In this document: positions 1-64,000 of the stretch, piece by piece
Layout: each line of letters opens with the position of its first letter
How positions within the stretch are numbered: position 1 is the first letter of the stretch
DNA from: Natrialba hulunbeirensis JCM 10989
Lineage (GTDB): Archaea; Halobacteriota; Halobacteria; Halobacteriales; Natrialbaceae
Assembly (NCBI RefSeq): GCF_000337575.1
Contig: NZ_AOIM01000014.1
Location: 1 to 64,000 of the forward strand
Length of the DNA stretch: 64,000 nt
Direction: 5' to 3'
Position numbers and translations under genes: made by a program
Notes under the pieces: generated by a model
The model's input: only the letters and a program-made list of their open reading frames with translations
Databases searched by the model: none
Told to the model about the DNA's origin: nothing

Positions 1-3
1 CAG

Positions 4-22
4 AGATGTGTATAAGAGACAG
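4..22 (+). other. Tn5 mosaic end / Nextera adapter remnant
   Basis: The 19 bases AGATGTGTATAAGAGACAG are an exact match to the hyperactive Tn5 mosaic end used in Nextera libraries. The preceding CAG equals the last three bases of the same mosaic end, so this may be the junction of two adapters joined head to tail. It is not native DNA. The interrupted gene continues immediately after it, so the contig edge is artificial. Confidence 0.95.
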
Positions 23-367
23 GTAGAAGCCCTCGTCCGTCGGCGGGCCGATGGCGAGGTCGACGTCGTCGTAGTGGCGCTCGACTGCCTGTGCGAGGCA
101 ATGGGAGGCCGAGTGGCGCATGACGGCGAGGTACTCCTCGGACTGATCCGTGATGATCTCGAGTTCGGCGCCGTCGTAGGCGGGTTGCTCCTTGGCGACG
201 AGGTCGCCATCGAGTTTGCCGGCGACGGTGTCGCGGCCGAGACCGGGACCGATTTCGTAGGCGCAGTCTTCGACCGTTGCGCCCTCGTCGACGTGGAGTT
301 CGGAGCCGTCCGGGAGGACGACCGTTAGCTGTTCCGCTGCCTCTGATTGTGGGTCTGATTCTGACAT
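23..367 (-). CDS. thrS: Threonyl-tRNA synthetase, N-terminal part only
   Basis: On the minus strand an ATG at 367 opens a frame that stays open to the contig edge (115 codons) and is cut by the adapter. The first ~75 residues form a TGS-like domain ([21 protein letters not shown]). It is followed by [15 protein letters not shown], the HxxxH start of the ThrS editing (SAD) domain, and then [10 protein letters not shown]. This arrangement is that of bacterial-type ThrS, which haloarchaea use. It would charge tRNA-Thr in the cytoplasm. The catalytic and anticodon-binding domains lie beyond the edge. Identity is from recognised family motifs; truncation is technical, not biological. Confidence 0.9.
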
Positions 368-739
368 GGCTCTGGCTGGTTGTGACTGGTGAACTTCTGT
401 TGGAGTGGTCCCTGCGAGAAGTTCGGATCGGCGTCCGCCTGACCGTGTTCGGGTCCGAGTTTGCGGTCGTGTGCGGCGTACACGTGTGCCGCTCTGCTGT
501 GGGTCGCGGCCGACACAGCGAGCGGTAGGTGAGGGTTAGAAGCGGGCGAAAGCCCCTGTAAAGCGGACACCTACCATCGTAGCTACGGTTTGTCCGGTGC
601 AGGATAAAAACATTGTGATGAGGGTGCTCTGGCAGATGTGTGTCCGGAGCGAAACAGGGCAGACAGAACAGACCAGGGTGGACAGAGTGACAGAGACGAC
701 GACCGAACGGTTTTGAGTCCACTTCGCCAACCGATCAAC
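368..739. other. Intergenic, divergent promoter region
   Basis: About 370 bases between the divergent thrS and the small membrane protein gene. No convincing gene is seen on either strand. A TATA-like GGTTTTGAG around 710-718 sits about 27 bases upstream of the GTG at 740. This fits a leaderless transcript starting at or near that codon. Confidence 0.45.
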
Positions 740-1069
740 GTGTTGGATCCATCCGACGACGATCCGTTCGAGGACCCGTTTGCGGATGACCCACTCGACG
801 ATCCCTTCGGCGACGGCTCCACCGGAGACGGCGAAGCCGACGATGACATCGCGGGTACGTTCGAGTCGATCGATCGCTCGACGCTGCTGGCGTTCGTTAC
901 CGTCGGGGTCCTCGTCCACGGCGGAATCTTCGCAGCGAGCCTTGGTGCGATGCTTGTCGGGTTCCGAGGTCAGTGGGTCGTCGGCGGAACACTCGCAGTC
1001 GCTGGAGTAGCAGCGCTGATTCTCTCGGTGGGGATCTACCGTCGGTACAAGACCCAACAGGACACGTAA
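740..1069 (+). CDS. Small two-helix membrane protein, uncharacterised
   Basis: With a GTG start at 740 this encodes 109 residues. The first ~45 are very acidic and repetitive (DDDPFEDPFADDPLDDPFGDG), and two hydrophobic helices follow (roughly residues 50-72 and 76-98), ending in a short basic tail YRRYKTQQDT. That tail suggests the C-terminus faces the cytoplasm. An ATG at 638 would add 34 residues, but the extension is not typical. The GTG is supported by a TATA-like element 27 bases upstream. It resembles small haloarchaeal DUF7322-type proteins as far as I recall. No function can be assigned. Confidence 0.55.
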   Translation: MLDPSDDDPFEDPFADDPLDDPFGDGSTGDGEADDDIAGTFESIDRSTLLAFVTVGVLVHGGIFAASLGAMLVGFRGQWVVGGTLAVAGVAALILSVGIYRRYKTQQDT

Positions 1070-1175
1070 CTCGTTGGCAACACGTCGCCCACTGGTAGTA
1101 CGTCGGTCTCACAAATGGTTCGTGGAGTCCACACTCTTGCTCTCTTGCTCTCTCGCCCTCTCCCTTCTTGTCCCC

Positions 1176-1290
1176 CTCGCTGTCCCGCTCTCTCGTTGTC
1201 CCGCTCTCTCGTTGTCCCGCTCTCTCGTTGTCCCGCTCTCTCGTTGTCCCGCTCTCTCGCTGTCCCGCTCTCTCGCTGTCCCGCTGTCCC
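1176..1290. repeat. 16-bp tandem minisatellite
   Basis: The unit CTCTCTCGTTGTCCCG recurs at exact 16-base steps (GTTG at 1195, 1211, 1227 and 1243; GCTG variants at 1259 and 1275). It decays into an 8-base half unit near 1283. The array ends three bases before the pyrE stop codon, so it lies in the 3' flank of the pyrE transcript, where it reads as purine-rich CGGGACAACGAGAGAG. It is not coding, since 16 is not a multiple of three. Confidence 0.9.
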
Positions 1291-1292
1291 GC

Positions 1293-1832
1293 TCAATCCC
1301 GGTCGGCGAGCAACTCACTCGCCGTCACCAGCGCCTCCATCTCGACATCCGCGTCTTCGACGTTCTCACGGCCGCCCTCCTCGCGGTCGACGACCACCAG
1401 CGCACGGTTGACCGTCGCACCAGCCTCCCGGAGCGACTCGATCGCGTCGACCAGACTCGTCCCAGTCGTCACGATGTCCTCGAGTACCACCACTTCCTCA
1501 CCTTCCTCGAGTTCCCCCTCGATCAGGTTGGCCGTGCCGTACTCCTTGCGCTGTTTGCGCGCGATCACGTAGGGTGCGCCGGCGACGACGCTGGTTGCGG
1601 CGGCGAGCGGGACGGCACCGAGGGCGACGCCGGCGAGTTTGTCGTCGGGGTCGATACGCTCGGCGAAGGCTTCGGCGACCGTTTCGAGGCAGTCGGGGTC
1701 GGTTTCGAAGCGGTACTTGTCGACGTAGTACTCGCTGGTGCCGCCGTGGGCGAGTTCGAACTCGCCGAACTGGACGGCATCGGCGTCTTGCAGCGCGTCG
1801 ATCAGTGATTGGGTCTGGGTGTCGGTCGTCAT
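1293..1832 (-). CDS. pyrE: Orotate phosphoribosyltransferase
   Basis: A 179-residue cytoplasmic enzyme that joins orotate to PRPP to give OMP in pyrimidine synthesis. The PRPP-binding loop is clear at residues 114-126 ([13 protein letters not shown]), and the N-terminal part has the usual [17 protein letters not shown] start of archaeal PyrE. Length is normal. The ATG at 1832 is chosen because upstream in-frame codons give arginine-rich, non-haloarchaeal sequence. It is transcribed divergently from the esterase gene. Its 3' flank is the 16-bp minisatellite. pyrE is a common auxotrophic marker gene in haloarchaeal genetics. Confidence 0.95.
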
Positions 1833-1941
1833 TGCTCGAAGTGGCGAGACGAACCGAAATAAGCGGTGTGGAACCGAGTCGCCGGATCCACGACCCCGGC
1901 GTATCTTTTTGGTGGGACACACTGTATGCTCCGCTGACACC

Positions 1942-2898
1942 ATGCGCGCAGCCGAACCCCATCCCGACGCTCAAGCCGTTCTCGACCTCTATGACTCCTT
2001 CGACGCACCGTCGTTCGATGAAGTCTCCGTCGAAACCGCCCGCCAACTAATGGCCGAGCTACGAGACGTCGAGCCCACGATCGAACTCGAGTCCGTCTCG
2101 GATCGCGACATCGATGGACCGAACGGCGAAGTTCCGATTCGTATCTACGAACCACGGCCGGCAGACGAGCGGGACGAACAGCCGCTCATCCTCTACTTCC
2201 ACGGCGGCGGCTGGGTCATCGGCAGTATCGACACGCACGACGGCACTTGCCGAAAACTCGCGAGCGAATCCGGATACCCCGTCGTCAGCGTCGACTACCG
2301 CCTCGCACCCGAACACCCGTTTCCCGCCGGTCTGCAAGATTGCTACGCCGCACTCGAGTGGGCCGCCGACGCGGCACGGCGGCTCGACGCGGACCCGGAG
2401 CGACTCGTGCTCGCGGGCGACAGCGCTGGCGGGAACCTCGCGGCGGCGACGGCGCTTTGCAGTCGCGATCAGGATGGTCCGTCCGTCGCCTATCAGCTTC
2501 TGCTCTATCCGGTAACGGGGCCCGTCGAGGGGACGGACGCCTACGAGGAGAACGCCGAGGGCTACTTCCTGACGACTGACGACATGGACTGGTTCGAGGG
2601 CCACTACTTCGAGCGACCGATCGATCGAGGGAACATCTACGCAATGCCACGGCTCGCGAACGACCTCTCGGGACTGCCGCCGGCGACGGTCGTCACCGCG
2701 GGGTTCGATCCGTTGCGAGACGACGGGGCTGCCTACGCAGACCGGCTCGCCGACGCCGGTGTGGAGACCACTCACTACAACTACGACGACCTGATTCACG
2801 GCTTTTTCAGCATGATTCAGGAGCCGATGGCGATCGACCGCGCTCACGACGCCTACGACGATGTGAGCCGCGATCTGCAGGGGGCACTCGAGTCGTAA
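1942..2898 (+). CDS. Alpha/beta hydrolase, hormone-sensitive-lipase type esterase
   Basis: A 318-residue soluble alpha/beta hydrolase of the HSL (bacterial family IV) type. Seen directly: the oxyanion motif HGGGW at 87-91, nucleophile elbow GDSAGG with Ser161, acid Asp256 in FDPLRD, and His286 in IHGFF, giving a complete triad. It should hydrolyse short-chain carboxylic esters; the natural substrate is unknown. The ATG at 1942 lies ~30 bases after a TATA-like stretch (GTATCTTTTT near 1900), which favours it over upstream starts. It is a single gene, divergent from pyrE. Confidence 0.9.
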
Positions 2899-3104
2899 CC
2901 GCAACTCGAACTAGGGCGGTTCCGATCGGTTCGGCGAGGATTGGATCGCGCCCACATAATTACAACAAGTCGTACCCAGACCGATCATCCCCAGGCTAGT
3001 TAGACAGGATTTGATACTATCTGGTACTTGCCGGCAACGATCCGCATACCAAGGCTATTTGTACACAGCCTTATCCGACTAGTCCGGTTTTGTACTAGTA
3101 GCCC

Positions 3105-3635
3105 ATGAGTACCCAACCACTCTCTCCATCGACGAACGAGTCGGTACACATCCTGCTGGTTGAGGACAACCCAGGAGACGTGCGACTCGCACAGGAAGCG
3201 TTCCGGACCGTCGATATCGAGACGACGTTTCACACCGTCCGCGACGGCGACGAGGCACTGTCGTTCCTGCGAGAACAGGTGTCGACTGGGACTGAGTCGG
3301 CATCGGGTTCACGCACAGACTCGGACCCGGATTCGGATTCGGACTCGCCCTCGAACTCGACTCCAGATATCGATCTCGTCCTACTCGATCTGAATCTGCC
3401 CCGTACGAGCGGCTTCGAGGTACTCGAGGAGGTCCGAGACGATCCCGACCTTGCATCGTTGCCGGTTCTCGTGCTGACGAGTTCGGAGGCGACGGAGGAT
3501 ATCGCAAGAAGCTACGATCTGTGCGCGAACGCCTACCTCACGAAGCCGAACGGGCCGAGCGAGTTTGCCTCACTTGGAGAAGCCGTCGAGTCGTTCTGGA
3601 TGGACGAAGCGGTGTTGCCGCCGACACCGTCGTAA
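3105..3635 (+). CDS. Single-domain response regulator (receiver) with a Ser/Asp insert
   Basis: A 176-residue CheY-like receiver with no output domain. The acidic pair E20-D21, phospho-acceptor D95 (LLDLNLP), T125/S126 and K147 (TKPNG) are all present. It is close to the Rcp1-like stand-alone receivers of haloarchaea. Odd: between helix 2 and strand 3 (about residues 60-88) it carries an insert rich in S, T and D that most receivers lack, coded by GGATTC/GGACTC-type repeats. It would relay phosphoryl groups from a histidine kinase; none is encoded beside it. ATG at 3105 follows an AT-rich leader. Confidence 0.88.
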   Translation: MSTQPLSPSTNESVHILLVEDNPGDVRLAQEAFRTVDIETTFHTVRDGDEALSFLREQVSTGTESASGSRTDSDPDSDSDSPSNSTPDIDLVLLDLNLPRTSGFEVLEEVRDDPDLASLPVLVLTSSEATEDIARSYDLCANAYLTKPNGPSEFASLGEAVESFWMDEAVLPPTPS

Positions 3636-3701
3636 GCGGGTGCGCTGGGTTCGCTGCTGTCTGCGGTTCTTGATTTCTCGAGACGCGATCGGCTCGGTGA
3701 C

Positions 3702-3782
3702 CGGCCGTTACCAGGATTCGTTCTTCAGCGGCCGTTACCAGGGCTCGTTCTTCAGCGGCCGTTACCAGGGCTCGTTCTTCAA
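3702..3782. repeat. 27-bp direct repeat, three copies, spanning the carS stop codon
   Basis: Three adjacent copies of CGGCCGTTACCAGGGCTCG... begin at 3702, 3729 and 3756. The outermost copy differs by two bases (GGATTCG for GGGCTCG). On the carS strand each unit reads ...LKNEPW-stop, so each copy carries the last codons and the stop of carS in the same frame (27 = 9 codons). Only the copy at 3756-3782 is translated. Confidence 0.92.
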
Positions 3783-4307
3783 GCCGAGTTTGTACGCGAT
3801 CATGTTCGTCGTCACGTGGAGAATCGGCGTCAGCACGACGACGACGAGGATGACGTCCCACGTAAACCACGTGAAGAACCACTCCGTCGCGAGTAGCGCC
3901 GTCAGCGGAAGCGAGACGACGACGAAGTCGAGCTGGTCGAGGCCGGGGAACATCGCACCGCGCTGACGGCCCGTTCGGCGCTTCAAGAACGAGGCGAGCA
4001 CGTCGCCGAGCATCGCACCGGCGGCGAGTCCGAGCGCTGCGAGTGGCTCGAACGCCGGCACGGCAAAGCCGAGCACGCTGCTCACGTCGTCGGCGAAAAC
4101 GGTCAACACGCCCGCGAGGACGAGTCCCGCCGTGATTCCCGCCGCCGTCCCGCGCCAGGTCTTGCCGTCGCCAAGCAACCGCGCGTCGCCAAGCGTCCGC
4201 CCGCCGTCGATCGGTCGGCCCCCGCCGCCGAGCACCGCCGCGTTGTTCGGAACGTACGCCGGCAACATCGCCCAGAACGCGATCACGACTGTCTCGAGTA
4301 CTGCCAT
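3762..4307 (-). CDS. carS: CDP-archaeol synthase
   Basis: A 181-residue integral membrane protein of the DUF46/CarS family. It transfers CTP to digeranylgeranylglyceryl phosphate to make CDP-archaeol, the activated precursor of archaeal phospholipids. Visible features: N-terminal helix ending PAYVPNNAAVLGGGGRPIDGG, the loop LLGDGKTWRG typical of CDP-alcohol synthases, and several hydrophobic helices through to HVTTNMIAYKLGLKNEPW. Start ATG at 4307 gives the usual family length; the longer frame upstream is a shadow. The 3' end, including the stop codon, is tandemly triplicated in the DNA without altering the product. Confidence 0.92.
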   Translation of the reverse strand: MAVLETVVIAFWAMLPAYVPNNAAVLGGGGRPIDGGRTLGDARLLGDGKTWRGTAAGITAGLVLAGVLTVFADDVSSVLGFAVPAFEPLAALGLAAGAMLGDVLASFLKRRTGRQRGAMFPGLDQLDFVVVSLPLTALLATEWFFTWFTWDVILVVVVLTPILHVTTNMIAYKLGLKNEPW

Positions 4308-4404
4308 GTTCGCCGCGATGCGCTGAGATGCCTTAACCGGCAGTGATTCGGTCTCGTCCTCGGAGACGGTCGTGTTACACACGAAACACGAGGATCGGTA
4401 GACG

Positions 4405-5424
4405 TTAGGACGAATCGGGACGAACGACGACGTTCTCGAGTTCGGGAGCCGCGTCAGCCTGTTCTCCTGCTGTCGCTTCGAACGTACTGTCCTCACCAGC
4501 GGTTTCGAGCGTCCGGACGTTGTCCGCAACGATAGTCGCAAGCCGATCCCAGTGCTTCGGCGTGTGGCCGCCCGTATGCGGCGTGATGAGACAGTTCTCG
4601 AGGTCCCACAGCGGGTGCTCTGCCGGCAGCGGTTCGGGTTCGGTCACATCCAGCGCCGCACCGCGGATCGCGTTCGACTGCAGCGCAGACACGAGCGCAT
4701 CGGTATCGACGATCCCGCCACGAGCGACGTTAACGACGACTGCGTTCGGCGGCAGCGTCGCGAGTTCCGCCTCGCCGACGAGGCCGCGGGTCAGGTCGTT
4801 CAGCGGGCAGGCGAGCACGATGTAGTCGCTGCGGGCGAACGCGTCGTGGATCGCTGCGTCGTCAAAGCCGATGATCTCGTCAGTCGGTCCGCCCTTCGAC
4901 GGCGTGTACCTGACACCGATGGTTTCGACGCCGAAGCCCTCGAGTCGCGTGACGAGTTCCTGGCCGATCGAACCGAGACCGACGACCGTGACAGTGCTGT
5001 CGGTAAACTCGTGAGACTGGAAGTGTCGCCACTCGTTTTGCTGCTTGCGTCGCCATCCTTCGTGAAGATTCCGCGCAAACACCAGCATGTTGCCGATGGC
5101 CTGCTCGGCGATACCGGGCGCGTGAATCCCGCCCGCGTTCGTTACGGTGACGCCGTGCTCACGGAACGCCGCTGCCGGAAGATGGTCAGTGCCCGCGAAG
5201 ACACAGGCGAACAACTCGAGTTGGTCGGCGCGCGCTAACAGGTCTTCGTCGATGCTGATCCCGGTCACGACGCGAGCCTGTGGGACGAGGTCGCGTTCGT
5301 CTGCAGGTGTTCGAGCGAGCGCGACGGTGTGGTTCGGAAGTCGCTCGCGCAGTCGGTCGGCGTACGAGTCCATCGAGAGTCCCTCCGTTCCTTCACGGAG
5401 GACGACGATATCGGGAGCGTCCAT
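4405..5424 (-). CDS. D-2-hydroxyacid dehydrogenase (NAD(P)-dependent)
   Basis: A 339-residue member of the D-isomer-specific 2-hydroxyacid dehydrogenases. The Rossmann motif GLGSIG is at 149-154. The catalytic Arg235 (NVARGG), Glu264 (TEPEPLP) and His283 (TPHTGGH) are all in place. It should interconvert 2-oxoacids and D-2-hydroxyacids in the cytoplasm, like the characterised Haloferax D2-HDH; the true substrate cannot be read from the sequence. Start at 5424 gives MDAPDIVVLREG, the normal N-terminus. It is followed downstream by carS with a ~100-base gap. Confidence 0.9.
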   Translation of the reverse strand: MDAPDIVVLREGTEGLSMDSYADRLRERLPNHTVALARTPADERDLVPQARVVTGISIDEDLLARADQLELFACVFAGTDHLPAAAFREHGVTVTNAGGIHAPGIAEQAIGNMLVFARNLHEGWRRKQQNEWRHFQSHEFTDSTVTVVGLGSIGQELVTRLEGFGVETIGVRYTPSKGGPTDEIIGFDDAAIHDAFARSDYIVLACPLNDLTRGLVGEAELATLPPNAVVVNVARGGIVDTDALVSALQSNAIRGAALDVTEPEPLPAEHPLWDLENCLITPHTGGHTPKHWDRLATIVADNVRTLETAGEDSTFEATAGEQADAAPELENVVVRPDSS

Positions 5425-5627
5425 GCTGGACGGGAGTAGTGAGAGGGTGCTCTTACCGGTTGTGACCGGGCACGATGGTGGTGCCGTTGGCTGGGAGATG
5501 ATGGGTTCGTCACGAATCCGACGCAGCAGCGCCCATTCGTTCACTGATTGGTGAGTATTCAGACGCAGAGAGAAGCAGTCCGCGCGAGATATTAAACTCC
5601 TTATGACTGGCCGACGAGGTCATCAGT

Positions 5628-6515
5628 ATGATCCCGCCGATCGCAAACCGGTTCGTCGCCGGGGAGTCTCCCGCCGAGGCCCTCGATCACGTTCGAACCG
5701 TCAACCAGCGGAATGTGAACGTAATTGTCAATCTGCTCGGCGAACACTACGACGAGCGCGCACCCGCAAGCGACGACGCCGCGGAGTACCGATCACTCGT
5801 CGAAGACATCGCAAACGCCAATCTCGACGCCTGCATCTCCGTTAAACCCTCGCAGCTCGGCCTCGACCTGGGTGAAGATGTCTTCCGCGAGGAACTCGAG
5901 GACATCGTCGCCACGGCGGCCGACCGCGGCGTCTTCGTCTGGGTCGACATGGAAGACCACACGACGACCGATGCGACTCTCGACGCCTACGAGGAACTCG
6001 CCCGCGAATACTACGGCGATGAGGGTGCTGACGACCAGCAATCCTCGTCGGACCCGTGGGCCGACGGCGGCGTCGGCGTCTGCGTCCAGGCGAACCTCAA
6101 ACGTACGCGAGAGGACATCGAACGACTCGCCGACGTTCCCGGCAAGGTCCGCTTCGTCAAGGGCGCCTACGACGAGCCAGCCGACGTGGCCTACACGAAC
6201 ACCCAGCGGGTCAACGACGAATACGAAGCGTTACTCGAGTACGCCTTCGAACACTTCGAGGATGGCGTCGCGGTCGGCAGTCACGATCCGGCGATGATCG
6301 AGCGGGCGATCGAGTTGCACGAGGAGTACGGGACGGAGTTCGAGATTCAGATGCTGATGGGTGTACGAGAGGACGCACAGTACGACCTCGCCGAGGAGCA
6401 CGAGGTCTGGCAGTACGTCCCCTACGGCGGGCGCTGGAAGTCGTACTTCTATCGGCGCGTCATGGAGCGAAAGGAGAACCTCTGGTTCGCGCTGCGTGCG
6501 ATCATTGGCCGGTAA
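5628..6515 (+). CDS. Proline dehydrogenase
   Basis: A 295-residue FAD-dependent TIM-barrel enzyme that oxidises proline to pyrroline-5-carboxylate. Diagnostic C-terminal motif YVPYGGRWKSYFYRR (substrate carboxylate and FAD contacts) is intact, as is VRFVKGAY in the barrel. Length fits monofunctional archaeal and bacterial PRODH, with no fused P5C dehydrogenase. A TATA-like ATATTAAACT near 5588 lies ~35 bases upstream of ATG 5628. The next gene, on the same strand, starts 59 bases later, but a functional link is not evident. Confidence 0.92.
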   Translation: MIPPIANRFVAGESPAEALDHVRTVNQRNVNVIVNLLGEHYDERAPASDDAAEYRSLVEDIANANLDACISVKPSQLGLDLGEDVFREELEDIVATAADRGVFVWVDMEDHTTTDATLDAYEELAREYYGDEGADDQQSSSDPWADGGVGVCVQANLKRTREDIERLADVPGKVRFVKGAYDEPADVAYTNTQRVNDEYEALLEYAFEHFEDGVAVGSHDPAMIERAIELHEEYGTEFEIQMLMGVREDAQYDLAEEHEVWQYVPYGGRWKSYFYRRVMERKENLWFALRAIIGR

Positions 6516-6574
6516 CAAGTGCAAGCGGGAAATAAAGGGAAGGGCTCATTAGCCCGTAGTGAGAGGGAAACGAC

Positions 6575-7258
6575 ATGGCTTCGTGGAAGCGGGACTTTGC
6601 GAGCGGCCTGATCGTTCTCGGGCCCGTCCTCATTACGCTCTACGTCATCTACTGGCTCTACGGCCTCATCGCCGGCATTACGCCCGGCCTCATTCTCGAG
6701 GCGGAGGCACTCGAGCCGTTGATTGCCGGCGAGCAGACACGCGAGCAGCTCGCACAGTTCCTTCGTGTTGTCGTCGCACTGACCGTCCTCACGATTCTGA
6801 CGTTCTCTGTCGGCTATCTCATGCGGACGACGGTCGGCAGTCTGGTCGAGCGCCTCGTCGACAACGTCGCCAATCGGGTACCCGTCATGCGCGTCGTCTA
6901 CAACGCGTCGAAGATGGCCGCCGAAACCGCCTTCGGTGAGCAGGAATCGCTGCAGACGCCCGTCAAACTCGAGGTGTGGGACGGCCTTCGAATGACGGCG
7001 TTCAAGACGGGGAAAGTCACCGAAGACGGCAGAGAGGTGCTGTTCCTCCCAACGTCGCCGAACATTACGACTGGATTCGTCATCGAGGTCCACTCAGAGC
7101 GCATTACCGAGCTAGATGAGGACGTCGAGGATGCGCTGACCCGGGTGTTGAGCGCGGGCTTCGGTGATGCGGACCGAACGCGCGGTATGGATGCGGGCGT
7201 TCCGATCGACGTGATCGACGAGAGCAGCGCGAAGAAGACACGACCCGACGACGACTGA
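6575..7258 (+). CDS. DUF502 family membrane protein
   Basis: 227 residues. Two transmembrane helices (about 12-34 and 60-84) are separated by an extracytoplasmic loop. A long cytoplasmic domain with the family signature (VPVMRVVYNASKM, then LFLPTSPNITTGFVIEV) ends in a charged tail. This is the DUF502 pattern found widely in bacteria and archaea. No biochemical role is established to my knowledge. It follows proline dehydrogenase on the same strand. Confidence 0.85.
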   Translation: MASWKRDFASGLIVLGPVLITLYVIYWLYGLIAGITPGLILEAEALEPLIAGEQTREQLAQFLRVVVALTVLTILTFSVGYLMRTTVGSLVERLVDNVANRVPVMRVVYNASKMAAETAFGEQESLQTPVKLEVWDGLRMTAFKTGKVTEDGREVLFLPTSPNITTGFVIEVHSERITELDEDVEDALTRVLSAGFGDADRTRGMDAGVPIDVIDESSAKKTRPDDD

Positions 7259-7451
7259 GCGTTCTTTCTCCTACCGTCCGTTCTTGCTGTGGAGTCAGCC
7301 CCATCCAGTACGCCAGCCACTTCGAGCAGGAGTTCCGAAGAGTGGATCGACCGCAGCAACCCCGCTTGTGGGGATGTGAGTGGAGACGGAAATGAGTCTC
7401 TGAGCCGTTCGAAAGTTGGGTACAGACGTCAGCAAACGAAGCGTGGCTCCC

Positions 7452-8381
7452 TCAAACGTACTGGAACCACTCGTCGTACTCGTCGGTCGTCCGCTCGACG
7501 ACATCGAAGAACCGCGACTGAATATCCTCGGTCACTGGACCGCGCGAGCCATCACCGATAACGACGTTGTCGATCTTCCGAATCGGTGTCACCTCTGCCG
7601 CAGAGCCGGTGAAGAACAGTTCGTCGGCCGTGTTGAGCTCGCCCCGCGAGATGGAGACATTGTCGTGAACCGTATAGCCCAGATCCTCGGCGAGCGTAAT
7701 CACCGTGTTGCGGGTGATGCCGTCGAGAATCGACTCCGAAAGCCCCGGCGTAAAGATCTCGCCGTCACGAACGAGGAAGATATTCTCGCCCGGCCCCTCG
7801 GCGACGTTACCCTCCTTGTTGAGAACGAGCGCTTCGGCGTAGCCGTTCCGGCGTGCCTCCTCGCCCGCGAGCAGACTGTTGGCGTACAGCCCCGTCGTCT
7901 TGGCGTTCGTCGGCACCTGACTCGAGGCGTGCTTGCGCCAGGAAGAGACCATCACATCGATGCCCTTCTCGAGTGCCTCCTCCCCGAGATAGGTCCCCCA
8001 GGGCCAGGCGGCGATGGCGGTGCGGGTCGGACAGTCGTCGGGACTGACGCCGAGTGAGTTGTAGCCGTAGAAAGCCACTGGACGAATGTAACACGAGGAG
8101 AGGTCCTGTCGGCGGATGAGTTCGAGTGTCGCCTCGGTCAGCTCCTCGCGCGAGTGGTCGATCTCCATCTCGTAGGGCTGTGCGGACTGGAAGAGACGGT
8201 CGAGGTGTTCCTCCCAGCGGAAGATTGCGGGGCCGTTTTCGGTGTCGTAACAGCGTGCGCCTTCGAAGATGCCGCTGCCGTAGTGGAGGCCGTGTGTGAG
8301 GACGTGGATCTGCGCATCGTCCCAGTCGACGAATTCACCGTCCATCCAGATCGTGTCGACGTCCATGTCGTCGAATCCCAT
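7452..8381 (-). CDS. ilvE: Branched-chain amino acid aminotransferase
   Basis: 309-residue fold-type IV PLP enzyme for the last step of Ile, Val and Leu synthesis. Seen: N-terminal MDGEFVDWDDAQIHVLTHGLHYGSGIFEGAR, the PLP lysine region NAKTTGLYANSLLA, EALVLNKEGNVAEGPGENIFLV, and FFTGSAAEVTPI, all typical of IlvE rather than D-amino acid or ADC lyase relatives. Length is normal. It stands alone here; the rest of the pathway (leuA, ilvB) starts at about 60.8 kb in the same window. The 190 bases downstream hold no gene. Confidence 0.93.
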   Translation of the reverse strand: MGFDDMDVDTIWMDGEFVDWDDAQIHVLTHGLHYGSGIFEGARCYDTENGPAIFRWEEHLDRLFQSAQPYEMEIDHSREELTEATLELIRRQDLSSCYIRPVAFYGYNSLGVSPDDCPTRTAIAAWPWGTYLGEEALEKGIDVMVSSWRKHASSQVPTNAKTTGLYANSLLAGEEARRNGYAEALVLNKEGNVAEGPGENIFLVRDGEIFTPGLSESILDGITRNTVITLAEDLGYTVHDNVSISRGELNTADELFFTGSAAEVTPIRKIDNVVIGDGSRGPVTEDIQSRFFDVVERTTDEYDEWFQYV

Positions 8382-8494
8382 GATGAAGTGTGTTGCAAGC
8401 CACCGTACTAAGTGTTCGCGATTTCCGAGGCAAGCCCTGCCTGTGGTGAGTCTCGCGGCGAGAGCGGGCGGATCACGGCTGCAGCCGGTCGGAG

Positions 8495-10624
8495 TTAGTC
8501 CCGGAAGCGGGTTGCCTCGATTGCGACGGCAACGAAACCGACGACAGCGATGGCGACGGCCCCGAACTGTAACAGCGTCGCGAAGGCGCTGTCGGGACTC
8601 GAGTCGTGGTCGTTGTGCTCGCCGTGTGTGTGATCTTCGTGATCCGCGTGATCGTCGTGTGCGTGGTCTGCGTGCTCATCGTGAGCGTGCTCGTGGTCGT
8701 GGTCGTGGTCGTCGTCAGGATCGTGAGCGTGCTCGTCATGATCAGGATCCGCGTGATCGCCGTGACCGTCAGCCGAAACGGCAGTTGCATCGATCCATTC
8801 ACTCACATACGATCCGTCGGGAGCGCCGGTCACGCGAAGATCCCAGTGACCCTCGTCAGGAAGGGGTTGAACCGTCGCGTACGTGCCATCGTCGTGGGCC
8901 TCAAGTTCGACTTCGATCTCCGTCCCCTCCTCACTGCTTGCAAGCAGCCGGACAGATTGGTCCGACTCGATCGGCTCTCCGTCGTCGAGGAATGTAACCT
9001 CGAAGACGATCGGTTCGTCCGCCTCGAGTGTGAACGACTCGGGCGTCGCGTCGGCGGCCGGGAGCGCCGTCACCTCGACGAGTACGTCGTCGTACTCGTA
9101 CTCGATCGTCGCCTCGGTGACATCGTCGTCGACGCCCGCGACCGCGGCCGTCGGCGCGGACGTAAGCACCCCCGAGAGGAGCACGACGACGATCACGAGT
9201 GCAACCTCGAGTCGGACGGCGCGAGCAATTCGGGTGCCCGTTGCGAAGTCGTCGTCCCGGTCGACTCCACCGTCCGTGCTCGCCGGTCGTGCATCACCGG
9301 CCGGTGTGGTTTCGTCGGCCGACTCGAGTCGACCCAGGAGGACGAACCGGGTGACACCGCCGAGTGCGAGTGCGGCGGCGATGAGGACCAGTTTCGCGAC
9401 CAGTGTGAGACCGTAGACGGTGTCCGTGAGACCGTCGGCGGTCGGGACGTGCCACGAGGCGAGGACGAATCCCGTCGCCACGACGAGTGTGACGCCGACG
9501 AGCGCAAGGATCGAGTACCGACGGATCGTGCGTGCGAGGAGCGCGGATCGGTTGTCGGTGTCGGCCGCGCGAACGTGTGGAACGACGACGAACGCGAGGA
9601 CGACCAGTCCACCTGCCCAGAGCCCGGCCCCAACGAGATGGACGAAATCGACGGCTGCCCCCTGCAGTCGGTCGATCGCAGTCGCTGAGTGACTGGTCCA
9701 GGCGATCGTTCCCGCGATGGCGAGCGCCGTGACGAACGTGCCGACGAGCGACGTGCGACGGGGCGGGCGTCCACGAGACATCGCCACCGTGATCCCGACC
9801 AACACGAGGCTGAGGGCGGACTGGACGAGCCAGGCCTGACCGAGTGGGGTCTCCGCGAATTGGGAGATCGTCTCGACGGAGAGTGGTCCCAGTGCCGTGC
9901 TCCGGGCGAGTCCGAGCGCGAATGCGCCGACGAGCGTGAGTAGTGCACCACCCACGAGCAGTCGGCTGAGACGGCTGTCGATCGCCTCTCGTCGCTCCGT
10001 GCGAGCGAAGACGGGACCGACAGCGAGGGTTGTGATCGCCGGAATGCCGATTAGGCCGACGACGCCGACGAGCAACAGCGCTTTCGCGCCCGCCTCGACC
10101 GGCGGGATCGATTCGTCGGTCTCGTCGTCTTCGTACCCCTCGAGAACGGCGTCGCGGTCGAGCGGTTCGTCGCCGACGGCGAAGAAGAACGAGCCCGAGG
10201 TGGTGTGGCCGTCGTCAGCGAGGACCTCCCAATCGACGGTGTACATGCCATCCGCACCGTCAGTGTCAGCGTCGGTATCGGCGCTGGCGTCGGCCTCGGC
10301 GTCTTCGATTGGCACACGGACAACCTGCGTGTCGTCAGAATCGATTTCGGGTGCGGCCGAGACGATCTCACCGTCCGGCCCTTCGACGGTGATGTCGGCG
10401 TTAACGACACCGTCACCCGAGAAGGAGAGGGAGACCTCCTCGGGCACCTCGTCGACCTGCTCACCGTTCGCCGGATTTGATTCGCTCAGATAGGCGTGGG
10501 CCGCGGCTGGCGTCGCAACGAGCCCGATTGCGAGGGTCGCGACGACGAGACACGCGAGTATCGCCGCGAGGAGCGACCGGCGAGCGGGCAAGCCGTGTCC
10601 AGCGGGCGACGATCTCGCACGCAT
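8495..10624 (-). CDS. CopC-CopD fusion, membrane copper-handling protein with His-rich region
   Basis: 709 residues. A signal peptide (1-42) ends in ATPAAA and the mature protein would begin with His43 (HAYLSESNPANGE), the CopC copper-ligand N-terminus; GHTTSGSFFF completes the CopC fold (~43-160). Eight or so helices then form a CopD domain (~185-510). A second outer beta domain follows (~525-605), then a His/Asp-rich stretch (~611-680) and a final helix. It probably binds and moves copper at the cell surface. It is operonic with the lipoprotein gene upstream (10628), 3 bases apart. The His-rich run is coded by GTGGTC-like repeats and could have grown by slippage. Confidence 0.88.
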   Translation of the reverse strand: MRARSSPAGHGLPARRSLLAAILACLVVATLAIGLVATPAAAHAYLSESNPANGEQVDEVPEEVSLSFSGDGVVNADITVEGPDGEIVSAAPEIDSDDTQVVRVPIEDAEADASADTDADTDGADGMYTVDWEVLADDGHTTSGSFFFAVGDEPLDRDAVLEGYEDDETDESIPPVEAGAKALLLVGVVGLIGIPAITTLAVGPVFARTERREAIDSRLSRLLVGGALLTLVGAFALGLARSTALGPLSVETISQFAETPLGQAWLVQSALSLVLVGITVAMSRGRPPRRTSLVGTFVTALAIAGTIAWTSHSATAIDRLQGAAVDFVHLVGAGLWAGGLVVLAFVVVPHVRAADTDNRSALLARTIRRYSILALVGVTLVVATGFVLASWHVPTADGLTDTVYGLTLVAKLVLIAAALALGGVTRFVLLGRLESADETTPAGDARPASTDGGVDRDDDFATGTRIARAVRLEVALVIVVVLLSGVLTSAPTAAVAGVDDDVTEATIEYEYDDVLVEVTALPAADATPESFTLEADEPIVFEVTFLDDGEPIESDQSVRLLASSEEGTEIEVELEAHDDGTYATVQPLPDEGHWDLRVTGAPDGSYVSEWIDATAVSADGHGDHADPDHDEHAHDPDDDHDHDHEHAHDEHADHAHDDHADHEDHTHGEHNDHDSSPDSAFATLLQFGAVAIAVVGFVAVAIEATRFRD

Positions 10625-10627
10625 CGG

Positions 10628-11878
10628 TTAGCGGAGTCGACTGGAGTAGCCGACGCCCGAGTCACCGACGTACTGGACCGTGTCGACGCCCTCCTCGACC
10701 TCGACGTGGTCGACGAGTTCCTGTGCGTCCATATCCACGATCGCGACGATGCCGTCCTCGTCGGCGGGCGTAACGAAGTACTCGCCGCCGGCGACGCCGG
10801 AGCGGTGGAAGTGGTGAGCGCCCTCGGGGCGGACGATGTCGCCGACGTCGACCGTCTCGACGACGTCGAGTTCGTCGACGTCGATGATCGACGCCTCGTC
10901 GGTATGGGTGTGAGCGGTTGCGGCGTAGAGCGTGCCGTCGTCGGCTTCGTAATAGCGGAGCGCGTCGGGGCCCTCACCGACGTCGACGGCACCGAGTTCC
11001 TCGCTGTCCTCACTGGTCGCGTCGATGAATCGGATGCTATCCCCGTCGAGGAAGCCGAGCACCTGCTCGTCGGGCGAGAGGTACATTCCGCCCGAGAACG
11101 CGAGTGTGTCGACGATGTCGTCGTCCTCGGTGTCCACGACGACAGTCTCGTCTCCGTATTCGAAGTACGCGAGCCCCGTTTCGGGGCTGTACGCCTTGTA
11201 GTGGGTGCCCTGCTCCTCGTCGTCGAATTCGATGAAATCGCTTCGCTCGTAGTTTTCGAGGTCGATCACCGGTGCGCCGGGGTCGTTCACGTTCGTCGCG
11301 TACCCCATCGAGCCGAGGTCCTCGTGGTAGAGCAGTTTGCCGTGACCCTCGTTCTCGAGGCCCGACTCGACGATTTCCGTGACCTCGTGAGCGTCTGTGT
11401 CGATGACGTAGAACATGCCTTCGTCGTCGGCATGAACCCACATCTCGTCGTCGTTCGGGTGATACATGTGCGTTGGTCCCGGACCGATGTCGACTTCGTC
11501 GACGATCTCGCGGCCGTCGGTGTCAATGACGAGCACCTGCGAGGGTGACTCTCGAATGACGTAGATCTCGCTGTAGTCCGCAGTGATTCGCGGATCTCCC
11601 CATCCTTCGTCGTCGATCCCGTCCGTGATTTCGTCGACGAGTTCGCCGTCCTCGGGGTCGATGATCGCGATTGTATTCGGCGCGAAGGCGTAAACGACCC
11701 CGTCGCTGCCATCACCATTGCCGTCGCCGTTACCGTTCCCGTCGTCACCGTTCCCCGCCCCATCTCCACCGTTCTCCTCACCGTTTTCATCGTCGTCACT
11801 CAGACAGCCGGCGAGCGCAACCACAAACCCGCCGCCCATTGCCTGCACGAACCGTCGTCGATCTGTGGAGGGTTCCAT
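10628..11878 (-). CDS. Tat-exported lipoprotein with a YVTN-type beta-propeller
   Basis: 416 residues. The N-terminus has a twin-arginine motif (DRRRFVQ) and lipobox ALAGC (Cys25), so it should be folded in the cytoplasm, exported by Tat and lipid-anchored outside. An acidic Gly/Asn/Asp linker (27-60) precedes a propeller built from repeats such as IIDPEDGELVDEI, VIDTDGREIVDEV, VIDTDAHEVTEI. It resembles YncE/zinc- or copper-linked surface propellers (several His: THMYHPN, HTHTDE, GAHHFH). The downstream CopC-CopD gene starts 3 bases later, so a role in metal binding is likely but inferred. Confidence 0.8.
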   Translation of the reverse strand: MEPSTDRRRFVQAMGGGFVVALAGCLSDDDENGEENGGDGAGNGDDGNGNGDGNGDGSDGVVYAFAPNTIAIIDPEDGELVDEITDGIDDEGWGDPRITADYSEIYVIRESPSQVLVIDTDGREIVDEVDIGPGPTHMYHPNDDEMWVHADDEGMFYVIDTDAHEVTEIVESGLENEGHGKLLYHEDLGSMGYATNVNDPGAPVIDLENYERSDFIEFDDEEQGTHYKAYSPETGLAYFEYGDETVVVDTEDDDIVDTLAFSGGMYLSPDEQVLGFLDGDSIRFIDATSEDSEELGAVDVGEGPDALRYYEADDGTLYAATAHTHTDEASIIDVDELDVVETVDVGDIVRPEGAHHFHRSGVAGGEYFVTPADEDGIVAIVDMDAQELVDHVEVEEGVDTVQYVGDSGVGYSSRLR

Positions 11879-11970
11879 ACCCGACTCTCCACACCCCGTA
11901 TTATTCGTGGTTATGGTACGGCTGTCGAAAACGTGGTTCAGTTCTCGAATCCCGAACGCGGCGACGAACG

Positions 11971-12495
11971 CTACCGATCTCCCGACTCGTCGAGCAATCC
12001 ATCCACCAGCCGCGTAAACCGGTCGACCAGCCGATCCGGCACCGTCGGCTCGACCGTCGACAACAATCGTCCCGTTTCCTCCGCATTGGCGAGTCGAAGC
12101 GTCACCCGATTGCGCTCGTCGTAGGACTTCTCGACGACGCCCTGTTCGACGAGTCGGTCGAGGTGGTACTCGAGTGTACTCCGTGCAATGCCGAGCGTGT
12201 CAGCGACCGCGCCCGGAGTTGTGGGTTCGTGTTCGATGAGGTGGACGACGATGGTACGGGCGGTTTCACGCCGGAAGAGTGCGAGGGTGGCGCGTTGCCA
12301 CTCATCGTACTCGGGAGGATAGTAGTGGGTTCGGCCGTAGAACTCGCTGCGGACGAGTTCGTCTGCGGCGAGGAGTTGTCGGATGTGGTACTGGACCTGG
12401 CCAGGGGCGAACTCGGATTCGCGGACGAGTTCGTTGAAGTGGATGCCGGCGTTGTCCTGTACGTGGGTTCGAATCTGGCGTCGGGTTGTCGTCAT
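11971..12495 (-). CDS. Transcription regulator with two winged-helix domains
   Basis: 174 residues. Two HTH units are visible: residues 1-55 (IRTHVQDNAGIHFNELVRESEFAPGQVQYHIRQLLAADELV) and 75-135 (ARTIVVHLIEHEPTTPGAVADTLGIARSTLEYHLDRLVEQGVV). This double ArsR-like layout is common in haloarchaeal regulators. The linker RSEFYGRTHYYPPEYDEWQR is also typical. No metal-binding cysteines are seen, so it is not an obvious metal sensor. It lies just upstream of the Tat lipoprotein/CopCD operon and divergent from a small membrane protein gene with which such regulators are often paired. Confidence 0.85.
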   Translation of the reverse strand: MTTTRRQIRTHVQDNAGIHFNELVRESEFAPGQVQYHIRQLLAADELVRSEFYGRTHYYPPEYDEWQRATLALFRRETARTIVVHLIEHEPTTPGAVADTLGIARSTLEYHLDRLVEQGVVEKSYDERNRVTLRLANAEETGRLLSTVEPTVPDRLVDRFTRLVDGLLDESGDR

Positions 12496-12573
12496 AGTGT
12501 GAGAGAGTGGTGTGTCTGTTGGAGATTGGCGGTGGATCGGGGAGTGGGGGACACAGTTGCGTTGGGGAGATCA

Positions 12574-12657
12574 GTTGTGGTCGTGGTCGTAGCCGTGATC
12601 GTAGTCGTGGCCGTGGTCGTAGTCGTAGCCGTGATCGTAGTTGTAGTTGTAGTCGAC
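12574..12657. repeat. GTCGTG/GTCGTA hexamer-rich stretch
   Basis: About 84 bases built from imperfect hexamers GTCGTG, GTCGTA, GCCGTG, GATCGTA and GTTGTA. It lies between the double-HTH regulator and the divergent membrane protein gene. No frame gives a credible protein on either strand. It is a slippage-prone low-complexity spacer. Confidence 0.8.
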
Positions 12658-12710
12658 TACGAGTTGGGTAGCAGCGCCTATGGGTGCGATCACCATAACG
12701 CGTTTTGCTC

Positions 12711-12729
12711 GTTCCCGATCGTCGGGAAC
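12711..12729. promoter_or_regulatory. Perfect inverted repeat, candidate operator
   Basis: GTTCCCGA-TCG-TCGGGAAC is an exact 8-bp inverted repeat with a 3-base centre. It sits in the divergent region between the double-HTH regulator (start 12495) and the small membrane protein (start 12870). It could be a regulator binding site; which protein binds it is unknown. Confidence 0.45.
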
Positions 12730-12869
12730 GGTCCGAAATCCGAACCGTGGGTGTTGTGGGGCCGAGCGCGTCGCCGGTCAGCGGCGGCGGTTCGCTCTGT
12801 CGCCGGAAAAGCGACGATCGAAGCACATACGTCGGTTCGTTCCGGACCATCGCACGTAGCTTCGTGTCG

Positions 12870-13196
12870 ATGAACCATACGAATCCGTTCGAGGTCGAGT
12901 GGCTCGCACCCGAGTTCGCGCCCGTGTTACTCGCCGTAATTTTCCTCGCGGTCGCCGGCACGACGATCCTCTTTGGCGCGGCAATCGTGGCCTACTCGCG
13001 GCGGCGAACGACCCGCTATCTGTTGATCACGATCGTGCTCGGATTGCTCGTCGCGCGGTCGCTAGTCGGACTCGGAACCGTGTTCGGCCTCGTCCCGATG
13101 ACGGTACACCATCTCGTCGAACACAGCAGCGACTTCGCGATTGCTGTCCTCGTCCTGTACGCCGTCTATCGGAGCGGAACAGCGGCGGCCGAGTAA
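12870..13196 (+). CDS. Three-helix membrane protein, uncharacterised
   Basis: 108 residues with three hydrophobic helices (about 17-39, 48-70 and 84-101) joined by a basic loop YSRRRTTRYL, which should face the cytoplasm. It begins MNHTNPFEVEWLAPEF. The pairing with a divergent or adjacent double-HTH regulator recurs in haloarchaea as I recall it (DUF7471-like), but function is unknown. The longer frame starting at 12705 runs through promoter DNA and the palindrome and is not used. Confidence 0.65.
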   Translation: MNHTNPFEVEWLAPEFAPVLLAVIFLAVAGTTILFGAAIVAYSRRRTTRYLLITIVLGLLVARSLVGLGTVFGLVPMTVHHLVEHSSDFAIAVLVLYAVYRSGTAAAE

Positions 13197-13226
13197 GAGA
13201 CCGTCGTATTCCCGCTGAACCCGTTC

Positions 13227-13952
13227 TCAGGCGAGTCGGTCGATGACTTCGCGTCCCTCGAGATACGCGAACTCGTGGTCGGCGGCGTACGCGCGCGCAT
13301 CTGTCGGCGAAAGCGCCTCTCCCGACTCGTCGTCTAACATCTCACAGACGACGACCGCAGGCGAGAGGTCGGCCGCATCGGCGAGCGCGAGGCCGAGTTC
13401 CGTGTGTCCCTCGCGCTGTGCCAGCAGCTCCGGTGCGCCCTTCAGCAGGTGGACGTGACCCGGAACCCGGAACTCGTCGGCGAACGCGGTCGCGTCGGGA
13501 TCTGCTGCAGCCTCGCCGAGCGCCTGAATCGTCGTCGAGCGGTCGTTGTCCGTAATGCCGGTGTAGGTGTCGCGGTGGTTGACCGTCAGCGAGAACGACG
13601 AGCGCTCGTCGTAGCCGAGCTGGTGGTCGGCGGTCGCGGGATGGTCGACCTCCTCGCCGTAGAACGGCAGGTCGAACGCCTCGGCCGTCTCGTGCCCGAG
13701 TGCGACACAGACCAGTCCGCCAGCATCGTTCCGGAGCCGAGTGACGGCGTCGGACGTGACGAAATCAGCGTGATAGATGAGGTCGGTCTCGCCCTCGCGG
13801 TCTGCCGCATCGTGGACGAGAATCGGCTCGCCGGCCTGCAACGCCGCCAGCGCGTCGTCCACCGAGGCGTCACCGGCGGTGTCGAGACTCGCGTTCGCAT
13901 CGCCCGACCCGCTCGCCTCACTTGACGTCGTCCCCGCGTGCTGGCCCGTCAT
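13227..13952 (-). CDS. ribB: 3,4-dihydroxy-2-butanone-4-phosphate synthase
   Basis: 241 residues. It converts ribulose 5-phosphate to the four-carbon precursor of the riboflavin xylene ring. Key motifs: [20 protein letters not shown] (acidic loop binding metal and substrate), [23 protein letters not shown], and [26 protein letters not shown]. It is a stand-alone RibB with no GTP cyclohydrolase II domain, as in archaea. The first ~25 residues are a low-complexity acidic tail. The ATG at 13952 overlaps the ribK stop by 4 bases, indicating translational coupling in a ribK-ribB operon. Confidence 0.95.
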
Positions 13953-14656
13953 TCGCGATCACCCACCGAAATCGTGACGTGGTCGTCGTCGGCCAACTCG
14001 AGTGCGTCCCGGAGCTTCTCGGGGGCGATGACCTCGAGTTGGTCCTCGTCGTGGTGGGTTCGTTCCGGGGCGATGGTGTGGGCGGTCTCGTAGGTCTGCC
14101 CGTCTGCGGTCTCGACTGTCGCCGAGTAGCAGACGGCAGGACCGTAGGTGCGATCGTCGTCCTCCCAGCCGTCGATCGGGACGGGATCGAGCGAGGAGAC
14201 GGCGCTCCGGCGGCGGACACTCTCGTCTCGAAGTTCGACGTTGAGCGTGCCGGGGAACGGCTCGTAGCCGAGGCGGTCCTCGAACTGGCGCTGGTAGCCG
14301 GGCAGCGAGATGTAGTGGCGGCCCTCGCCCATGCCGCTGGTGACGGTGCCCTCGAGTTCGACCTCGGAGTCTGCCTCGAAGATGCGGCGGTAGTCCTCGT
14401 ACTCGGCGTGGAGTGCGCGCTCGCCGTCGTCGGTGATGGCGACCCACTGGCCATCGCTGACGGTATCGCGTTCGAGGAGGGCAGCGCTTTCGAGGCGCTG
14501 GAGGCGTCGGGAAGCGGTCTGGTTGGAGGCATCGAGGCGGTCTGCGAGGTGAGAACAGGAGATTTTGACGTCGCCCGCGAGTCCGCCCTCGAGTGCGAGA
14601 AGCTTCAGGACGGCGAGTTCGTCGTGGCCGACGGCAGATTCCGCTGTCGTTGACAT
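13949..14656 (-). CDS. ribK: CTP-dependent riboflavin kinase with N-terminal winged helix
   Basis: 235 residues from ATG 14656. Residues ~10-85 are a winged-helix domain ([30 protein letters not shown]). Residues ~95-235 are the archaeal RibK domain ([40 protein letters not shown], then ITPE-like [12 protein letters not shown]). It makes FMN from riboflavin using CTP. The HTH fusion suggests it also represses its own or riboflavin genes, as proposed for this family. ATG 14683 would add nine residues, but that codon overlaps the likely TATA region, so 14656 is preferred. Confidence 0.9.
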
Positions 14657-14815
14657 AGACGAGGCTTTGTCAGCACCAGTCAAAAGCGTACCGAATGTGG
14701 TATGCGTATCAAAACTGCTACGGAGTTCGCGAGCGTTTATTCGCTCTTCGTTATCGTCGTCTTCGCGTGACCGTGGAAAAGCCCTCCGATACCGGCGGTA
14801 CGTCTGACAGCGTGC

Positions 14816-15709
14816 TCACAGCTCCGTTGCAACAGTGTCTTCGATTGCGGCGACGCGGTCCGAGTCGAACGTGAAGAATCCCTCCCAGACGCGATCGCCG
14901 GTTTCGAGACAGACCAGCGCCGCGCTACGAGGGACAGTACTCGAGTCCCCATCGGATCGACGCAGCGGAGTGAAAGCACTCCGGCTGGCACCTGGTACGT
15001 CCTCGTGTGGATGCTGGTCAGTCGGTCCCTCGTTGTCGGGACGATAGACGACGAACCAAGCGGTTCGATACAGTCGACTCCGGCCGGTGTGGACGGTGGC
15101 CTCGATTGCAGGCGGGTCGGAACCACCGACGCCGTAGACGTGAACATCGACGTCCGTTCGCCCGAGTTGGTCGTATACGGCACGGGTTCCGACTTCGTCT
15201 TCGATCCGAGAGAGATACTGGAACGAACTCCGGAGGATGCCACTCCCGTTCGACCAGGCGAGTTGCTCGATGTAGCGCGAGAGCAAGATTAACAGCAGCT
15301 TCTCCTTGTGCGAGCGGGGATACCCCCGCAGCTCGAGCCGGGTGTTCTCGAGTGCAGCCAGCACAGCCGGGAGTTCGATCGAGCCGAGTCCGCGGCTCCC
15401 AGTCATGAACAGGTCGGAGTTGATCGCGAGAATCGCATCGTACAGGTCGTCCATCGGCGAGGCCGCGATCGGTTCACCATCTTCGAGTGCAACGACGACA
15501 GTGTCGTGTGCGTCGAGGACATCGTCGAGACGCCGGTCGGCTCCCGCGACTATCGATCGGTTAGCGGCCGTCACTTCGACGTGCGGACTGTCGACGGAAT
15601 CCGCAAGGAGGTCAGTCAACGGCCCGCGCTCGGCACGGTCATCCGCAGCGACGACAGCAAGCGACCGGCTGGCTGTCTCGAGCGAGTCGAAAAACGATCG
15701 AAGCGTCAC
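14816..15709 (-). CDS. DICT sensory-domain protein
   Basis: 297 residues of the haloarchaeal DICT family. Recognisable pieces are the N-terminal MTLRSFFDSLETASRSLAVV..., a middle section SRYIEQLAWSNGSGILRSSFQYLSRIEDEVGTRAVYDQLGRTDVDVHVYGV (the DICT core), and a C-terminal GAF-like close with CLETGDRVWEGFFTFDSDRVAAIED. DICT domains are thought to sense light or another signal and are often tied to GGDEF or two-component partners in bacteria. In haloarchaea they mostly stand alone. No neighbour suggests a partner. Two copies of TTGCCGAT at 15747-15763 lie in its promoter. Confidence 0.8.
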   Translation of the reverse strand: MTLRSFFDSLETASRSLAVVAADDRAERGPLTDLLADSVDSPHVEVTAANRSIVAGADRRLDDVLDAHDTVVVALEDGEPIAASPMDDLYDAILAINSDLFMTGSRGLGSIELPAVLAALENTRLELRGYPRSHKEKLLLILLSRYIEQLAWSNGSGILRSSFQYLSRIEDEVGTRAVYDQLGRTDVDVHVYGVGGSDPPAIEATVHTGRSRLYRTAWFVVYRPDNEGPTDQHPHEDVPGASRSAFTPLRRSDGDSSTVPRSAALVCLETGDRVWEGFFTFDSDRVAAIEDTVATEL

Positions 15710-15904
15710 TGCCGGACGTTCTGTGTGTGCGGTTGTAAGGATTATTGCCGATATTGCCGATTTGGAGCCATCGAGGACCAGGATTTCGGGCTGTTTTGCT
15801 TCGTCTTGCTTCGGTTCGCTTCGAGTACGACCGGCTGGAGTACCCAGATTGGAGCCGCGATGCAGTCACGAGTTCGTGCTGATCCAGTCGGAGGTAGTCG
15901 CGAT

Positions 15905-16963
15905 TCAGTCGCCCGTGACTGGATCGCGCGCCCAGAACTCGCTTCCCTTCTTTAGCTTCGGGACCCACGTATCGCTGGTCTTCGAAAGGAGCGCGACGCG
16001 AGAGGAGGGGACGCCCTTGCACTCGGTGAACTCGGGCATGTAGTCGGCGACGGATTCGGCGAACTCGACGACCTCCTCGTGGTCGGGCATCGACGAGCGG
16101 TCGAGTCGGCCCTGGGAGTGGCCGACGTGCATGTACGCCTTGAGTTCGATGAAATCGGGATCTGCCTGCTGGTAGAAGCCGGCGTACCAGTCGGGGTGGT
16201 GCATGTTCTCGCCTTTGACCAGCGTCGTCCGCAAGACCGTTCGGGTCTCCTCTTTCTCCCGCAGGACGTCCATCGTCTCGAGGAGGCGATCCCAGGCGTC
16301 GTCCTCGACGGCCTTGACGACCTGATCGAACGTGTGTCGTTCGGGGGCGTCGACGCTGACGTACAGCTGGGTGGGGTCACACTCACGAAGCACCTCGGGA
16401 CGGGTGCCGTTCGAGACGAGGAACGTGGTGATGTCTCGGTCGTGGAACGCCTCGAGTAGTTCCGGGAGGTAGGGATACAGCGTCGGTTCGCCGTCGAGAG
16501 AGATGGCGACGTGTCGAGGTTCCATCGCCTCGTCGAAGACCTCCCGTGGGACCTCGTCGTTCCCGCCGAAGCCCGACAGGAGCCGCTTCTGCAGGTCGAT
16601 CGAGGCGTCCACGACAGCTTCGGGGTCGTCCCACTCGACGCCGTCCATCTCGTAGGCGTGGCCCTGGTGGTCACGCCAGCAGAAGACACAGCGCTCGTTG
16701 CACTTGACGACCGGCGTCATCTGGATGCAGCGGTGGGACTCGATGCCGTAGTAGATGTTCTTGTAGCACCGGCCCTCACCGCGCAGGGCGTTCGCCGTCC
16801 AGCCACAGGTCTGGGCGGCGGTGTGATTCTCGCTGTGGTAGTTCGGACTCGAGACCTGTGCGGGTCCACCGTCGCGGTTACCACCGTCTGTCCCTGAATC
16901 GGCATCGGCGTCGGCATCGGCCCCCACCTCGCCGTCGACGCCTGCGTCGGCGGAATCGCTCAT
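15905..16963 (-). CDS. twy1: tRNA-Phe 4-demethylwyosine synthase (radical SAM)
   Basis: 352 residues. It makes the tricyclic base imG-14 from m1G37 of tRNA-Phe using pyruvate. The radical-SAM cluster is C88-x3-C92-x2-C95 (CNERCVFCW). A second set, C53, C66 and C79, is spaced 13 residues apart, exactly as for the second 4Fe-4S cluster known in archaeal Taw1/TYW1. The motifs SLDGEPTLYPYLPELLEAF and LRTTLVKGENMH also fit. The first ~35 residues are an acidic Asp/Ala tail. There is no flavodoxin domain, as is usual in archaea. Confidence 0.95.
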   Translation of the reverse strand: MSDSADAGVDGEVGADADADADSGTDGGNRDGGPAQVSSPNYHSENHTAAQTCGWTANALRGEGRCYKNIYYGIESHRCIQMTPVVKCNERCVFCWRDHQGHAYEMDGVEWDDPEAVVDASIDLQKRLLSGFGGNDEVPREVFDEAMEPRHVAISLDGEPTLYPYLPELLEAFHDRDITTFLVSNGTRPEVLRECDPTQLYVSVDAPERHTFDQVVKAVEDDAWDRLLETMDVLREKEETRTVLRTTLVKGENMHHPDWYAGFYQQADPDFIELKAYMHVGHSQGRLDRSSMPDHEEVVEFAESVADYMPEFTECKGVPSSRVALLSKTSDTWVPKLKKGSEFWARDPVTGD

Positions 16964-17044
16964 GTTGCTCTCGCTTGGATAGGAGCCACTAAAAGACGTG
17001 TGGTGTCGCGCGTTGAATTCAGAAGGATACCGGGATACAGTGGG

Positions 17045-17371
17045 CTACTCCGTACGTTCCTCGGAGCTACTGCCAACGTTCGGACCGGGCGGCAACTCTC
17101 CCGGTTCGGCCGGTTCGTCCTCCTCGTTCGCAATTTCGCGCTCGAACGTGTACAGGACGAGTCCAGTGTTCGCCGTCATGATGACACCCGTCGTCGGAAC
17201 CGACGCGAACAGATGAAGACCGACGCCAAGCAGGAAGGGGACCGCCGCGACTGCAGCCCAGAGTTGTGAGCGTGAAACGTCGTTTCGCACCGCATCGCGA
17301 CCGACATAGACGTATATCAGCACCGTTCCGACGACGCCGAACAGCACGATCGCCGCGTCGACTGCATCCAT
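17045..17371 (-). CDS. Small membrane protein, uncharacterised
   Basis: 108 residues from ATG 17371, which gives MDAVDAAIVLFGVVGTVLIYVYVGRDAVRN. Three helices are seen at about 6-24, 36-56 and 60-78, followed by an acidic/Pro tail (EREIANEEDEPAEPGELPPG). An upstream GTG at 17431 would add a non-typical 20 residues. The type (helix, basic RDAVRNDVSRSQ loop, helix pair) is frequent in haloarchaea. No function is known to me. Confidence 0.7.
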   Translation of the reverse strand: MDAVDAAIVLFGVVGTVLIYVYVGRDAVRNDVSRSQLWAAVAAVPFLLGVGLHLFASVPTTGVIMTANTGLVLYTFEREIANEEDEPAEPGELPPGPNVGSSSEERTE

Positions 17372-17475
17372 ACGTGGCTCTTCGCCGGGACACGCAAAAG
17401 CGTTCTGCGTGGCGTCGGCTGCTGCTGACACGCCTGCCTCACAGAGGCCCTCACCGAATCCGTTCGAACATGCGG

Positions 17476-18147
17476 TTATCGAATTCGCTCGAGCACCGAC
17501 AGCGTCCCGTCGGCGTGTGCTTCAGTGAGCACCTCGTCGGCTGTCGCTCGTGCCGCGTCGTCGGCGTTCGAGACGGCAAAACTGCGGCCGACGGCCTCGA
17601 ACGTCGAGACGTCGTTGATCGAGTCGCCGATCGCAACGGAGTCCGCGAGGGCGAATCCGACATGGTCCGCAATGATCTCGACGCCGTCGCCTTTGTTCTG
17701 GTCGGTGTCCTTCACGTGGTAGGCGTAGCCGGTGTCGATCACCTCGAGTCCGGCCGCGGCGGCAAGTTCGCGCAACGGCTCCAGGGGCTGGTCGCGACTG
17801 ACGGCAACTTCCGTCTCACGCCAGCGGTTGACCGTGTCGCCGTCACCCCAGCCGAGGTCGTAGCCGGCGGCGCGGTACTCCGTAGCGACCGTTCGTGCAG
17901 CGTCGGCGTCGGCCGTGACGTGAACGTCCTCACCAGTGTAGACGATGCCGCCGTTTTCGGCAACGACCAGTTCTGGAACGCCGATAAAGTGACAGAGCGC
18001 GATCGGATAGGGGAAGGCCTTCCCGGTGGCGAGCACGACCGGCGCGTCCCACTCCCGAAGCGGATCGAACACGCGCGGGTCGATACCCCAGCCGTCGGGT
18101 CGGGTCAGCGTCCCATCGATATCGAGAATCAGCGGTGGCGTGGACAT
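17476..18147 (-). CDS. Phosphoglycolate phosphatase, archaeal HAD type
   Basis: 223 residues. HAD motif I is LDIDGTLT (nucleophile and acid Asp), then the C2B cap region. The motif III lysine is in DQNKGDGVEII, and motif IV is VAIGDSINDVSTFE. This matches the archaeal phosphoglycolate phosphatase (TA0175/PGP) subfamily, which hydrolyses 2-phosphoglycolate; related members act on sucrose or mannosyl phosphates, so substrate is inferred. Start MSTPPLILDIDG at 18147 is standard; the longer frame is not needed. Confidence 0.88.
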   Translation of the reverse strand: MSTPPLILDIDGTLTRPDGWGIDPRVFDPLREWDAPVVLATGKAFPYPIALCHFIGVPELVVAENGGIVYTGEDVHVTADADAARTVATEYRAAGYDLGWGDGDTVNRWRETEVAVSRDQPLEPLRELAAAAGLEVIDTGYAYHVKDTDQNKGDGVEIIADHVGFALADSVAIGDSINDVSTFEAVGRSFAVSNADDAARATADEVLTEAHADGTLSVLERIR

Positions 18148-18277
18148 ACACGCAGCTAGGGGACCAGTACCTAAAACCATCTGACTGTCGTCGCCAATTG
18201 CAATCGGACTGCACCGATTCGACCGTCGTCTCGGGCGGTCGAGAACTGAGGACACACCATCAGTAATTCACAACGGT

Positions 18278-18293
18278 TGTACCAATTGATACA
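18278..18293. promoter_or_regulatory. Near-perfect palindrome upstream of the transducer gene
   Basis: TGTACCAATTGATACA reads as TGTAYCAATTGRTACA, a 16-base dyad with one mismatched pair. It lies about 80 bases upstream of the transducer ATG at 18373, before a TATA-like AAGAACTAAG (18338-18347). It is a candidate operator; the cognate regulator is unknown. Confidence 0.4.
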
Positions 18294-18372
18294 GCTGTGG
18301 GACTAGTTATACTATCCCCGACATGACCTGTGTGGCGATAAGAACTAAGAGCAGTGCTGGGCGTTAGCACCT

Positions 18373-21300
18373 ATGGTGTGGAAGGGACGACGTCTCATAC
18401 CGTCGTTCATCAGACGAAGTTACGCATTGAAGTTTGGTGTTGTCTTCCTCGTTCTCGGGCTCACGATCGGTGGCCTCGGGCTCGTTTCGACGACGCTGCT
18501 CTCGGAAAACGTCGAGGAAACCGCCCTCGACGAACGCCAGGACGCAGCCTATCAGGAAGGGATCGCCATGGAAAATTGGCTCGAACAGAATCACAACCTC
18601 GTCGCTGCGACGGCAGACGCTCCCGTAACCGACAGCGGTGACCCGGAGCAAGTCGACGACTATCTCCAGGAGATCTACTACGACATGCCCGAAGAGCGCA
18701 TGAACGCGCTCTACGTCGATACCGAGTCCGGTGACATCATCACGAGCATCGGCTCCGACGCCGACAATCTAGAAGCACTCGAGTTCCCCGACACTGCGGA
18801 TCTCGACGGCGATATCTCGACGAACCTGGTCCAGCAGACGGAGCCGTACATGATGCCCGATCAGCTTGGACTCTCGTCGGATGCACACCCGGTCATTTCG
18901 TACTACGTCGGTGTCGACGACGGTGAGGGAGCGCTCGTGTTCACCTTCGACCTCTCCGAACGCTCGACTGAAATGGTCTCCGCCGCGGATTCGGGGACCG
19001 TCGTGACGATCGTCAACGAAGACGGAGAGATCGTCGGTGACGACGCCTATCTGGGCAACGACGGCGAAGGGAACGAGGAAACGCTGTCGTTCCTCTCCAC
19101 GTACGAGGATCAAAGCGGCGTCCTCGAGGCAGCCCAACTCGAGAACCGTGGTTCGCTCCGCGTCGATGGTGCGCCGAGCGAAACCCTCCAGAGCGAGCCG
19201 TATAATTTCGATCCCGACGGCTACGTCGTCGGATACTACACGACGAGCGAGGACTGGACCGTGCTCGTGCACACGACGGAGGCAGATGCGCTCGGCTTTG
19301 CCAATACCGCAACCCAGTTCGGCCTCTTGATCACGTTCGTCGGCGTCGCCGTCATCGGTGTGTTCGGTACCGTTCTGGGACGGAACACGGCCCGGTCGCT
19401 CAGCGATCTCTCGGGCAGCGCAGCGGCGATCGAAGACGGCGAGTACGACACCGCCGTCGAATCCGATCGCATCGACGAAATCGGCGGCCTTTACAACTCG
19501 ATCGACGACATGCGCATCTCGCTGGTCGACCAGATCGAGGAGTCCGAGCAGGCGCGGACACAAGCAGAGCAGGCCCGCGAGGAGTCAGAACAGGCCAGAG
19601 AGCAGGCCGACGAGGCTCGCGAAGAGGCAGAAGTGGCGAAAGAACGCGCAGAACGCGCCCGCCAGGACGCCCAGGAGATGAACGAGCAGCTCGAACAGAC
19701 CGCAACCGAGTACTGCGCCGTCATGCAAACCTGCGCCGACGGCGACCTGACCCAGCGCCTCGATCCGGACACCGAAAGCGAGCCGATGGCCGAGATTGCT
19801 GTCACGTTCAACGAGATGGTGGACGACCTCGAGCGCACCGTCGGCAGCGTCTCGACGTTCGCCGGCGACGTCTCCGCGGCGACCGACGACGTGCAGGCTC
19901 GCGCGACCGAACTCGAGTCCACGAGCGAGACGGTCAGCGAGTCCGTCCAGCAGATTACGGGCTACGCGGACCAGCAACACGAGCGCATGGAGACCATCTC
20001 CGGCGAGGTGCAGGGAATCTCCGCGAACATCGAGGAGATCGCAGCGACCGCCGACACGCTCGCAGAAACGTCACAGCACGCGGCCGAACGGGCCAACGAC
20101 GGCCGCGAGTCGGCCGGCAACCTCGTCAGCGAGATGGAAGATATCGAGGAGCGAACCGAGGCGACACTCGAGGCAATCCGTGACCTCGACGAGTCGATGG
20201 CGGAAATCGACGAGATCATCGATGTCATCACGGATATCGCGGACCAGACGAACATTCTGGCGTTGAACGCCTCTATTGAGGCGGCACACGCCAGCAACGC
20301 TAGTGCCAGCGACGGCGGCCGAAACGGCGGCAGTAGCCGCGCCGGAAACGGCTTCGCCGTCGTCGCCAACGAGGTCAAACAGCTCGCAGAGGAGACCAAG
20401 GAGTCCGCCGCGGAAATCGACCAGCTCATCGACACCGTCCAGTCCCAGACCGACGAGACGGTCAACGAGATGGAAGCAATGCGCGAACACGTCGTTTCGG
20501 GCACCGAAACGGTCGAACAGTCCGCGACGGCGTTCCGCGAAATCGAAGCCGAAGTAACTGAAGCCGACCACGGTGTTCAGGAGATCAGCGACGCGACCGA
20601 CGGCATCGCCACCTCGACGCAGGAGCTGGTCACGATGGTCGACGACGTGACCGAAATCAGTACCGAGACGGCGAGCGAGGCGAGCGACGTCGCCGCCGCC
20701 GTCGAGCAGCAAACGGCCGCCATTTCGACCGTGAGTGAGAACGCTGACGACCTCTCCGAGCAGTCGGTAACGCTGCAAGAGTCGCTCGCGGCGTTTACGA
20801 CCGATATCGACGGAACCGCTGGGGACCTCGGAGCGGGTGATGCGGTTACGACTAACGAGAGGGGCGACACCGACAACGATACCGACGACAGCACCGACGA
20901 CGACCAGCCCGGCACCGAACTCGAGTACGTCGACCCAGACGAATCCGAAACGCTGCCGGTCGACGCTGCCGAATCGAATGCACTCGAGGAGAGTCGGGAG
21001 AGCCGTGTGGACGAGGAAAGCGGAGAGGGTGAGGAGGGCGAAGTTGCGGCGGCGGAACAAGCGCAATCGACCGCGGCGACCGCTGGCGAAGGCAGCACGT
21101 CAGCAGGTGAAACTGCAGCCGACGACGATGATGACGACCCTCACGCACTCCCCGCCGGCGAGAACGAGTCGGAACCGAGTGCACTCGAGTCCGGACTCGA
21201 AGACGACGAGGAGAGTGATGGAGGTGATGAGGGTGGTGACGGTGACAGCGAAATCGACGGCGCAGAACCTGCAGACAACGCCGAAGGCGGCGATGAGGAC

Positions 21301-21666
21301 GACACTGAGAGCGAGGAGTCGGATCAGGCCGTAGACATCATCGACGACGAACGGCAGGCAGAGGACGATAGTGAGAGTGAGAGTGAAAGTGAAAGTGAGA
21401 GCGATGACGAAGACGGTGTGGACAACGATACCCAGTCTAGTGCCGACTCCGACGACGAGGGTGGCGCAGACGACGCAGGTAACGCAGACAACGAAGGTGG
21501 CGTAGACGACACGGACGGCACACCCAACACAGCCAACACAGCCAACACAGACCAGAACGCTGCGACCGAAGCAGACGGCGAAGCAACCGAAGCTGAAGTC
21601 GATGGAGAGACAGACGCAGACGAAACCCAACTCGACGAGGCAGACACCACCGACTCGAGTACGTAG
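18373..21666 (+). CDS. Methyl-accepting chemotaxis transducer (Htr) with giant acidic tail
   Basis: 1097 residues. Helix 1 (19-42), an extracellular dCACHE-like sensor (~45-300) and helix 2 (~305-330) come first. A HAMP domain (~330-385), a coiled coil (QARTQAEQAREESEQAREQADEAREEAEVAKERAERAR) and the MCP signalling hairpin (~460-825) follow. The hairpin tip, DQTNILALNASIEAA...GNGFAVVANEVKQLAEE, carries an extra Ser/Gly/Asn-rich insert at ~638-659. From ~832 to the end is an acidic D/E/S/T tail of about 265 residues. It senses an external solute and controls CheA. No che genes are adjacent. Ligand unknown. Confidence 0.92.
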   Translation: MVWKGRRLIPSFIRRSYALKFGVVFLVLGLTIGGLGLVSTTLLSENVEETALDERQDAAYQEGIAMENWLEQNHNLVAATADAPVTDSGDPEQVDDYLQEIYYDMPEERMNALYVDTESGDIITSIGSDADNLEALEFPDTADLDGDISTNLVQQTEPYMMPDQLGLSSDAHPVISYYVGVDDGEGALVFTFDLSERSTEMVSAADSGTVVTIVNEDGEIVGDDAYLGNDGEGNEETLSFLSTYEDQSGVLEAAQLENRGSLRVDGAPSETLQSEPYNFDPDGYVVGYYTTSEDWTVLVHTTEADALGFANTATQFGLLITFVGVAVIGVFGTVLGRNTARSLSDLSGSAAAIEDGEYDTAVESDRIDEIGGLYNSIDDMRISLVDQIEESEQARTQAEQAREESEQAREQADEAREEAEVAKERAERARQDAQEMNEQLEQTATEYCAVMQTCADGDLTQRLDPDTESEPMAEIAVTFNEMVDDLERTVGSVSTFAGDVSAATDDVQARATELESTSETVSESVQQITGYADQQHERMETISGEVQGISANIEEIAATADTLAETSQHAAERANDGRESAGNLVSEMEDIEERTEATLEAIRDLDESMAEIDEIIDVITDIADQTNILALNASIEAAHASNASASDGGRNGGSSRAGNGFAVVANEVKQLAEETKESAAEIDQLIDTVQSQTDETVNEMEAMREHVVSGTETVEQSATAFREIEAEVTEADHGVQEISDATDGIATSTQELVTMVDDVTEISTETASEASDVAAAVEQQTAAISTVSENADDLSEQSVTLQESLAAFTTDIDGTAGDLGAGDAVTTNERGDTDNDTDDSTDDDQPGTELEYVDPDESETLPVDAAESNALEESRESRVDEESGEGEEGEVAAAEQAQSTAATAGEGSTSAGETAADDDDDDPHALPAGENESEPSALESGLEDDEESDGGDEGGDGDSEIDGAEPADNAEGGDEDDTESEESDQAVDIIDDERQAEDDSESESESESESDDEDGVDNDTQSSADSDDEGGADDAGNADNEGGVDDTDGTPNTANTANTDQNAATEADGEATEAEVDGETDADETQLDEADTTDSST

Positions 21667-21811
21667 CTGAACTCACCCTCCGGTTGGTGCCGGAGTTTAC
21701 CCGAAAGTTCTCGAGTGACTGTTTTCCGCGGTGTGCTGCGAGAGCGCGTGTGCTGTGGCAGTACGTGTCGGCTGCGAGTGACTTTATGACCGCAGCTCTG
21801 GTAGCGGTTGT

Positions 21812-22516
21812 ATGGCTGAAACGAAAGTTGCAATCGTGACTGCGGCAGGAAGCGGTATCGGCGAAGCGTGTGCCCGGAAACTCGCTGCGGATGGCTACAC
21901 GCCGGTGTTGTTGTCACGGTCGGGGAGCGCCGTCGAGGTGGCGAACGACCTCGGCGGGGATGGCTTCGAAGGCTCGGTGACGGACCCCGACGACCTGGCA
22001 GCCCTCGTGGAGGCGACACACGACCGATACGGGCGTATCGACGCCGTGGTAAACAACACCGGCCACCCGCCGTCCGGCGGCCTTCTCGACATTTCGGACG
22101 AGGAGTGGCACGAGGGACTCGATCTCGTGCTGTTGAACACCGTTCGGATGGCCCGACTCGTCACACCGATCATGGACGCGCAGGGCCACGGGTCGATCGT
22201 GAATATCTCCACGTTCTCGGCGTTCGAACCCTCGAGTGCGTTCCCCGTCTCGTCGGTACTTCGGGCTGGCCTCGGGAGTTTCACCAAACTCTACGCCGAC
22301 CGGTATGCCTCGGCGGGAATCCGGATGAACACGGTCCAGCCCGGATTCGTCGACAGTTACGACGTCGACGAGGAGACCGCAGCCCAGATCCCGATGGAGC
22401 GACCGGCAAAGACGACAGAGATCGCGGACGCGGTCGCGTACCTGCTCTCGCCCGCGGCAAGCTATCTGACTGGACAGAACATCCGCGTCGATGGTGGATT
22501 GACAGCGTCCGTGTAA
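21812..22516 (+). CDS. SDR-family protein with altered catalytic residues
   Basis: 234 residues with a Rossmann fold: TAAGSGIGEACA (NAD(P) loop, 10-21), NNTG (81-84), NIST (131-134) and PGFV (177-180). The YxxxK catalytic pair is absent: by spacing from Thr134 the positions are Ser147 and Arg151 (SSVLRAGL). This Sxx(x)R pattern occurs in a divergent SDR branch, so it may be a non-reductase or use another mechanism. Annotation as a plain FabG-like reductase should be avoided. It is a single gene after the transducer. Confidence 0.85.
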   Translation: MAETKVAIVTAAGSGIGEACARKLAADGYTPVLLSRSGSAVEVANDLGGDGFEGSVTDPDDLAALVEATHDRYGRIDAVVNNTGHPPSGGLLDISDEEWHEGLDLVLLNTVRMARLVTPIMDAQGHGSIVNISTFSAFEPSSAFPVSSVLRAGLGSFTKLYADRYASAGIRMNTVQPGFVDSYDVDEETAAQIPMERPAKTTEIADAVAYLLSPAASYLTGQNIRVDGGLTASV

Positions 22517-22606
22517 GCGGTGTCGAGCAGTCGCCGCTCGAGTGCGAGAAGCAAAGAGCCAACAACCAACAGGGTGGAAAAAGCGGCTACAGCTGCGGCC
22601 AACGGA

Positions 22607-23728
22607 TCAGAACCACGGGACCCAGACCGTCGTCGGGAAGACCCCTGCAACGTAGAGTAGCGCCACCAGGAACGTCCCGAAGACGATCGCCGCGGCGGGT
22701 GGGTCGACGTGGGTGTCGCCGTGGGCGTAGAAGGTCCGCTGGAAGAGTTCACCGAAGAGCGCGCAGATGATCCCGAAGACGAGGCCGACGATCAGTGCGA
22801 CCTCGAGTCCCGTGTTCGCGAGCAGTGCGGCGCTGTCGTAGGCGACTGGCGCGCCATCTGCTGCCTCGGCAGGGAGCGAGACGGCAAGTGCGGCGGTCGC
22901 CGCCGGCAACGTGATATGGTGGGTCACCGGCACCTTCTCGACGCCGCAGTTGAGGAAGACCAGCGAGGCCGCGCTGATCCCGAAGCCGAGGAAGGCGCTG
23001 CCGGACGCGATGCCGACGTACGCGCCGAGGATACCCGCGACGAGGCCGATCATGGCGACGTGACTCCAGTGGTACTGATGCGGGAGCCACGGTTCGACGG
23101 TGAATCGAGCCTGCTGGGCTGGGGCCTGGGTCGCCGACGCGTCCGTAACAGCCTGGGGTTCGCCGTCTGCGCGAGCCTGGCTCTGGCCACCGTCAGTCGC
23201 CGTCCGGCGCTCCTCGCGCTCGAACGGCGTCATGTCGAGGATACCCGACCCGCGGACCTTCCCGATGATGCTGTAGCCGAGAATCAGCCGGTGGAACAGC
23301 GCGGAGAGCACGACACCCATCGCAATTGGGTCGTAAGGCATCCCCAGCCCCTCGGAGACGACGACGAGCCAGTAGCCGAGGATACCGAACGCACCACCCA
23401 CGGCGAGCACGTCGGGCTTCGTCCCGAGCGCGTAGGCGATGTTCTTCGCCTCGTGATAGTCGTAGTCGGTGTCGAGGTAGCCCTTCCGTGCAGCGTAGGC
23501 CGTCGCGGCCACACCGCCGGCGAACGAGATTGCGGGCGAGAACGGCGGTCCGAACGCGATCTGATCGGTGATCGCAGCGGCCTCTGGGTCAACGAGCACC
23601 GCCGCCTCCCCGGCGATCACCATGAAGCCGGTGAAGATGAACGCCGGCAGCGGCCCGAGTGCAGCGCCGAACGCACCGCCCGCGAAAGCGGCGATCATTT
23701 CGGCGACGTCGAGCAGTTGCTCTATCAT
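22607..23728 (-). CDS. Multi-pass membrane protein of the glycerol locus, candidate glycerol uptake protein
   Basis: 373 residues with about eight to ten hydrophobic segments and a central hydrophilic loop (TPFEREERRTATDGG... ~165-215). Its start overlaps the glpK stop by 4 bases, so the two are translationally coupled. In other haloarchaea a membrane protein of this type sits next to glpK and has been proposed as the glycerol transporter (from memory). It is not an aquaglyceroporin: no NPA motifs are seen. Repeated Gly/Ala-rich halves (AGGAFGAALG..., GLVAGILGAYVGIASG) hint at an internal duplication. Confidence 0.7.
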   Translation of the reverse strand: MIEQLLDVAEMIAAFAGGAFGAALGPLPAFIFTGFMVIAGEAAVLVDPEAAAITDQIAFGPPFSPAISFAGGVAATAYAARKGYLDTDYDYHEAKNIAYALGTKPDVLAVGGAFGILGYWLVVVSEGLGMPYDPIAMGVVLSALFHRLILGYSIIGKVRGSGILDMTPFEREERRTATDGGQSQARADGEPQAVTDASATQAPAQQARFTVEPWLPHQYHWSHVAMIGLVAGILGAYVGIASGSAFLGFGISAASLVFLNCGVEKVPVTHHITLPAATAALAVSLPAEAADGAPVAYDSAALLANTGLEVALIVGLVFGIICALFGELFQRTFYAHGDTHVDPPAAAIVFGTFLVALLYVAGVFPTTVWVPWF

Positions 23729-25317
23729 GCACCGTCACCGCTGTCGCTCGCGTCACTGTCGGCTCCCGTCTCAGAACCGTCCCGCGCCCAGTCGAGCGAT
23801 CGGTCGACCGCATCGAGCCAGCGCTCGTAGCGCGCATCCGCCGTCTCGGCGTCCATCGTCGGATCGAAGGTCCGGTCGACCTGCCAGTTATCGCGCAGGC
23901 TGTCGACGTCGTCCCAGTAGCCGACCGCGAGGCCGGCCGCGTAGGCCGAGCCGAGCGCCGTCGTCTCGTCGACGACCGGGCGAACGATCTCCGAACCGAT
24001 GATGTCCGACTGCAGCTGACAGAGGAAGTTGTTCTTGACCGCGCCGCCATCGACCTTCAGCGACCGCATCTCGATTCCCGAATCGGCCTCCATCGCTTCC
24101 GCGACATCCCGAGTCTGGTACGCGATGGACTCGAGTGTCGCACGGACGACGTGGCCCTTGCGAGTACCGCGGGTCATCCCGACGATGGTGCCGCGGGCGC
24201 GCTGATCCCAGTGGGGCGCGCCGAGGCCGGTGAAGGCAGGGACGACGTAGACGCCGTCGGTCGTGTCGACGCTGCGGGCGAGTTCAGCCGTCTCGGAGGG
24301 GTTGTCGATCAGCGACATGTCCTCCAGCCACTCGATGGCCGCGCCGGTGACGAAGATGGAGCCCTCGAGTGCGTACTGGACTGGCTCGCCGGAGCGCTGG
24401 AAGCCGATCGTCGTCAGCAGCCCGTGGTCGCTCTTGACGGCCTCGTTGCCGGTGTTCATCAGGAAGAACGAGCCCGTGCCGTAGGTGTTCTTGGCGTCGC
24501 CGGCGTCAAAGCAGGTCTGACCGAACAGGGCGGCCTGCTGGTCGCCGAGTGCACCCGCAACGGGGATCTCGGCCTCGAGGAAGCCCTCGGGGTCGGTGGT
24601 GCCGTAGGTCTCGTCGTCGCTGGAGGGCCGAACCTCGGGGAGCATCGCCTCGGGAATCGAGAACTCCTCGAGGAGGTCGTCGTCCCACTCGAGGTCGTGG
24701 ATGTTGTACAGCATCGTCCGCGAGGCGTTCGTCACCTCGGTGATGTGCTCGCCCGTGAGGTTGTAGATCAGCCAGCTATCGATCGTCCCGAAGAGGACGT
24801 CGCCGTCCGCCGCGCGATCGCGGATGTCCGCCGGACGGGCGCGCTCCATCTTGATCGGATCGGCTTCCTCGAGTAGCCACTCGGCCTTGGTCGCCGAGAA
24901 GTAGGCGTCGGGTTCAAGGCCAGTCTTCTCGCGGACGGTCTCAATCGTGCCGTTTGCCTCGAGTTCCTCGATGCGCTCGGTGGTCCGGCGGTCCTGCCAG
25001 ACGATGGCGTTGTGGACCGGCTTGCCCGAGTCGGCGTTCCACAGCACGGTGGTCTCGCGCTGGTTGGTGACGCCGATCGTCTCGAGTTGCTCGGGGCTGA
25101 TACCGGCCTGGCCGAGTGCCTGCGTGATGACTGCCTTCGTGTTCTCCCAGATCTCCATCGGGTCGTGTTCGACCCAGCCGGGTTCGGGATAGAACTGCTC
25201 GTGTGTTTCGTATGCGTTCGCGACGACCTGCCCATCGTGATTGAAGACGATGAAACGGGTGCCGGTCGTTCCCTGGTCAACTGCGCCGACGTATGTTGTG
25301 TCTGTCACTGTGGTCAC
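23725..25317 (-). CDS. glpK: Glycerol kinase
   Basis: 530 residues, FGGY family. AVDQGTTGTRFIVFNHDG (ATP loop), GVTNQRETTVLWN, DSWLIYNLTGEHITEVTNASRTMLYN, YGTGSFFLMNTG and DGGAVKNNFLCQLQSDI are all present and intact. It phosphorylates glycerol to glycerol 3-phosphate, the main entry of Dunaliella-derived glycerol in haloarchaea. Start is a GTG at 25317; no in-frame ATG precedes YVGAVDQGTTG. It shares a divergent promoter region with glpA and is coupled to the membrane protein gene downstream. The last ~20 residues form an acidic tail. Confidence 0.97.
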   Translation of the reverse strand: MTTVTDTTYVGAVDQGTTGTRFIVFNHDGQVVANAYETHEQFYPEPGWVEHDPMEIWENTKAVITQALGQAGISPEQLETIGVTNQRETTVLWNADSGKPVHNAIVWQDRRTTERIEELEANGTIETVREKTGLEPDAYFSATKAEWLLEEADPIKMERARPADIRDRAADGDVLFGTIDSWLIYNLTGEHITEVTNASRTMLYNIHDLEWDDDLLEEFSIPEAMLPEVRPSSDDETYGTTDPEGFLEAEIPVAGALGDQQAALFGQTCFDAGDAKNTYGTGSFFLMNTGNEAVKSDHGLLTTIGFQRSGEPVQYALEGSIFVTGAAIEWLEDMSLIDNPSETAELARSVDTTDGVYVVPAFTGLGAPHWDQRARGTIVGMTRGTRKGHVVRATLESIAYQTRDVAEAMEADSGIEMRSLKVDGGAVKNNFLCQLQSDIIGSEIVRPVVDETTALGSAYAAGLAVGYWDDVDSLRDNWQVDRTFDPTMDAETADARYERWLDAVDRSLDWARDGSETGADSDASDSGDGA

Positions 25318-25609
25318 CCCGGATCGGTCACGTACCGAGTTTACCGTCGGTTACGTGCTATTGATAAACAGTCACGACGATCATTATAAATGTTACCGAA
25401 TTCGTAGTGTATCAACAAATCTTAATTACTGGAAACAGTCCCCAGGGCAGCAGAGCGGGCCGATACAGGGAGATTTATAGCAATGGGCATAGTTGAACCA
25501 CTGTCACGAGTTGCTGTGTCCCGTGTTCACAGGATCGCTGTTCGTTATGGGCGCTTTCCTGGCGTCGATAAAATAAAGGTCGCGGCGATCGACTGTGTCG
25601 AACGAAGGG
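25318..25609. promoter_or_regulatory. Divergent glpK / glpA promoter region
   Basis: About 290 AT-richer bases. For glpA a TATA box GATAAAATAAAGG (25567-25579) would start transcripts near 25600. For glpK, ATTTATAAT and TTTATCAAT (minus strand, about 25363-25392) are candidates. TACCGAATTCGTA near 25394-25406 contains the dyad CGAATTCG and may be an operator, for example for a GlpR/DeoR-type repressor; none is encoded here. Confidence 0.55.
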
Positions 25610-27280
25610 ATGGCACATGATACGGCGGTCCTCGTCCTCGGCGGCGGTTCGACCGGCTGTGGTATCGCCCGCGACCTGGCGATGCGCGGTGTCGACGTCA
25701 CGCTCGTCGAGCGGGGGAACCTCACGGATGGAACGACTGGCCGGATGCACGGCCTCTTACACAGCGGCGGCCGCTACGCCGTCTCCGATCAGGCCAGTGC
25801 GACGGAGTGTATCGAGGAAAACGAGATTCTCCGGGAGATCGCGAGCCACTGCGTCGAGGAGACCGGCGGCCTGTTCGTCCAGCGCCCCGAGGACTCGGAC
25901 GAGTACTTCCGAGAGAAACTCGAGGGCTGTCGCGACTGTGGCATTCCCGCGACGGTGCTCTCGGGGCGAGAAGCCCGCAAGGTCGAGCCGTATCTCGCCG
26001 ACGATGTCTCGCGCGCGATTCAGGTCCCGGACGGCGCGGTCGATCCGTTCCGCCTCTGCGTTGCGAACGCGCTGGACGCCGAACGCCACGGCGCGCGCGT
26101 CGAGACCCACGCCGAGGTGATCGACCTCCTGCGCGACGGCGACGACATCTACGGTGTCGAGATCCGCCACGACTCCGGACCTGGAAAGCGCACGCACAAA
26201 TCCCCGGGCACCACCGAGGAGATCACCGCCGAGTACGTCGTCAACGCGACGGGCGCGTGGGCCGGCCAGATCGGCGCGATGGCCGATCTCGACGTGGCCG
26301 TCCGTCCCTCGAAGGGCGTCATGACTATCATGAACGTCCGGCAGGTCGACACCGTGATCAATCGCTGTCGGCCGAAGGGCGACGCGGACATCATCGTTCC
26401 CCACGAGACGACCGCCATTCTGGGCACCACGGACGAAGAGGTCGCAGATCCGGACGACTACCCCGAGGAGCAGTGGGAGGTCGACATGATGATCGATACC
26501 CTCGCCGAGCTCGTCCCCATCGTCGAGGAGGCCCGCACGATCAGATCGTTCTGGGGTGTCCGCCCGCTGTACGAGCCACCCGGAACCGGGACGCAGGACC
26601 CGACCGACATCACACGAGATTTCTTCCTGCTCGACCACGACGAGCGCGACGGCGTCAGCGGCATGTCGAGCATCGTCGGCGGGAAGTTCACCACCTACCG
26701 CGCGATGGCAGAGGAGATTTCGGACCACGTCTGTGCAAAACTCGGCGTCAGCGCGACCTGTACGACCGCCGAGGACCCCCTGCCCGGCAGCGAGAATATC
26801 TCGGTGCTGGAGGAGGGTATGGACGACTTCGGCCTTCGCTCACCGATCGCCCGCCGCAGCAACCAGCGCCTCGGCAACCGCGCCGCGGACGTGCTGGAGA
26901 CGGACGAACCAAATCCCGTCGTCTGCGAGTGCGAGGGCGTCACGCGCGCCGAAGTACAGGACGCCATCGACCAGTCCGGCTCGGATCTAAACGCCGTCCG
27001 CATCCGCACCCGCGCCTCCATGGGCAACTGTCAGGGTGGCTTCTGCTGTCAGAACATGGCGACCGAACTCCACCCGCGCTACGACGAGGAGACCGTCCGC
27101 GAGGCGCTCGACGAACTCTTCGAAGAGCGCTGGAAGGGCGAACGCCACGCCCTCTGGGGCGAACAGCTCTCGCAGGCGATGTTGAACTACGCGCTCCACG
27201 CGACGACGATGAACCGCGACAACGACCCTGCCAACGGGTCGACACAGGTCGACTACGCACAATTCGACGGAGGTGCCTAG
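25610..27280 (+). CDS. glpA: Anaerobic-type glycerol-3-phosphate dehydrogenase, subunit A
   Basis: 556 residues from ATG 25610; a GTG at 25595 could add five. N-terminal FAD motif [20 protein letters not shown], the DAO domain with [15 protein letters not shown], and a C-terminal BFD-like [2Fe-2S] part ([15 protein letters not shown] ... [11 protein letters not shown]) make it clearly GlpA. With GlpB and GlpC it oxidises glycerol 3-phosphate to DHAP and passes electrons to the quinone pool at the membrane. A TATA box lies ~30 bases upstream. The stop is directly followed by the glpB ATG. Confidence 0.96.
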
Positions 27281-28624
27281 ATGGCAATCACCGACGACGT
27301 GCTCGTGATCGGTGGCGGCCTCGCCGGTGTGACCGCCGCGCTCGCCGCCTCGGACGCGGCCGAAGACGCGCGTATCCGGCTTGTAACGTACAGACAGAGC
27401 ACCCTCCGCCACGCGAGCGGACTGATCGACGTTCTGGGGTACGCGCCGGGCAACACTGACGATCAGCAACAGCCCATCGCCGATCCGTTCACCGCACTCG
27501 AGTCCCTCCCCGAGAGCCACCCCTACCAGCGCGTCGGGGTCGACGCCGTCCGGGAGGCGCTCGCCTTCTTCGACGAGGTTGCCGGCGACGCCTACGCGGG
27601 CGCACACACCGACAGGAACGCGCTCGTCCCGACCCACGGCGGCACGGTCAAGCCGACCGCACGGTATCCAGTCTCGACGGCCGAAGGGGTGGCGAGCGAC
27701 GACCGCGACACCCTGCTCGTTGGCTTCGAGACGTTGCCCGATTTCGACGCCCCGCTCGCTGCGGCCCATCTCGAGGCGGCGGGCGCACCGTTCGACGCGC
27801 GCGGTGTGACACTCTCATTCCCCGGCATCGGCCGGGACGACGCGAAGGTGACGCGGTACGCACATCTGCTCGATCACGACGAGCGTGTCGAGACACTGAC
27901 CGGCGAGACCGGCGCTCGCGAGGCCCTCGCCGCGACCGTGAACCCACATCTCGACGGCGAGTCGCGCGTCGGCTTCCCCGCGATTCTGGGCGACGACCAC
28001 CCCGCCGCTGTCCGGGAGGCGCTCTCGGACACGCTCGGGGCGGACGTCTTCGAAGTCCCGATGGGGCCGCCGAGTTTGCCCGGCCTCCGACTCGAGGAGT
28101 TGCTGTACGATGCACTCGAGTCGGCCGGCGTTCGCGTGACCTCGGGTGTGCCGGTGGTCGACTACGAGACGGTGGCGGTCGATTCGATGGGGGCCAATTC
28201 GACGGCAGGCGAGTCCGAAACGGCTGCCATCGACCACGTCGTCGTTGACCGCAACGGCGCCCAGATTCCACACGAGGCCGACCAGTACGTCCTCGCGACG
28301 GGCGGACTGGTCGGGAAAGGGATCGAATCGAACCGCAAGCGAGTGACCGAACCGCTGTTCGACTGCTACGTTCCGCACGCGACGGATCGCTACGACTGGT
28401 TCGTCGACGACGTCTTCGGCGAACAGCCCTACGCCCGCTTTGGCGTGGTCCCAGATGAGGACCTCCGACCGCTGAATTCGGACGACGACCCCGAGTTTTC
28501 GAACCTGCGAGCCGCGGGTGCCGTGCTGGGCGGCTACGACTACGCGGCCGAGAAGTCCGGCGCTGGCGTCTCGCTCGCGACGGGCTACGTCGCCGGCACG
28601 CGCGCCGGGGAGGGGTGTCAGTGA
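27281..28624 (+). CDS. glpB: Anaerobic-type glycerol-3-phosphate dehydrogenase, subunit B
   Basis: 447 residues. FAD-binding N-terminus DDVLVIGGGLAGVTAALAA, central VGFPAILGDD, and EVPMGPPSLPGLRLEELLYDALE are typical of GlpB, the flavoprotein that links GlpA to the GlpC iron-sulfur subunit. The ATG abuts the glpA stop and is preceded by a strong Shine-Dalgarno GGAGGTG at 27269-27275 inside the end of glpA, one of the few clear ribosome sites in the window. An insert VDSMGANSTAGESETAA (~305-320) is a variable linker. Confidence 0.95.
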   Translation: MAITDDVLVIGGGLAGVTAALAASDAAEDARIRLVTYRQSTLRHASGLIDVLGYAPGNTDDQQQPIADPFTALESLPESHPYQRVGVDAVREALAFFDEVAGDAYAGAHTDRNALVPTHGGTVKPTARYPVSTAEGVASDDRDTLLVGFETLPDFDAPLAAAHLEAAGAPFDARGVTLSFPGIGRDDAKVTRYAHLLDHDERVETLTGETGAREALAATVNPHLDGESRVGFPAILGDDHPAAVREALSDTLGADVFEVPMGPPSLPGLRLEELLYDALESAGVRVTSGVPVVDYETVAVDSMGANSTAGESETAAIDHVVVDRNGAQIPHEADQYVLATGGLVGKGIESNRKRVTEPLFDCYVPHATDRYDWFVDDVFGEQPYARFGVVPDEDLRPLNSDDDPEFSNLRAAGAVLGGYDYAAEKSGAGVSLATGYVAGTRAGEGCQ

Positions 28625-28724
28625 TGCTGTCTTCGTCCCCTCCCGTTCGGCTTTCACACCGACTACCCGCGAATCGGACTCGAGTACCACCCCAGACGAC
28701 ACGCGACACCGATCTCTCTGAGCT

Positions 28725-30155
28725 ATGAGTGATGCACAGCGGCCGATCGACGACGGCGTACCGAGCGAGCAACCGAGCACTGGCGGTGCGGGTGGAGGCG
28801 ACGGCGACGATGATAACGACGAGTTCGAACCCGTCCAGGTCTTCCCCGAAGCCGAAGAGATGGACCTCCGGCCGGGCGCGGACAGCTGTTACAAGTGCTC
28901 GACCTGCGACACGAACTGTCCCGTCGCCGAGGTCGACGACGAGTTCCCCGGGCCGAAGTTCCAGGGGCCCGAGCAGTGGCGTCTGAAGCGACAAGACGAC
29001 CACGACATCGACGAGTCGGTGATGAAGTGTTCGAACTGCATGCGCTGCGATAGTGCCTGTCCCTCGAGTGTCCCGCTCTCGCAGATGCACAACACGGCGC
29101 GGGCGGAGTACGTCGAGGAGAACATGAGCAAACTCTCGCGTGAGTACCTTCGAAACCGGATGCTCGCGAACTACCGGCGACTCGCGCCGCTGGCATCGAT
29201 GTTCCCGCGCACGGCGAACGTCGTGATGGGGCTCTCGGTCACGAAGTGGCTCGGCGAGAAGACCCTGGGGATCACGAGCGAGCGCGAGTTCCCCGAATTT
29301 GCGACCGAGACGTTCCGCGAGTGGTGGACGGACAGGGGCGGGGCGAAGGTCGAGAACGAGGACAAGCGCATCGCCTACTTCCACGGCTGCTATTCGAACT
29401 ACAACACCCCCGAGGTTGCAAAGGCGCTCGTGCACGTCTACGAACACTTCGGCTACGAGGTCATGGTCCCCGAACAGTCCTGCTCCGGTACGCCGATGTT
29501 CGCCAACGGCATGCTCGAGGACGCCCGTCGCGCAGCCGAGACGAACGTCCGCGAACTCGCCGCCGCCATCGAGGACGGAGCCGACGTCATCGCATCGTGT
29601 AGCTCCTGTTCGATGTCGATCCGCCAGGAGTACCCCGAACTGTTCGACTTCGAGGACACCGAGACCGTCGCCGCGAACACCTGGGACGCCGTCGAGTACC
29701 TCCGCGTCCACGAGGATTTGACGGGTGCACTCGAGAACACCGCTGTCGGCGACGAGTTCGATGATATGGCGTATCACGCACCGTGTCATTCACGTAACCA
29801 GGGACTCGATGGACAGACGATCGAAGTCATGGACGCGATCGACGGCATCGACGCACACGACGTGGGCGACTCCTGTTCGGGCATCTCGGGTACCTACGGG
29901 TGGAAAGAAGAGAACTACGAGACGTCGATGAAGATCGGCGAGGAGATGTTCGAACACATGGACGAAGCCGAGGCCGAAACCGGCCTGACGGAGTGTCCAA
30001 CCTGTTCGATGCAGATGGAACACGGCACCGGCTACGAGATCAAGCACACACTCGAGGTACTCGAGGCGGCTCTCGGTGGTGACGGAGCCGAGAACGGGGC
30101 CGGGAGTGGCTCGGACACAGACGCGGGAACCACGACAGCGACGGAGTCGATCTAA
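28725..30155 (+). CDS. glpC: Anaerobic-type glycerol-3-phosphate dehydrogenase, subunit C
   Basis: 476 residues. Two 4Fe-4S motifs, CYKCSTCDTNC and CSNCMRCDSAC, are followed by two CCG-like cysteine domains (YFHGCYSNYNTPE ... CSSCS; YHAPCHSRNQG ... CPTCSMQMEHG). Some cysteines of the canonical CCG pairs are changed. It hands electrons from GlpAB to menaquinone. N- and C-termini carry acidic low-complexity tails. A 100-base gap separates it from glpB. Its stop overlaps the next gene's start as TAATG. Confidence 0.95.
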   Translation: MSDAQRPIDDGVPSEQPSTGGAGGGDGDDDNDEFEPVQVFPEAEEMDLRPGADSCYKCSTCDTNCPVAEVDDEFPGPKFQGPEQWRLKRQDDHDIDESVMKCSNCMRCDSACPSSVPLSQMHNTARAEYVEENMSKLSREYLRNRMLANYRRLAPLASMFPRTANVVMGLSVTKWLGEKTLGITSEREFPEFATETFREWWTDRGGAKVENEDKRIAYFHGCYSNYNTPEVAKALVHVYEHFGYEVMVPEQSCSGTPMFANGMLEDARRAAETNVRELAAAIEDGADVIASCSSCSMSIRQEYPELFDFEDTETVAANTWDAVEYLRVHEDLTGALENTAVGDEFDDMAYHAPCHSRNQGLDGQTIEVMDAIDGIDAHDVGDSCSGISGTYGWKEENYETSMKIGEEMFEHMDEAEAETGLTECPTCSMQMEHGTGYEIKHTLEVLEAALGGDGAENGAGSGSDTDAGTTTATESI

Positions 30156-31678
30156 TGAATTTACAAGAGCGCATCGCACGACGACGATCGGCACACCAGG
30201 GGCGAACGGTGGTGGTCGATCGCGACCATCTGAGTCCAGTCGTCCACCGCCCGGAGCCGATCGGCCGCGGTCCCGTGCTGGAGCAGTTGCTGGACGAACT
30301 CGAGCCTGTCTTCGACGGCAAGTTGCCGGAGCCGGTTGCCGTCGTCGGCCCGCCGGGTTCGGGGACGTCCGCGATCGTTACCGCGCTGTTCGATGCGCTC
30401 AACGACCGACTCGGCGAATCGAGCCGATCGATTGCAACGACGACGCGTGCGGGCAGCACCGGTCCGGTGACCTGGTTCGTCTACGTCGACGGTCGCCGCG
30501 TTGAGAGCGCCTTCGCGTTCTACCAGGCCGTTCTCTCCGTGATTTCGGCAGAGCCAGTGCCCGAGAGTGGGATTGGAACGGATGACCTCCGAGAGCGACT
30601 GACTGCGCGCCTCGCGCGCCACGACCGTCGGGCTGTCGTCGCCATCGACCACCACGACGAACCCGAAACGCTTCGGTACGAACGGGCCAGAGAACTCCTC
30701 GAGCCGGTCAGTGACAGTGTCGCGACGATAGCGGTCGGCCAGTCGACACCCGAGAAGTGGGCGCCCGCTCACGTCGAGGCTGATGGCGATGTGGACGGCG
30801 ATGCGGACCGGGATGAAGACGGAACCGGAACCGGAACCGGGACCGGGACCGAGGCCGTCGAAAGCCGGACAGCGACCGGGGACGATAGCACACAGCCAGC
30901 GGGATCGGTCGTCACTGTTCCGGCCTACCGCCATCACGAACTCGTCGATGTCATCACCGACCGCGCCTCGACCGGCCTCGCCGCGGGCGTCCTCGACCAC
31001 GAATCGGTGCGCGAACTCGCCATCTGGGCCGACGGCAACGCCCACGATGCGCTCGCCGCACTGTTCGGAGCGGCCTGCTGTGCCACCGCGACCGACGCAA
31101 CACGTATCGATGCCTCCCATCTCGAGGCGGCGCGGGGCGCGGTCCCTGCGGACGGCGTCCACGTCGACCGTGCGCTTGCACTCTCTGAGACGCGCCAGCA
31201 AGTGCTTGGCCACCTCGTCGATGTCGACACCGACGACCGTCCTATTCGAGAAGTCGCGAGTGCCATTGCCGAGCGCTCGACGCTCACCAACGGCACGGTC
31301 AAGCGGTTCCTCTACGAACTCGCAGACCGGGGCGTCATCGAACGCGTTCCACTCCCGACGAGTGGCAGCGGTCGCCGTCCGAGCACAGTCGAGCCTCGCT
31401 TCCCGACGCTGGTCTTTGGCGCACTCACGTCAGCAACGGCGGAAACAGCGACCAGCATGGGTGGGGCGGGAGACGGAGACACGGATCTGAATGCGGTACC
31501 GGACACCGACATGGACACAGAGACGAATACGGACACAGAAACGGACACGGACATAGACACAAACACGGAACCGGACACGGACACAAGCTCGAACACGGAC
31601 ACAAACACAGACATAGACACAAACACGGAACCGGACGCAGACACAAACACGAACACCAGCACGAACGAACCGCCCTAG
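30155..31678 (+). CDS. Cdc6-like AAA protein with degenerate Walker A and C-terminal winged helix
   Basis: 507 residues. It starts like haloarchaeal Orc/Cdc6 (ERIARRRSAHQGRTVVVDRDHLSPVVHRPEPIGRGPVLEQLL), but the P-loop at 65-72 is GPPGSGTS, with Thr71 where Lys is expected. The Walker B region VVAIDHHDEP has His after the Asp instead of Glu. A winged helix lies at ~345-405 (REVASAIAERSTLTNGTVKRFLYELADRGVIERV). The last ~75 residues are a T/D/N repeat. ATP hydrolysis is doubtful. The ATG overlaps the glpC stop, and a CHAT-protease gene follows, so it may be a sensor or scaffold rather than an origin factor. Confidence 0.8.
   Translation: MNLQERIARRRSAHQGRTVVVDRDHLSPVVHRPEPIGRGPVLEQLLDELEPVFDGKLPEPVAVVGPPGSGTSAIVTALFDALNDRLGESSRSIATTTRAGSTGPVTWFVYVDGRRVESAFAFYQAVLSVISAEPVPESGIGTDDLRERLTARLARHDRRAVVAIDHHDEPETLRYERARELLEPVSDSVATIAVGQSTPEKWAPAHVEADGDVDGDADRDEDGTGTGTGTGTEAVESRTATGDDSTQPAGSVVTVPAYRHHELVDVITDRASTGLAAGVLDHESVRELAIWADGNAHDALAALFGAACCATATDATRIDASHLEAARGAVPADGVHVDRALALSETRQQVLGHLVDVDTDDRPIREVASAIAERSTLTNGTVKRFLYELADRGVIERVPLPTSGSGRRPSTVEPRFPTLVFGALTSATAETATSMGGAGDGDTDLNAVPDTDMDTETNTDTETDTDIDTNTEPDTDTSSNTDTNTDIDTNTEPDADTNTNTSTNEPP
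31495..31665. repeat. GACACN-type hexamer array coding a T/D/N tail
   Basis: Hexamers such as GACACG, GACACA, AACACG and GAACCG repeat through the 3' end of the Cdc6-like gene. One longer unit, coding DIDTNTEPDTDT, appears twice (~31550 and ~31610). The step is in frame, so copy changes alter only the tail length. A smaller GGAACC/GGGACC array at ~30825-30850 makes the GTGTGTGT linker of the same protein. Confidence 0.8.
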
Positions 31679-31761
31679 CACACTGAACAGACCACCCCCT
31701 CTCGACCGATAGTACTCTTTTTAACAATCGGCATGAATGAGATGGATATTCCGGAGAAGAC

Positions 31762-34132
31762 ATGACGATTGAGTTCGCGGCAGTCACCGATCCGTCAGGG
31801 CTCGAGTTCCACGATTCGATCGAGCAGCGGCATCTCCGCGTCGGCACACCGGAGACCGTCTCCCCCACCCCGGTCGATCCCCAGAACTTCCGATTTCCAG
31901 TCAACAAAACCTGCACAATAGCGACCGACGAAATTCGGTTCGATCAACCTTACTCCGTAACCATCCACGACGAAACGGGTCGAACCGAGGCGAACGTCGG
32001 CGTCGGCGAACGCACCACACTCGAGGACCGCCCGCAGTTTGTCGGACTCAGCGGCCCGATCAAACTCTACTGTCGGATCGATACCGCAGGGACGGTCGAC
32101 ATCGGACTCACCGCCGTCCGAATCGAACTCGAGTGCGAGACCACAGTGACGATCGGTGCGCGCTCGCTGCACGACCAGCCGGCGGGAACGATTACGACAC
32201 CGCCGGATCTCGAATCGATGGCGGCAGCGCTCTCTGCGTTCCCCTCTGCGTTGAAGACCACGTCCCCGGAACGAACGTGGCCAACACTGCGTGGTCACCC
32301 GCCGTTGATCGAACTCGGTGAGACGCTCGAAATCCCGGACGCAGTCAGGAAGTCGAACATCGGTCCCGAAACCGGCGAGAATACGGGCTGTTTCAGACAC
32401 CGGCTCGCTGCCGGCCGACGAGACAGCAGTTACGAGTGAAAACACACCAGCAGGAAACCCAACGAGGGCAACAGCTGCTGGTGATCGCGGGCACAGGTCC
32501 GATACTAACGCCAGCGCCAATGTTGATGTCGAGACCGGCACCGATACCGATATCGGCACCGGTATCGGCACCAATACCGGCACCGACGCCGAAATCACCA
32601 CCGAAACACCAGGCGAGGGCATCACGATAACCGTCCCAGAGCGCTACCTCGCGCTCTTTCAGGCCGCCCCGCTCGCGTTCTTTCTCGATGCCCAGATTCG
32701 GCCTGGAACCGAACCCGCACTTCGGACGCCAGCGTTCGAGTACCCACTCCCGAGCGACGAGACGTTTGGTGACGAGATTGCGAACTTGCTCAAGCGGTTT
32801 TTCTTCCTCGACTGTCTCACCAGAACGGAGGGAATCTTCCAGTACGACCTCCTCGAGCGATCCGAACTCGAAGACGAACTGCCGTTTGCTCTCGAGACCA
32901 CCTACGACGAATCCCTCTCCGATCGGTTAGCGCGGTATCTCGACGTGCCGTTCGACCTCATCGAGACGCACGCGCCCCGATGGCCCCTGACTGCGCACAT
33001 CCCGCCGGAACCGGAGAGTATCGAGCTGTTGCCGTTCATCGTCAACGAACTGGGTATTGTCCGTCCATCGCGCGGAGAGACACCGGCCGAGCCACCGGCT
33101 GCGCCCGCAGCAGATGCCCGACTCGTTCGCTCGACGAGCGAGCCACCACCTGACACAATCGATCGATCACCCGCTCCATCACCGCCACCATCACCAGCCG
33201 GTCCACCGGATGAATCCGCGTTCGTCATCCCCACCGTCACTGACGAGTCCGTCGAACACGCCTGGTTCGGCAACAACGTCCCCCAGAACGCCTCGAAGGC
33301 GACCATCGAGGCCTACCGAAATCAGCTAAACCGTGACACGCGAAACGAATCGATCGAAATCCTCCTCGTCTGCAACGACGTCCGCATGCTCGACGAGCAC
33401 GATCTGCTCGATGAGACCTACGGCAATCGAGACGAACTCCCGTTCAGGATCGACTCCGAGTTCGGCGTCGACAGCGACCAACTCGCAACACTCCTCACCG
33501 AAGGCGGGTACGATTTCGTCCATTACATCGGCCACGCAACCGAAGACGGACTGCGTTGTCCCGACGGTGAGCTAGACATCCGGACACTCGAGTCGGTCGA
33601 CGTTGGCGTCTTCTTCCTGAACGCCTGTCGCTCCTATCAACAGGGACTCGCGATGATCCGCCGCGGCGCGTTCGGCGGTGTCAGCACGTACGGTGATGTT
33701 GCCAACGGAGATGCTGTCGAAGCGGGTGAGACGATGGCTCGCCTGCTCAACCGGGGCTTCCCGCTTCGGGGTGCACTCGAGATTGCTCGCCAGAATACGG
33801 CACTTGGGGAGCAGTACCTGATCGTTGGTGATGGGTCTGCTGATATTGCACAGTCGGATGGTGGTGCGCCTGCTGTCGTCAGACTTGACTCATGTGAGAC
33901 ACAGATGTATGATTTTGCTGTCCAATCATACTCAACAAAGGAGTTCAAATTAGGAACGGCGACAGAATCGAATTGTCCTTCAATAGCAGACTGGCACCTT
34001 AGCCCCGGATATACACCGTTTTCAAGCATTGACGAACACTCCGTCAAGGAGTATTTATCGTGGAACGAACTACCAGTTCTTATGAATGGGACACTCTACT
34101 GGAACGACGGAGTCGGGACCTTCGAGCTATAA
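31762..34132 (+). pseudogene. CHAT-domain (caspase-like) protease, split by one +1 frameshift
   Basis: Two overlapping frames make one protein. The first (from ATG 31762 to stop 32439) gives a beta-rich N-terminal region ending ...GENTG. The second frame, from about 32393 on, gives an acidic linker, ITITVPERYLALFQAAPLAFFLDA, and a C-terminal CHAT domain to 34132. Its His dyad residue is coded at 33533 (VHYIGHATEDG) and its Cys at 33626 (FFLNACRSYQQG). Dropping one T from the TTT at 32391-32393 joins them cleanly (...ENTGC-SDTGSLPADE...), for 789 residues. SD GGAG at 31753 precedes the ATG. A real frameshift or an assembly error are both possible; both halves are otherwise intact. Confidence 0.8.
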
Positions 34133-34208
34133 CGGCACATCTATACGCCTCACTCAGCGGTAACCAATTGAGACGTTTTATAAGAAACCCTTACTGATGG
34201 TATGTAGT

Positions 34209-34343
34209 CTATGGACCAACCTGCGAACTGGTCCCTGCAACAACCGTTCCAGCCTGGCTGAGCAGGATGCACAGGGTGAACAGTGCGCCGATCATTCGTG
34301 GGTGCTGGGCAAGGTAATCCTTCATGCTGTCAGTTACGGACAT
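34209..34343 (-). CDS. 44-residue single-helix protein, DUF7503-like
   Basis: Minus-strand ATG at 34343, stop TAG at 34209. The product MSVTDSMKDYLAQHPRM is followed by a hydrophobic helix IGALFTLCILLSQAGTVVAG and a short polar end. It matches the pattern YLAxxPRMIGALFT...LLSQAGTVxAG that I recall from tiny haloarchaeal DUF7503 proteins. A TATA element TTTATTT (about 34372-34378, minus strand) lies ~30 bases upstream, fitting a leaderless start. Function unknown; such proteins are commonly encoded near mobile or variable DNA. Confidence 0.75.
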   Translation of the reverse strand: MSVTDSMKDYLAQHPRMIGALFTLCILLSQAGTVVAGTSSQVGP

Positions 34344-34621
34344 TACACTCCTATGGTTACCACCAATGGAAATAAATATATCTTATACTTTCATATGCAA
34401 TGTTACAGAAATAAGTGACATGGTACTGAACAGAGCATGTCAAGCCATCCCGTGAGCAGAACACAAATGAGTGAGGGGAAACACGAGGAAGGCCGGTCTG
34501 ACTGGCGCTAAGACATCAGAAGTGCGGTGTGGGTAGGAGTGGGGAACGAACCACCTAAAACAGCATCCGAAAAATTCGGTCGATCAGCGAACGCAACGGG
34601 CAGCTACGTGCGGAAAGGGCG

Positions 34622-37519
34622 TTAGACGTCGTCGTCCGTCTCGTCGTCTGCTGCTTCCTCGTCTGCAACGGTGTCATCGCCGGCCTCCTCACCGTCGTCG
34701 GCTGCCTCGTCTTCATCGTCGTCCGCTGGATCCTCGTCCTCAGTCTCGACCTCCTCGAGTTCGACGTCGATCGTCTCACCGTCGATGACAGCGGACTCTG
34801 GAATTTCTTGTGCTCCCTGGTACACGGTGAATTCCTCGCCGTCGGCCATCGTGAACGAGAGGTCGTACTCGTCGTCAAGCGCCTGGACGGCACTGTCCGT
34901 GTAGCCGTCTTCGACGCCGAGTTCGTCGTCCGTCGCGTACGGGACCGTCAACTCGAACGCACCGTTCTCGTCGACTTCACCCTGCTGGGTGTAGTTGAAC
35001 GTGGTCCCAGTGTTGGTCTCGAGTTCGAGCGTCGCAGTAACGACATCGCCTGCAGAGACGTTCTCGTCATCGATGGTTCCGCTAAGGGTTGCGCCGTCGA
35101 CGCGCTCGTAGGTTTTCACCGAGGCGGTCTCACGCTGTCCGATCTCCTCATACTCGAGATTTGGATGCTGCTGGATCTGCTGCAGTTCGAGGAGCGTGTG
35201 CTGACTCGACAGGTCCTGGTTGAGGCGAACTTGCGGCGTTCCGTCCTCCGCGGTCAGCACCTGATCGGTATCAGAATTGATGATCGCGTAACTCATGAAC
35301 TGCGTCTCGTGCTCCTCGTTTTCGTGGACGAGCCGGTAGTTCTCCATCCCGACTGCGTTGTTGAAGTACAGCGACGAGAGGACCGTATCGTCGTACGGAA
35401 CGTCGTTGAACACCTCAGCAACCTCGTCACGGTCGATCTGTTCGGTCCCGTCGTGGTCTTCCGGCGTGGTATAGTGGCTATGGCCAGGTTCGGACCAGGT
35501 CGTGATGGCGGAGAACTTTCCGCTCGCCATTGCGTCGTCGATCATCACGTACCGGATCTCCTCGTCAGTCTGGTCGGCATTCGCAATGAGCTGCTCAAGT
35601 TCCTCGTTCGAGTGATCATCGACTGACTCACCCGTCGCAATCGCATCGAGGATCAGCTCTGCGCGCTCCTCAGATTCAGCCGTCAGGAACGCCGAGGAGG
35701 AGCGAGCGTTCTGCTGGAACGGGTTTGAGTGGGGGATCCGTTCTGCTTGCGTCGTTAGCAGGTGACCATAGTCCCACCACGACATGACGCCGTAGCTTCC
35801 AACCGGATAGTCGAAGTTACCGTCCTCCGGGTAGTCGTAGCTGCCGAAGTACTCGATTTCACTGGCGTTATCAGCGCCGCCCCAGTTGCCAGGTTCGGGC
35901 GTGTTCTCTGCGAGCCAGTGGTTCGATCCCTCCCAGGTCGTCGCATCGTCGTGTGGCTGTGCGTAGCTTCCCTGTTCCCATGCAGTGTTTCCTGCCTGTG
36001 CGATCGGTGGGAGCAGGGGAGCAAACAGCAGCAGTGCGACCATAAACAGGACGATAACCTGGTACGTCTCGATCTGTCGAATCGAATTGACGCCACTTCG
36101 AATATCGAAGTCGAACAGTCGGACGACATCGGCCACGAAGACGGCGTTCGTGACTGCGACTGCGAGAACGAGATAGTAGGAGAATCGGATCTGGGTCGCT
36201 GCCATACTCATCAGGAACAGCGACCAGACGATGATGAGGGTGTACTCGGTGCGGTACTCGCGGCCGAGGAACGGCCGCGCAATTAGCAGGCCGAGACCGG
36301 CGAGCATCGTATAGAACGCTGCGCCGAACTCGTCGAACATGAAGCTGGTGAAGTCACCAGGTGGTTGTGCTTCCTGGATGGTGAGGTCCGTAGCAGTCTC
36401 ACCGAACGGGAGCACACGTCGCGTCGCGTTGTCCACGATCGTACCGAATAGGTCAGGAAGGACCACCCACATCACACCGAACGTGACAGCGAGTAAGCCA
36501 CCGATCGCTGCTGGATAGAATCGTCGGTCGACATCGAGTCCGTTCCACTGGCGCGCGAACCAGGCCATAAACACACAGCCACCGGCGACGAGTGCGGCGC
36601 TCAGCGGCTGGAGGTAGCTAAAGCTCGTCACGCTCGTTCCGGGGTCTTCGATCAGCAACGCCGTCACGAGCGCTGTGATGCCGAGACTGGTCGCACCGAC
36701 GAATGCGACGTGGTCCGGCGAAATGTTTCTGACGTAGTCGAGAGAGAGCTGGACGGTGAAGAAGATCGCGAGGATACCGATCAGCACGACTCCTGGCGGC
36801 CAGACCCAGATATACAGCGATAGCGCGAGCCCGGCAAGGGCGCTGTAGATCGTCGGTTCGCGAAGCGTGTCCCAGTCCTTGTCGACGAGGAGTTCGTAGA
36901 TCGGTTGTTCGCGTTCTGCAGCGCGCAGCGCCACCATCAGTGCCAGGATGGCAATCGCCATAAACAGCACTTCAGCGACGTGGTGCTGGAGTTGTCCGAC
37001 CGTCGTTCGAGTGAGGAACTGGCCTGGGACGAGCGCGAGGAGCAGAATCGAAACGACTCCGCCGAGCGTTCCGCCGAGTCGGCGGCCGATGTAGAACACC
37101 GGAATCGCAACGAGGGCAGCCATCACGGGAACAGCGATCAGCGAGACCGTGTACAGTGTCTCCGTCGATGGATCACCGAGGCCGACGATCATCGCGACGG
37201 TGACGATGAGCTGGTCGAACAGCGTTCCGAACTGGCCAACATACCGCCCAGTCGGGAACCCGGTCCAAATCTCGTACGGCATCGTGTACGGGTAGTTCTC
37301 TGCCGTCCACTCGATCGTTCGCCAGTGATACCACGAGTCGACTGCAGCGAGGCTCGGCGTTCCGTCCTCGGTGGTAAACGCACTGTAAGACTGCAGCCGA
37401 ACCCAGAGCATGAACAGTATCACAGCCCCGATCACGGGGATGTGATACCAGTCGTCCCACGTCTCGAGGATGGAGGGGTTCGTCTCCTCCTCTTCGACGT
37501 GTTCGGTGTTGGTACTCAT
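34622..37519 (-). CDS. aglB: Oligosaccharyltransferase AglB
   Basis: 965 residues. About 13 transmembrane helices fill the first ~510 residues, with DxD-like WYHWRTIEW early in the sequence. The catalytic WWDYG lies near residues 581-585 (GVMSWWDYGHLLTT). A soluble exterior region and an acidic D/E-rich tail (~900-965) follow. It transfers lipid-linked glycan to Asn of S-layer and archaellin proteins on the outer face of the membrane. Family, size and the agl neighbours agree. Divergent from aglG with a ~180-base gap. Confidence 0.96.
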   Translation of the reverse strand: MSTNTEHVEEEETNPSILETWDDWYHIPVIGAVILFMLWVRLQSYSAFTTEDGTPSLAAVDSWYHWRTIEWTAENYPYTMPYEIWTGFPTGRYVGQFGTLFDQLIVTVAMIVGLGDPSTETLYTVSLIAVPVMAALVAIPVFYIGRRLGGTLGGVVSILLLALVPGQFLTRTTVGQLQHHVAEVLFMAIAILALMVALRAAEREQPIYELLVDKDWDTLREPTIYSALAGLALSLYIWVWPPGVVLIGILAIFFTVQLSLDYVRNISPDHVAFVGATSLGITALVTALLIEDPGTSVTSFSYLQPLSAALVAGGCVFMAWFARQWNGLDVDRRFYPAAIGGLLAVTFGVMWVVLPDLFGTIVDNATRRVLPFGETATDLTIQEAQPPGDFTSFMFDEFGAAFYTMLAGLGLLIARPFLGREYRTEYTLIIVWSLFLMSMAATQIRFSYYLVLAVAVTNAVFVADVVRLFDFDIRSGVNSIRQIETYQVIVLFMVALLLFAPLLPPIAQAGNTAWEQGSYAQPHDDATTWEGSNHWLAENTPEPGNWGGADNASEIEYFGSYDYPEDGNFDYPVGSYGVMSWWDYGHLLTTQAERIPHSNPFQQNARSSSAFLTAESEERAELILDAIATGESVDDHSNEELEQLIANADQTDEEIRYVMIDDAMASGKFSAITTWSEPGHSHYTTPEDHDGTEQIDRDEVAEVFNDVPYDDTVLSSLYFNNAVGMENYRLVHENEEHETQFMSYAIINSDTDQVLTAEDGTPQVRLNQDLSSQHTLLELQQIQQHPNLEYEEIGQRETASVKTYERVDGATLSGTIDDENVSAGDVVTATLELETNTGTTFNYTQQGEVDENGAFELTVPYATDDELGVEDGYTDSAVQALDDEYDLSFTMADGEEFTVYQGAQEIPESAVIDGETIDVELEEVETEDEDPADDDEDEAADDGEEAGDDTVADEEAADDETDDDV

Positions 37520-37699
37520 TAGGTTGCACCAGACCCAAGCCGGGAATAAGTCTTGTTATATACACGTCGTGTTTTGATGACCGGTCGCACAGGGAGACTA
37601 CTGTTGATGGGGATGAGTAGACCGCCATTCTGGAACGGACTGCATCGTACTCCATCGAAGGAAAAGGCTTATTCGCCACTCACAGCAATGCTGCGGACG

Positions 37700-38641
37700 A
37701 TGAAGGTCTCCGTCGTCATCTGTACGTACGCGATGGAACGCTACGACGTCTTCTCCGAGTGCGTCGATAGCGTTCTCGAACAAACCTACGACCCGCTCGA
37801 GGTCGTCATCGTTGTAGACGGCAACGAGACCGTCTTCGAGCGCGTTATAGACGACTACGGAGACCTCGACGGTGTCGAATGCTACTGTAACGACGAGAAT
37901 CAGGGCATCTCCTACAGTCGAACTCGTGGTGCCGAACTCGCGACCGGCGACGTCGTCGCGTTCATCGACGACGATGCCGTCGCCGAACCCGACTGGATCG
38001 ATGAACTCGCGCGCGTCTACGACGAAACCGACGCCATCGCCGTCGGCGGACACGCCAAACCCGACTGGGTGACCGACAAACCCGATTTCTTCCCCGAGGA
38101 GTTCTACTGGCTCGTCGGCTGTGACGAACGCGGGATGGGCAAGCACATGGAGGAACTCCGAAACACGTACGGCTCTAACATCTCGTTCCGCCGGAACGTC
38201 TTCCTGAACGTCGGCGGCTACGACGAGAACACCGGTCGCAAGGGCGACCGACACATCCAGGCCCACGAAGCCCCGGTCTGCATCCGAATGAACAACAAAT
38301 ACGGGAAGGGCGTCATCTACAACACTGATGCCGTCGTAAACCACAAGCTGTTCGACTATCGCGGAGAGTTCCGCTGGCTGGTCTTTCGCTCGTTCTGGCA
38401 GGGCTACTCGAAACGAATTATGGATCTCCTCCTGCCCGAAGCCGCAGGGGACAAAAACGACTATCTGAAACAGCTCATGCTCGAGTTCGTCCCCTCTAGA
38501 GTGCGAGAACTAATTCGGAATCCATCGAGCCCGAAGGCGAAACAACTCGTCACGATTTTCATCTTTACCGCGGCAGTCGGCTTCGGCTATCTGTACGGAC
38601 TCATCCAATCGGATGACAAACTCGTCGGTGCGGCTACGTAG
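37700..38641 (+). CDS. aglG: GT2 glycosyltransferase, AglG type
   Basis: 313 residues from ATG 37700. GT-A fold with MKVSVVICTYAMERYDVF, the DxD-like FIDDDAVAEPDW, and an ED-loop region YDENTGRKGDRHIQAHEA; a hydrophobic segment near the C-terminus (TIFIFTAAVGFGYLYGL) anchors it to the inner membrane face. Haloferax AglG adds the second sugar (a hexuronic acid) of the N-glycan. The length and start agree with what I recall of AglG. ATG 37688 is an alternative start. A TATA-like CTTATT at ~37668 is placed for a leaderless or short-leader transcript. Confidence 0.8.
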   Translation: MKVSVVICTYAMERYDVFSECVDSVLEQTYDPLEVVIVVDGNETVFERVIDDYGDLDGVECYCNDENQGISYSRTRGAELATGDVVAFIDDDAVAEPDWIDELARVYDETDAIAVGGHAKPDWVTDKPDFFPEEFYWLVGCDERGMGKHMEELRNTYGSNISFRRNVFLNVGGYDENTGRKGDRHIQAHEAPVCIRMNNKYGKGVIYNTDAVVNHKLFDYRGEFRWLVFRSFWQGYSKRIMDLLLPEAAGDKNDYLKQLMLEFVPSRVRELIRNPSSPKAKQLVTIFIFTAAVGFGYLYGLIQSDDKLVGAAT

Positions 38642-38646
38642 CGGCT

Positions 38647-39558
38647 CTACTCGAGTGTGGGTGGCCCGCTGTTCGCTTCATTGTTTGAGCCGCGGACGTA
38701 CTCGAGATACTCGCGATAGTACCCAAGACCACGAACACCCGTAAGAAACGTCGAGAGGGCACTGAAGGCCGCGCGGTCGCTCGTCGGAAGATCCCGATCG
38801 GGAGATTTAATCCCTGACGGTCGCGGTGGAATGCCTGGCTCTCCGTATCGCTCTGGATAGTACTGCTGGAGTTGACAGAGTCCACGACCGACTCGACGAT
38901 CCTTTTTGATCAGTGCACGCAGTGAGTTCCGAGTAGGGTGGGACATCGTCACGTCCTCGGCGAAGTGCATCTTGTAGCCAGCTTCGTGCACCCGATTGCC
39001 GAACTCTTTGTCCCCACCGGATGTCAGGCGGTGATCGAAGAGACCCACGTCCTCGAACACGTGGCGGCGAACGAACAGACAGCATGTCGGCACGAACTGC
39101 TGGTACTCGAGATACTGTTCGATCGGGAACCCAGTGTGATGATCGTGTCGGGCTGCCAGCGTGGGGTTGTCTGGAAGCGTGAGTTCAACGTTACAGCCCA
39201 TATAATCCGCATTGGTGGTTTCGAACTCGTGGAGTGCGGATTCTAACCAGTCGTCAGGGACGGTCATATCGGCGTCAACGAAGGCTAGGATTTCACTATC
39301 GGTTTCTTGGGTTCCAGTATTTCGGGCGGCGTAGGAGGACTGTCTCTCCTGTTCAAAACAGAGTGTAGCCTGATCGCTCTCTGTAATGCATTCCGCGACA
39401 ACATGTGGTGTATCGTCGTTCGAATTATTATCGACGACAGTTAGTGTAGCATCCCCCCCAAGTTGTGGAAGGAGAGATTCGATCGTTCCACTAGCGCCAG
39501 CAGGATCGTTGTACACGGGGACGATAATCGAGAGCTTTGCTGTCTGTTGCTCACTCAT
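38647..39558 (-). CDS. GT2 glycosyltransferase, AglE-like
   Basis: 303 residues. KLSIIVPVYNDPAGASGTIESLLPQL at the N-terminus, VDNNSNDDTP, and the metal site FVDADMTVPDDW identify a GT-A transferase. The C-terminal part is a basic membrane-near region (SLRALIKKDRRVGRGL). The context with aglQ, aglR and aglG suggests it adds a distal sugar to the dolichol-linked N-glycan, like AglE. I cannot fix which sugar. Its ATG overlaps the aglQ-like stop? No: its own start (39558) overlaps the upstream gene's stop by 4 bases (ATGA), so the pair is co-translated. Confidence 0.8.
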   Translation of the reverse strand: MSEQQTAKLSIIVPVYNDPAGASGTIESLLPQLGGDATLTVVDNNSNDDTPHVVAECITESDQATLCFEQERQSSYAARNTGTQETDSEILAFVDADMTVPDDWLESALHEFETTNADYMGCNVELTLPDNPTLAARHDHHTGFPIEQYLEYQQFVPTCCLFVRRHVFEDVGLFDHRLTSGGDKEFGNRVHEAGYKMHFAEDVTMSHPTRNSLRALIKKDRRVGRGLCQLQQYYPERYGEPGIPPRPSGIKSPDRDLPTSDRAAFSALSTFLTGVRGLGYYREYLEYVRGSNNEANSGPPTLE

Positions 39559-40682
39559 GTTGGATCAAAATTCGGGAGTGCTATGTCGTTAAGCCGGGTA
39601 GCCTGATACAGTCTTGCTGTGAGGGTTTCAGCATCTGGGGTATTTCGATCCATTCGATTTGTATCCATGTTGTAGTGACGATTGAACTGTTTCGTGATCC
39701 ACCATCGTCGCTCGTCTGCTGAACCGATGTCGAAGACTTCCATCGCAAAGGGTACCTCAAATCCAACGGGGTTGTACGCCGGCCCATATTCGTTTTCCCA
39801 CACCTTTTCCCGATATGCTGACGATGTAATGTAGTTCAGACTACGAGTACACTTTTCAGAACTCCAGAATGAGTGGTCAGGATATTGTTGCTTCAACAGT
39901 GCGAACGCATACAGGTTGAATGCATGGTACCCAATGGCCTTCCACCGAAGTTGTTGTTTCCGTGATGGTAGCGGAATACTGCTCGTCCCGAATGTCACAC
40001 CAATACGGTTACGCTCGTCAACCCTTGCAAGGTGCAGTAACCGTCGAAGCGAGTTCGTCGGTTTAAGCGGGTGGAACACAAGTCCCGATTGATAAAGCCG
40101 GAGATTCTGTTCCAGTTCATCGAGAAATCTCCGAACCTGATCATCAATCTGTGAACTTGTCCAAGAGAGATTAGCCAATATGCCACCCGCTGCAGCGAAC
40201 CAAATCTGGTGGTTGAACGTTGCATCGAACGGCAGTGTCCGTCCGTCGATTTCCACGCGTTTCCAGATTCCCGTTCGCTTGTCCTGTGGATGCATGAGAA
40301 AAACGTTCTCGGCAAGCTGAGCGAGTTCTCGATCAGCGAGTGCGTCCGCAGCGACTGCTAACGCTTCGATCGTCCAGGCCTGTCCGATGAGACCGTTACA
40401 GGCGTCCTTCCCATCTTCTGTCCGGTGGTGAAACGTCCATCCCTCGGGCCGCGCATCTTGGCCGAGAAGGTATGAACTTGTTTGCTCGGCTGCGTTACGG
40501 AACGAATTATTGCCTGTTTGTTGGTACAGGGAAGAAAAAGTGAGAAGCCAATGCGAAGTGTTCCGTACGGGCGTCTCTTTGTCGCCGTACAATCCGTTGT
40601 GTCCGGGAGAAATTGACCCATCGTCTCGTATTTCTGAGCGATGAGTGTTTGCCGTTTTGGCAATGTGTGATGACAAATCCAT
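39555..40682 (-). CDS. aglQ: agl cluster protein AglQ, (alpha/alpha)-barrel-like
   Basis: 375 residues, mostly helical with repeated W/H-rich motifs: GHNGLYGDKETPVRNTSHWLLTF, GWTFHHRTEDGKDACNGLIGQAWTIEAL, FDATFNHQIWFAAAGG, WKAIGYHAFNLYAFA, GFEVPFAMEVF. This matches the AglQ family of haloarchaeal N-glycosylation clusters, thought to have a six-hairpin glycosidase-like fold and to be needed for making the mature pentasaccharide. The exact reaction is not established as far as I know. Its stop overlaps the downstream GT2 start. Base composition is lower in GC than in the genes to the left. Confidence 0.75.
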   Translation of the reverse strand: MDLSSHIAKTANTHRSEIRDDGSISPGHNGLYGDKETPVRNTSHWLLTFSSLYQQTGNNSFRNAAEQTSSYLLGQDARPEGWTFHHRTEDGKDACNGLIGQAWTIEALAVAADALADRELAQLAENVFLMHPQDKRTGIWKRVEIDGRTLPFDATFNHQIWFAAAGGILANLSWTSSQIDDQVRRFLDELEQNLRLYQSGLVFHPLKPTNSLRRLLHLARVDERNRIGVTFGTSSIPLPSRKQQLRWKAIGYHAFNLYAFALLKQQYPDHSFWSSEKCTRSLNYITSSAYREKVWENEYGPAYNPVGFEVPFAMEVFDIGSADERRWWITKQFNRHYNMDTNRMDRNTPDAETLTARLYQATRLNDIALPNFDPT

Positions 40683-41026
40683 GTGTATTGATCGGATATG
40701 AATATAAAGTAGAGTATGATCTTTAATCTGTATTTTGAAGGAGTCCTAACAGAGAATGAGATGGGGGTTAAAAATCATAATAATATCTACATCACTTGGC
40801 AAGATGTGTGGGAGAGTGCGGAATAGTCGTATAATACATCATCAACCAGAGCATTATTCTATATAAAATGCATAAATAAATATATTTGTTATTATTAATA
40901 TGTCCTATATTGAACTATTAGTGTGGACGAATCGCCACCTTCTACAATATCATAATCACCTTTGCTTGAGAGTTGTAAATTAACAATTCACAAGTTACTT
41001 ACCCCACTATTTGAGTTGTATCCCTA
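40683..41026. other. AT-rich intergenic region between divergent genes
   Basis: 344 bases, clearly AT-rich (for example AATAAATATATTTGTTATTATTAATATG near 40873-40900). It separates divergent aglQ and the sulfatase-like gene. Promoters for both must lie here, but several TATA-like runs prevent a single choice. No gene, tRNA or long repeat is seen. Confidence 0.5.
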
Positions 41027-42502
41027 ATGACGAGTGCTGCTCCAAATATTCTACTTGTGGTTTTAGACAGTACAAGAGCAAAAAACACGAGTTTACATGA
41101 TTACGAACGGAAGACAACACCCTTCTTAGACCAATTCTCTGAGAACGCAACATTATACACACAAGCCCGCGCACCAGGGATGACCAGTTACCCTAGTCAT
41201 GCAAGTATATTCACTGGCATGGAGGTTAAAGAACACGGTGCACATGATCTTCTTACCCACCAGCTAGATCCCACTAGTACGATTTGGCATACACTCAGTG
41301 AAGAACACGGATATACGACTGGTGTTTTCTCAGATAATGTCAATCTCACAGGCGACAAATCGCTCAAATCCTGCTTTGATCATGTTGTAGGCCGCCGGGG
41401 CCGACTATTTCCAAAGGCAGACGACCCCGATATCTTCTTCAATAGTCCAGAATACCTTGAAAATAATAACAAGCGGTCAAAGTATATTGATTTCCTGACG
41501 CACTGTCTTAGGAGTGATCGCCCAATTAGAGGACTAGCAAATGGCGCTGCAAAACAACTTAGCCTTTCTCTCTCATCATCCAGATTGGAACAACAACTTG
41601 ACCATTCGGCAGATCGCTTCCTAAATCCATTTTATTCATGGATTGATTCACAGAACGGGCCATGGGCGGCTTGTCTCAATCTAATGGACACACATTTGCC
41701 GTTTTACCCTGCAAAAGAGTATGACCTCTGGGGGGGAAAAGAACTGCAACAGAAACAGGCAGATCTTGATCCTACTTCGTGGAAAGTATACGGTGAACAA
41801 GTCTCCTGGGAGGATTGGAATGCTTTTGAAAATATCTACGACGGCACAATTAGGCAAGTGGATTCGTATCTCGAAGACCTTGTCACAGAACTTGAAGAAC
41901 GTGAGATTCTTGACGAGACGCTCCTTGTCATAACATCTGATCACGGTGAGGGGTTTGGCGAATATAGTCGTGTCCGCCCTGATTTTCCCATTGCGGGACA
42001 TATTGTGGGGTTGCATGAATCTCTTCTCCATGTTCCACTAATCGTCTCGTATCCTAACCAGTCGTATGGACGCGAAGTCTCTGACGCAGCGACACTTCGT
42101 TGTTTTCCAGAGGCAGTTAAGGCTGCTGTGGAAGGGGAATGGGACGGTAACGAGTTTGTTCCAGATAGGCCAGTTGTAGCATCCGCATCAACAATTGACC
42201 ACAAGAAGAAAAATGCTCAACGGGCGGGGAAGTTCTGCGATGATATTGACCCCTATGGAGGAGAAATTCAGGCAGTGTACAAAAACGAAACCGGAAGTGT
42301 TAAGAAATATTTAAAATGGGATGATAATGCTGTCACGGTTGAGATTAAAGATGCACACACCGCGACAGTCATCGATCAGGATAATGCTCACGAGGTTGTT
42401 ACAGACGTATTTGATCGCTATTCCGATTTGGGAGTTTCATCGCATCAGGACCGGATCAACAATAGAACACTGGAGCACTTAGAGAGTTTGGGGTATGTAT
42501 AG
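41027..42502 (+). CDS. Sulfatase / alkaline-phosphatase superfamily protein
   Basis: 491 residues. Metal-binding N-terminus NILLVVLDSTRA, then GMTSYPSHASIFTGMEVKEHG where the nucleophile stands, WAACLNLMDTHLPFYP, and the second metal site LLVITSDHGEGFGE. The sulfatase CxPxR core is here SYPSH: Ser instead of Cys is possible for Ser-type sulfatases or phosphotransferases, but the Arg is replaced by His. It may be a phosphodiesterase or head-group transferase acting on cell-surface glycans. The gene is AT-richer than its neighbours and sits in an accessory patch, suggesting transfer. Confidence 0.75.
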   Translation: MTSAAPNILLVVLDSTRAKNTSLHDYERKTTPFLDQFSENATLYTQARAPGMTSYPSHASIFTGMEVKEHGAHDLLTHQLDPTSTIWHTLSEEHGYTTGVFSDNVNLTGDKSLKSCFDHVVGRRGRLFPKADDPDIFFNSPEYLENNNKRSKYIDFLTHCLRSDRPIRGLANGAAKQLSLSLSSSRLEQQLDHSADRFLNPFYSWIDSQNGPWAACLNLMDTHLPFYPAKEYDLWGGKELQQKQADLDPTSWKVYGEQVSWEDWNAFENIYDGTIRQVDSYLEDLVTELEEREILDETLLVITSDHGEGFGEYSRVRPDFPIAGHIVGLHESLLHVPLIVSYPNQSYGREVSDAATLRCFPEAVKAAVEGEWDGNEFVPDRPVVASASTIDHKKKNAQRAGKFCDDIDPYGGEIQAVYKNETGSVKKYLKWDDNAVTVEIKDAHTATVIDQDNAHEVVTDVFDRYSDLGVSSHQDRINNRTLEHLESLGYV

Positions 42503-42576
42503 TATGAGCCAAAATTATTTTCTGTTCCACAAGTGCGTTCAGGTTTGTTTGTGAGGGCGAGCATAATCCGGACATT

Positions 42577-42662
42577 CTATAGTAGCCACTGCAAGTCAAT
42601 GCACACCTGATCACACGACTGCTGTGCGATCAGTGTGTAAATAGTTGCAGTTGTTACTATAG
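42577..42662. mobile_element. MITE-like palindromic element
   Basis: 86 bases begin and end with CTATAG. The outer 18 bases (CTATAGTAGCCACTGCAA at the left, TTGCAGTTGTTACTATAG at the right) are inverted repeats with two mismatches. The arms continue inward through CACACCTGATC.../...GATCAGTGTG to a centre near CACGACTGCTGTGCG, so the whole element folds into one long hairpin. It contains no gene. It lies about 120 bases from the decayed transposase and may be a non-autonomous derivative of a haloarchaeal IS. Confidence 0.7.
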
Positions 42663-42779
42663 CGGGTGTCAGGGCGTGCTGCTTTTGATTGAATTGTTGC
42701 TTTGGAAGCTGATGTAGTGGTCAACGAAGAACAGGTCGAATAAACGATAGAAGAACTTACGGAACTCTTAATATCAGGA

Positions 42780-43485
42780 TCGCACACGCGCGGTATCGCC
42801 GAACGTGCGCTAGATCACCGAGAAGACGATCCCAGATAACGCTCTCTGCCCGTAGAGAGTACCCATCAATCCGTGCGTTGTGCGCGTGATCAATGGGATG
42901 TAATTCACGATGCCTGATTAGCGGTCTCACGCCTTCTTTTCTCAGCTTATCTCGAAATTACTGCCAGTTGTAGCCTTTGTCGGCGGCGAGATTGTGTAAC
43001 TCACCCGTGTTGTGGCGGACGAGTTGCCAGCCGAGTTGGGTGTCGCAACGTTTCTCGGTCATGTATTGAACGTCGAGAACAGTTTGTGACTTCACATCGA
43101 CAAGAGCCGTTGTCTTGAGCGTGTGCACACGTGGTAATTCGTCCATCAGAAATAGTATTTGTTGGCGTTTTCACGGTCAAAAACGTCGCGTCTATCTCTG
43201 CATGACCAGATGGCTCATGCAGTTCGCCGACAGGCGTAGCAGCACTCACCAGACCGGCATCTTAGTCTTGCCAAACGATTTCACTAGCGCCGAGTGATCA
43301 AGGAAATTGACATTCTTAAGGCTAATTACCGCCAATATTTCTGGCATCTCACTCAGAGAATCAAACGCTTCACGGTAGGGTTTCTCTAAGTATACCCGCA
43401 GACAATGCAACGAAACGACGGCGTAGTCGACGAATCCGCCACCATCGTTTGGGGGCGGCGGTTTCGGCTCAACTACCAACAGCAC
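42780..43485 (-). pseudogene. IS5-type transposase, decayed (frameshifts and in-frame stop)
   Basis: Minus-strand pieces in different frames line up as one transposase. The order is HCLRVYLEKPYREAFDSLSEMPEILAVISL ... SALVKSFGKTKMPVW; then EPSGHAEIDATFLTV; then RVHTLKTTALVDVKSQTVLDVQYMTEKRCDTQLGWQLVRHNTGELHNLAADKGYNWQ; a TAA at 42958; and finally FRDKLRKEGVRPLIRHRELHPIDHAHNARIDG. These are the pattern of IS5-group DDE transposases of haloarchaea, with DATF as the first and AADKGY as the second catalytic Asp. At least two frameshifts and one stop make it inactive. Ends of the IS were not identified. Confidence 0.8.
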
Positions 43486-43662
43486 TTTTAGCCAACATCA
43501 CGGCATTCCCAGCGAATGAATGAAAATTTGACATAATCGATAGGATCCCCCTGTTTTAACACCCTAGTTCTATCGGTTAAAGTCTACGTAGTTATTCGAT
43601 TCACCAGAGCCCACAGAAAGGAAATCATCAATGGGTTGCAATCGTAACCGGATTATATCACC

Positions 43663-44517
43663 ATGGCCCCAATGCAATTACTCACAACTATCCAATCTTT
43701 ATTCCGGGATGGGTTTTACATTCTCCGAAATGAAGGTATTCTATCCTTTTTCAGTACAGTACTGAGGATCATAGGATTGAATTATCAAGGTATAAGCTAT
43801 TATATAATATATTTTTATAAACAACATCTACACTTTCACCAGCGAATGGCAGAACCCTTCACAGTTATAAAAGTGAATCCTAAGAAGATACAGAGCACTG
43901 CGCCAGGGAATATTGATCGATGGAAACACATCGGTGAGGTTCGGTCTGGAAACTGGGATCAGTCGAACAAATCACTCAATGAACTCATAAAATATCGTAG
44001 CGTTGTTGATCGGTTCCAAAATGATGTTGCTTGGGAAAACACAGAGATATATTCTACAGCTATAGAACGCGTCAGTGAAGGGGAAGTGTACTGGAACGGT
44101 TGTCGAACAATCAATGATATTGAACAACGAGCGAAGAGCATCGAAGATCTGTATGCTTCTATTCAAGAGTCTGGTTTCAAATCACAATCCGAATTGCAGG
44201 GCAGGAGCGTCAAATCTATCGTTCTGAGCGGTTCATTTGATCGATCAAAGACCGATATAGCGGTAGCTATCAGTCGTAACGGCGACTTCCTATTCATTGA
44301 TGGAAACCATCGGCTTGCGATTTCTCATGTGCTTGAACTTGACGAAATCCCCGTTCGTATTGTTGTTCGCCACTCCGAATGGCAAAATCTACGTGAAGAA
44401 GTCATGAACGCTAACTCAAAAGAAGAACTATCTGAACGCGCAAAAAGCAACATTAACCACCCAGATATTGCTGAGACCGTTCCAGATAGTTGGGTGACTG
44501 AACAAAGCGATGAATAA
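43663..44517 (+). CDS. Uncharacterised protein with a ParB-like DGNHRLA motif
   Basis: 284 residues from ATG 43663; a second ATG at 43672 is as likely. An amphipathic to hydrophobic N-terminus (~1-50, FFSTVLRIIGLNYQGISYYIIYFYKQH) may attach it to the membrane. The C-terminal half has SIVLSGSFDRSKTDIAVAISRNGDFLFIDGNHRLAISHVLELDEIPVRIVVRHSEW, which resembles the ParB/sulfiredoxin GxHR core. I do not recognise a function; similar proteins occur in surface-polysaccharide clusters. AT-rich coding sequence and IS remnants next door point to horizontal gain. Confidence 0.65.
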   Translation: MAPMQLLTTIQSLFRDGFYILRNEGILSFFSTVLRIIGLNYQGISYYIIYFYKQHLHFHQRMAEPFTVIKVNPKKIQSTAPGNIDRWKHIGEVRSGNWDQSNKSLNELIKYRSVVDRFQNDVAWENTEIYSTAIERVSEGEVYWNGCRTINDIEQRAKSIEDLYASIQESGFKSQSELQGRSVKSIVLSGSFDRSKTDIAVAISRNGDFLFIDGNHRLAISHVLELDEIPVRIVVRHSEWQNLREEVMNANSKEELSERAKSNINHPDIAETVPDSWVTEQSDE

Positions 44518-44591
44518 AAGTTCTACCTCAGACAACAATCTACTATATCACCGGACCCTGACAACCGAATTAGATAGAGTGAGTTATTTGT

Positions 44592-46040
44592 ATGCGATTG
44601 GGACAGACATCAATTATATATTTTGTATCTAAATTCCTCGGTGCCTCACTAGGTTTTCTCGCAACAGTCTACTTCGCCCGAGTCCTCGGCGAAGACATCC
44701 TCGGACAGTACGCGCTCGTTATAACGCTTGTTACGTGGTTCGCGATTGGTGGTCAGGTCGGGTTCTCTGGAGCAATTACCAAACGGATCAGCGAAGGCGA
44801 AGAAGCGGAGGAATTCGTCGGCGCTGGCCTCACAGTAATGGCGGCAATGATGACCGTGGTTGCTGTCCTCGTCGTCGTCTTTCGCGAACAGGTGAACGCA
44901 TACGTCGGCGTGCCAGTTGCCGAGTTCGTCGTTCTCCTCCTGTTTGTTACCCTCTATAAGGAATTCATCAACGCGTCGCTCAAAGGGAACCATCTCGTGC
45001 ACGTCTACGCAGTTCTCTCGAGTGGGAAGCAAATTACGCGTGCCATTGTGCAAGTTGCGCTCGTCGTGATCGGCTTCGAACTCGCAGGAATGCTCTGGGG
45101 ATACGCGATTGCGTACATTATCACGGCGACGATCGGCATCTGGATTCTCGGCCTTCGACCCGCACTCCCACGGAAGGAACACGTCGTCAGTCTCTTCGAG
45201 TACGCCAAATTCGCCTGGCTCGGAAAGATGCGCAGCAAGACGTTCGATACCGTCGATATTGCTGTGCTCGGCTTCTTCGTTACCCAGGGCCTGATCGGCA
45301 TCTACTCCGTCGTCTGGTCGCTCAGCAAGTTTCTGGACATCTTCGGTGATGCAATAAGTAGCACGCTCTTCCCCGAGATGAGTAAGGTCTCCGCGGAGAA
45401 GGACTCAAGTGCAGTCGCCGGGCTCACGAGAGATGCACTCTCCTATGCAGGACTGATTCTGATTCCAGGGCTCGTCGGTGCACTGGTCATCGGTGATCGA
45501 CTGCTACTGGTCTACGGCGAACCGTTTGTCGCCGGGACAGAGGTGCTTACAGTTCTCATCGTCGCGTTGCTCGTCTATACCTACAACAAACAGTTGCTGA
45601 ATACGCTCAATGCGATCGACAGACCTGATCTCGCGTTTCGGGCAAACGGTGTCTTCATCGTTACAAACGTCGTCCTCAACGTCGTACTCATCTGGCAGTT
45701 CGGTTGGGTTGGTGCGGCCGTTGCAACAGCACTGTCTGCTGCAGTTGGACTCGTGGTCGCCTACTACTACGTCAGATCAAACGTCCCAATCACGGTTCCA
45801 CTGTCCGAGATCAGCCGCCAGTGGGCTGCAGCAGTTGGGATGGGGCTCATCGTCTATGGTAGCCGTCAACTGGGAGAGACGCATTGGCTCGCCGAGTACA
45901 ACACTGCATTCGTCGGCATCCTGGTGAGCATCGGTGCAATGGTCTACTTCGGAACACTGTTTGGAATCTCGAGTTCGTTCCGAACGACAGTAACGAACAA
46001 CCTCCCGTTCGAAGTACCACTGCTGCCAAAACAAGGGTAA
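44592..46040 (+). CDS. aglR: Polysaccharide/N-glycan flippase, AglR-like
   Basis: 482 residues, with about 14 predicted helices of the MOP/Wzx (RfbX) family: MRLGQTSIIYFVSKFLGASLGFLATVYFARVLGEDILGQYAL is a typical start, and FDTVDIAVLGFFVTQGLIGIYSVVWSLSKFLD a typical middle. In Haloferax, AglR is thought to flip, or help flip, dolichol-phosphate-linked sugar across the membrane. The context fits that role. It is convergent with glmS, only nine bases between the two stops. GC content returns to normal here after the AT-rich patch. Confidence 0.78.
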   Translation: MRLGQTSIIYFVSKFLGASLGFLATVYFARVLGEDILGQYALVITLVTWFAIGGQVGFSGAITKRISEGEEAEEFVGAGLTVMAAMMTVVAVLVVVFREQVNAYVGVPVAEFVVLLLFVTLYKEFINASLKGNHLVHVYAVLSSGKQITRAIVQVALVVIGFELAGMLWGYAIAYIITATIGIWILGLRPALPRKEHVVSLFEYAKFAWLGKMRSKTFDTVDIAVLGFFVTQGLIGIYSVVWSLSKFLDIFGDAISSTLFPEMSKVSAEKDSSAVAGLTRDALSYAGLILIPGLVGALVIGDRLLLVYGEPFVAGTEVLTVLIVALLVYTYNKQLLNTLNAIDRPDLAFRANGVFIVTNVVLNVVLIWQFGWVGAAVATALSAAVGLVVAYYYVRSNVPITVPLSEISRQWAAAVGMGLIVYGSRQLGETHWLAEYNTAFVGILVSIGAMVYFGTLFGISSSFRTTVTNNLPFEVPLLPKQG

Positions 46041-46049
46041 CACGTCAGC

Positions 46050-47864
46050 TCATTCAACAGTGACGCTCTTCGCCAGATTCCGCGGCTTGTCGATCGGCCG
46101 ACCCTGCAGATCCGCAATGTAGTACGCGAACAGTTGCAGGTAGACGTTCGCCACGAGTGGCGTCGCGGTTCCGAGTGAGGGAACCTCGAACGAAACATCC
46201 AGTGCGTTCGTTTCGACGGTTCCGTCGACGATACCGATCGCGGGCGAGCCACGAGTCTGTGCTTCGGCGACGTTGTTGAGCGTCTCCGCCGGGCGCGTCC
46301 CCTCGGTCAGGACGGCGAGGACTGGCGTCTCGTCGGTCACGAGCGCAAGTGGACCATGTTTCAACTCGCCCGCAGCGAATCCCTCCGCGTGGTCGTAGGC
46401 AATTTCCTTCAGTTTGAGCGAGCCCTCGAGTGCAACCGGATAGCCGTAGGTCCGGCCGACGAAGAAGTACGCCGAGGCGTCGACGTAGGTTTCGGCCGCC
46501 TCGCGGACTGTGTCGGCTTCGTCGAGGACCTGCTGGACCGCGCCGGGAAGGCCGCGAAGGTCTGCGAGTGCACTTCGAGCGTCGGCCGCCGAGAGCGTCC
46601 CGCGTTCTCGGCCGATGAAGAGCGAGAGGAGCGCGAGGGTCGTCACCTGCGAGGCGAACGTCTTGGTCGCGGCGACGCCGATTTCTGGGCCTGCACGGAT
46701 AAAGAGGCTGTCGTCGGCTTCCCGCGTGACCGTGCTGCCGAGCGTATTCGTCACCGCGAGTGTGCGTACGCCAGCGCCACTAGCGCGACGCAGCGCGCTG
46801 AGCGTATCGGCCGTTTCGCCGCTCTGGGTGACGGCGACGGTAAGCGTCCGCCAGGGATCGCGGCCGCCGTTGAACGTGTACTCACTGGCGAGCTGGGCCG
46901 ACGCACGCACGTCGGCGACGCGCTCGAGTAGCCCCGCCGCGTACTGGGCGGCGTAGTACGAGGTGCCACAGGCGATCAACTGGATCTCCTCGAGTGACTC
47001 CAGAAATCCGGGCGGGAATTCGAGATCGAGGTCGGCAGTTCCGTCGTCGAGGTTCACCCGCCCCGAGAGCGCCTGCCGGAGCGCAGTGGGCTGTTCGTGG
47101 ATTTCCTTGAGCATGTAGTGGTCGTAACCGCCCTTTTCGGCGGCGTCGGCGTCCCAGTCGACGGTTTCGATGGGGCGGTCGACGGGCGTTCCATCCTGTG
47201 TGATCGTCACTGTGCCGTCCTCCAGAACGACGACGTCGCCGTCTTGCAGATACGTGACATCGCGCGTGTGCTCTAAGAACGCGGTGACGTCGCTGGCGAG
47301 GAAGGCAGTTCCGTCGCCGTGGCCGACGACCAGCGGACTCTCGTGGCGCGTCGCGACGATACGGTCCGAACCAGCCTCGACGGCGGCGATCGCGTAACTA
47401 CCCTCGAGTTCGTCGACGACGGACTCGAGTGCCGACTGGAGATCGTGGCCCGCCTCAAGTCGTTGCTCGAGTAGGTGGGGGACGACCTCGGTGTCGGTGT
47501 CGCTCGTGAACTCGTGGCCGTCTGCACTGAGCTCGTCCTTGAGAGCCGCGTAGTTCTCGACGATGCCGTTGTGGACGACGGCGACGTCGCCCGTCATGCC
47601 CGTGTGCGGGTGGGCGTTCGTATCGGTCGGCGGGCCGTGGGTCGACCAGCGCGTGTGGCCGATGCCACAGGTTGCACTCGAGACGGACGGCACGTCGAGG
47701 CCGCTGACCTCGCCCTCACGTTTGGTGATGGCCAGGTCGTCGGAGCCGCGGTCGACGAGCGCGATGCCTGCCGAGTCGTAGCCGCGGTAGTCGAGATTCT
47801 CGAGGCCGCTGTGGACGATCGATCCGACGGGACCGTCACCGACGTAGCCGACGATTCCACACAT
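46050..47864 (-). CDS. glmS: Glutamine-fructose-6-phosphate aminotransferase (isomerising)
   Basis: 604 residues. N-terminal glutaminase with Cys2 (MCGIVGYVG), RGYDSAG and GHTRWSTHG. Two SIS domains follow (CGTSYYAAQYAAGLLE; RTYGYPVALEGSLKLKEIAYDHAEGFAAGELKHGP), ending DKPRNLAKSVTVE. It makes glucosamine 6-phosphate, the first step to UDP-GlcNAc for glycans. The stop-start spacing to the upstream GlmU-like gene is 2 bases (47864/47867), so both form an operon with the nucleotidyltransferase translated first. Confidence 0.97.
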   Translation of the reverse strand: MCGIVGYVGDGPVGSIVHSGLENLDYRGYDSAGIALVDRGSDDLAITKREGEVSGLDVPSVSSATCGIGHTRWSTHGPPTDTNAHPHTGMTGDVAVVHNGIVENYAALKDELSADGHEFTSDTDTEVVPHLLEQRLEAGHDLQSALESVVDELEGSYAIAAVEAGSDRIVATRHESPLVVGHGDGTAFLASDVTAFLEHTRDVTYLQDGDVVVLEDGTVTITQDGTPVDRPIETVDWDADAAEKGGYDHYMLKEIHEQPTALRQALSGRVNLDDGTADLDLEFPPGFLESLEEIQLIACGTSYYAAQYAAGLLERVADVRASAQLASEYTFNGGRDPWRTLTVAVTQSGETADTLSALRRASGAGVRTLAVTNTLGSTVTREADDSLFIRAGPEIGVAATKTFASQVTTLALLSLFIGRERGTLSAADARSALADLRGLPGAVQQVLDEADTVREAAETYVDASAYFFVGRTYGYPVALEGSLKLKEIAYDHAEGFAAGELKHGPLALVTDETPVLAVLTEGTRPAETLNNVAEAQTRGSPAIGIVDGTVETNALDVSFEVPSLGTATPLVANVYLQLFAYYIADLQGRPIDKPRNLAKSVTVE

Positions 47865-47866
47865 GA

Positions 47867-49042
47867 TTACCCCCTCCTGACGACCGCATCGGGTTCGATG
47901 CGACCGGTGACGTGCGCGCCGGCGTCGACGACGGCGTCGTCGCCGAGAACGGTTCCGGGATCGACGGTGACGCCGCCGCCGAGGGTGGCGTTATCGCCGA
48001 TCGCGCCGCCGAAGTCGACGTCCTCGTGGACCTCGCCGTCGACGACGACGGTGCTAGAGCCGCCTGCGATCGTCGTGTTTGCGCCGATCCTGGCGTTACT
48101 TGCGACGATCGCGTCGCGGACGACGGCACCGGATTCGATCACTGCGTCGGGGAAGACGACCGCGTTCGAGACGACTGCGTTCGGCTGAATCGTGACGTTG
48201 TCGCCGAGTGCGGTGCTGCCGCCGACGGTCGCGTTGGCTCCCAGTGAGACATCGGTCCCGATCGCCGTGTCCGTCGCGACTGCGCCCTCGAGTGTCGACT
48301 CCTGCGTGGTTTCGAACTCGTCGTCGCCAAGAATCGCCGCGTTGACGCTGAGCAGGTCCCACAGATAGGAGACGTCGAGCCAGATGTCGTGTTCCCGAAC
48401 AGCGCTTGCGGGCCGGTCAGCGAGGATTGTCTCGAGTGTCGTCGTGATTGCGAGTTCGCCCGCCTCGGTTGGCGTTTCCCGAATCGCATCGAAGATGTCG
48501 TTCGAGAAGCCGTAGACGCCTGCGTTGATCAGTTCCGAGCGGGCGGGGGCGGTCGGCTTTTCGGTGATTTCGGTGACACGGTCGCCCTCGATGGAGACGA
48601 CGCCGTAGTCGCTGGCATGGGCCGACCGGGTGACTGAGAGGACGGGGCGATCCGTTTCCGTCGCGATTGCGTCTCGGACCTGCGAGACGAGTGAGGGGTC
48701 GACGATCCGGTCGCCGTTGAGCACGAGGAACGGGCCGTCAACGGCCTGCTCGGCCTGCAAGACCGCGTGGGCGGTCCCGAGTTGTGTGTCCTGGACGACG
48801 TACTCGATGTCGACGTTCCAGTCGTCGCCGTCGCCGAAATAGTTCCTGATCCGTTCCTGGCGGTAGCCGACGACGAGCACGATGCGGTCGATACCGGCAC
48901 CTGCGAGTGCCGAGACGACGTAATCAAGTATCGGTCGGTTCGCGACCGGAACCATAGGTTTCGGTCGCCGGTTCGTCAGCGGATCGAGCCGACGACCCTC
49001 ACCGGCCGCGAGTACGACGGCCGGCACGGTCTCTTCGCTCAT
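47867..49042 (-). CDS. GlmU-like sugar-1-phosphate nucleotidylyltransferase with left-handed beta-helix
   Basis: 391 residues from ATG 49042. N-terminal nucleotidyltransferase: AVVLAAGEGRRLDPLTNRRPKPMVPVANRPILD, LNGDRIVD and ELINAGVYGF. C-terminal hexapeptide repeats (STLEGAVATDTAIGTDVSLGANATVGGSTALGDNVTI...) form a beta-helix. With glmS directly downstream, it likely makes UDP-GlcNAc or a related sugar nucleotide; archaeal homologues may have both uridylyl- and acetyltransferase activities. An upstream in-frame ATG at 49195 gives an atypical Arg/Cys-rich extension and is rejected. Confidence 0.88.
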   Translation of the reverse strand: MSEETVPAVVLAAGEGRRLDPLTNRRPKPMVPVANRPILDYVVSALAGAGIDRIVLVVGYRQERIRNYFGDGDDWNVDIEYVVQDTQLGTAHAVLQAEQAVDGPFLVLNGDRIVDPSLVSQVRDAIATETDRPVLSVTRSAHASDYGVVSIEGDRVTEITEKPTAPARSELINAGVYGFSNDIFDAIRETPTEAGELAITTTLETILADRPASAVREHDIWLDVSYLWDLLSVNAAILGDDEFETTQESTLEGAVATDTAIGTDVSLGANATVGGSTALGDNVTIQPNAVVSNAVVFPDAVIESGAVVRDAIVASNARIGANTTIAGGSSTVVVDGEVHEDVDFGGAIGDNATLGGGVTVDPGTVLGDDAVVDAGAHVTGRIEPDAVVRRG

Positions 49043-49242
49043 AGGTGCTCTTGCCCGAGTATCCTTGAATAGCTGCTGGTAGGCAGGCTCAGGGTGACAG
49101 GTCACGAACGAGATCTGTACCGGTCTGTCTCGTGAGTGGAGACTGGTCTCCGGGTTGCCACCCCGACACAACGGATGCCCGATAAAACTGAACAATCACG
49201 ATGCCCGAAGACATATAGGACTTGGATCGGACCACTATCCAT

Positions 49243-49980
49243 ATGCAAGCAGTCGTACTGGCCGCGGGCAAGGGAACCCGCCTTCGGCCCCTGACCGAGG
49301 ACAAACCAAAGGTCCTCGTCGAAGTCGACGGAACGCCGCTCATCGAGGACGTCTTCGACAACCTCCTCGAGATCGGCGCGACGGAGTTCATCGTCGTCGT
49401 CGGCTACCAGAAAGAGCAGATCATCGAACGCTACGGCGACGAGTACGAGGACGTTCCCATCACCTACGCCCACCAGCGCGAACAGCTGGGGCTGGCTCAC
49501 GCTATCCTGCAGGCCGAACCACACATCGAGGACGACTTCATGCTCATGCTCGGGGACAACATCTTCCGAGGGAATCTCGGCGACGTGGTCAACCGCCAGC
49601 AGGAGGAGCGAGCCGACGCAGCGTTCCTCGTCGAAGAAGTCCCCTACGAGGAGGCCTCGCGCTACGGCGTCCTCGATACGAACGAGTACGGCGAGATCGT
49701 CGAGGTCGTCGAGAAGCCCGATGAACCCCCATCAAACCTCGTGATGACCGGCTTCTATACGTTCACGCCCGCTATCTTCCACGCCTGTCACCTCGTCCAG
49801 CCCAGCGACCGCGGCGAGTATGAACTCCCCGACGCGATCGACCTGCTCATCCAATCCGGTCGAACGATCGACGCAATTCGCATGGACGGCTGGCGTATCG
49901 ACGTTGGCTATCCAGAAGACCAGGAGACCGCAACGGAACGTCTCCAGGGGAACTCGCCAGTGGCCAGCCAGACTGAGTGA
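49243..49980 (+). CDS. aglF: UTP-glucose-1-phosphate uridylyltransferase, AglF type
   Basis: 245 residues from ATG 49243 (an in-frame ATG at 49222 adds seven). QAVVLAAGKGTRLRPLTEDKPKVLVEVDGTPLIEDV is the nucleotide-binding signature, followed by FMLMLGDNIFRGN and GWRIDVGYPEDQ. Haloferax AglF makes UDP-glucose for hexuronic acid synthesis, and AglM, encoded just past the origin, is the next enzyme. Divergent from the GlmU-like gene. The 3' side opens into the replication origin. Confidence 0.85.
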   Translation: MQAVVLAAGKGTRLRPLTEDKPKVLVEVDGTPLIEDVFDNLLEIGATEFIVVVGYQKEQIIERYGDEYEDVPITYAHQREQLGLAHAILQAEPHIEDDFMLMLGDNIFRGNLGDVVNRQQEERADAAFLVEEVPYEEASRYGVLDTNEYGEIVEVVEKPDEPPSNLVMTGFYTFTPAIFHACHLVQPSDRGEYELPDAIDLLIQSGRTIDAIRMDGWRIDVGYPEDQETATERLQGNSPVASQTE

Positions 49981-50116
49981 CTGTACTCGAGTAGCGTAGC
50001 GATCTGTTCTCCCTGAAAGTAGTCGAACAACAGCGAAGGTTCTGACGTGCGGAGGGAACTCCATTGTGGGGGCCTTGTGCCAAGTTAGACAGTACGTGAT
50101 TGGCGGCTATCGACAC

Positions 50117-50140
50117 CCCCACACCGGATTTCAGATGAAA
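50117..50140 (+). repeat. ORB-like element 1
   Basis: CACACCGGATTTCAGATGAAA, with a CCCC flank. It is the outermost repeat on the aglF side. It shares 17 or more bases with elements 3 and 4 in reverse orientation. Confidence 0.85.
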
Positions 50141-50227
50141 TGGTGGAGATGTGAGGGGTGGGGTGTGAGATGGGGATGGAGGTGTAGTTGGACTCAAATG
50201 CCGAATATTGGGTGTAAAGACGTTTGA

Positions 50228-50335
50228 GAGCCGATATGCTATCGATAAGCTATCGACAGCCTTGATCGTTTATTATAACTATTACTGTATAGGTTATCTA
50301 GTACTACTACTAGTGTAGTAGAAAGACGAGACAGA
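50228..50335. other. AT-rich stretch, probable duplex unwinding element
   Basis: AT-rich and dyad-rich DNA between ORB elements 1 and 2. It includes a repeat of GCTATCGA (GCTATCGATAAGCTATCGA), TATTATAACTATTACTGTATAGG, and CTAGTACTACTACTAG. No frame is open. It is the most easily melted part of the region by eye. Confidence 0.6.
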
Positions 50336-50436
50336 TGATCGAACGTGAATACTGATACCGAACGTTTTGATGAACTACCCATTTATGTTTCCAGTAGCGT
50401 TCTCCTCGAATTGATGCGGCGGGCATACCCAGTTGG

Positions 50437-50456
50437 GACACCGGGTTTCAGATGAA
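50437..50456 (+). repeat. ORB-like element 2
   Basis: GACACCGGGTTTCAGATGAA, same orientation as element 1. It borders the AT-rich stretch on the orc side. Confidence 0.85.
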
Positions 50457-50827
50457 TTCGGTGGCCGCCGATGAACTGTTCTCCAGACGATTCCCACCTC
50501 GATCAGGCACTCGGCAACAAGCACGGCAGTCCAGACCCGCAATCCAGACTTCCAGTCCACCAGACCGTTCATATCGCTACCTTCACCACCATCATCGTGA
50601 CCCGCATCACCAGCATCGCTACCCCCACCACCAAACCTCTCCTCTCCCGCCAGTACTCTCATATCGTCTCTCCGCTGTGTCGTCACCCTCACGCCACTGT
50701 TTGATCACCCTCACTCCACTGTTTCGTCATCGCCGTTCCACTGTTTTTGCCACTCCACCAGCCCTATTGCTCGACCACTGCTCCACTTCCTACCTCCTCT
50801 TACCCCATCCATACCCTCCTGACAATT

Positions 50828-50850
50828 ACATCTGAAATCCGGTGTGGGTG
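50828..50850 (-). repeat. ORB-like element 3
   Basis: CATCTGAAATCCGGTGTGGG, inverted relative to elements 1 and 2. The TGTGGGTGT flank corresponds to the G-rich side of archaeal ORBs. Confidence 0.85.
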
Positions 50851-50924
50851 TCCCATCTTCGTCGCCACTACTCGAGTCCCCCACCACCTCATCTCCCCAC
50901 CACCCCACACCCCAGTTACGAAAT

Positions 50925-50947
50925 CATCTGAAATCCGGTGTGGGCCC
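50925..50947 (-). repeat. ORB-like element 4
   Basis: CATCTGAAATCCGGTGTGGG again, identical to element 3 over this 20-base core. The spacing between elements 3 and 4 is about 96 bases. Confidence 0.85.
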
Positions 50948-50998
50948 CTCTCCGCTACCAACCACCAGCGGAGCCAGCACCACACTGAGACACGAATT

Positions 50999-51020
50999 CA
51001 TTTGAAACCCGGTGTCTGTC
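50999..51020 (-). repeat. ORB-like element 5
   Basis: CATTTGAAACCCGGTGTCTG, preceded by GAATT as in element 6. It is a variant with AA in the centre of the TTCAnnTGAA dyad. Confidence 0.82.
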
Positions 51021-51138
51021 TCGTCATATCGGCCGCGTTCGTCCGTTGTATCGCCTCGTGTTGATCGTCCACTGCGAGGGTGGTACTCGAGTCCGTCCCG
51101 ACCGGTGACAGGTGAGAAAGAAAGAACTAAACCGAATT

Positions 51139-51157
51139 CATTTGAAAGACGGTGTAT
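51139..51157 (-). repeat. ORB-like element 6, overlapping the orc1 start
   Basis: CATTTGAAAGACGGTGTATG: the final ATG is the start codon of the orc1/cdc6 gene. Initiator bound here would sit on its own promoter and start, suggesting autoregulation. Confidence 0.8.
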
Positions 51158-52535
51158 GACATTGTCGACGGAGGAGGGAGCAACGCTCGGCGAGTTCGCG
51201 GCCGAGCACGGGGCGGTTGCTCACTCTCGCTCCGAATCTCGCGACGATCCGCTGGCGGTTCTCGACGAGGAAGATCGCATCTTCGCGAACGAGGATCTGC
51301 TGCGGATCGATCACGTGCCCGACCAGAACAAGATCGTCGGGCGGAACAACCAGATCGAAACCGTCGCGCGGCGACTGAAGCCGACGATCTCCGGCGGGAC
51401 TGGGAAAGGGACACTCCTGCTCGGAAAATCCGGTTCAGGAAAGACGCTCGTCACCCGCTACGTCAGCCGTGAAGTCGTCGAGCGCGGTGAGGAAAACGAC
51501 GTCCGGATCGGCCGCGCGGTCATCGACTGTGCCCAGCGCCGGTCAGAAGTTCAGACCGTGATCCACCTCGCAAAGCGACTCAACGAGCCAGAGGAAACCG
51601 GGATTACGATTCCACACTCGGGTATTGCAACGGGAGCGTACTACGACCGCCTGTGGCAGGTCATCGACGAACTGTACGATGCGATCATCGTCGTGTTAGA
51701 CGAAATTGACCGGCTCGCACCCCCGGACGATGTCCAGAACGTACCGCCCGAAGACGCCGACGACAGTAAACTCCTGATGCAACTCTCCCGGGCCGGCGAG
51801 GAGAACGACGTCGACGCGAGTATCACGGTCATCGGCATCAGCAACGACCTCAAGTACGGCGATCGGCTCGACACTCGCGTCGAAAGTTCGTTCTCGCCGG
51901 ACGAGATCGTTTTTCCAGCCTACGATGCGAACCAGCTCGGCGATATTCTGACTCGCCGCCGCGACGCGTATCGGGAGGACGTGCTCTCGGAGGACGTGAT
52001 CCCGCTGTGCTCTGCGTTCTCCGCCCAGGAACACGGCGACGCTCGTCGGGCGATCGACCTCTTTCGGCTCGCCGGCGAGGTTGCGCGTGACAACGACGCC
52101 GACCGCGTCCACGAGGAGCACGTTCGGGTGGCGAACGACGACGCCGAAGTCACGCGTATTCAGGATCTGATCCGTGGCTGCCCGACGCAGGCGAAGATCG
52201 CGATTGCCGCGCTCGCGACGATGGACGAGTTTACGGACCGGTCGGCGTTCAAGGCGACGGAGATGTACCGCGTCTACCGGGCATTCGCCGAGGCGATCGA
52301 CGCGAACGTTCTCGGGAAGAAGCGAATCACGGACCAGTTGCGCGAGTACGAGACGCTGAAAATCATCGATATGAAGCGGACGAGCGACGGCTACCGGGAA
52401 GGGACCTACCTCCAGCTCTCGTTGCTCGACGACTCGAGTCTCATCTTGCAGACGATCGGCCTCGACGAGCGCTGTGCGAAGATCCCAATTGATGCACGGA
52501 TGCGCCGGCAGATGGAGACGATCATCGGCGGCTGA
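51156..52535 (+). CDS. orc1: Orc1/Cdc6 replication initiator
   Basis: 459 residues from ATG 51156. AAA+ domain with intact Walker A GKSGSGKT (90-97), Walker B VVLDEID (179-185), sensor-1-like ITVIGISNDLKYGDRLD and arginine finger region RVESSFSPDEIVF. The C-terminal winged helix lies at ~375-455. It binds the ORB repeats directly upstream and loads MCM. The longer frame from 51012 would read through ORB elements 5 and 6, so it is rejected. In contrast to the Cdc6-like protein at 30.2 kb, all ATP-binding residues are present. Paralogue numbering is not attempted. Confidence 0.94.
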   Translation: MTLSTEEGATLGEFAAEHGAVAHSRSESRDDPLAVLDEEDRIFANEDLLRIDHVPDQNKIVGRNNQIETVARRLKPTISGGTGKGTLLLGKSGSGKTLVTRYVSREVVERGEENDVRIGRAVIDCAQRRSEVQTVIHLAKRLNEPEETGITIPHSGIATGAYYDRLWQVIDELYDAIIVVLDEIDRLAPPDDVQNVPPEDADDSKLLMQLSRAGEENDVDASITVIGISNDLKYGDRLDTRVESSFSPDEIVFPAYDANQLGDILTRRRDAYREDVLSEDVIPLCSAFSAQEHGDARRAIDLFRLAGEVARDNDADRVHEEHVRVANDDAEVTRIQDLIRGCPTQAKIAIAALATMDEFTDRSAFKATEMYRVYRAFAEAIDANVLGKKRITDQLREYETLKIIDMKRTSDGYREGTYLQLSLLDDSSLILQTIGLDERCAKIPIDARMRRQMETIIGG

Positions 52536-52602
52536 CCCTCACGGTCCCCGATCCAAAAACGACTAATCGCAGTCGCTCGTCTGCTCGTGTACGACTACCA
52601 GT

Positions 52603-53928
52603 ATGCACGTCTCTATCATTGGCAGCGGCTACGTCGGAACGACGGTCGCCGCCTGCCTCGCGGATCTCGGCCACGAGGTCGTCAACGTCGAAATCGACGA
52701 GGAGATCGTCGAGACGATCAACGCCGGCGAGGCCCCGATCCACGAGTCCGGGCTGGCAGAACGGATCGACGAGCACGCCGGCCCTGACGCGAGTGGAAAC
52801 CTGCGCGCGACGACCGACTACGCCGACGTGTGCGAGACCGACGTCACGTTCCTCTGTCTCCCGACACCCCAGGCCGAGGACGGCAGTCTCGACCTCGCGC
52901 CGATGCGCGCCGGCTCGGAGTCACTCGGCCGCGCACTCGCAGAGCAATCAGACGAGGACGACCACCTCGTCGTCGTCAAGAGCACCGTCCTCCCCGGAAC
53001 CACCGAAGACGTCGTCGGCCCCATCCTCGAGCGCGAGTCCGGCACCGCCATCGGCGAGGGAGTCGACCTCGCGATGAACCCCGAGTTCCTGCGGATGGGA
53101 ACCGCCGTACAGGACTTTCTCGAGCCCGACAAGGTCGTCGTCGGTGCGACGAGCGACGCCGCCGCTGGGACGCTTCGCGACCTCTACGCACCGATCCTCG
53201 ACCGCGAGGAAACGGATCTCGTCGAAACCGACGTTCGCGAGGCCGAGCTCATCAAGTACGCCAACAACGCCTTCCTCGCGTCGAAGGTCTCGCTGGTGAA
53301 CGAACTCGGCAACATCGCCAAGGAGTACGGCGCAGACGCCTACGAGGTCCTCGAGGCGGTCGGTCTCGACGACCGCATCTCGGCCCGGTTCATGCGCTCG
53401 GGACTGGGCTGGGGTGGCTCCTGTTTCCCCAAAGACGTCGCCGCGCTCCGGGCCGGCGCTCGCGAGCAGGGCTACGACCCCGACCTGCTTGACGCCGTCG
53501 TCTCGGTCAACGACGAGCAGCCGACCCGGCTGGTCTCGCTGCTCGAAGACCACGTTTCACTTGATTCTGCGCGGATCGCTGTTCTGGGACTCTCGTTCAA
53601 GCCCGGCACCGATGACATCCGCAAGTCTCGCGCGCTCGACGTGATCGACGAACTACAAACGCGCGGCGCGAGTGTCGTCGCCTACGATCCGGTCGCAATG
53701 GACAACGTTCGAGCGGAGTACGGGGAGACGCGATTCGACGGGGCACTCGAGTTCGCCTCGTCACCAGACGATGCCCTCTCCAACGCGGACGGCGCGGTCG
53801 TCGCAACCGATTGGCCGGAGTTCGACGAGCTGTCGTTCGATGGGATGGCTCAGCGAGTTGTCGTTGACGGCCGGCGGATCGAGATTGATGAGCGCGACCT
53901 CGACGTATACGAGGGGTTGACCTGGTAG
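52603..53928 (+). CDS. aglM: UDP-glucose 6-dehydrogenase, AglM type
   Basis: 441 residues. N-terminal Rossmann loop IIGSGYVGTTVAACLA, the KSTVLPGTT and NPEFLRMGTA motifs, and catalytic Cys274 in GWGGSCFPKD. The C-terminal domain begins VLGLSFKPGTDDIRKSRALDVI. It oxidises UDP-glucose twice to UDP-glucuronate, the donor for AglG and related steps. AglF on the other side of the origin supplies UDP-glucose, so the orc gene splits a functional pair. It starts 67 bases after the orc1 stop. Confidence 0.92.
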   Translation: MHVSIIGSGYVGTTVAACLADLGHEVVNVEIDEEIVETINAGEAPIHESGLAERIDEHAGPDASGNLRATTDYADVCETDVTFLCLPTPQAEDGSLDLAPMRAGSESLGRALAEQSDEDDHLVVVKSTVLPGTTEDVVGPILERESGTAIGEGVDLAMNPEFLRMGTAVQDFLEPDKVVVGATSDAAAGTLRDLYAPILDREETDLVETDVREAELIKYANNAFLASKVSLVNELGNIAKEYGADAYEVLEAVGLDDRISARFMRSGLGWGGSCFPKDVAALRAGAREQGYDPDLLDAVVSVNDEQPTRLVSLLEDHVSLDSARIAVLGLSFKPGTDDIRKSRALDVIDELQTRGASVVAYDPVAMDNVRAEYGETRFDGALEFASSPDDALSNADGAVVATDWPEFDELSFDGMAQRVVVDGRRIEIDERDLDVYEGLTW

Positions 53929-54069
53929 CGAGGTCGGTACTGCCGGGACCGTGAACGAGCGGCGTGACAGAAGTCGACGTAGCGTGGTGGTGCCATGTCG
54001 ATAGCCCGTGACAGCGTGGCAACCAGCGTATCAGTATCCTTTTGCATACCGCCCAACGAGTGACGGGCG

Positions 54070-55146
54070 ATGGAGTATGACGGAACTCGTGCACAGTCGG
54101 TCGATCCTGCCTCCGAGACCGGAGGCGTGCTCGCCATGACCGACGAGCGGCGCGAGATTTCGGTAGAGGACGTTTGTATCCTCATTCCGACCCTCGACGA
54201 GGCGGCGACGATCGGTGACGTAATCGACGACTTTCAGGACCTCGGCTACGGGAACGTCGTCGTCATCGACGGCGGATCCACAGACGGGACGCGAGAAATT
54301 GCCAGCGAACACGGCGCACAGGTGCTAACCCAGTCCGGCCAGGGGAAGGGGCAGGCGGTCCGCGAGGCAGTGTCCTACATCGATGTGCCCTACGTTTTGA
54401 TGCTCGACGGTGACGGCACGTACGATCCGGCAGACGCAGAGACGATGCTCGAACCGCTCTCCCGTGGCTACGAGCACGTCATCGGCAACCGCTTTGCCGA
54501 CATGGACGACGACGCGATGAAGGCGCTGAACGGCGTCGGGAACCGCCTTATCAACCGCTCGTTCCGGTTCATCCACGGCGCAGCGTACGACGACATCCTC
54601 TCTGGCTACCGGGCGTTTACCGTCGACTCGTTCAACCGACTCTCACTCGACTCGGACGGCTTTACGATCGAGACCGAACTCGCCGTCGAGTGTGTGAAAC
54701 ACGGCGTCGAGACGACAGTCGTTCCGGTCAGTTACAGCGCTCGACCGGAGGAGTCGGAGACGAACCTCCACCCGGTCAAAGACGGCGGGACGATCATCCT
54801 CGCGCTGTACTCGCTGGCGAAGACGAACAACCCGCTGTTTTATTTCGGGAGCCTCGGCGTCGGCGGAATCGCGGCCGGTGGCGCAATCGCGACCTACGTG
54901 CTCTGGCGCTGGCTCCAGTACGGCGTTGGCCACGAGATTCTCGCACTCGTTTCCGCGGCCGCCATCTTGCTCGGCGTCCAGCTCCTCATGTTCGGCGTCC
55001 TCTCGGACATGCTCGTGACCCTGCATCGCGAGCAGCGGCGGCGACTCGAGCAGATTACGCGGAACGCACGCGATCAGCGTCCGGCCACAGAGACGGATCG
55101 CGCGTTCGAGTACGAAGACGACGGCGGCGAACAGCACGACGAGTAA
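54070..55146 (+). CDS. aglJ: Dolichol-phosphate glycosyltransferase AglJ
   Basis: 358 residues from ATG 54070. GT2 with CILIPTLDEAATIGDVIDDFQDLGY, VIDGGSTDGTREIA, QSGQGKGQAVREAV, LMLDGDGTYDPADAE and SGYRAFT. Two C-terminal helices (~255-305) anchor it. In Haloferax AglJ adds the first sugar to dolichol phosphate. A TATA-like CCTTTTGCATA (~54037-54047) sits 23-33 bases before 54070, fitting a leaderless start there; ATG 54136 (MTDERREIS) is the other option. The C-terminal tail is charged and low in complexity. Confidence 0.88.
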   Translation: MEYDGTRAQSVDPASETGGVLAMTDERREISVEDVCILIPTLDEAATIGDVIDDFQDLGYGNVVVIDGGSTDGTREIASEHGAQVLTQSGQGKGQAVREAVSYIDVPYVLMLDGDGTYDPADAETMLEPLSRGYEHVIGNRFADMDDDAMKALNGVGNRLINRSFRFIHGAAYDDILSGYRAFTVDSFNRLSLDSDGFTIETELAVECVKHGVETTVVPVSYSARPEESETNLHPVKDGGTIILALYSLAKTNNPLFYFGSLGVGGIAAGGAIATYVLWRWLQYGVGHEILALVSAAAILLGVQLLMFGVLSDMLVTLHREQRRRLEQITRNARDQRPATETDRAFEYEDDGGEQHDE

Positions 55147-55250
55147 TCGAGCGACGGTCTCATCTCTCTTCTCCCGGACAGAGCTGTCCGATACGTATCG
55201 TGTTCAACCGCCGAGAGCGTGCAAGAACAGAGACTCAGAGATCCAGAAGC

Positions 55251-55580
55251 TCAGAACGGCAGCATCGACCGAACCTGCTGAAACATCCCACCCGAATGCT
55301 CCTTGCGATACTCTTCGAACGGCTGGTGCAACTCGTTCAGTAACTGCTGTCTCGAGCGAAACTCGCGCGCCTCAACCTCGTCGAGCATCTCGCCCAGTGC
55401 AACGTCATTGCCGTGGACGTCGTACGGAATGCGTTCGTGGCCGAGCTCTGCTGCGACGTCGTCTTTCGTTGCCGGAAACGAGAGGTCAGCAGTTCGGAGG
55501 TGCGCATCAACGGCGGCGATTCCGAACTCGACACTCTCCGGGTCGTCGTCGTCTCCGCTCGATGGTGGCCGGACTCCCAT
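55251..55580 (-). CDS. DUF5789 family protein
   Basis: 109 residues. It matches the haloarchaeal DUF5789 pattern: ATKDDVAAELGHERIPYDVHGNDVALGEMLDEVEAREFRSRQQLLNELHQPFEEYRK. It is a small, soluble, mostly helical protein. The C-terminal GGMFQQVRSMLPF is basic and hydrophobic. Function is unknown. It is convergent with aglJ (about 100 bases between stops) and divergent from the RHH gene. Confidence 0.8.
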   Translation of the reverse strand: MGVRPPSSGDDDDPESVEFGIAAVDAHLRTADLSFPATKDDVAAELGHERIPYDVHGNDVALGEMLDEVEAREFRSRQQLLNELHQPFEEYRKEHSGGMFQQVRSMLPF

Positions 55581-55730
55581 ACCATGCGATAGACTGCCGA
55601 AATATAAAAACCGCTACGGAGTCCGTGCGGTTTTCAGGGCTGAATTGGATGCGCCACGGTTCCGAATGCAGAAACCGGAGACATCTCTCGGTGGCGATAC
55701 GCATTTGACGCCCGCGACGGAGTATCGACT

Positions 55731-55940
55731 ATGACCGAGTACACGACGGTTTCGATCCCGAAGGATCTCGCCAACCGAGTCGACGAAACCATCGAAGGGA
55801 CGAGCTTTCAGAGCACGAGCGACCTCGTCCGATTCCTGCTGCGAAGCATCGTCATCCAGCACCAGAAACAGGGCGAACTCACGGAGGCGGAGTTCGAGGA
55901 GATCACCGAACAGCTTCGTGGGCTCGGGTATCTCGAGTAG
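55731..55940 (+). CDS. Ribbon-helix-helix (CopG/MetJ-type) DNA-binding protein
   Basis: 69 residues: strand TEYTTVSIPKDLANRVDETI, helix pair GTSFQSTSDLVRFLLRSIVIQHQ, and an acidic C-terminal helix ELTEAEFEEITEQLRGLGYLE. The fold is a dimeric RHH repressor type. A TATA-like GCATTTGAC near 55700 precedes it by ~30 bases. No toxin gene follows, so it is not an obvious antitoxin. Targets are unknown. Confidence 0.82.
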   Translation: MTEYTTVSIPKDLANRVDETIEGTSFQSTSDLVRFLLRSIVIQHQKQGELTEAEFEEITEQLRGLGYLE

Positions 55941-56460
55941 CCCTTGCGAGCAACGAGGAATGGAGAGCAGAGAGCAGAAAGTAGAAAGCGGAGAGCGGAG
56001 AGCAGAGGGTGATGAAGGGTCGTAAGGGATGGTGAGGGGGAAGGAGACAAATGCAGTCGGCAATGCTATTTTCTGACTCGAGACAGTACTCCCACACGGA
56101 GGTCGACCGAATTATGCCACACGTTCCGAGCTTCCCATCGTCAGACCGTAACGAGGAGGACGAACGCGGCGAGACGGGGCGTCGAGGTATCATCGACCGA
56201 ATTATCGCCGGCGGCGTGCCGAGTGGCGGCTGACGTTGTCGGCAGTGGGGAGTGAGATTGCTGTCCAGCGGCTGATGGTCGTCGTCGCTGGCGCTGTCGT
56301 TGCTGTCGCTTCCGCTGGTATCGCTCTCACCACCGCGGCCAGAAATCGCCTATTTTGCGGAGTATGGGTATTGTTCGAAACGAGAGCCACCGCCTTGCGC
56401 ATGCCCTCGATGGACGCGTTTGCATCTTTGCCCATCAATTCCTGCGGTCGGTCCCTGTGG
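55941..56460. other. Intergenic with purine-rich low-complexity DNA, no clear gene
   Basis: The first ~90 bases (55960-56045) are GAGAGCAGA/GAAAGCGGA-type imperfect repeats. Beyond that a 60-codon frame (56051-56233) and others occur, but none has haloarchaeal amino acid composition or a recognisable family. GACCGAATTAT appears twice (56104 and 56196). I treat the stretch as non-coding or gene debris. Confidence 0.45.
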
Positions 56461-56889
56461 TTAACCGGACAGCGACTGCTCCGGGGGCTCGGCGTCGATA
56501 ATCTCGAGCGGCTTGCGATTTCCAGACCGGTCGAACGCACCGAAGGAATCCTCGTCGTCCGACCACGGCGGTACCGCGACGAAGATCACCTGCGCGAGGT
56601 CGTCGCGCTTTGTCACCTCGAGTTCACGTAGCGGATGCGAAACGAACCGACCCTGGGCCTGGCGTGCAGGTGTCGAGAGATCAACGCCAAAGACAGCGTT
56701 GATCGCATTCCCGGGATCTGGCAGGTAAAAGTCGGTAAAGACCGGCGTGTCGGGCGGGATCGTACCTGCACCGCCGCCGGCGAGTTCACCCGCGGGCGTT
56801 ACTGATACGCCAGTGGTCACGCGATCCGGATCGGCATCGCTGGCGAGGTCGAGCAGGACATCGACGAGTGCGCGGGTGATGTACACCAT
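56461..56889 (-). CDS. Conserved haloarchaeal protein, uncharacterised
   Basis: 142 residues. MVYITRALVDVLLDLASDADPDRVTTGVSVTPAGEL starts it, then FTDFYLPDPGNAINAVFGVDLSTPARQAQGRFVSHPLRELEVTKRDDLAQVIFVAVPPW. I recall a conserved haloarchaeal family with this pattern. The order helix-strand-(VxHPxGxLxxTxxDD) is reminiscent of JAB/MPN-like folds, but the metal HxH is missing, so no enzyme activity is claimed. It has the same orientation as the next gene upstream, with a low-complexity gap between. Confidence 0.65.
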   Translation of the reverse strand: MVYITRALVDVLLDLASDADPDRVTTGVSVTPAGELAGGGAGTIPPDTPVFTDFYLPDPGNAINAVFGVDLSTPARQAQGRFVSHPLRELEVTKRDDLAQVIFVAVPPWSDDEDSFGAFDRSGNRKPLEIIDAEPPEQSLSG

Positions 56890-57042
56890 GTCGGCGGCCC
56901 CTACGCGGAGCGCGTAGTTAGATGTACCCCCCGGAAAACCCAGACCAGACCCGAGTCCAGGCGCAGGCGCAGACCCAGACTCAGGTTCAAACCCAAGTCC
57001 AGCGCAAAACCCCCGACGAGCAACTGTCGGGCGCCCGTCGCG

Positions 57043-57753
57043 CTACACCGGGAGTAACCGCCACACTGCACCGGCATACACCCGCGGTGCTCCACGCCGG
57101 GCGTTCAACAATGCTTCCTCGAGTGCAACCGCTGCGGACTCGGTGACTCCTGCGCCGTGACCGACGAGGACGCGCTCGGGGGCGAAGCCGCTCAGGGCAT
57201 CCGTCGGCGGGACGGGCCTGAGCATCGGGTGAACACCGAGGCGTTCGTCGCCGGCGAGGAAGTACGAGACCGTGCCGACCGCTTCGGGGACGAGCAAGGT
57301 CCCGCGTTCGGGATCGTAGATCGCGACCTCCTGCCAGAATCGGTTGTCGACCACCGTATGGGCCTCGAAGCCGGTATCGGAGAGTTCACTAGAGAAGCGT
57401 GCGACAGGAGCGTCGATCTCCTCCGACACACCCTCGTACGCTGTCGGCAGGTAAACCGGCACGTCGTGACGGTTTGCGATCGCTTCCGCATCGCGCGTGT
57501 GCCGATCTAGCAGGACGACGACACCGGCGACCTCGCCGTACTCGGCGAGCAACTGGTCGAGTCCCTCCACGTCGACCGGGTCGAAGACCCAGACATCCTG
57601 TCCCGACGTGCTCCGAGTTCGATCACCGTCGGCGACGAGGGCGTGGCTCACTCGTTGCATGCGCTCGTCGGGGTGGGCGATCCAGCCGACGCCGCCGTCG
57701 AAGCGATCGATTTCCAGAAACTCGCTCGCGCGCTCGTCGACGCGAAATGCCAT
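57043..57753 (-). CDS. Conserved protein, possibly degenerate metallo-hydrolase fold
   Basis: 236 residues. Alternating strands such as DVWVFDPVDVEGLDQLLAEYGEVAGVVVLLDRHTRDAEAIANRHDVPVYLP suggest a metallo-beta-lactamase-like layout: LDRHTRDAEAIA stands where HxHxDH is expected, with only Asp, His and Asp left. EVAIYDPERGTLLVPEAVGT and LVGHGAGVTESAAVALEEAL also fit that fold. Metal binding is uncertain. It is divergent from the VOC gene. I do not assign a function. Confidence 0.65.
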   Translation of the reverse strand: MAFRVDERASEFLEIDRFDGGVGWIAHPDERMQRVSHALVADGDRTRSTSGQDVWVFDPVDVEGLDQLLAEYGEVAGVVVLLDRHTRDAEAIANRHDVPVYLPTAYEGVSEEIDAPVARFSSELSDTGFEAHTVVDNRFWQEVAIYDPERGTLLVPEAVGTVSYFLAGDERLGVHPMLRPVPPTDALSGFAPERVLVGHGAGVTESAAVALEEALLNARRGAPRVYAGAVWRLLPV

Positions 57754-57871
57754 GCCCGTCGCTACGTGGGGTCGTCACATAAACGTGACAGGCAAGTATC
57801 GTGGGAGTCCCACTTTCTCGTTGCCTACACTCGGCGATGCCTCTATACCGCTCTCTCGAGTACGGGTCGCT

Positions 57872-58603
57872 ATGCTCACTGGCCTCTCCTGGCTCGCGCT
57901 CGAGGTGAAGTCCCTCGAGTCGGCGCGGGAGTTCTATACGGATGTACTCGAGTTGTCGGTACGACGAGCATCGAACGATGAGAGACATGGCGCGGACGAG
58001 GTCGACCACGAAAACGAACGTGCGCTCGCGGCCGGCGACACCGATCTCATCCTGCGCCGTCCCGATGGCGTCCCTCGCGGCGGCCTGCACACTCACTACG
58101 CGTTCTCGATTCCGGAGGCAGAGTACGACGACTGGTGGGATCGACTCGAGGCAGTCGGCTACGATCTCGACGAGGCGCAGTTCGGCCCCGTCCGGTCGCT
58201 CTATCTCTACGATCCCGACGGCAACTGTGTCGAACTCGGCCAGCAGGACGTCGCCGGGCCGGGAATCGACGGCATCTTCGAGGTCGTGCTCGAGGTCGAG
58301 TCACTCGAGCGCGCCGAGTCGTTCTACAGCGACCTCGGCTTCGAGACCGTCGATGTCGGCGACGACAGAAAGCGCGTCCGGATGAACGGCCCGATGGCAC
58401 TCGAGTTGTGGGAGCCACACCTTGGAATCGCGGATGCCCGGGGTGGGGTTCACGTTGATCTTGGATTCGAGACCGACGAGCCAACGGCTGCGCTGGGTGC
58501 GGTGGCAGAACAGGTGCAACAGGTAGACGAAGAGTCAGCCGAGCGCGTGGTGGTTCGAGATCCGGACGGCCACGTTCTCACGTTTGTCTCATCGTCTGCG
58601 TGA
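57872..58603 (+). CDS. Two-module VOC (glyoxalase/dioxygenase-like) protein
   Basis: 243 residues from ATG 57872. Two vicinal-oxygen-chelate modules: residues 1-120 (LSWLALEVKSLESAREFYTDVLEL ... HTHYAF ... VRSLYLYDPDGNCVELGQ) and 125-243 (GIFEVVLEVESLERAESFYSDLGF ... GVHVDLGFE ... VVVRDPDGHVLTFV). The first has His and Glu ligands; the second also shows a His. This arrangement is that of glyoxalases, extradiol dioxygenases and bleomycin-resistance-like proteins, so the reaction is open. The long frame starting at 57497 is a shadow upstream. Confidence 0.82.
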   Translation: MLTGLSWLALEVKSLESAREFYTDVLELSVRRASNDERHGADEVDHENERALAAGDTDLILRRPDGVPRGGLHTHYAFSIPEAEYDDWWDRLEAVGYDLDEAQFGPVRSLYLYDPDGNCVELGQQDVAGPGIDGIFEVVLEVESLERAESFYSDLGFETVDVGDDRKRVRMNGPMALELWEPHLGIADARGGVHVDLGFETDEPTAALGAVAEQVQQVDEESAERVVVRDPDGHVLTFVSSSA

Positions 58604-58724
58604 GACGCAGGGTGCGGCAGCATCCGGATGCGGGAGCGGTGAGACACTGCTCGACGGCGAGTGAGCGCGAGAACCGAACGGTACGCGAGTCGCTACCGTG
58701 GGTAGAATCGACTCTGGCTGTTGC

Positions 58725-59015
58725 CTACAGCCGCTCGGTGTTCACGTCGACGCCCGGCGGCGTCACGAGCAAAAACCCGCGGAAGTGGACGAGATTCCCG
58801 CCTGCTTCCTTGACGTCGCGGGCGAAGCCGGACGCCAGTTCGTTGACGTCACCTTCGACACAGAGAACGAGGACGTTCCCCTTCGAAATGGCTTCGACCC
58901 ACTCGTCTTCCGGCGTCTCCCCGTCGAGAACGCCGAGCACGATGCTCCCTTCGATATCGAGTTCCTCGTCGATATGTTCCTCGACCGTCCGCAGATCGAG
59001 GTCGAAGTCGCTCAT
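58725..59015 (-). CDS. DUF5779 family protein
   Basis: 96 residues: MSDFDLDLRTVEEHIDEELDIEGSIVLGVLDGETPEDEWVEAISKGNVLVLCVEGDVNELASGFARDVKEAGGNLVHFRGFLLVTPPGVDV. A compact alpha/beta protein found across haloarchaea; no role is established. Normal length. It is convergent with the VOC gene. Downstream on the same strand comes no operon partner. Confidence 0.82.
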   Translation of the reverse strand: MSDFDLDLRTVEEHIDEELDIEGSIVLGVLDGETPEDEWVEAISKGNVLVLCVEGDVNELASGFARDVKEAGGNLVHFRGFLLVTPPGVDVNTERL

Positions 59016-59138
59016 GTGCGCTTCGTGGAAGCGCGACGAGAAAAACGTTCCTCTGCGAGAGAGTCTTTGCGATGGGTCAGTCAGCCTGGCGTCGGAGGGC
59101 GCCAGTCCCCAGAGCGCTCTCGCTTTCGAGTGTCGGCG

Positions 59139-59594
59139 TTAGTCCATCGGAAACTCCTTCTGAAACCCGCGGAACTCCGTTCGATGGGCTTCCTCGTCGG
59201 AGAGAATCGACACCGCCACGTCCTCCGTGATCGGGTCGTTCGCTTCCGAGGCGGCCTCGTGCAGCGCTCGATACGTCTCGATCGCCTCGTCTTCCGCCTC
59301 GAGTACCCCCTCGATGACTGACTGCACGTCTGTCGTGTCCTCGGGCGGCTGCAGACTCGACTGACTCGCCTCGAACGCCTCCGAGCCTGGCGGGGACTCC
59401 TCGAGTTGCTTCAGTCTGTTGCCGAGTCGGCGAGCGTGCTCGAGTTCCTCTTGAACGTCGTCTTCGAGGCTCTCTTTGACCTCTTCGGCGTGGACACCAT
59501 CCAGAACGATGGCGTTGGTCAGGTAGTTCATCACGGTCTCGAGTTCGTCGATGTAGGCTTCGGTCAGCAGGTCGGTGATCTCGTCGGTCGTCAT
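59139..59594 (-). CDS. Ferritin-like di-iron protein (rubrerythrin/bacterioferritin type)
   Basis: 151 residues from ATG 59594, a four-helix bundle. Candidate iron ligands: Glu18 or Glu19 (IDELETVMNY), ELEH near residues 50-53, Glu101-105 (EDEAIETY) and DEEAH at ~133-137. It has no rubredoxin domain. A variable linker (ESPPGSEAFEASQSSLQPPEDTTD) splits helices 2 and 3. It may store iron or detoxify peroxide; the reaction is inferred. The longer frame to 60449 is a shadow. Divergent from the AsnC-TRASH regulator, which may be metal-responsive. Confidence 0.82.
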   Translation of the reverse strand: MTTDEITDLLTEAYIDELETVMNYLTNAIVLDGVHAEEVKESLEDDVQEELEHARRLGNRLKQLEESPPGSEAFEASQSSLQPPEDTTDVQSVIEGVLEAEDEAIETYRALHEAASEANDPITEDVAVSILSDEEAHRTEFRGFQKEFPMD

Positions 59595-59759
59595 ACGGGC
59601 AGTGCTCCCACAACCGGGCGTAAAATGCTGGTACCTGCACACGAGGTGGTATCGACACGCGTAGTTGGCACCAGAACACGAGTTCTGACTCCGTGCCACC
59701 GTCGTCCGCCATCCGCTGCCAGCGCAGTCTTTACCCTCTCGCCCACGCGATAGACGACC

Positions 59760-60359
59760 ATGCGCGACCTCGACGACACCGACCTCGAGATTCTCTCCTT
59801 GCTCACTGAGGACGCCCGCCGTCCCTACAACGAAATCGCCGACCACGTCGGCCTCACCCCACCTGCCGTCTCCGACCGCATCTCGCGCCTCGAGGAGCAG
59901 GGCGTCATCCAGGGCTTCACCGTCGACATCGACCGCTCGACGCTCCGCCAGGAAACCGCGGTCCTCGTGGACCTCCACCCCAGACCCGACGCCGTCGCTG
60001 AGGTCTACGACGCCGCCACCACCCTCGACGGCGTCGACCACGTCTTCGAGGGTATGGACGGCCACGTCCTCGTCCACGCCGCCATCTCCGGTGGAAACGT
60101 TCGCTCCTGGCTCGCGACCGAACTCGATCTCTCGCGTGTACTCGAGTACGACGTGACTCCACTCACGCGATCTGATCGCCGGCTCGCGCTGTCTGCAGCT
60201 GGGTTTGCCCTCGACTGTGTCCTCTGCGGGAAGGAAATCACAGATGGTGGCGTGACGACGACGGTCGATGGGGAACGAAAGACGTTCTGTTGTCGTTCCT
60301 GTGAGGGGCAGTACGTCGAGGAGTACGAAGCGAGACGGGGTGCACTCGAGAGTGAGTAG
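59760..60359 (+). CDS. Lrp/AsnC-family regulator with C-terminal TRASH metal-binding domain
   Basis: 199 residues. AsnC HTH at ~4-60 (LDDTDLEILSLLTEDARRPYNEIADHVGLTPPAVSDRISRLEEQGVI), a dimer/ligand part at ~60-140, and a TRASH domain with C153-x2-C156 and C177-C178-x2-C181 (CVLCGKEI ... FCCRSC). A homologue of this build in Halobacterium is linked to copper-responsive control (from memory). It likely senses copper or another soft metal. The divergent ferritin-like gene is a possible target; the CopCD operon lies ~49 kb away in the same window. Confidence 0.88.
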   Translation: MRDLDDTDLEILSLLTEDARRPYNEIADHVGLTPPAVSDRISRLEEQGVIQGFTVDIDRSTLRQETAVLVDLHPRPDAVAEVYDAATTLDGVDHVFEGMDGHVLVHAAISGGNVRSWLATELDLSRVLEYDVTPLTRSDRRLALSAAGFALDCVLCGKEITDGGVTTTVDGERKTFCCRSCEGQYVEEYEARRGALESE

Positions 60360-60795
60360 GAAGTGGTGGTGTGGAAGTGCCGGTGAGGGAAGTAGTGGTG
60401 ATGGCAGTGGATACGTCGATAAGTGAACGTCCTGGCTGAGAATTTCCAATGCGTCGAATGGATCGTTTCCCGGCGTTCGTTCATCTGTTTCTCGGTGACC
60501 TCCTTGGACACGTGTTCTTGTGGGGGCCGATTATTGGACGAAGGACTACTCCAGAGCAGATTGGTCGGATGTCAGTGACCGAACGTCCATCGAGTTGCGC
60601 GCGCCAGCAAATCGACCGTGGATTCGAGGCAAATTTGGTCACCTTTGTTCCGACGAATAGACAAATCGGCCTGCCGACGTTGTATTCTATTAGGTCATAT
60701 AAACACACTATAGGCGTCGCCGTCTGTCGATTTTGTAGACGAGCTATCTGTAATAATTCCTCACGACACGCAAATCGGGGCCTTTCTGCACCAGA
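60360..60795. other. Intergenic region upstream of leuA, no gene recognised
   Basis: About 440 bases. A frame from 60449 is open but has Arg/Cys-rich composition unlike the genome and runs into the leuA leader. The last 120 bases become AT-rich (TAATAATTCCTCAC...), ending in the leuA TATA box. No tRNA or repeat is seen. Confidence 0.45.
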
Positions 60796-60803
60796 TTTAT
60801 ATA
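60796..60803 (+). promoter_or_regulatory. TATA box of leuA
   Basis: TTTATATA, 27-34 bases upstream of ATG 60830. The spacing predicts a leaderless transcript starting at or next to that ATG, which decides the leuA start. Confidence 0.75.
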
Positions 60804-60829
60804 CCACTTCCTCCCTGGGAACGGATACA

Positions 60830-62120
60830 ATGTCTCACCAAGACAGCCCATCCTCTGATACCAATCAGGGGGGTCGAGTTCTTCCAGGGCACGTTAGATT
60901 CCACTGACGAAATTGAGTCAGCACGTGTCTTCGATACCACCCTCCGGGATGGTGAACAGTCACCCGGAACGTCGTTTTCCTACGACGATAAACGGCAGAT
61001 CGCCGCGATTCTGGACGACATGGGAACCCACGTCATCGAGGCTGGATTCCCGGTCAATTCGGACGCGGAGTTCGAGGCCGTTCGTGATATTGCTTCCTCG
61101 ACGTCGACGACAACCTGCGGGTTAGCTCGCGTCGTCGACGGCGACATCGAAGCGGCGCTCGATTCTGGCGTCGAGATGGTGCACACGTTCGTGAGCACCA
61201 GCGACGTCCAGATCGAGGATTCGATGCACGCCACGCGGGAGGAGGTCGCACAGCGCGCAGTCGACTCGGTCGAACGCATCAAAGAGGCGGGCGTGACCTG
61301 CATGTTCTCGCCGATGGATGCGACGCGAACCGACGAGACGTTCCTGCTCGACGTCGTCGAAGCGGTCAGCGAGGCCGGCGTCGACTGGATCAACGTTCCC
61401 GACACCTGCGGCGTCGCGACGCCGGGCCGGTTCGGCGACATGATCGAGAAGATCAGCGCCCACACCGACGCCCGCATCGACGTCCACACCCACGACGACT
61501 TCGGGCTGGCCACCGCGAACGCGCTGGCCGGCATCGAAGCGGGGGCCGATCAGGCACAGGTCTCGGTCAACTCGATCGGCGAGCGGGCCGGAAACGCCGC
61601 CTACGAGGAGTTCGTCATGTCCGTCGAGTCGCTCTACCAGTGTGACACCGGTATCGACACGACGCGCATCACCGAACTCTCGGAGATCGTCGAAGAGAAG
61701 AGCGAGATGGCGACGCCGGGCAACAAGCCCATCGTCGGCGACAACGCCTTCTCCCACGAAAGCGGCATCCACGCCGCCGGCGTCATCGAGAACTCCGATA
61801 CCTTCGAGCCCGGCGTGATGACTCCCGAGATGGTCGGTGCCGAGCGCCGACTGGTCATGGGCAAGCACACGGGCACCCACTCGGTACGGGAGCGACTGCG
61901 CGAACGCGGCTACGATCCAACCGACGACGAGGTGCGGGCGGTAACCCGCCGCGTCAAGGACTACGGCGCAGAAAAGCGCCGCGTCACGGTTAGCGATCTG
62001 GAGCGCTTCGCCGAGGATGCTGACGTCGACCGTCAGCAAAACCGAGAACGGGCACACGAATCGGCAGAGCGAGACCGCGACGACCGCGATAACGAGGAGC
62101 ACGAGGAGGTGCGCATCTGA
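60830..62120 (+). pseudogene. leuA: 2-isopropylmalate synthase family gene, one extra G near the start
   Basis: ATG 60830 opens MSHQDSPSSDTNQGG. Across the G6 run 60868-60873 the true frame shifts by +1 to give VEFFQGTLDSTDEIESARVFDTTLRDGEQSPG..., followed by HVIEAGFPVNSDAEF, the metal HxH in DVHTHDDFGLATANALAG, and GNKPIVGDNAFSHESGIH. With five Gs the gene reads 429 residues from a leaderless start. As given, translation must start inside at 61020 and lose the catalytic RDGEQ. The C-terminal LeuA regulatory domain seems short or absent, so a citramalate-synthase-like role is also possible. ilvB follows. Confidence 0.85.
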
Positions 62121-62210
62121 GGAATGACCGCCTCGGTTACACCCACCCCTGAGCCCCTGCTCTCTCACTCGCGCGTGTCGGAAGGCAACGATTACCCTAC
62201 CCCCAACAGT

Positions 62211-62216
62211 TATAAT
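62211..62216 (+). promoter_or_regulatory. TATA box of the ilvB leader
   Basis: TATAAT in CAGTTATAATGATC, 26-31 bases before the ATG at 62242. The spacing places the transcript start at the first codon of the leader peptide and not at ilvB, 232 bases further on. Confidence 0.7.
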
Positions 62217-62241
62217 GATCGGCGGACCTACGTTATCAGCA

Positions 62242-62325
62242 ATGACGGTCCGCGCTTCGCTGTCGGCTCGCCAGTCGGGCGACAGCAGCGCGTTCGCTTC
62301 GATTCGTATTGTAGGGGCCTACTAG
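62242..62325 (+). CDS. 27-residue leader peptide upstream of ilvB
   Basis: ATG 62242 to TAG 62323-62325 encodes MTVRASLSARQSGDSSAF followed by ASIRIVGAY. The ATG lies at the predicted transcription start, so it would be the first thing translated. The end of the peptide is rich in Ile/Val codons (ATT, ATT, GTA), the products of the pathway, and the stop codon falls in the loop of the hairpin 62313-62330. This is the layout of a translation-coupled attenuator, which is hardly described in archaea. That the peptide is made is inferred. Confidence 0.55.
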   Translation: MTVRASLSARQSGDSSAFASIRIVGAY

Positions 62326-62330
62326 CCCCT
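62313..62330 (+). promoter_or_regulatory. Perfect 6-bp hairpin over the leader-peptide stop
   Basis: AGGGGC-CTACTA-GCCCCT: a perfect 6-bp, GC-rich stem with a 6-base loop. The leader stop TAG occupies the last two bases of the loop and the first of the 3' arm. A ribosome finishing the leader would disrupt the stem; one stalled upstream would let it form. No U-tract follows, so it is not a classical terminator. Confidence 0.55.
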
Positions 62331-62396
62331 CACATCACTCCTTATCGCCGACCCGGATTTGCCGCATCGTCTTCAGAGCCAGCAGTTACGACACAG

Positions 62397-62477
62397 ATGA
62401 CAACACGGACACAACGGTATCGTTCGCAGCGATTCACCCGGCCGAATCGCCGCACGACGGCGGGAGGGAACCGATGA
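62397..62477 (+). CDS. Arg-rich micro-ORF overlapping the ilvB start
   Basis: ATG 62397 to TGA 62475 encodes 26 residues, MTTRTQRYRSQRFTRPNRRT and TAGGNR, with eight Arg. Its stop overlaps the ilvB ATG (ATGA), so its translation could feed ilvB. The ilvB Shine-Dalgarno GGAGG (62464-62468) is inside it. The composition is atypical for haloarchaeal proteins, so it may only be a chance frame. Confidence 0.3.
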   Translation: MTTRTQRYRSQRFTRPNRRTTAGGNR

Positions 62478-64000
62478 GCGAACGCGCAACCTCGATCCCA
62501 CCGGAGGAACAGCACGACGACCAGGACGCAGACACAACAGCCAACGCGGGCGGAGACGACACCACCGCAGGCGGAGACGACACCACCGCAGGCGCTACCA
62601 GCGCTGACACGGCGGCCGCGGGGAATGACACACAGCCCAAGCCAGTCACGACGGGTGCCGAATCCGTCGTCCGCGCACTCGAGAACGCCGGCGTCGAGTA
62701 CGCCTTCGGCGTGCAGGGCGGGGCGATCATGCCCGTCTACGACGCGCTCTACGACTCCGAGATCACGCACGTGACGATGGCCCACGAACAGGGCGCATCG
62801 CACGCGGCCGACGCCTACGGCATCGTCTCTGGCGAGCCGGGCGTCTGCCTGGCGACCTCGGGGCCGGGCGCGACGAACCTCGTCACCGGCATCGCGGACG
62901 CCGACATGGACTCGGACCCGATGCTCGCGCTGACGGGCCAGGTCCCGACGGACTTCGTCGGCAACGACGCGTTCCAGGAGACGGATACGACGGGCGTCAC
63001 GACGCCGGTCACGAAGGACAACACGTTCGCTGCCGACCCGGACCGCGTTGGTACCGACGTCAGCGAAGCCTTTGCACTCGCCCGGGAGGGCCGCCCAGGA
63101 CCGACGCTGGTCGACCTGCCGAAGGACGTCACGAACGCCGAAACGGACCGCGAACCCGACGAACCGGCGACGCCTGACACGTACGAGGTCACGGAGGAAG
63201 CCGACCCCACGATCGTCGCGTCCGCAGCCGAACGGATCGAGAACGCGACCCGACCGATCATGCTGCTCGGCGGCGGCGTCATCAAGGGCGAGGCCAGCGA
63301 GACCTGCCGCGAGTTCGCCATCGAGCACGATATTCCGGTCGTCACGACGATGCCCGGTATCGGCTCGTTCCCGGAGGATCACGAGCTCTCGATGGAGATG
63401 GCCGGCATGCACGGCACCGGCTACGCCAACATGGCGATCACCCACTGCGACACGATGATCGCCGTCGGCACCCGGTTCGACGACCGCCTCACGGGCGGCA
63501 TCGAGACGTTCGCGCCCGACGCGGAGATCATCCACGTCGACATCGATCCCGCGGAGATCTCGAAGAACATCCACGCGGACTACCCGCTGGTCGGCGACGC
63601 CGACACCGTCGTCTCCCAGCTCGCACGCGCCGTCGAGACCTCGCCGCAGGCGACGAAGTGGCGCGCGCAGTGCCAGCAGTGGAAATCGGACTACTCGATG
63701 GCCTACGACGTGCCTGAAGACGAGCCGATTCAGCCGGAGTTCGTCGTCGAGGCGCTGGATGAAGCCACGAGCGACAACGCCATCGTCACCACCGGTGTCG
63801 GCCAACACCAGATGTGGGCCTGCCAGTACTGGACGTACACCGAGCCTCGGACGTGGGTCTCGAGTCACGGCCTCGGGACGATGGGGTACGGCCTTCCCGC
63901 CGCCATCGGCGCGCGTCTCGCCGCTGACGACGATCAAGAGGTCGTCTGCATCGACGGCGACGGCTCGTTCCTGATGACGCTGCAGGGCCTCTCCGTGGCC
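62474..64000 (+). CDS. ilvB: Acetolactate synthase large subunit (3' end outside window)
   Basis: 509 codons are visible before the window ends. After an acidic, repeated N-terminal linker (~1-55, GGDDTTAGGDDTTAG), the ThDP enzyme begins: TTGAESVVRALENAGVEYAFGVQGGAIMPVYDALYD, catalytic Glu in MAHEQGASHAADAYG, TSGPGATNLVTGIADA, QVPTDFVGNDAFQETD, GTRFDDRLTGG, and the ThDP motif starting CIDGDGSF near the cut. It forms acetolactate or acetohydroxybutyrate from pyruvate in the Ile/Val/Leu pathway. SD GGAGG lies six bases before the ATG. Confidence 0.95.
   Translation, partial: MSERATSIPPEEQHDDQDADTTANAGGDDTTAGGDDTTAGATSADTAAAGNDTQPKPVTTGAESVVRALENAGVEYAFGVQGGAIMPVYDALYDSEITHVTMAHEQGASHAADAYGIVSGEPGVCLATSGPGATNLVTGIADADMDSDPMLALTGQVPTDFVGNDAFQETDTTGVTTPVTKDNTFAADPDRVGTDVSEAFALAREGRPGPTLVDLPKDVTNAETDREPDEPATPDTYEVTEEADPTIVASAAERIENATRPIMLLGGGVIKGEASETCREFAIEHDIPVVTTMPGIGSFPEDHELSMEMAGMHGTGYANMAITHCDTMIAVGTRFDDRLTGGIETFAPDAEIIHVDIDPAEISKNIHADYPLVGDADTVVSQLARAVETSPQATKWRAQCQQWKSDYSMAYDVPEDEPIQPEFVVEALDEATSDNAIVTTGVGQHQMWACQYWTYTEPRTWVSSHGLGTMGYGLPAAIGARLAADDDQEVVCIDGDGSFLMTLQGLSVA

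Follow-up and report, generated by a model that had tools for sequence, protein, structure and literature searches.

The segment 50116-52535 of the window, by which we mean the whole 64,000-nucleotide stretch analysed (bases 1-64000 of contig C14 in a source genome of 4.16 Mb in 48 contigs), is best explained as a replicator-initiator unit of plasmid type that the chromosome has captured and that is predicted to act there as a secondary origin, a reading to which we give a probability of roughly 0.6. Inverted ORB boxes lie in the intergenic region beside an orc gene, and an AT-rich stretch is flanked by boxes (Table 1). As this is the anatomy of experimentally studied haloarchaeal origins in the available text of two reports (PMC3528665; PMC4010727), the segment is likely an origin-competent unit. 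The initial annotation had already called the locus a well-defined origin on these elements, and the layout is indeed the standard one next to haloarchaeal orc/cdc6 genes, so far as sequence can tell; by the same token, the unit is of an already known kind, the haloarchaeal orc/cdc6-adjacent origins. By analogy with the studied origins, once bound to the six boxes, Orc would unwind the AT-rich stretch and load the MCM helicase, and the locus would serve as an Orc-specific secondary chromosomal origin, not as the main oriC1. The unit, presumably of plasmid source, would have been placed between aglF and aglM, upstream of the promoter of aglM, at some point in the descent of Natrialba, Natronococcus and Halopiger, and then kept.

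Table 1. Features of the predicted origin and its flanks (window coordinates; HMM scores in bits, cut-offs in parentheses)
Feature	Position	Strand	Remarks
aglF (UTP--glucose-1-phosphate uridylyltransferase)	49243..49980	+	left neighbour; NF041313 430.9 (400)
ORB 1 and C5 tract	50116..50137 (exact match 50121-50137)	+	left edge of the part common to plasmid copies
AT-rich stretch, likely unwinding element	50265..50324 (about)	.	lowest 60-base GC, 0.27
ORB 2	50438..50454	+	exact pattern match
ORB 3	50829..50845	-	exact pattern match
ORB 4	50925..50941	-	exact pattern match
ORB 5	50999..51015	-	exact pattern match
putative orc promoter-like box, GAAAGAACTAA	51120..51130	+	promoter label inferred; AAGRNYTAA form in 31/33 loci
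ORB 6, possible feedback operator	51139..51155	-	abuts orc start codon
orc1/cdc6-family initiator gene, 459 aa	51156..52535	+	TIGR02928 382.7 (181.3); Cdc6 lid and winged-helix domains
junction to agl side, with aglM's own promoter-like box	52536..52602	+	CCAAAA..GACTAA-type box, common to six empty sites
aglM (UDP-glucose 6-dehydrogenase)	52603..53928	+	right neighbour; NF041297 680.7 (670), marginal
aglJ	54136..55146	+	next gene in the split run; TIGR04182 463.5 (325)

The boxes are described by a degenerate 17-mer, ACACCGNNTTTCARATG, with six exact copies at 50121-51155, two on the plus strand followed by four on the minus strand. No further exact match was found in the 4.16-Mb genome, where the next best was one site with one mismatch; at up to two mismatches, the reversed control pattern hit 3 genome sites, and shuffles of the window gave a mean of 0.18 matches (largest 2) against the 7 found. 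As the pattern was derived from the window's own six copies, its conservation in the other 32 of the 33 loci compared (the window and 32 relatives) is an independent and stronger test. The order >><<<< was found in 15 of 15 agl-linked loci tested, and the loci not linked to agl genes vary slightly, with five to nine boxes in all but L026, which has three; most of their arrays are near-identical. Against six relatives, each box retained 14-17 of its 17 letters, while identity of most spacers was down to 14-53% in the four relatives that are more distant. The C tract at ORB 1 is retained in most relatives. Thus, the six ORB-like repeats in opposed orientation that the initial annotation described all match the 17-mer exactly, and the array recurs in relatives.

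The AT-rich zone proposed earlier was likewise recovered, as the GC minimum of the locus. It lies between ORB 1 and ORB 2, two boxes of the same orientation, and in most of the 33 loci the lowest-GC stretch occupies the same interval. Local strand skew changes from +0.46 at 50100-50219 to -0.66 at 50700-50819, and a C-rich tract with 21-22-base repeats and strong strand skew occupies 50480-50980, between ORB 2 and ORB 5; this repeat tract is enlarged only in alkaliphile-type Natrialba. Strong local skew was considered as a general property of these origins and rejected, being present in four Natrialba loci (the window, L002, L003 and L060) and absent in L004, L005 and L018.

The 459-aa product of orc matched PF22703 and PF09079 above cut-off in addition to AAA matches, and has the AAA+ and winged-helix domains and the length (>300 aa) by which we defined an initiator. 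It is 98-99% identical to the Orcs of Natrialba chahannaoensis, Natrialba sp. SSL1 and N. magadii, and is strongly constrained: against six relatives, dN was 0.003-0.051 and dS 0.42-0.86, and in a seventh comparison, with L016, dS was saturated. The gene had been annotated as orc1, of which the assignment to the orc1/cdc6 family holds and the identity with the conserved Orc1 does not, as the product scores 298 bits against the Orc1 equivalog NF001625 (cut-off 501). Since a paralogue on another contig (C34) reaches 651 bits and is the conserved Orc1, the locus is not the primary origin. In N. magadii (our genome G003 was treated as this species, whose chromosome has 3,751,858 bases according to the available text of PMC3403918), the Orc orthologue occupies 935,650-937,026, and the conserved Orc1 match (1,962,669-1,964,159) and the published major origin are about 1.03 Mb away. 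On both grounds, oriC1 was rejected as the identity of this locus.

In the source genome, nine orc genes score above the family cut-off, that of the window included, and one further gene is weakly Orc-like. One paralogous orc, on contig C20 (L043, 7156-10155), has boxes on both sides with a related but different motif, ACACCGGGTTTCCGGTG; a paralogue with its own variant boxes was counted in favour of an Orc-specific origin. The window itself encodes at 30155-31678 a second, very divergent Orc-like AAA protein of 507 aa, under the family cut-off, which also occurs in N. magadii near 954 kb.

GC skew had been suggested as a check of the origin, and in 400 kb of the N. magadii genome, the only one giving such support, it came out weakly in favour: the cumulative maximum falls in the 2-kb bin of the origin (P 0.03-0.06 by block shuffles), but the skew step there is unremarkable, ranking 146th of 160 in descending order. 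The known oriC1 of the same genome peaks five bins off.

The arrangement at the start of orc suggests an additional function for the last box. In 31 of the 33 loci, the 17-letter core of the last ORB starts at -17 from the ATG, and in L061 and L070 at -18 (for L024, L025 and L061, the nearest in-frame ATG was taken as the start codon instead of the aligned start). The promoter-like box upstream of orc is absent in two of the 33 loci, L010 and L026. The composite of promoter-like box and ORB 6 was found once each in 14 of the 125 genomes of the family set, all of them among the 21 with Orc, and the control gave no match. As the last ORB lies between the promoter-like box and the start codon, the orc promoter is probably overlapped by an initiator site, and from this position we infer feedback of Orc on orc, in which the box would let Orc limit its own expression. 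On initiator autoregulation, the available text of PMC3936714 mentions only bacterial dnaA, where DnaA boxes in the dnaA promoter likewise put an initiator site inside the promoter of the initiator gene; unlike there, the protein here is unrelated and from another domain of life, and the regulation is read from position alone. If the start-codon box does repress orc, haloarchaeal initiator feedback could be tested by a simple reporter assay.

The position between aglF and aglM given in the initial annotation was confirmed, as both genes pass their NCBIfam equivalog cut-offs, aglM marginally. The enzymes AglF and AglM reportedly act in successive steps in Haloferax volcanii. The surroundings are a true glycosylation neighbourhood, with aglF, aglM and aglJ and, at 34.6-39.6 kb, genes for glycosyltransferases and an STT3/AglB protein; low-GC3 genes at 38647-44517 (a glycosyltransferase, a sulfatase-like gene and unknowns) look like a variable island. 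Our search of the open-access literature found no published report of an orc gene between aglF and aglM. Origins near polysaccharide genes have been reported on Haloarcula chromosomes in the available text of PMC3528665.

Comparison within the family indicates that the unit is an insertion. Orc, scored at E 1e-150, is present in 21 of the 125 genomes, and in 17 of these the unit is at the agl locus, namely in Natrialba (g1, 7/7), Natronococcus (g3, 9/9) and Halopiger (g24, 1/1). Orc is adjoined by aglF in 14 of the 17, whereas G035, G128 and G129 have aglJ alongside and aglF not there. Agl genes are absent beside the unit in the other four (G012, G064, G103 and G139, the last being L024). At the empty sites of six genomes examined, aglF, aglM and aglJ are consecutive without orc, with aglF-aglM gaps of 103-215 bp. 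Among the aglF matches listed for 84 genomes without the unit at agl (the set with aglM matches down to 66% identity, which takes in G103 and G139, both with the unit on another contig), 26 genomes had an aglF-aglM gap below 600 bp, with a median of 122.5 bp, and 13 a gap of 600-12,000 bp. As aglF and aglM are adjacent in the 26 genomes, the unit is an insertion into that junction, and the notion of a split cluster stands. G103 has an empty aglF-aglM site in addition to its unit on another contig. The box of the CCAAAA..GACTAA type that precedes aglM at empty sites recurs in the window between orc and aglM, which puts the right edge of the unit no more than some 20 bp from the orc stop codon. 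No integrase or transposase was found among the flanking genes scanned by family (44.6-55.1 kb), so that this mark of recent mobility is lacking; nor was a target duplication noticed. Occupied sites in three genera, empty sites and a free plasmid unit together offer a before-and-after view of the gain of a chromosomal origin. Other genomes hold 1.3-11 kb at the aglF-aglM junction; in G030 (L057, 5969-8750), it contains 2.8 kb with a partial second copy of aglF.

Outside the family, plasmids or second chromosomes carry the unit in several genera, among them Haladaptatus, Haloferax, Haloarcula and Halorussus. The Orcs of the units on pHME132 of Haloferax mediterranei and pHG3 of Haloferax gibbonsii are 83.8% and 83.4% identical to that of the window, and these units have the same box motif and a last box at -17. 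The window unit was classed as plasmid-type on three criteria, namely Orc identity of 80% or more, a shared ORB motif and a box abutting the start codon; 80% Orc identity is also where Wu et al. 2012 set haloarchaeal origin families in the available text (PMC3528665). The pHME132 and pHG3 units differ from that of the window in being plasmid-borne, with parA near the unit in both, in having five right-hand boxes (four here) and short spacers, and in the presence of a second orc on the plasmid. A single hit per record at E 1e-50 had suggested that the unit is their sole initiator, but as each plasmid has a second orc gene, this idea was dropped and the unit is left as a candidate replicator of both; GC skew of pHME132 and pHG3 gave no clear origin signal. 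The close copies on plasmids of other species indicate that the window unit is probably a captured extra origin. According to the same available text, the origins of Wu et al. 2012 (PMC3528665) resemble the unit in their inverted ORBs with a G-string, AT-rich stretch, adjacent orc and Orc-specific boxes, and some lie in polysaccharide-gene regions of Haloarcula chromosomes; their oriC1 is unlike it in that, by NF001625, the oriC1 Orc is here another gene.

How often the unit entered the agl locus bears on its history. All 15 agl-linked Orcs tested fall into a single clade (100/99), and that of L024 (Natronorubrum, on a 13-kb contig) is next to it. A single capture with subsequent losses or later transfer fits. 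More than one entry into the aglF/aglM junction, or spread between genera by recombination, seems to us somewhat doubtful: it accords with host genera that are not a clade in either the aglJ tree or the rpoB-region tree, where the best tree requires three changes, but the insertions share the same junction, the same orientation and a single Orc clade, the tree backbones are poorly supported, and the well-supported branches of the rpoB-region tree allow one change. A more far-reaching version of capture can be held tentatively, at slightly less than even chances. In it, the plasmid unit, once captured between aglF and aglM, would have become fixed and strongly favoured as a secondary origin of whole genera, outlasting the glycosylation genes around it; it would also have a built-in feedback switch, an Orc box whose position between promoter and start codon is exact to the base and which several haloarchaeal families share, on plasmids as well as chromosomes. 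Whether such an origin fires is a separate matter, and it is an unlikely but serious reading that the origin is complete yet dormant: silent in normal growth, but capable of driving replication from a plasmid or after the loss of other origins. ORB-flanked dormant orc loci with ARS activity are known in Haloferax mediterranei from the available text of PMC4595724, the source genome has its nine orc genes, and in other species some loci of this kind do not fire. In that text, the dormant oriC4-cdc6H and oriP1-cdc6L are also predicted secondary origins with inverted ORBs beside their own orc; oriC4, however, is in a variable region of its genus, whereas the window unit is fixed in its genera. 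Six intact boxes at one site in all 17 genomes of three genera argue to some extent against dormancy, since more frequent decay, of the kind seemingly under way in L026, would be expected of a spare origin.

Two further readings are improbable. That the boxes mainly regulate orc or titrate the initiator, at a locus that is no longer an origin, is very improbable; regulation is plausible by position, as the last box abuts the start codon in each of the 33 loci, but an operator would not need the five other boxes and the AT-rich stretch, which keep their places as far as 1 kb away, and plasmids carry the unit. Least probable of all is functional coupling between origin and sugar genes, for example surface glycosylation timed with replication. 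The shared neighbourhood of initiator and sugar genes pointed out in the initial annotation is real as adjacency, with orc and aglM on the same strand, a gap of 67 bp and an arrangement stable in three genera, yet a meaningful link did not hold up. At the Natronococcus loci examined, aglM is absent between orc and aglJ, the best aglM matches being near 60% identity elsewhere or absent, and three Natronococcus species also lack aglF beside an origin that is retained; relatives' units, moreover, occur without agl genes alongside. As aglM keeps a promoter-like box of its own and agl genes are lost beside a kept origin, there is no sign of functional coupling, and the sugar genes would be an accident of the landing site, with no link to sugar metabolism found. 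Taken as a link between replication and glycosylation, the locus is ordinary.

Several loci of the comparison depart from the common array. In L021, the boxes lie at -533 to -157 from orc, and a 63-bp tandem duplication brings their total to nine, as it does likewise in G064 (contig C10). The locus of Haladaptatus sp. DYF46 (L026, 9512-10609) has three boxes, an interrupted orc and no promoter-like box, and appears to be a decaying unit. On a Haloarcula halophila plasmid (L069), the sequence at 7243-7742, between opposed boxes and containing the AT-rich stretch, aligns inverted to 9242-9742 of the Natrinema locus L014, as if inverted ORBs had recombined and flipped the segment.
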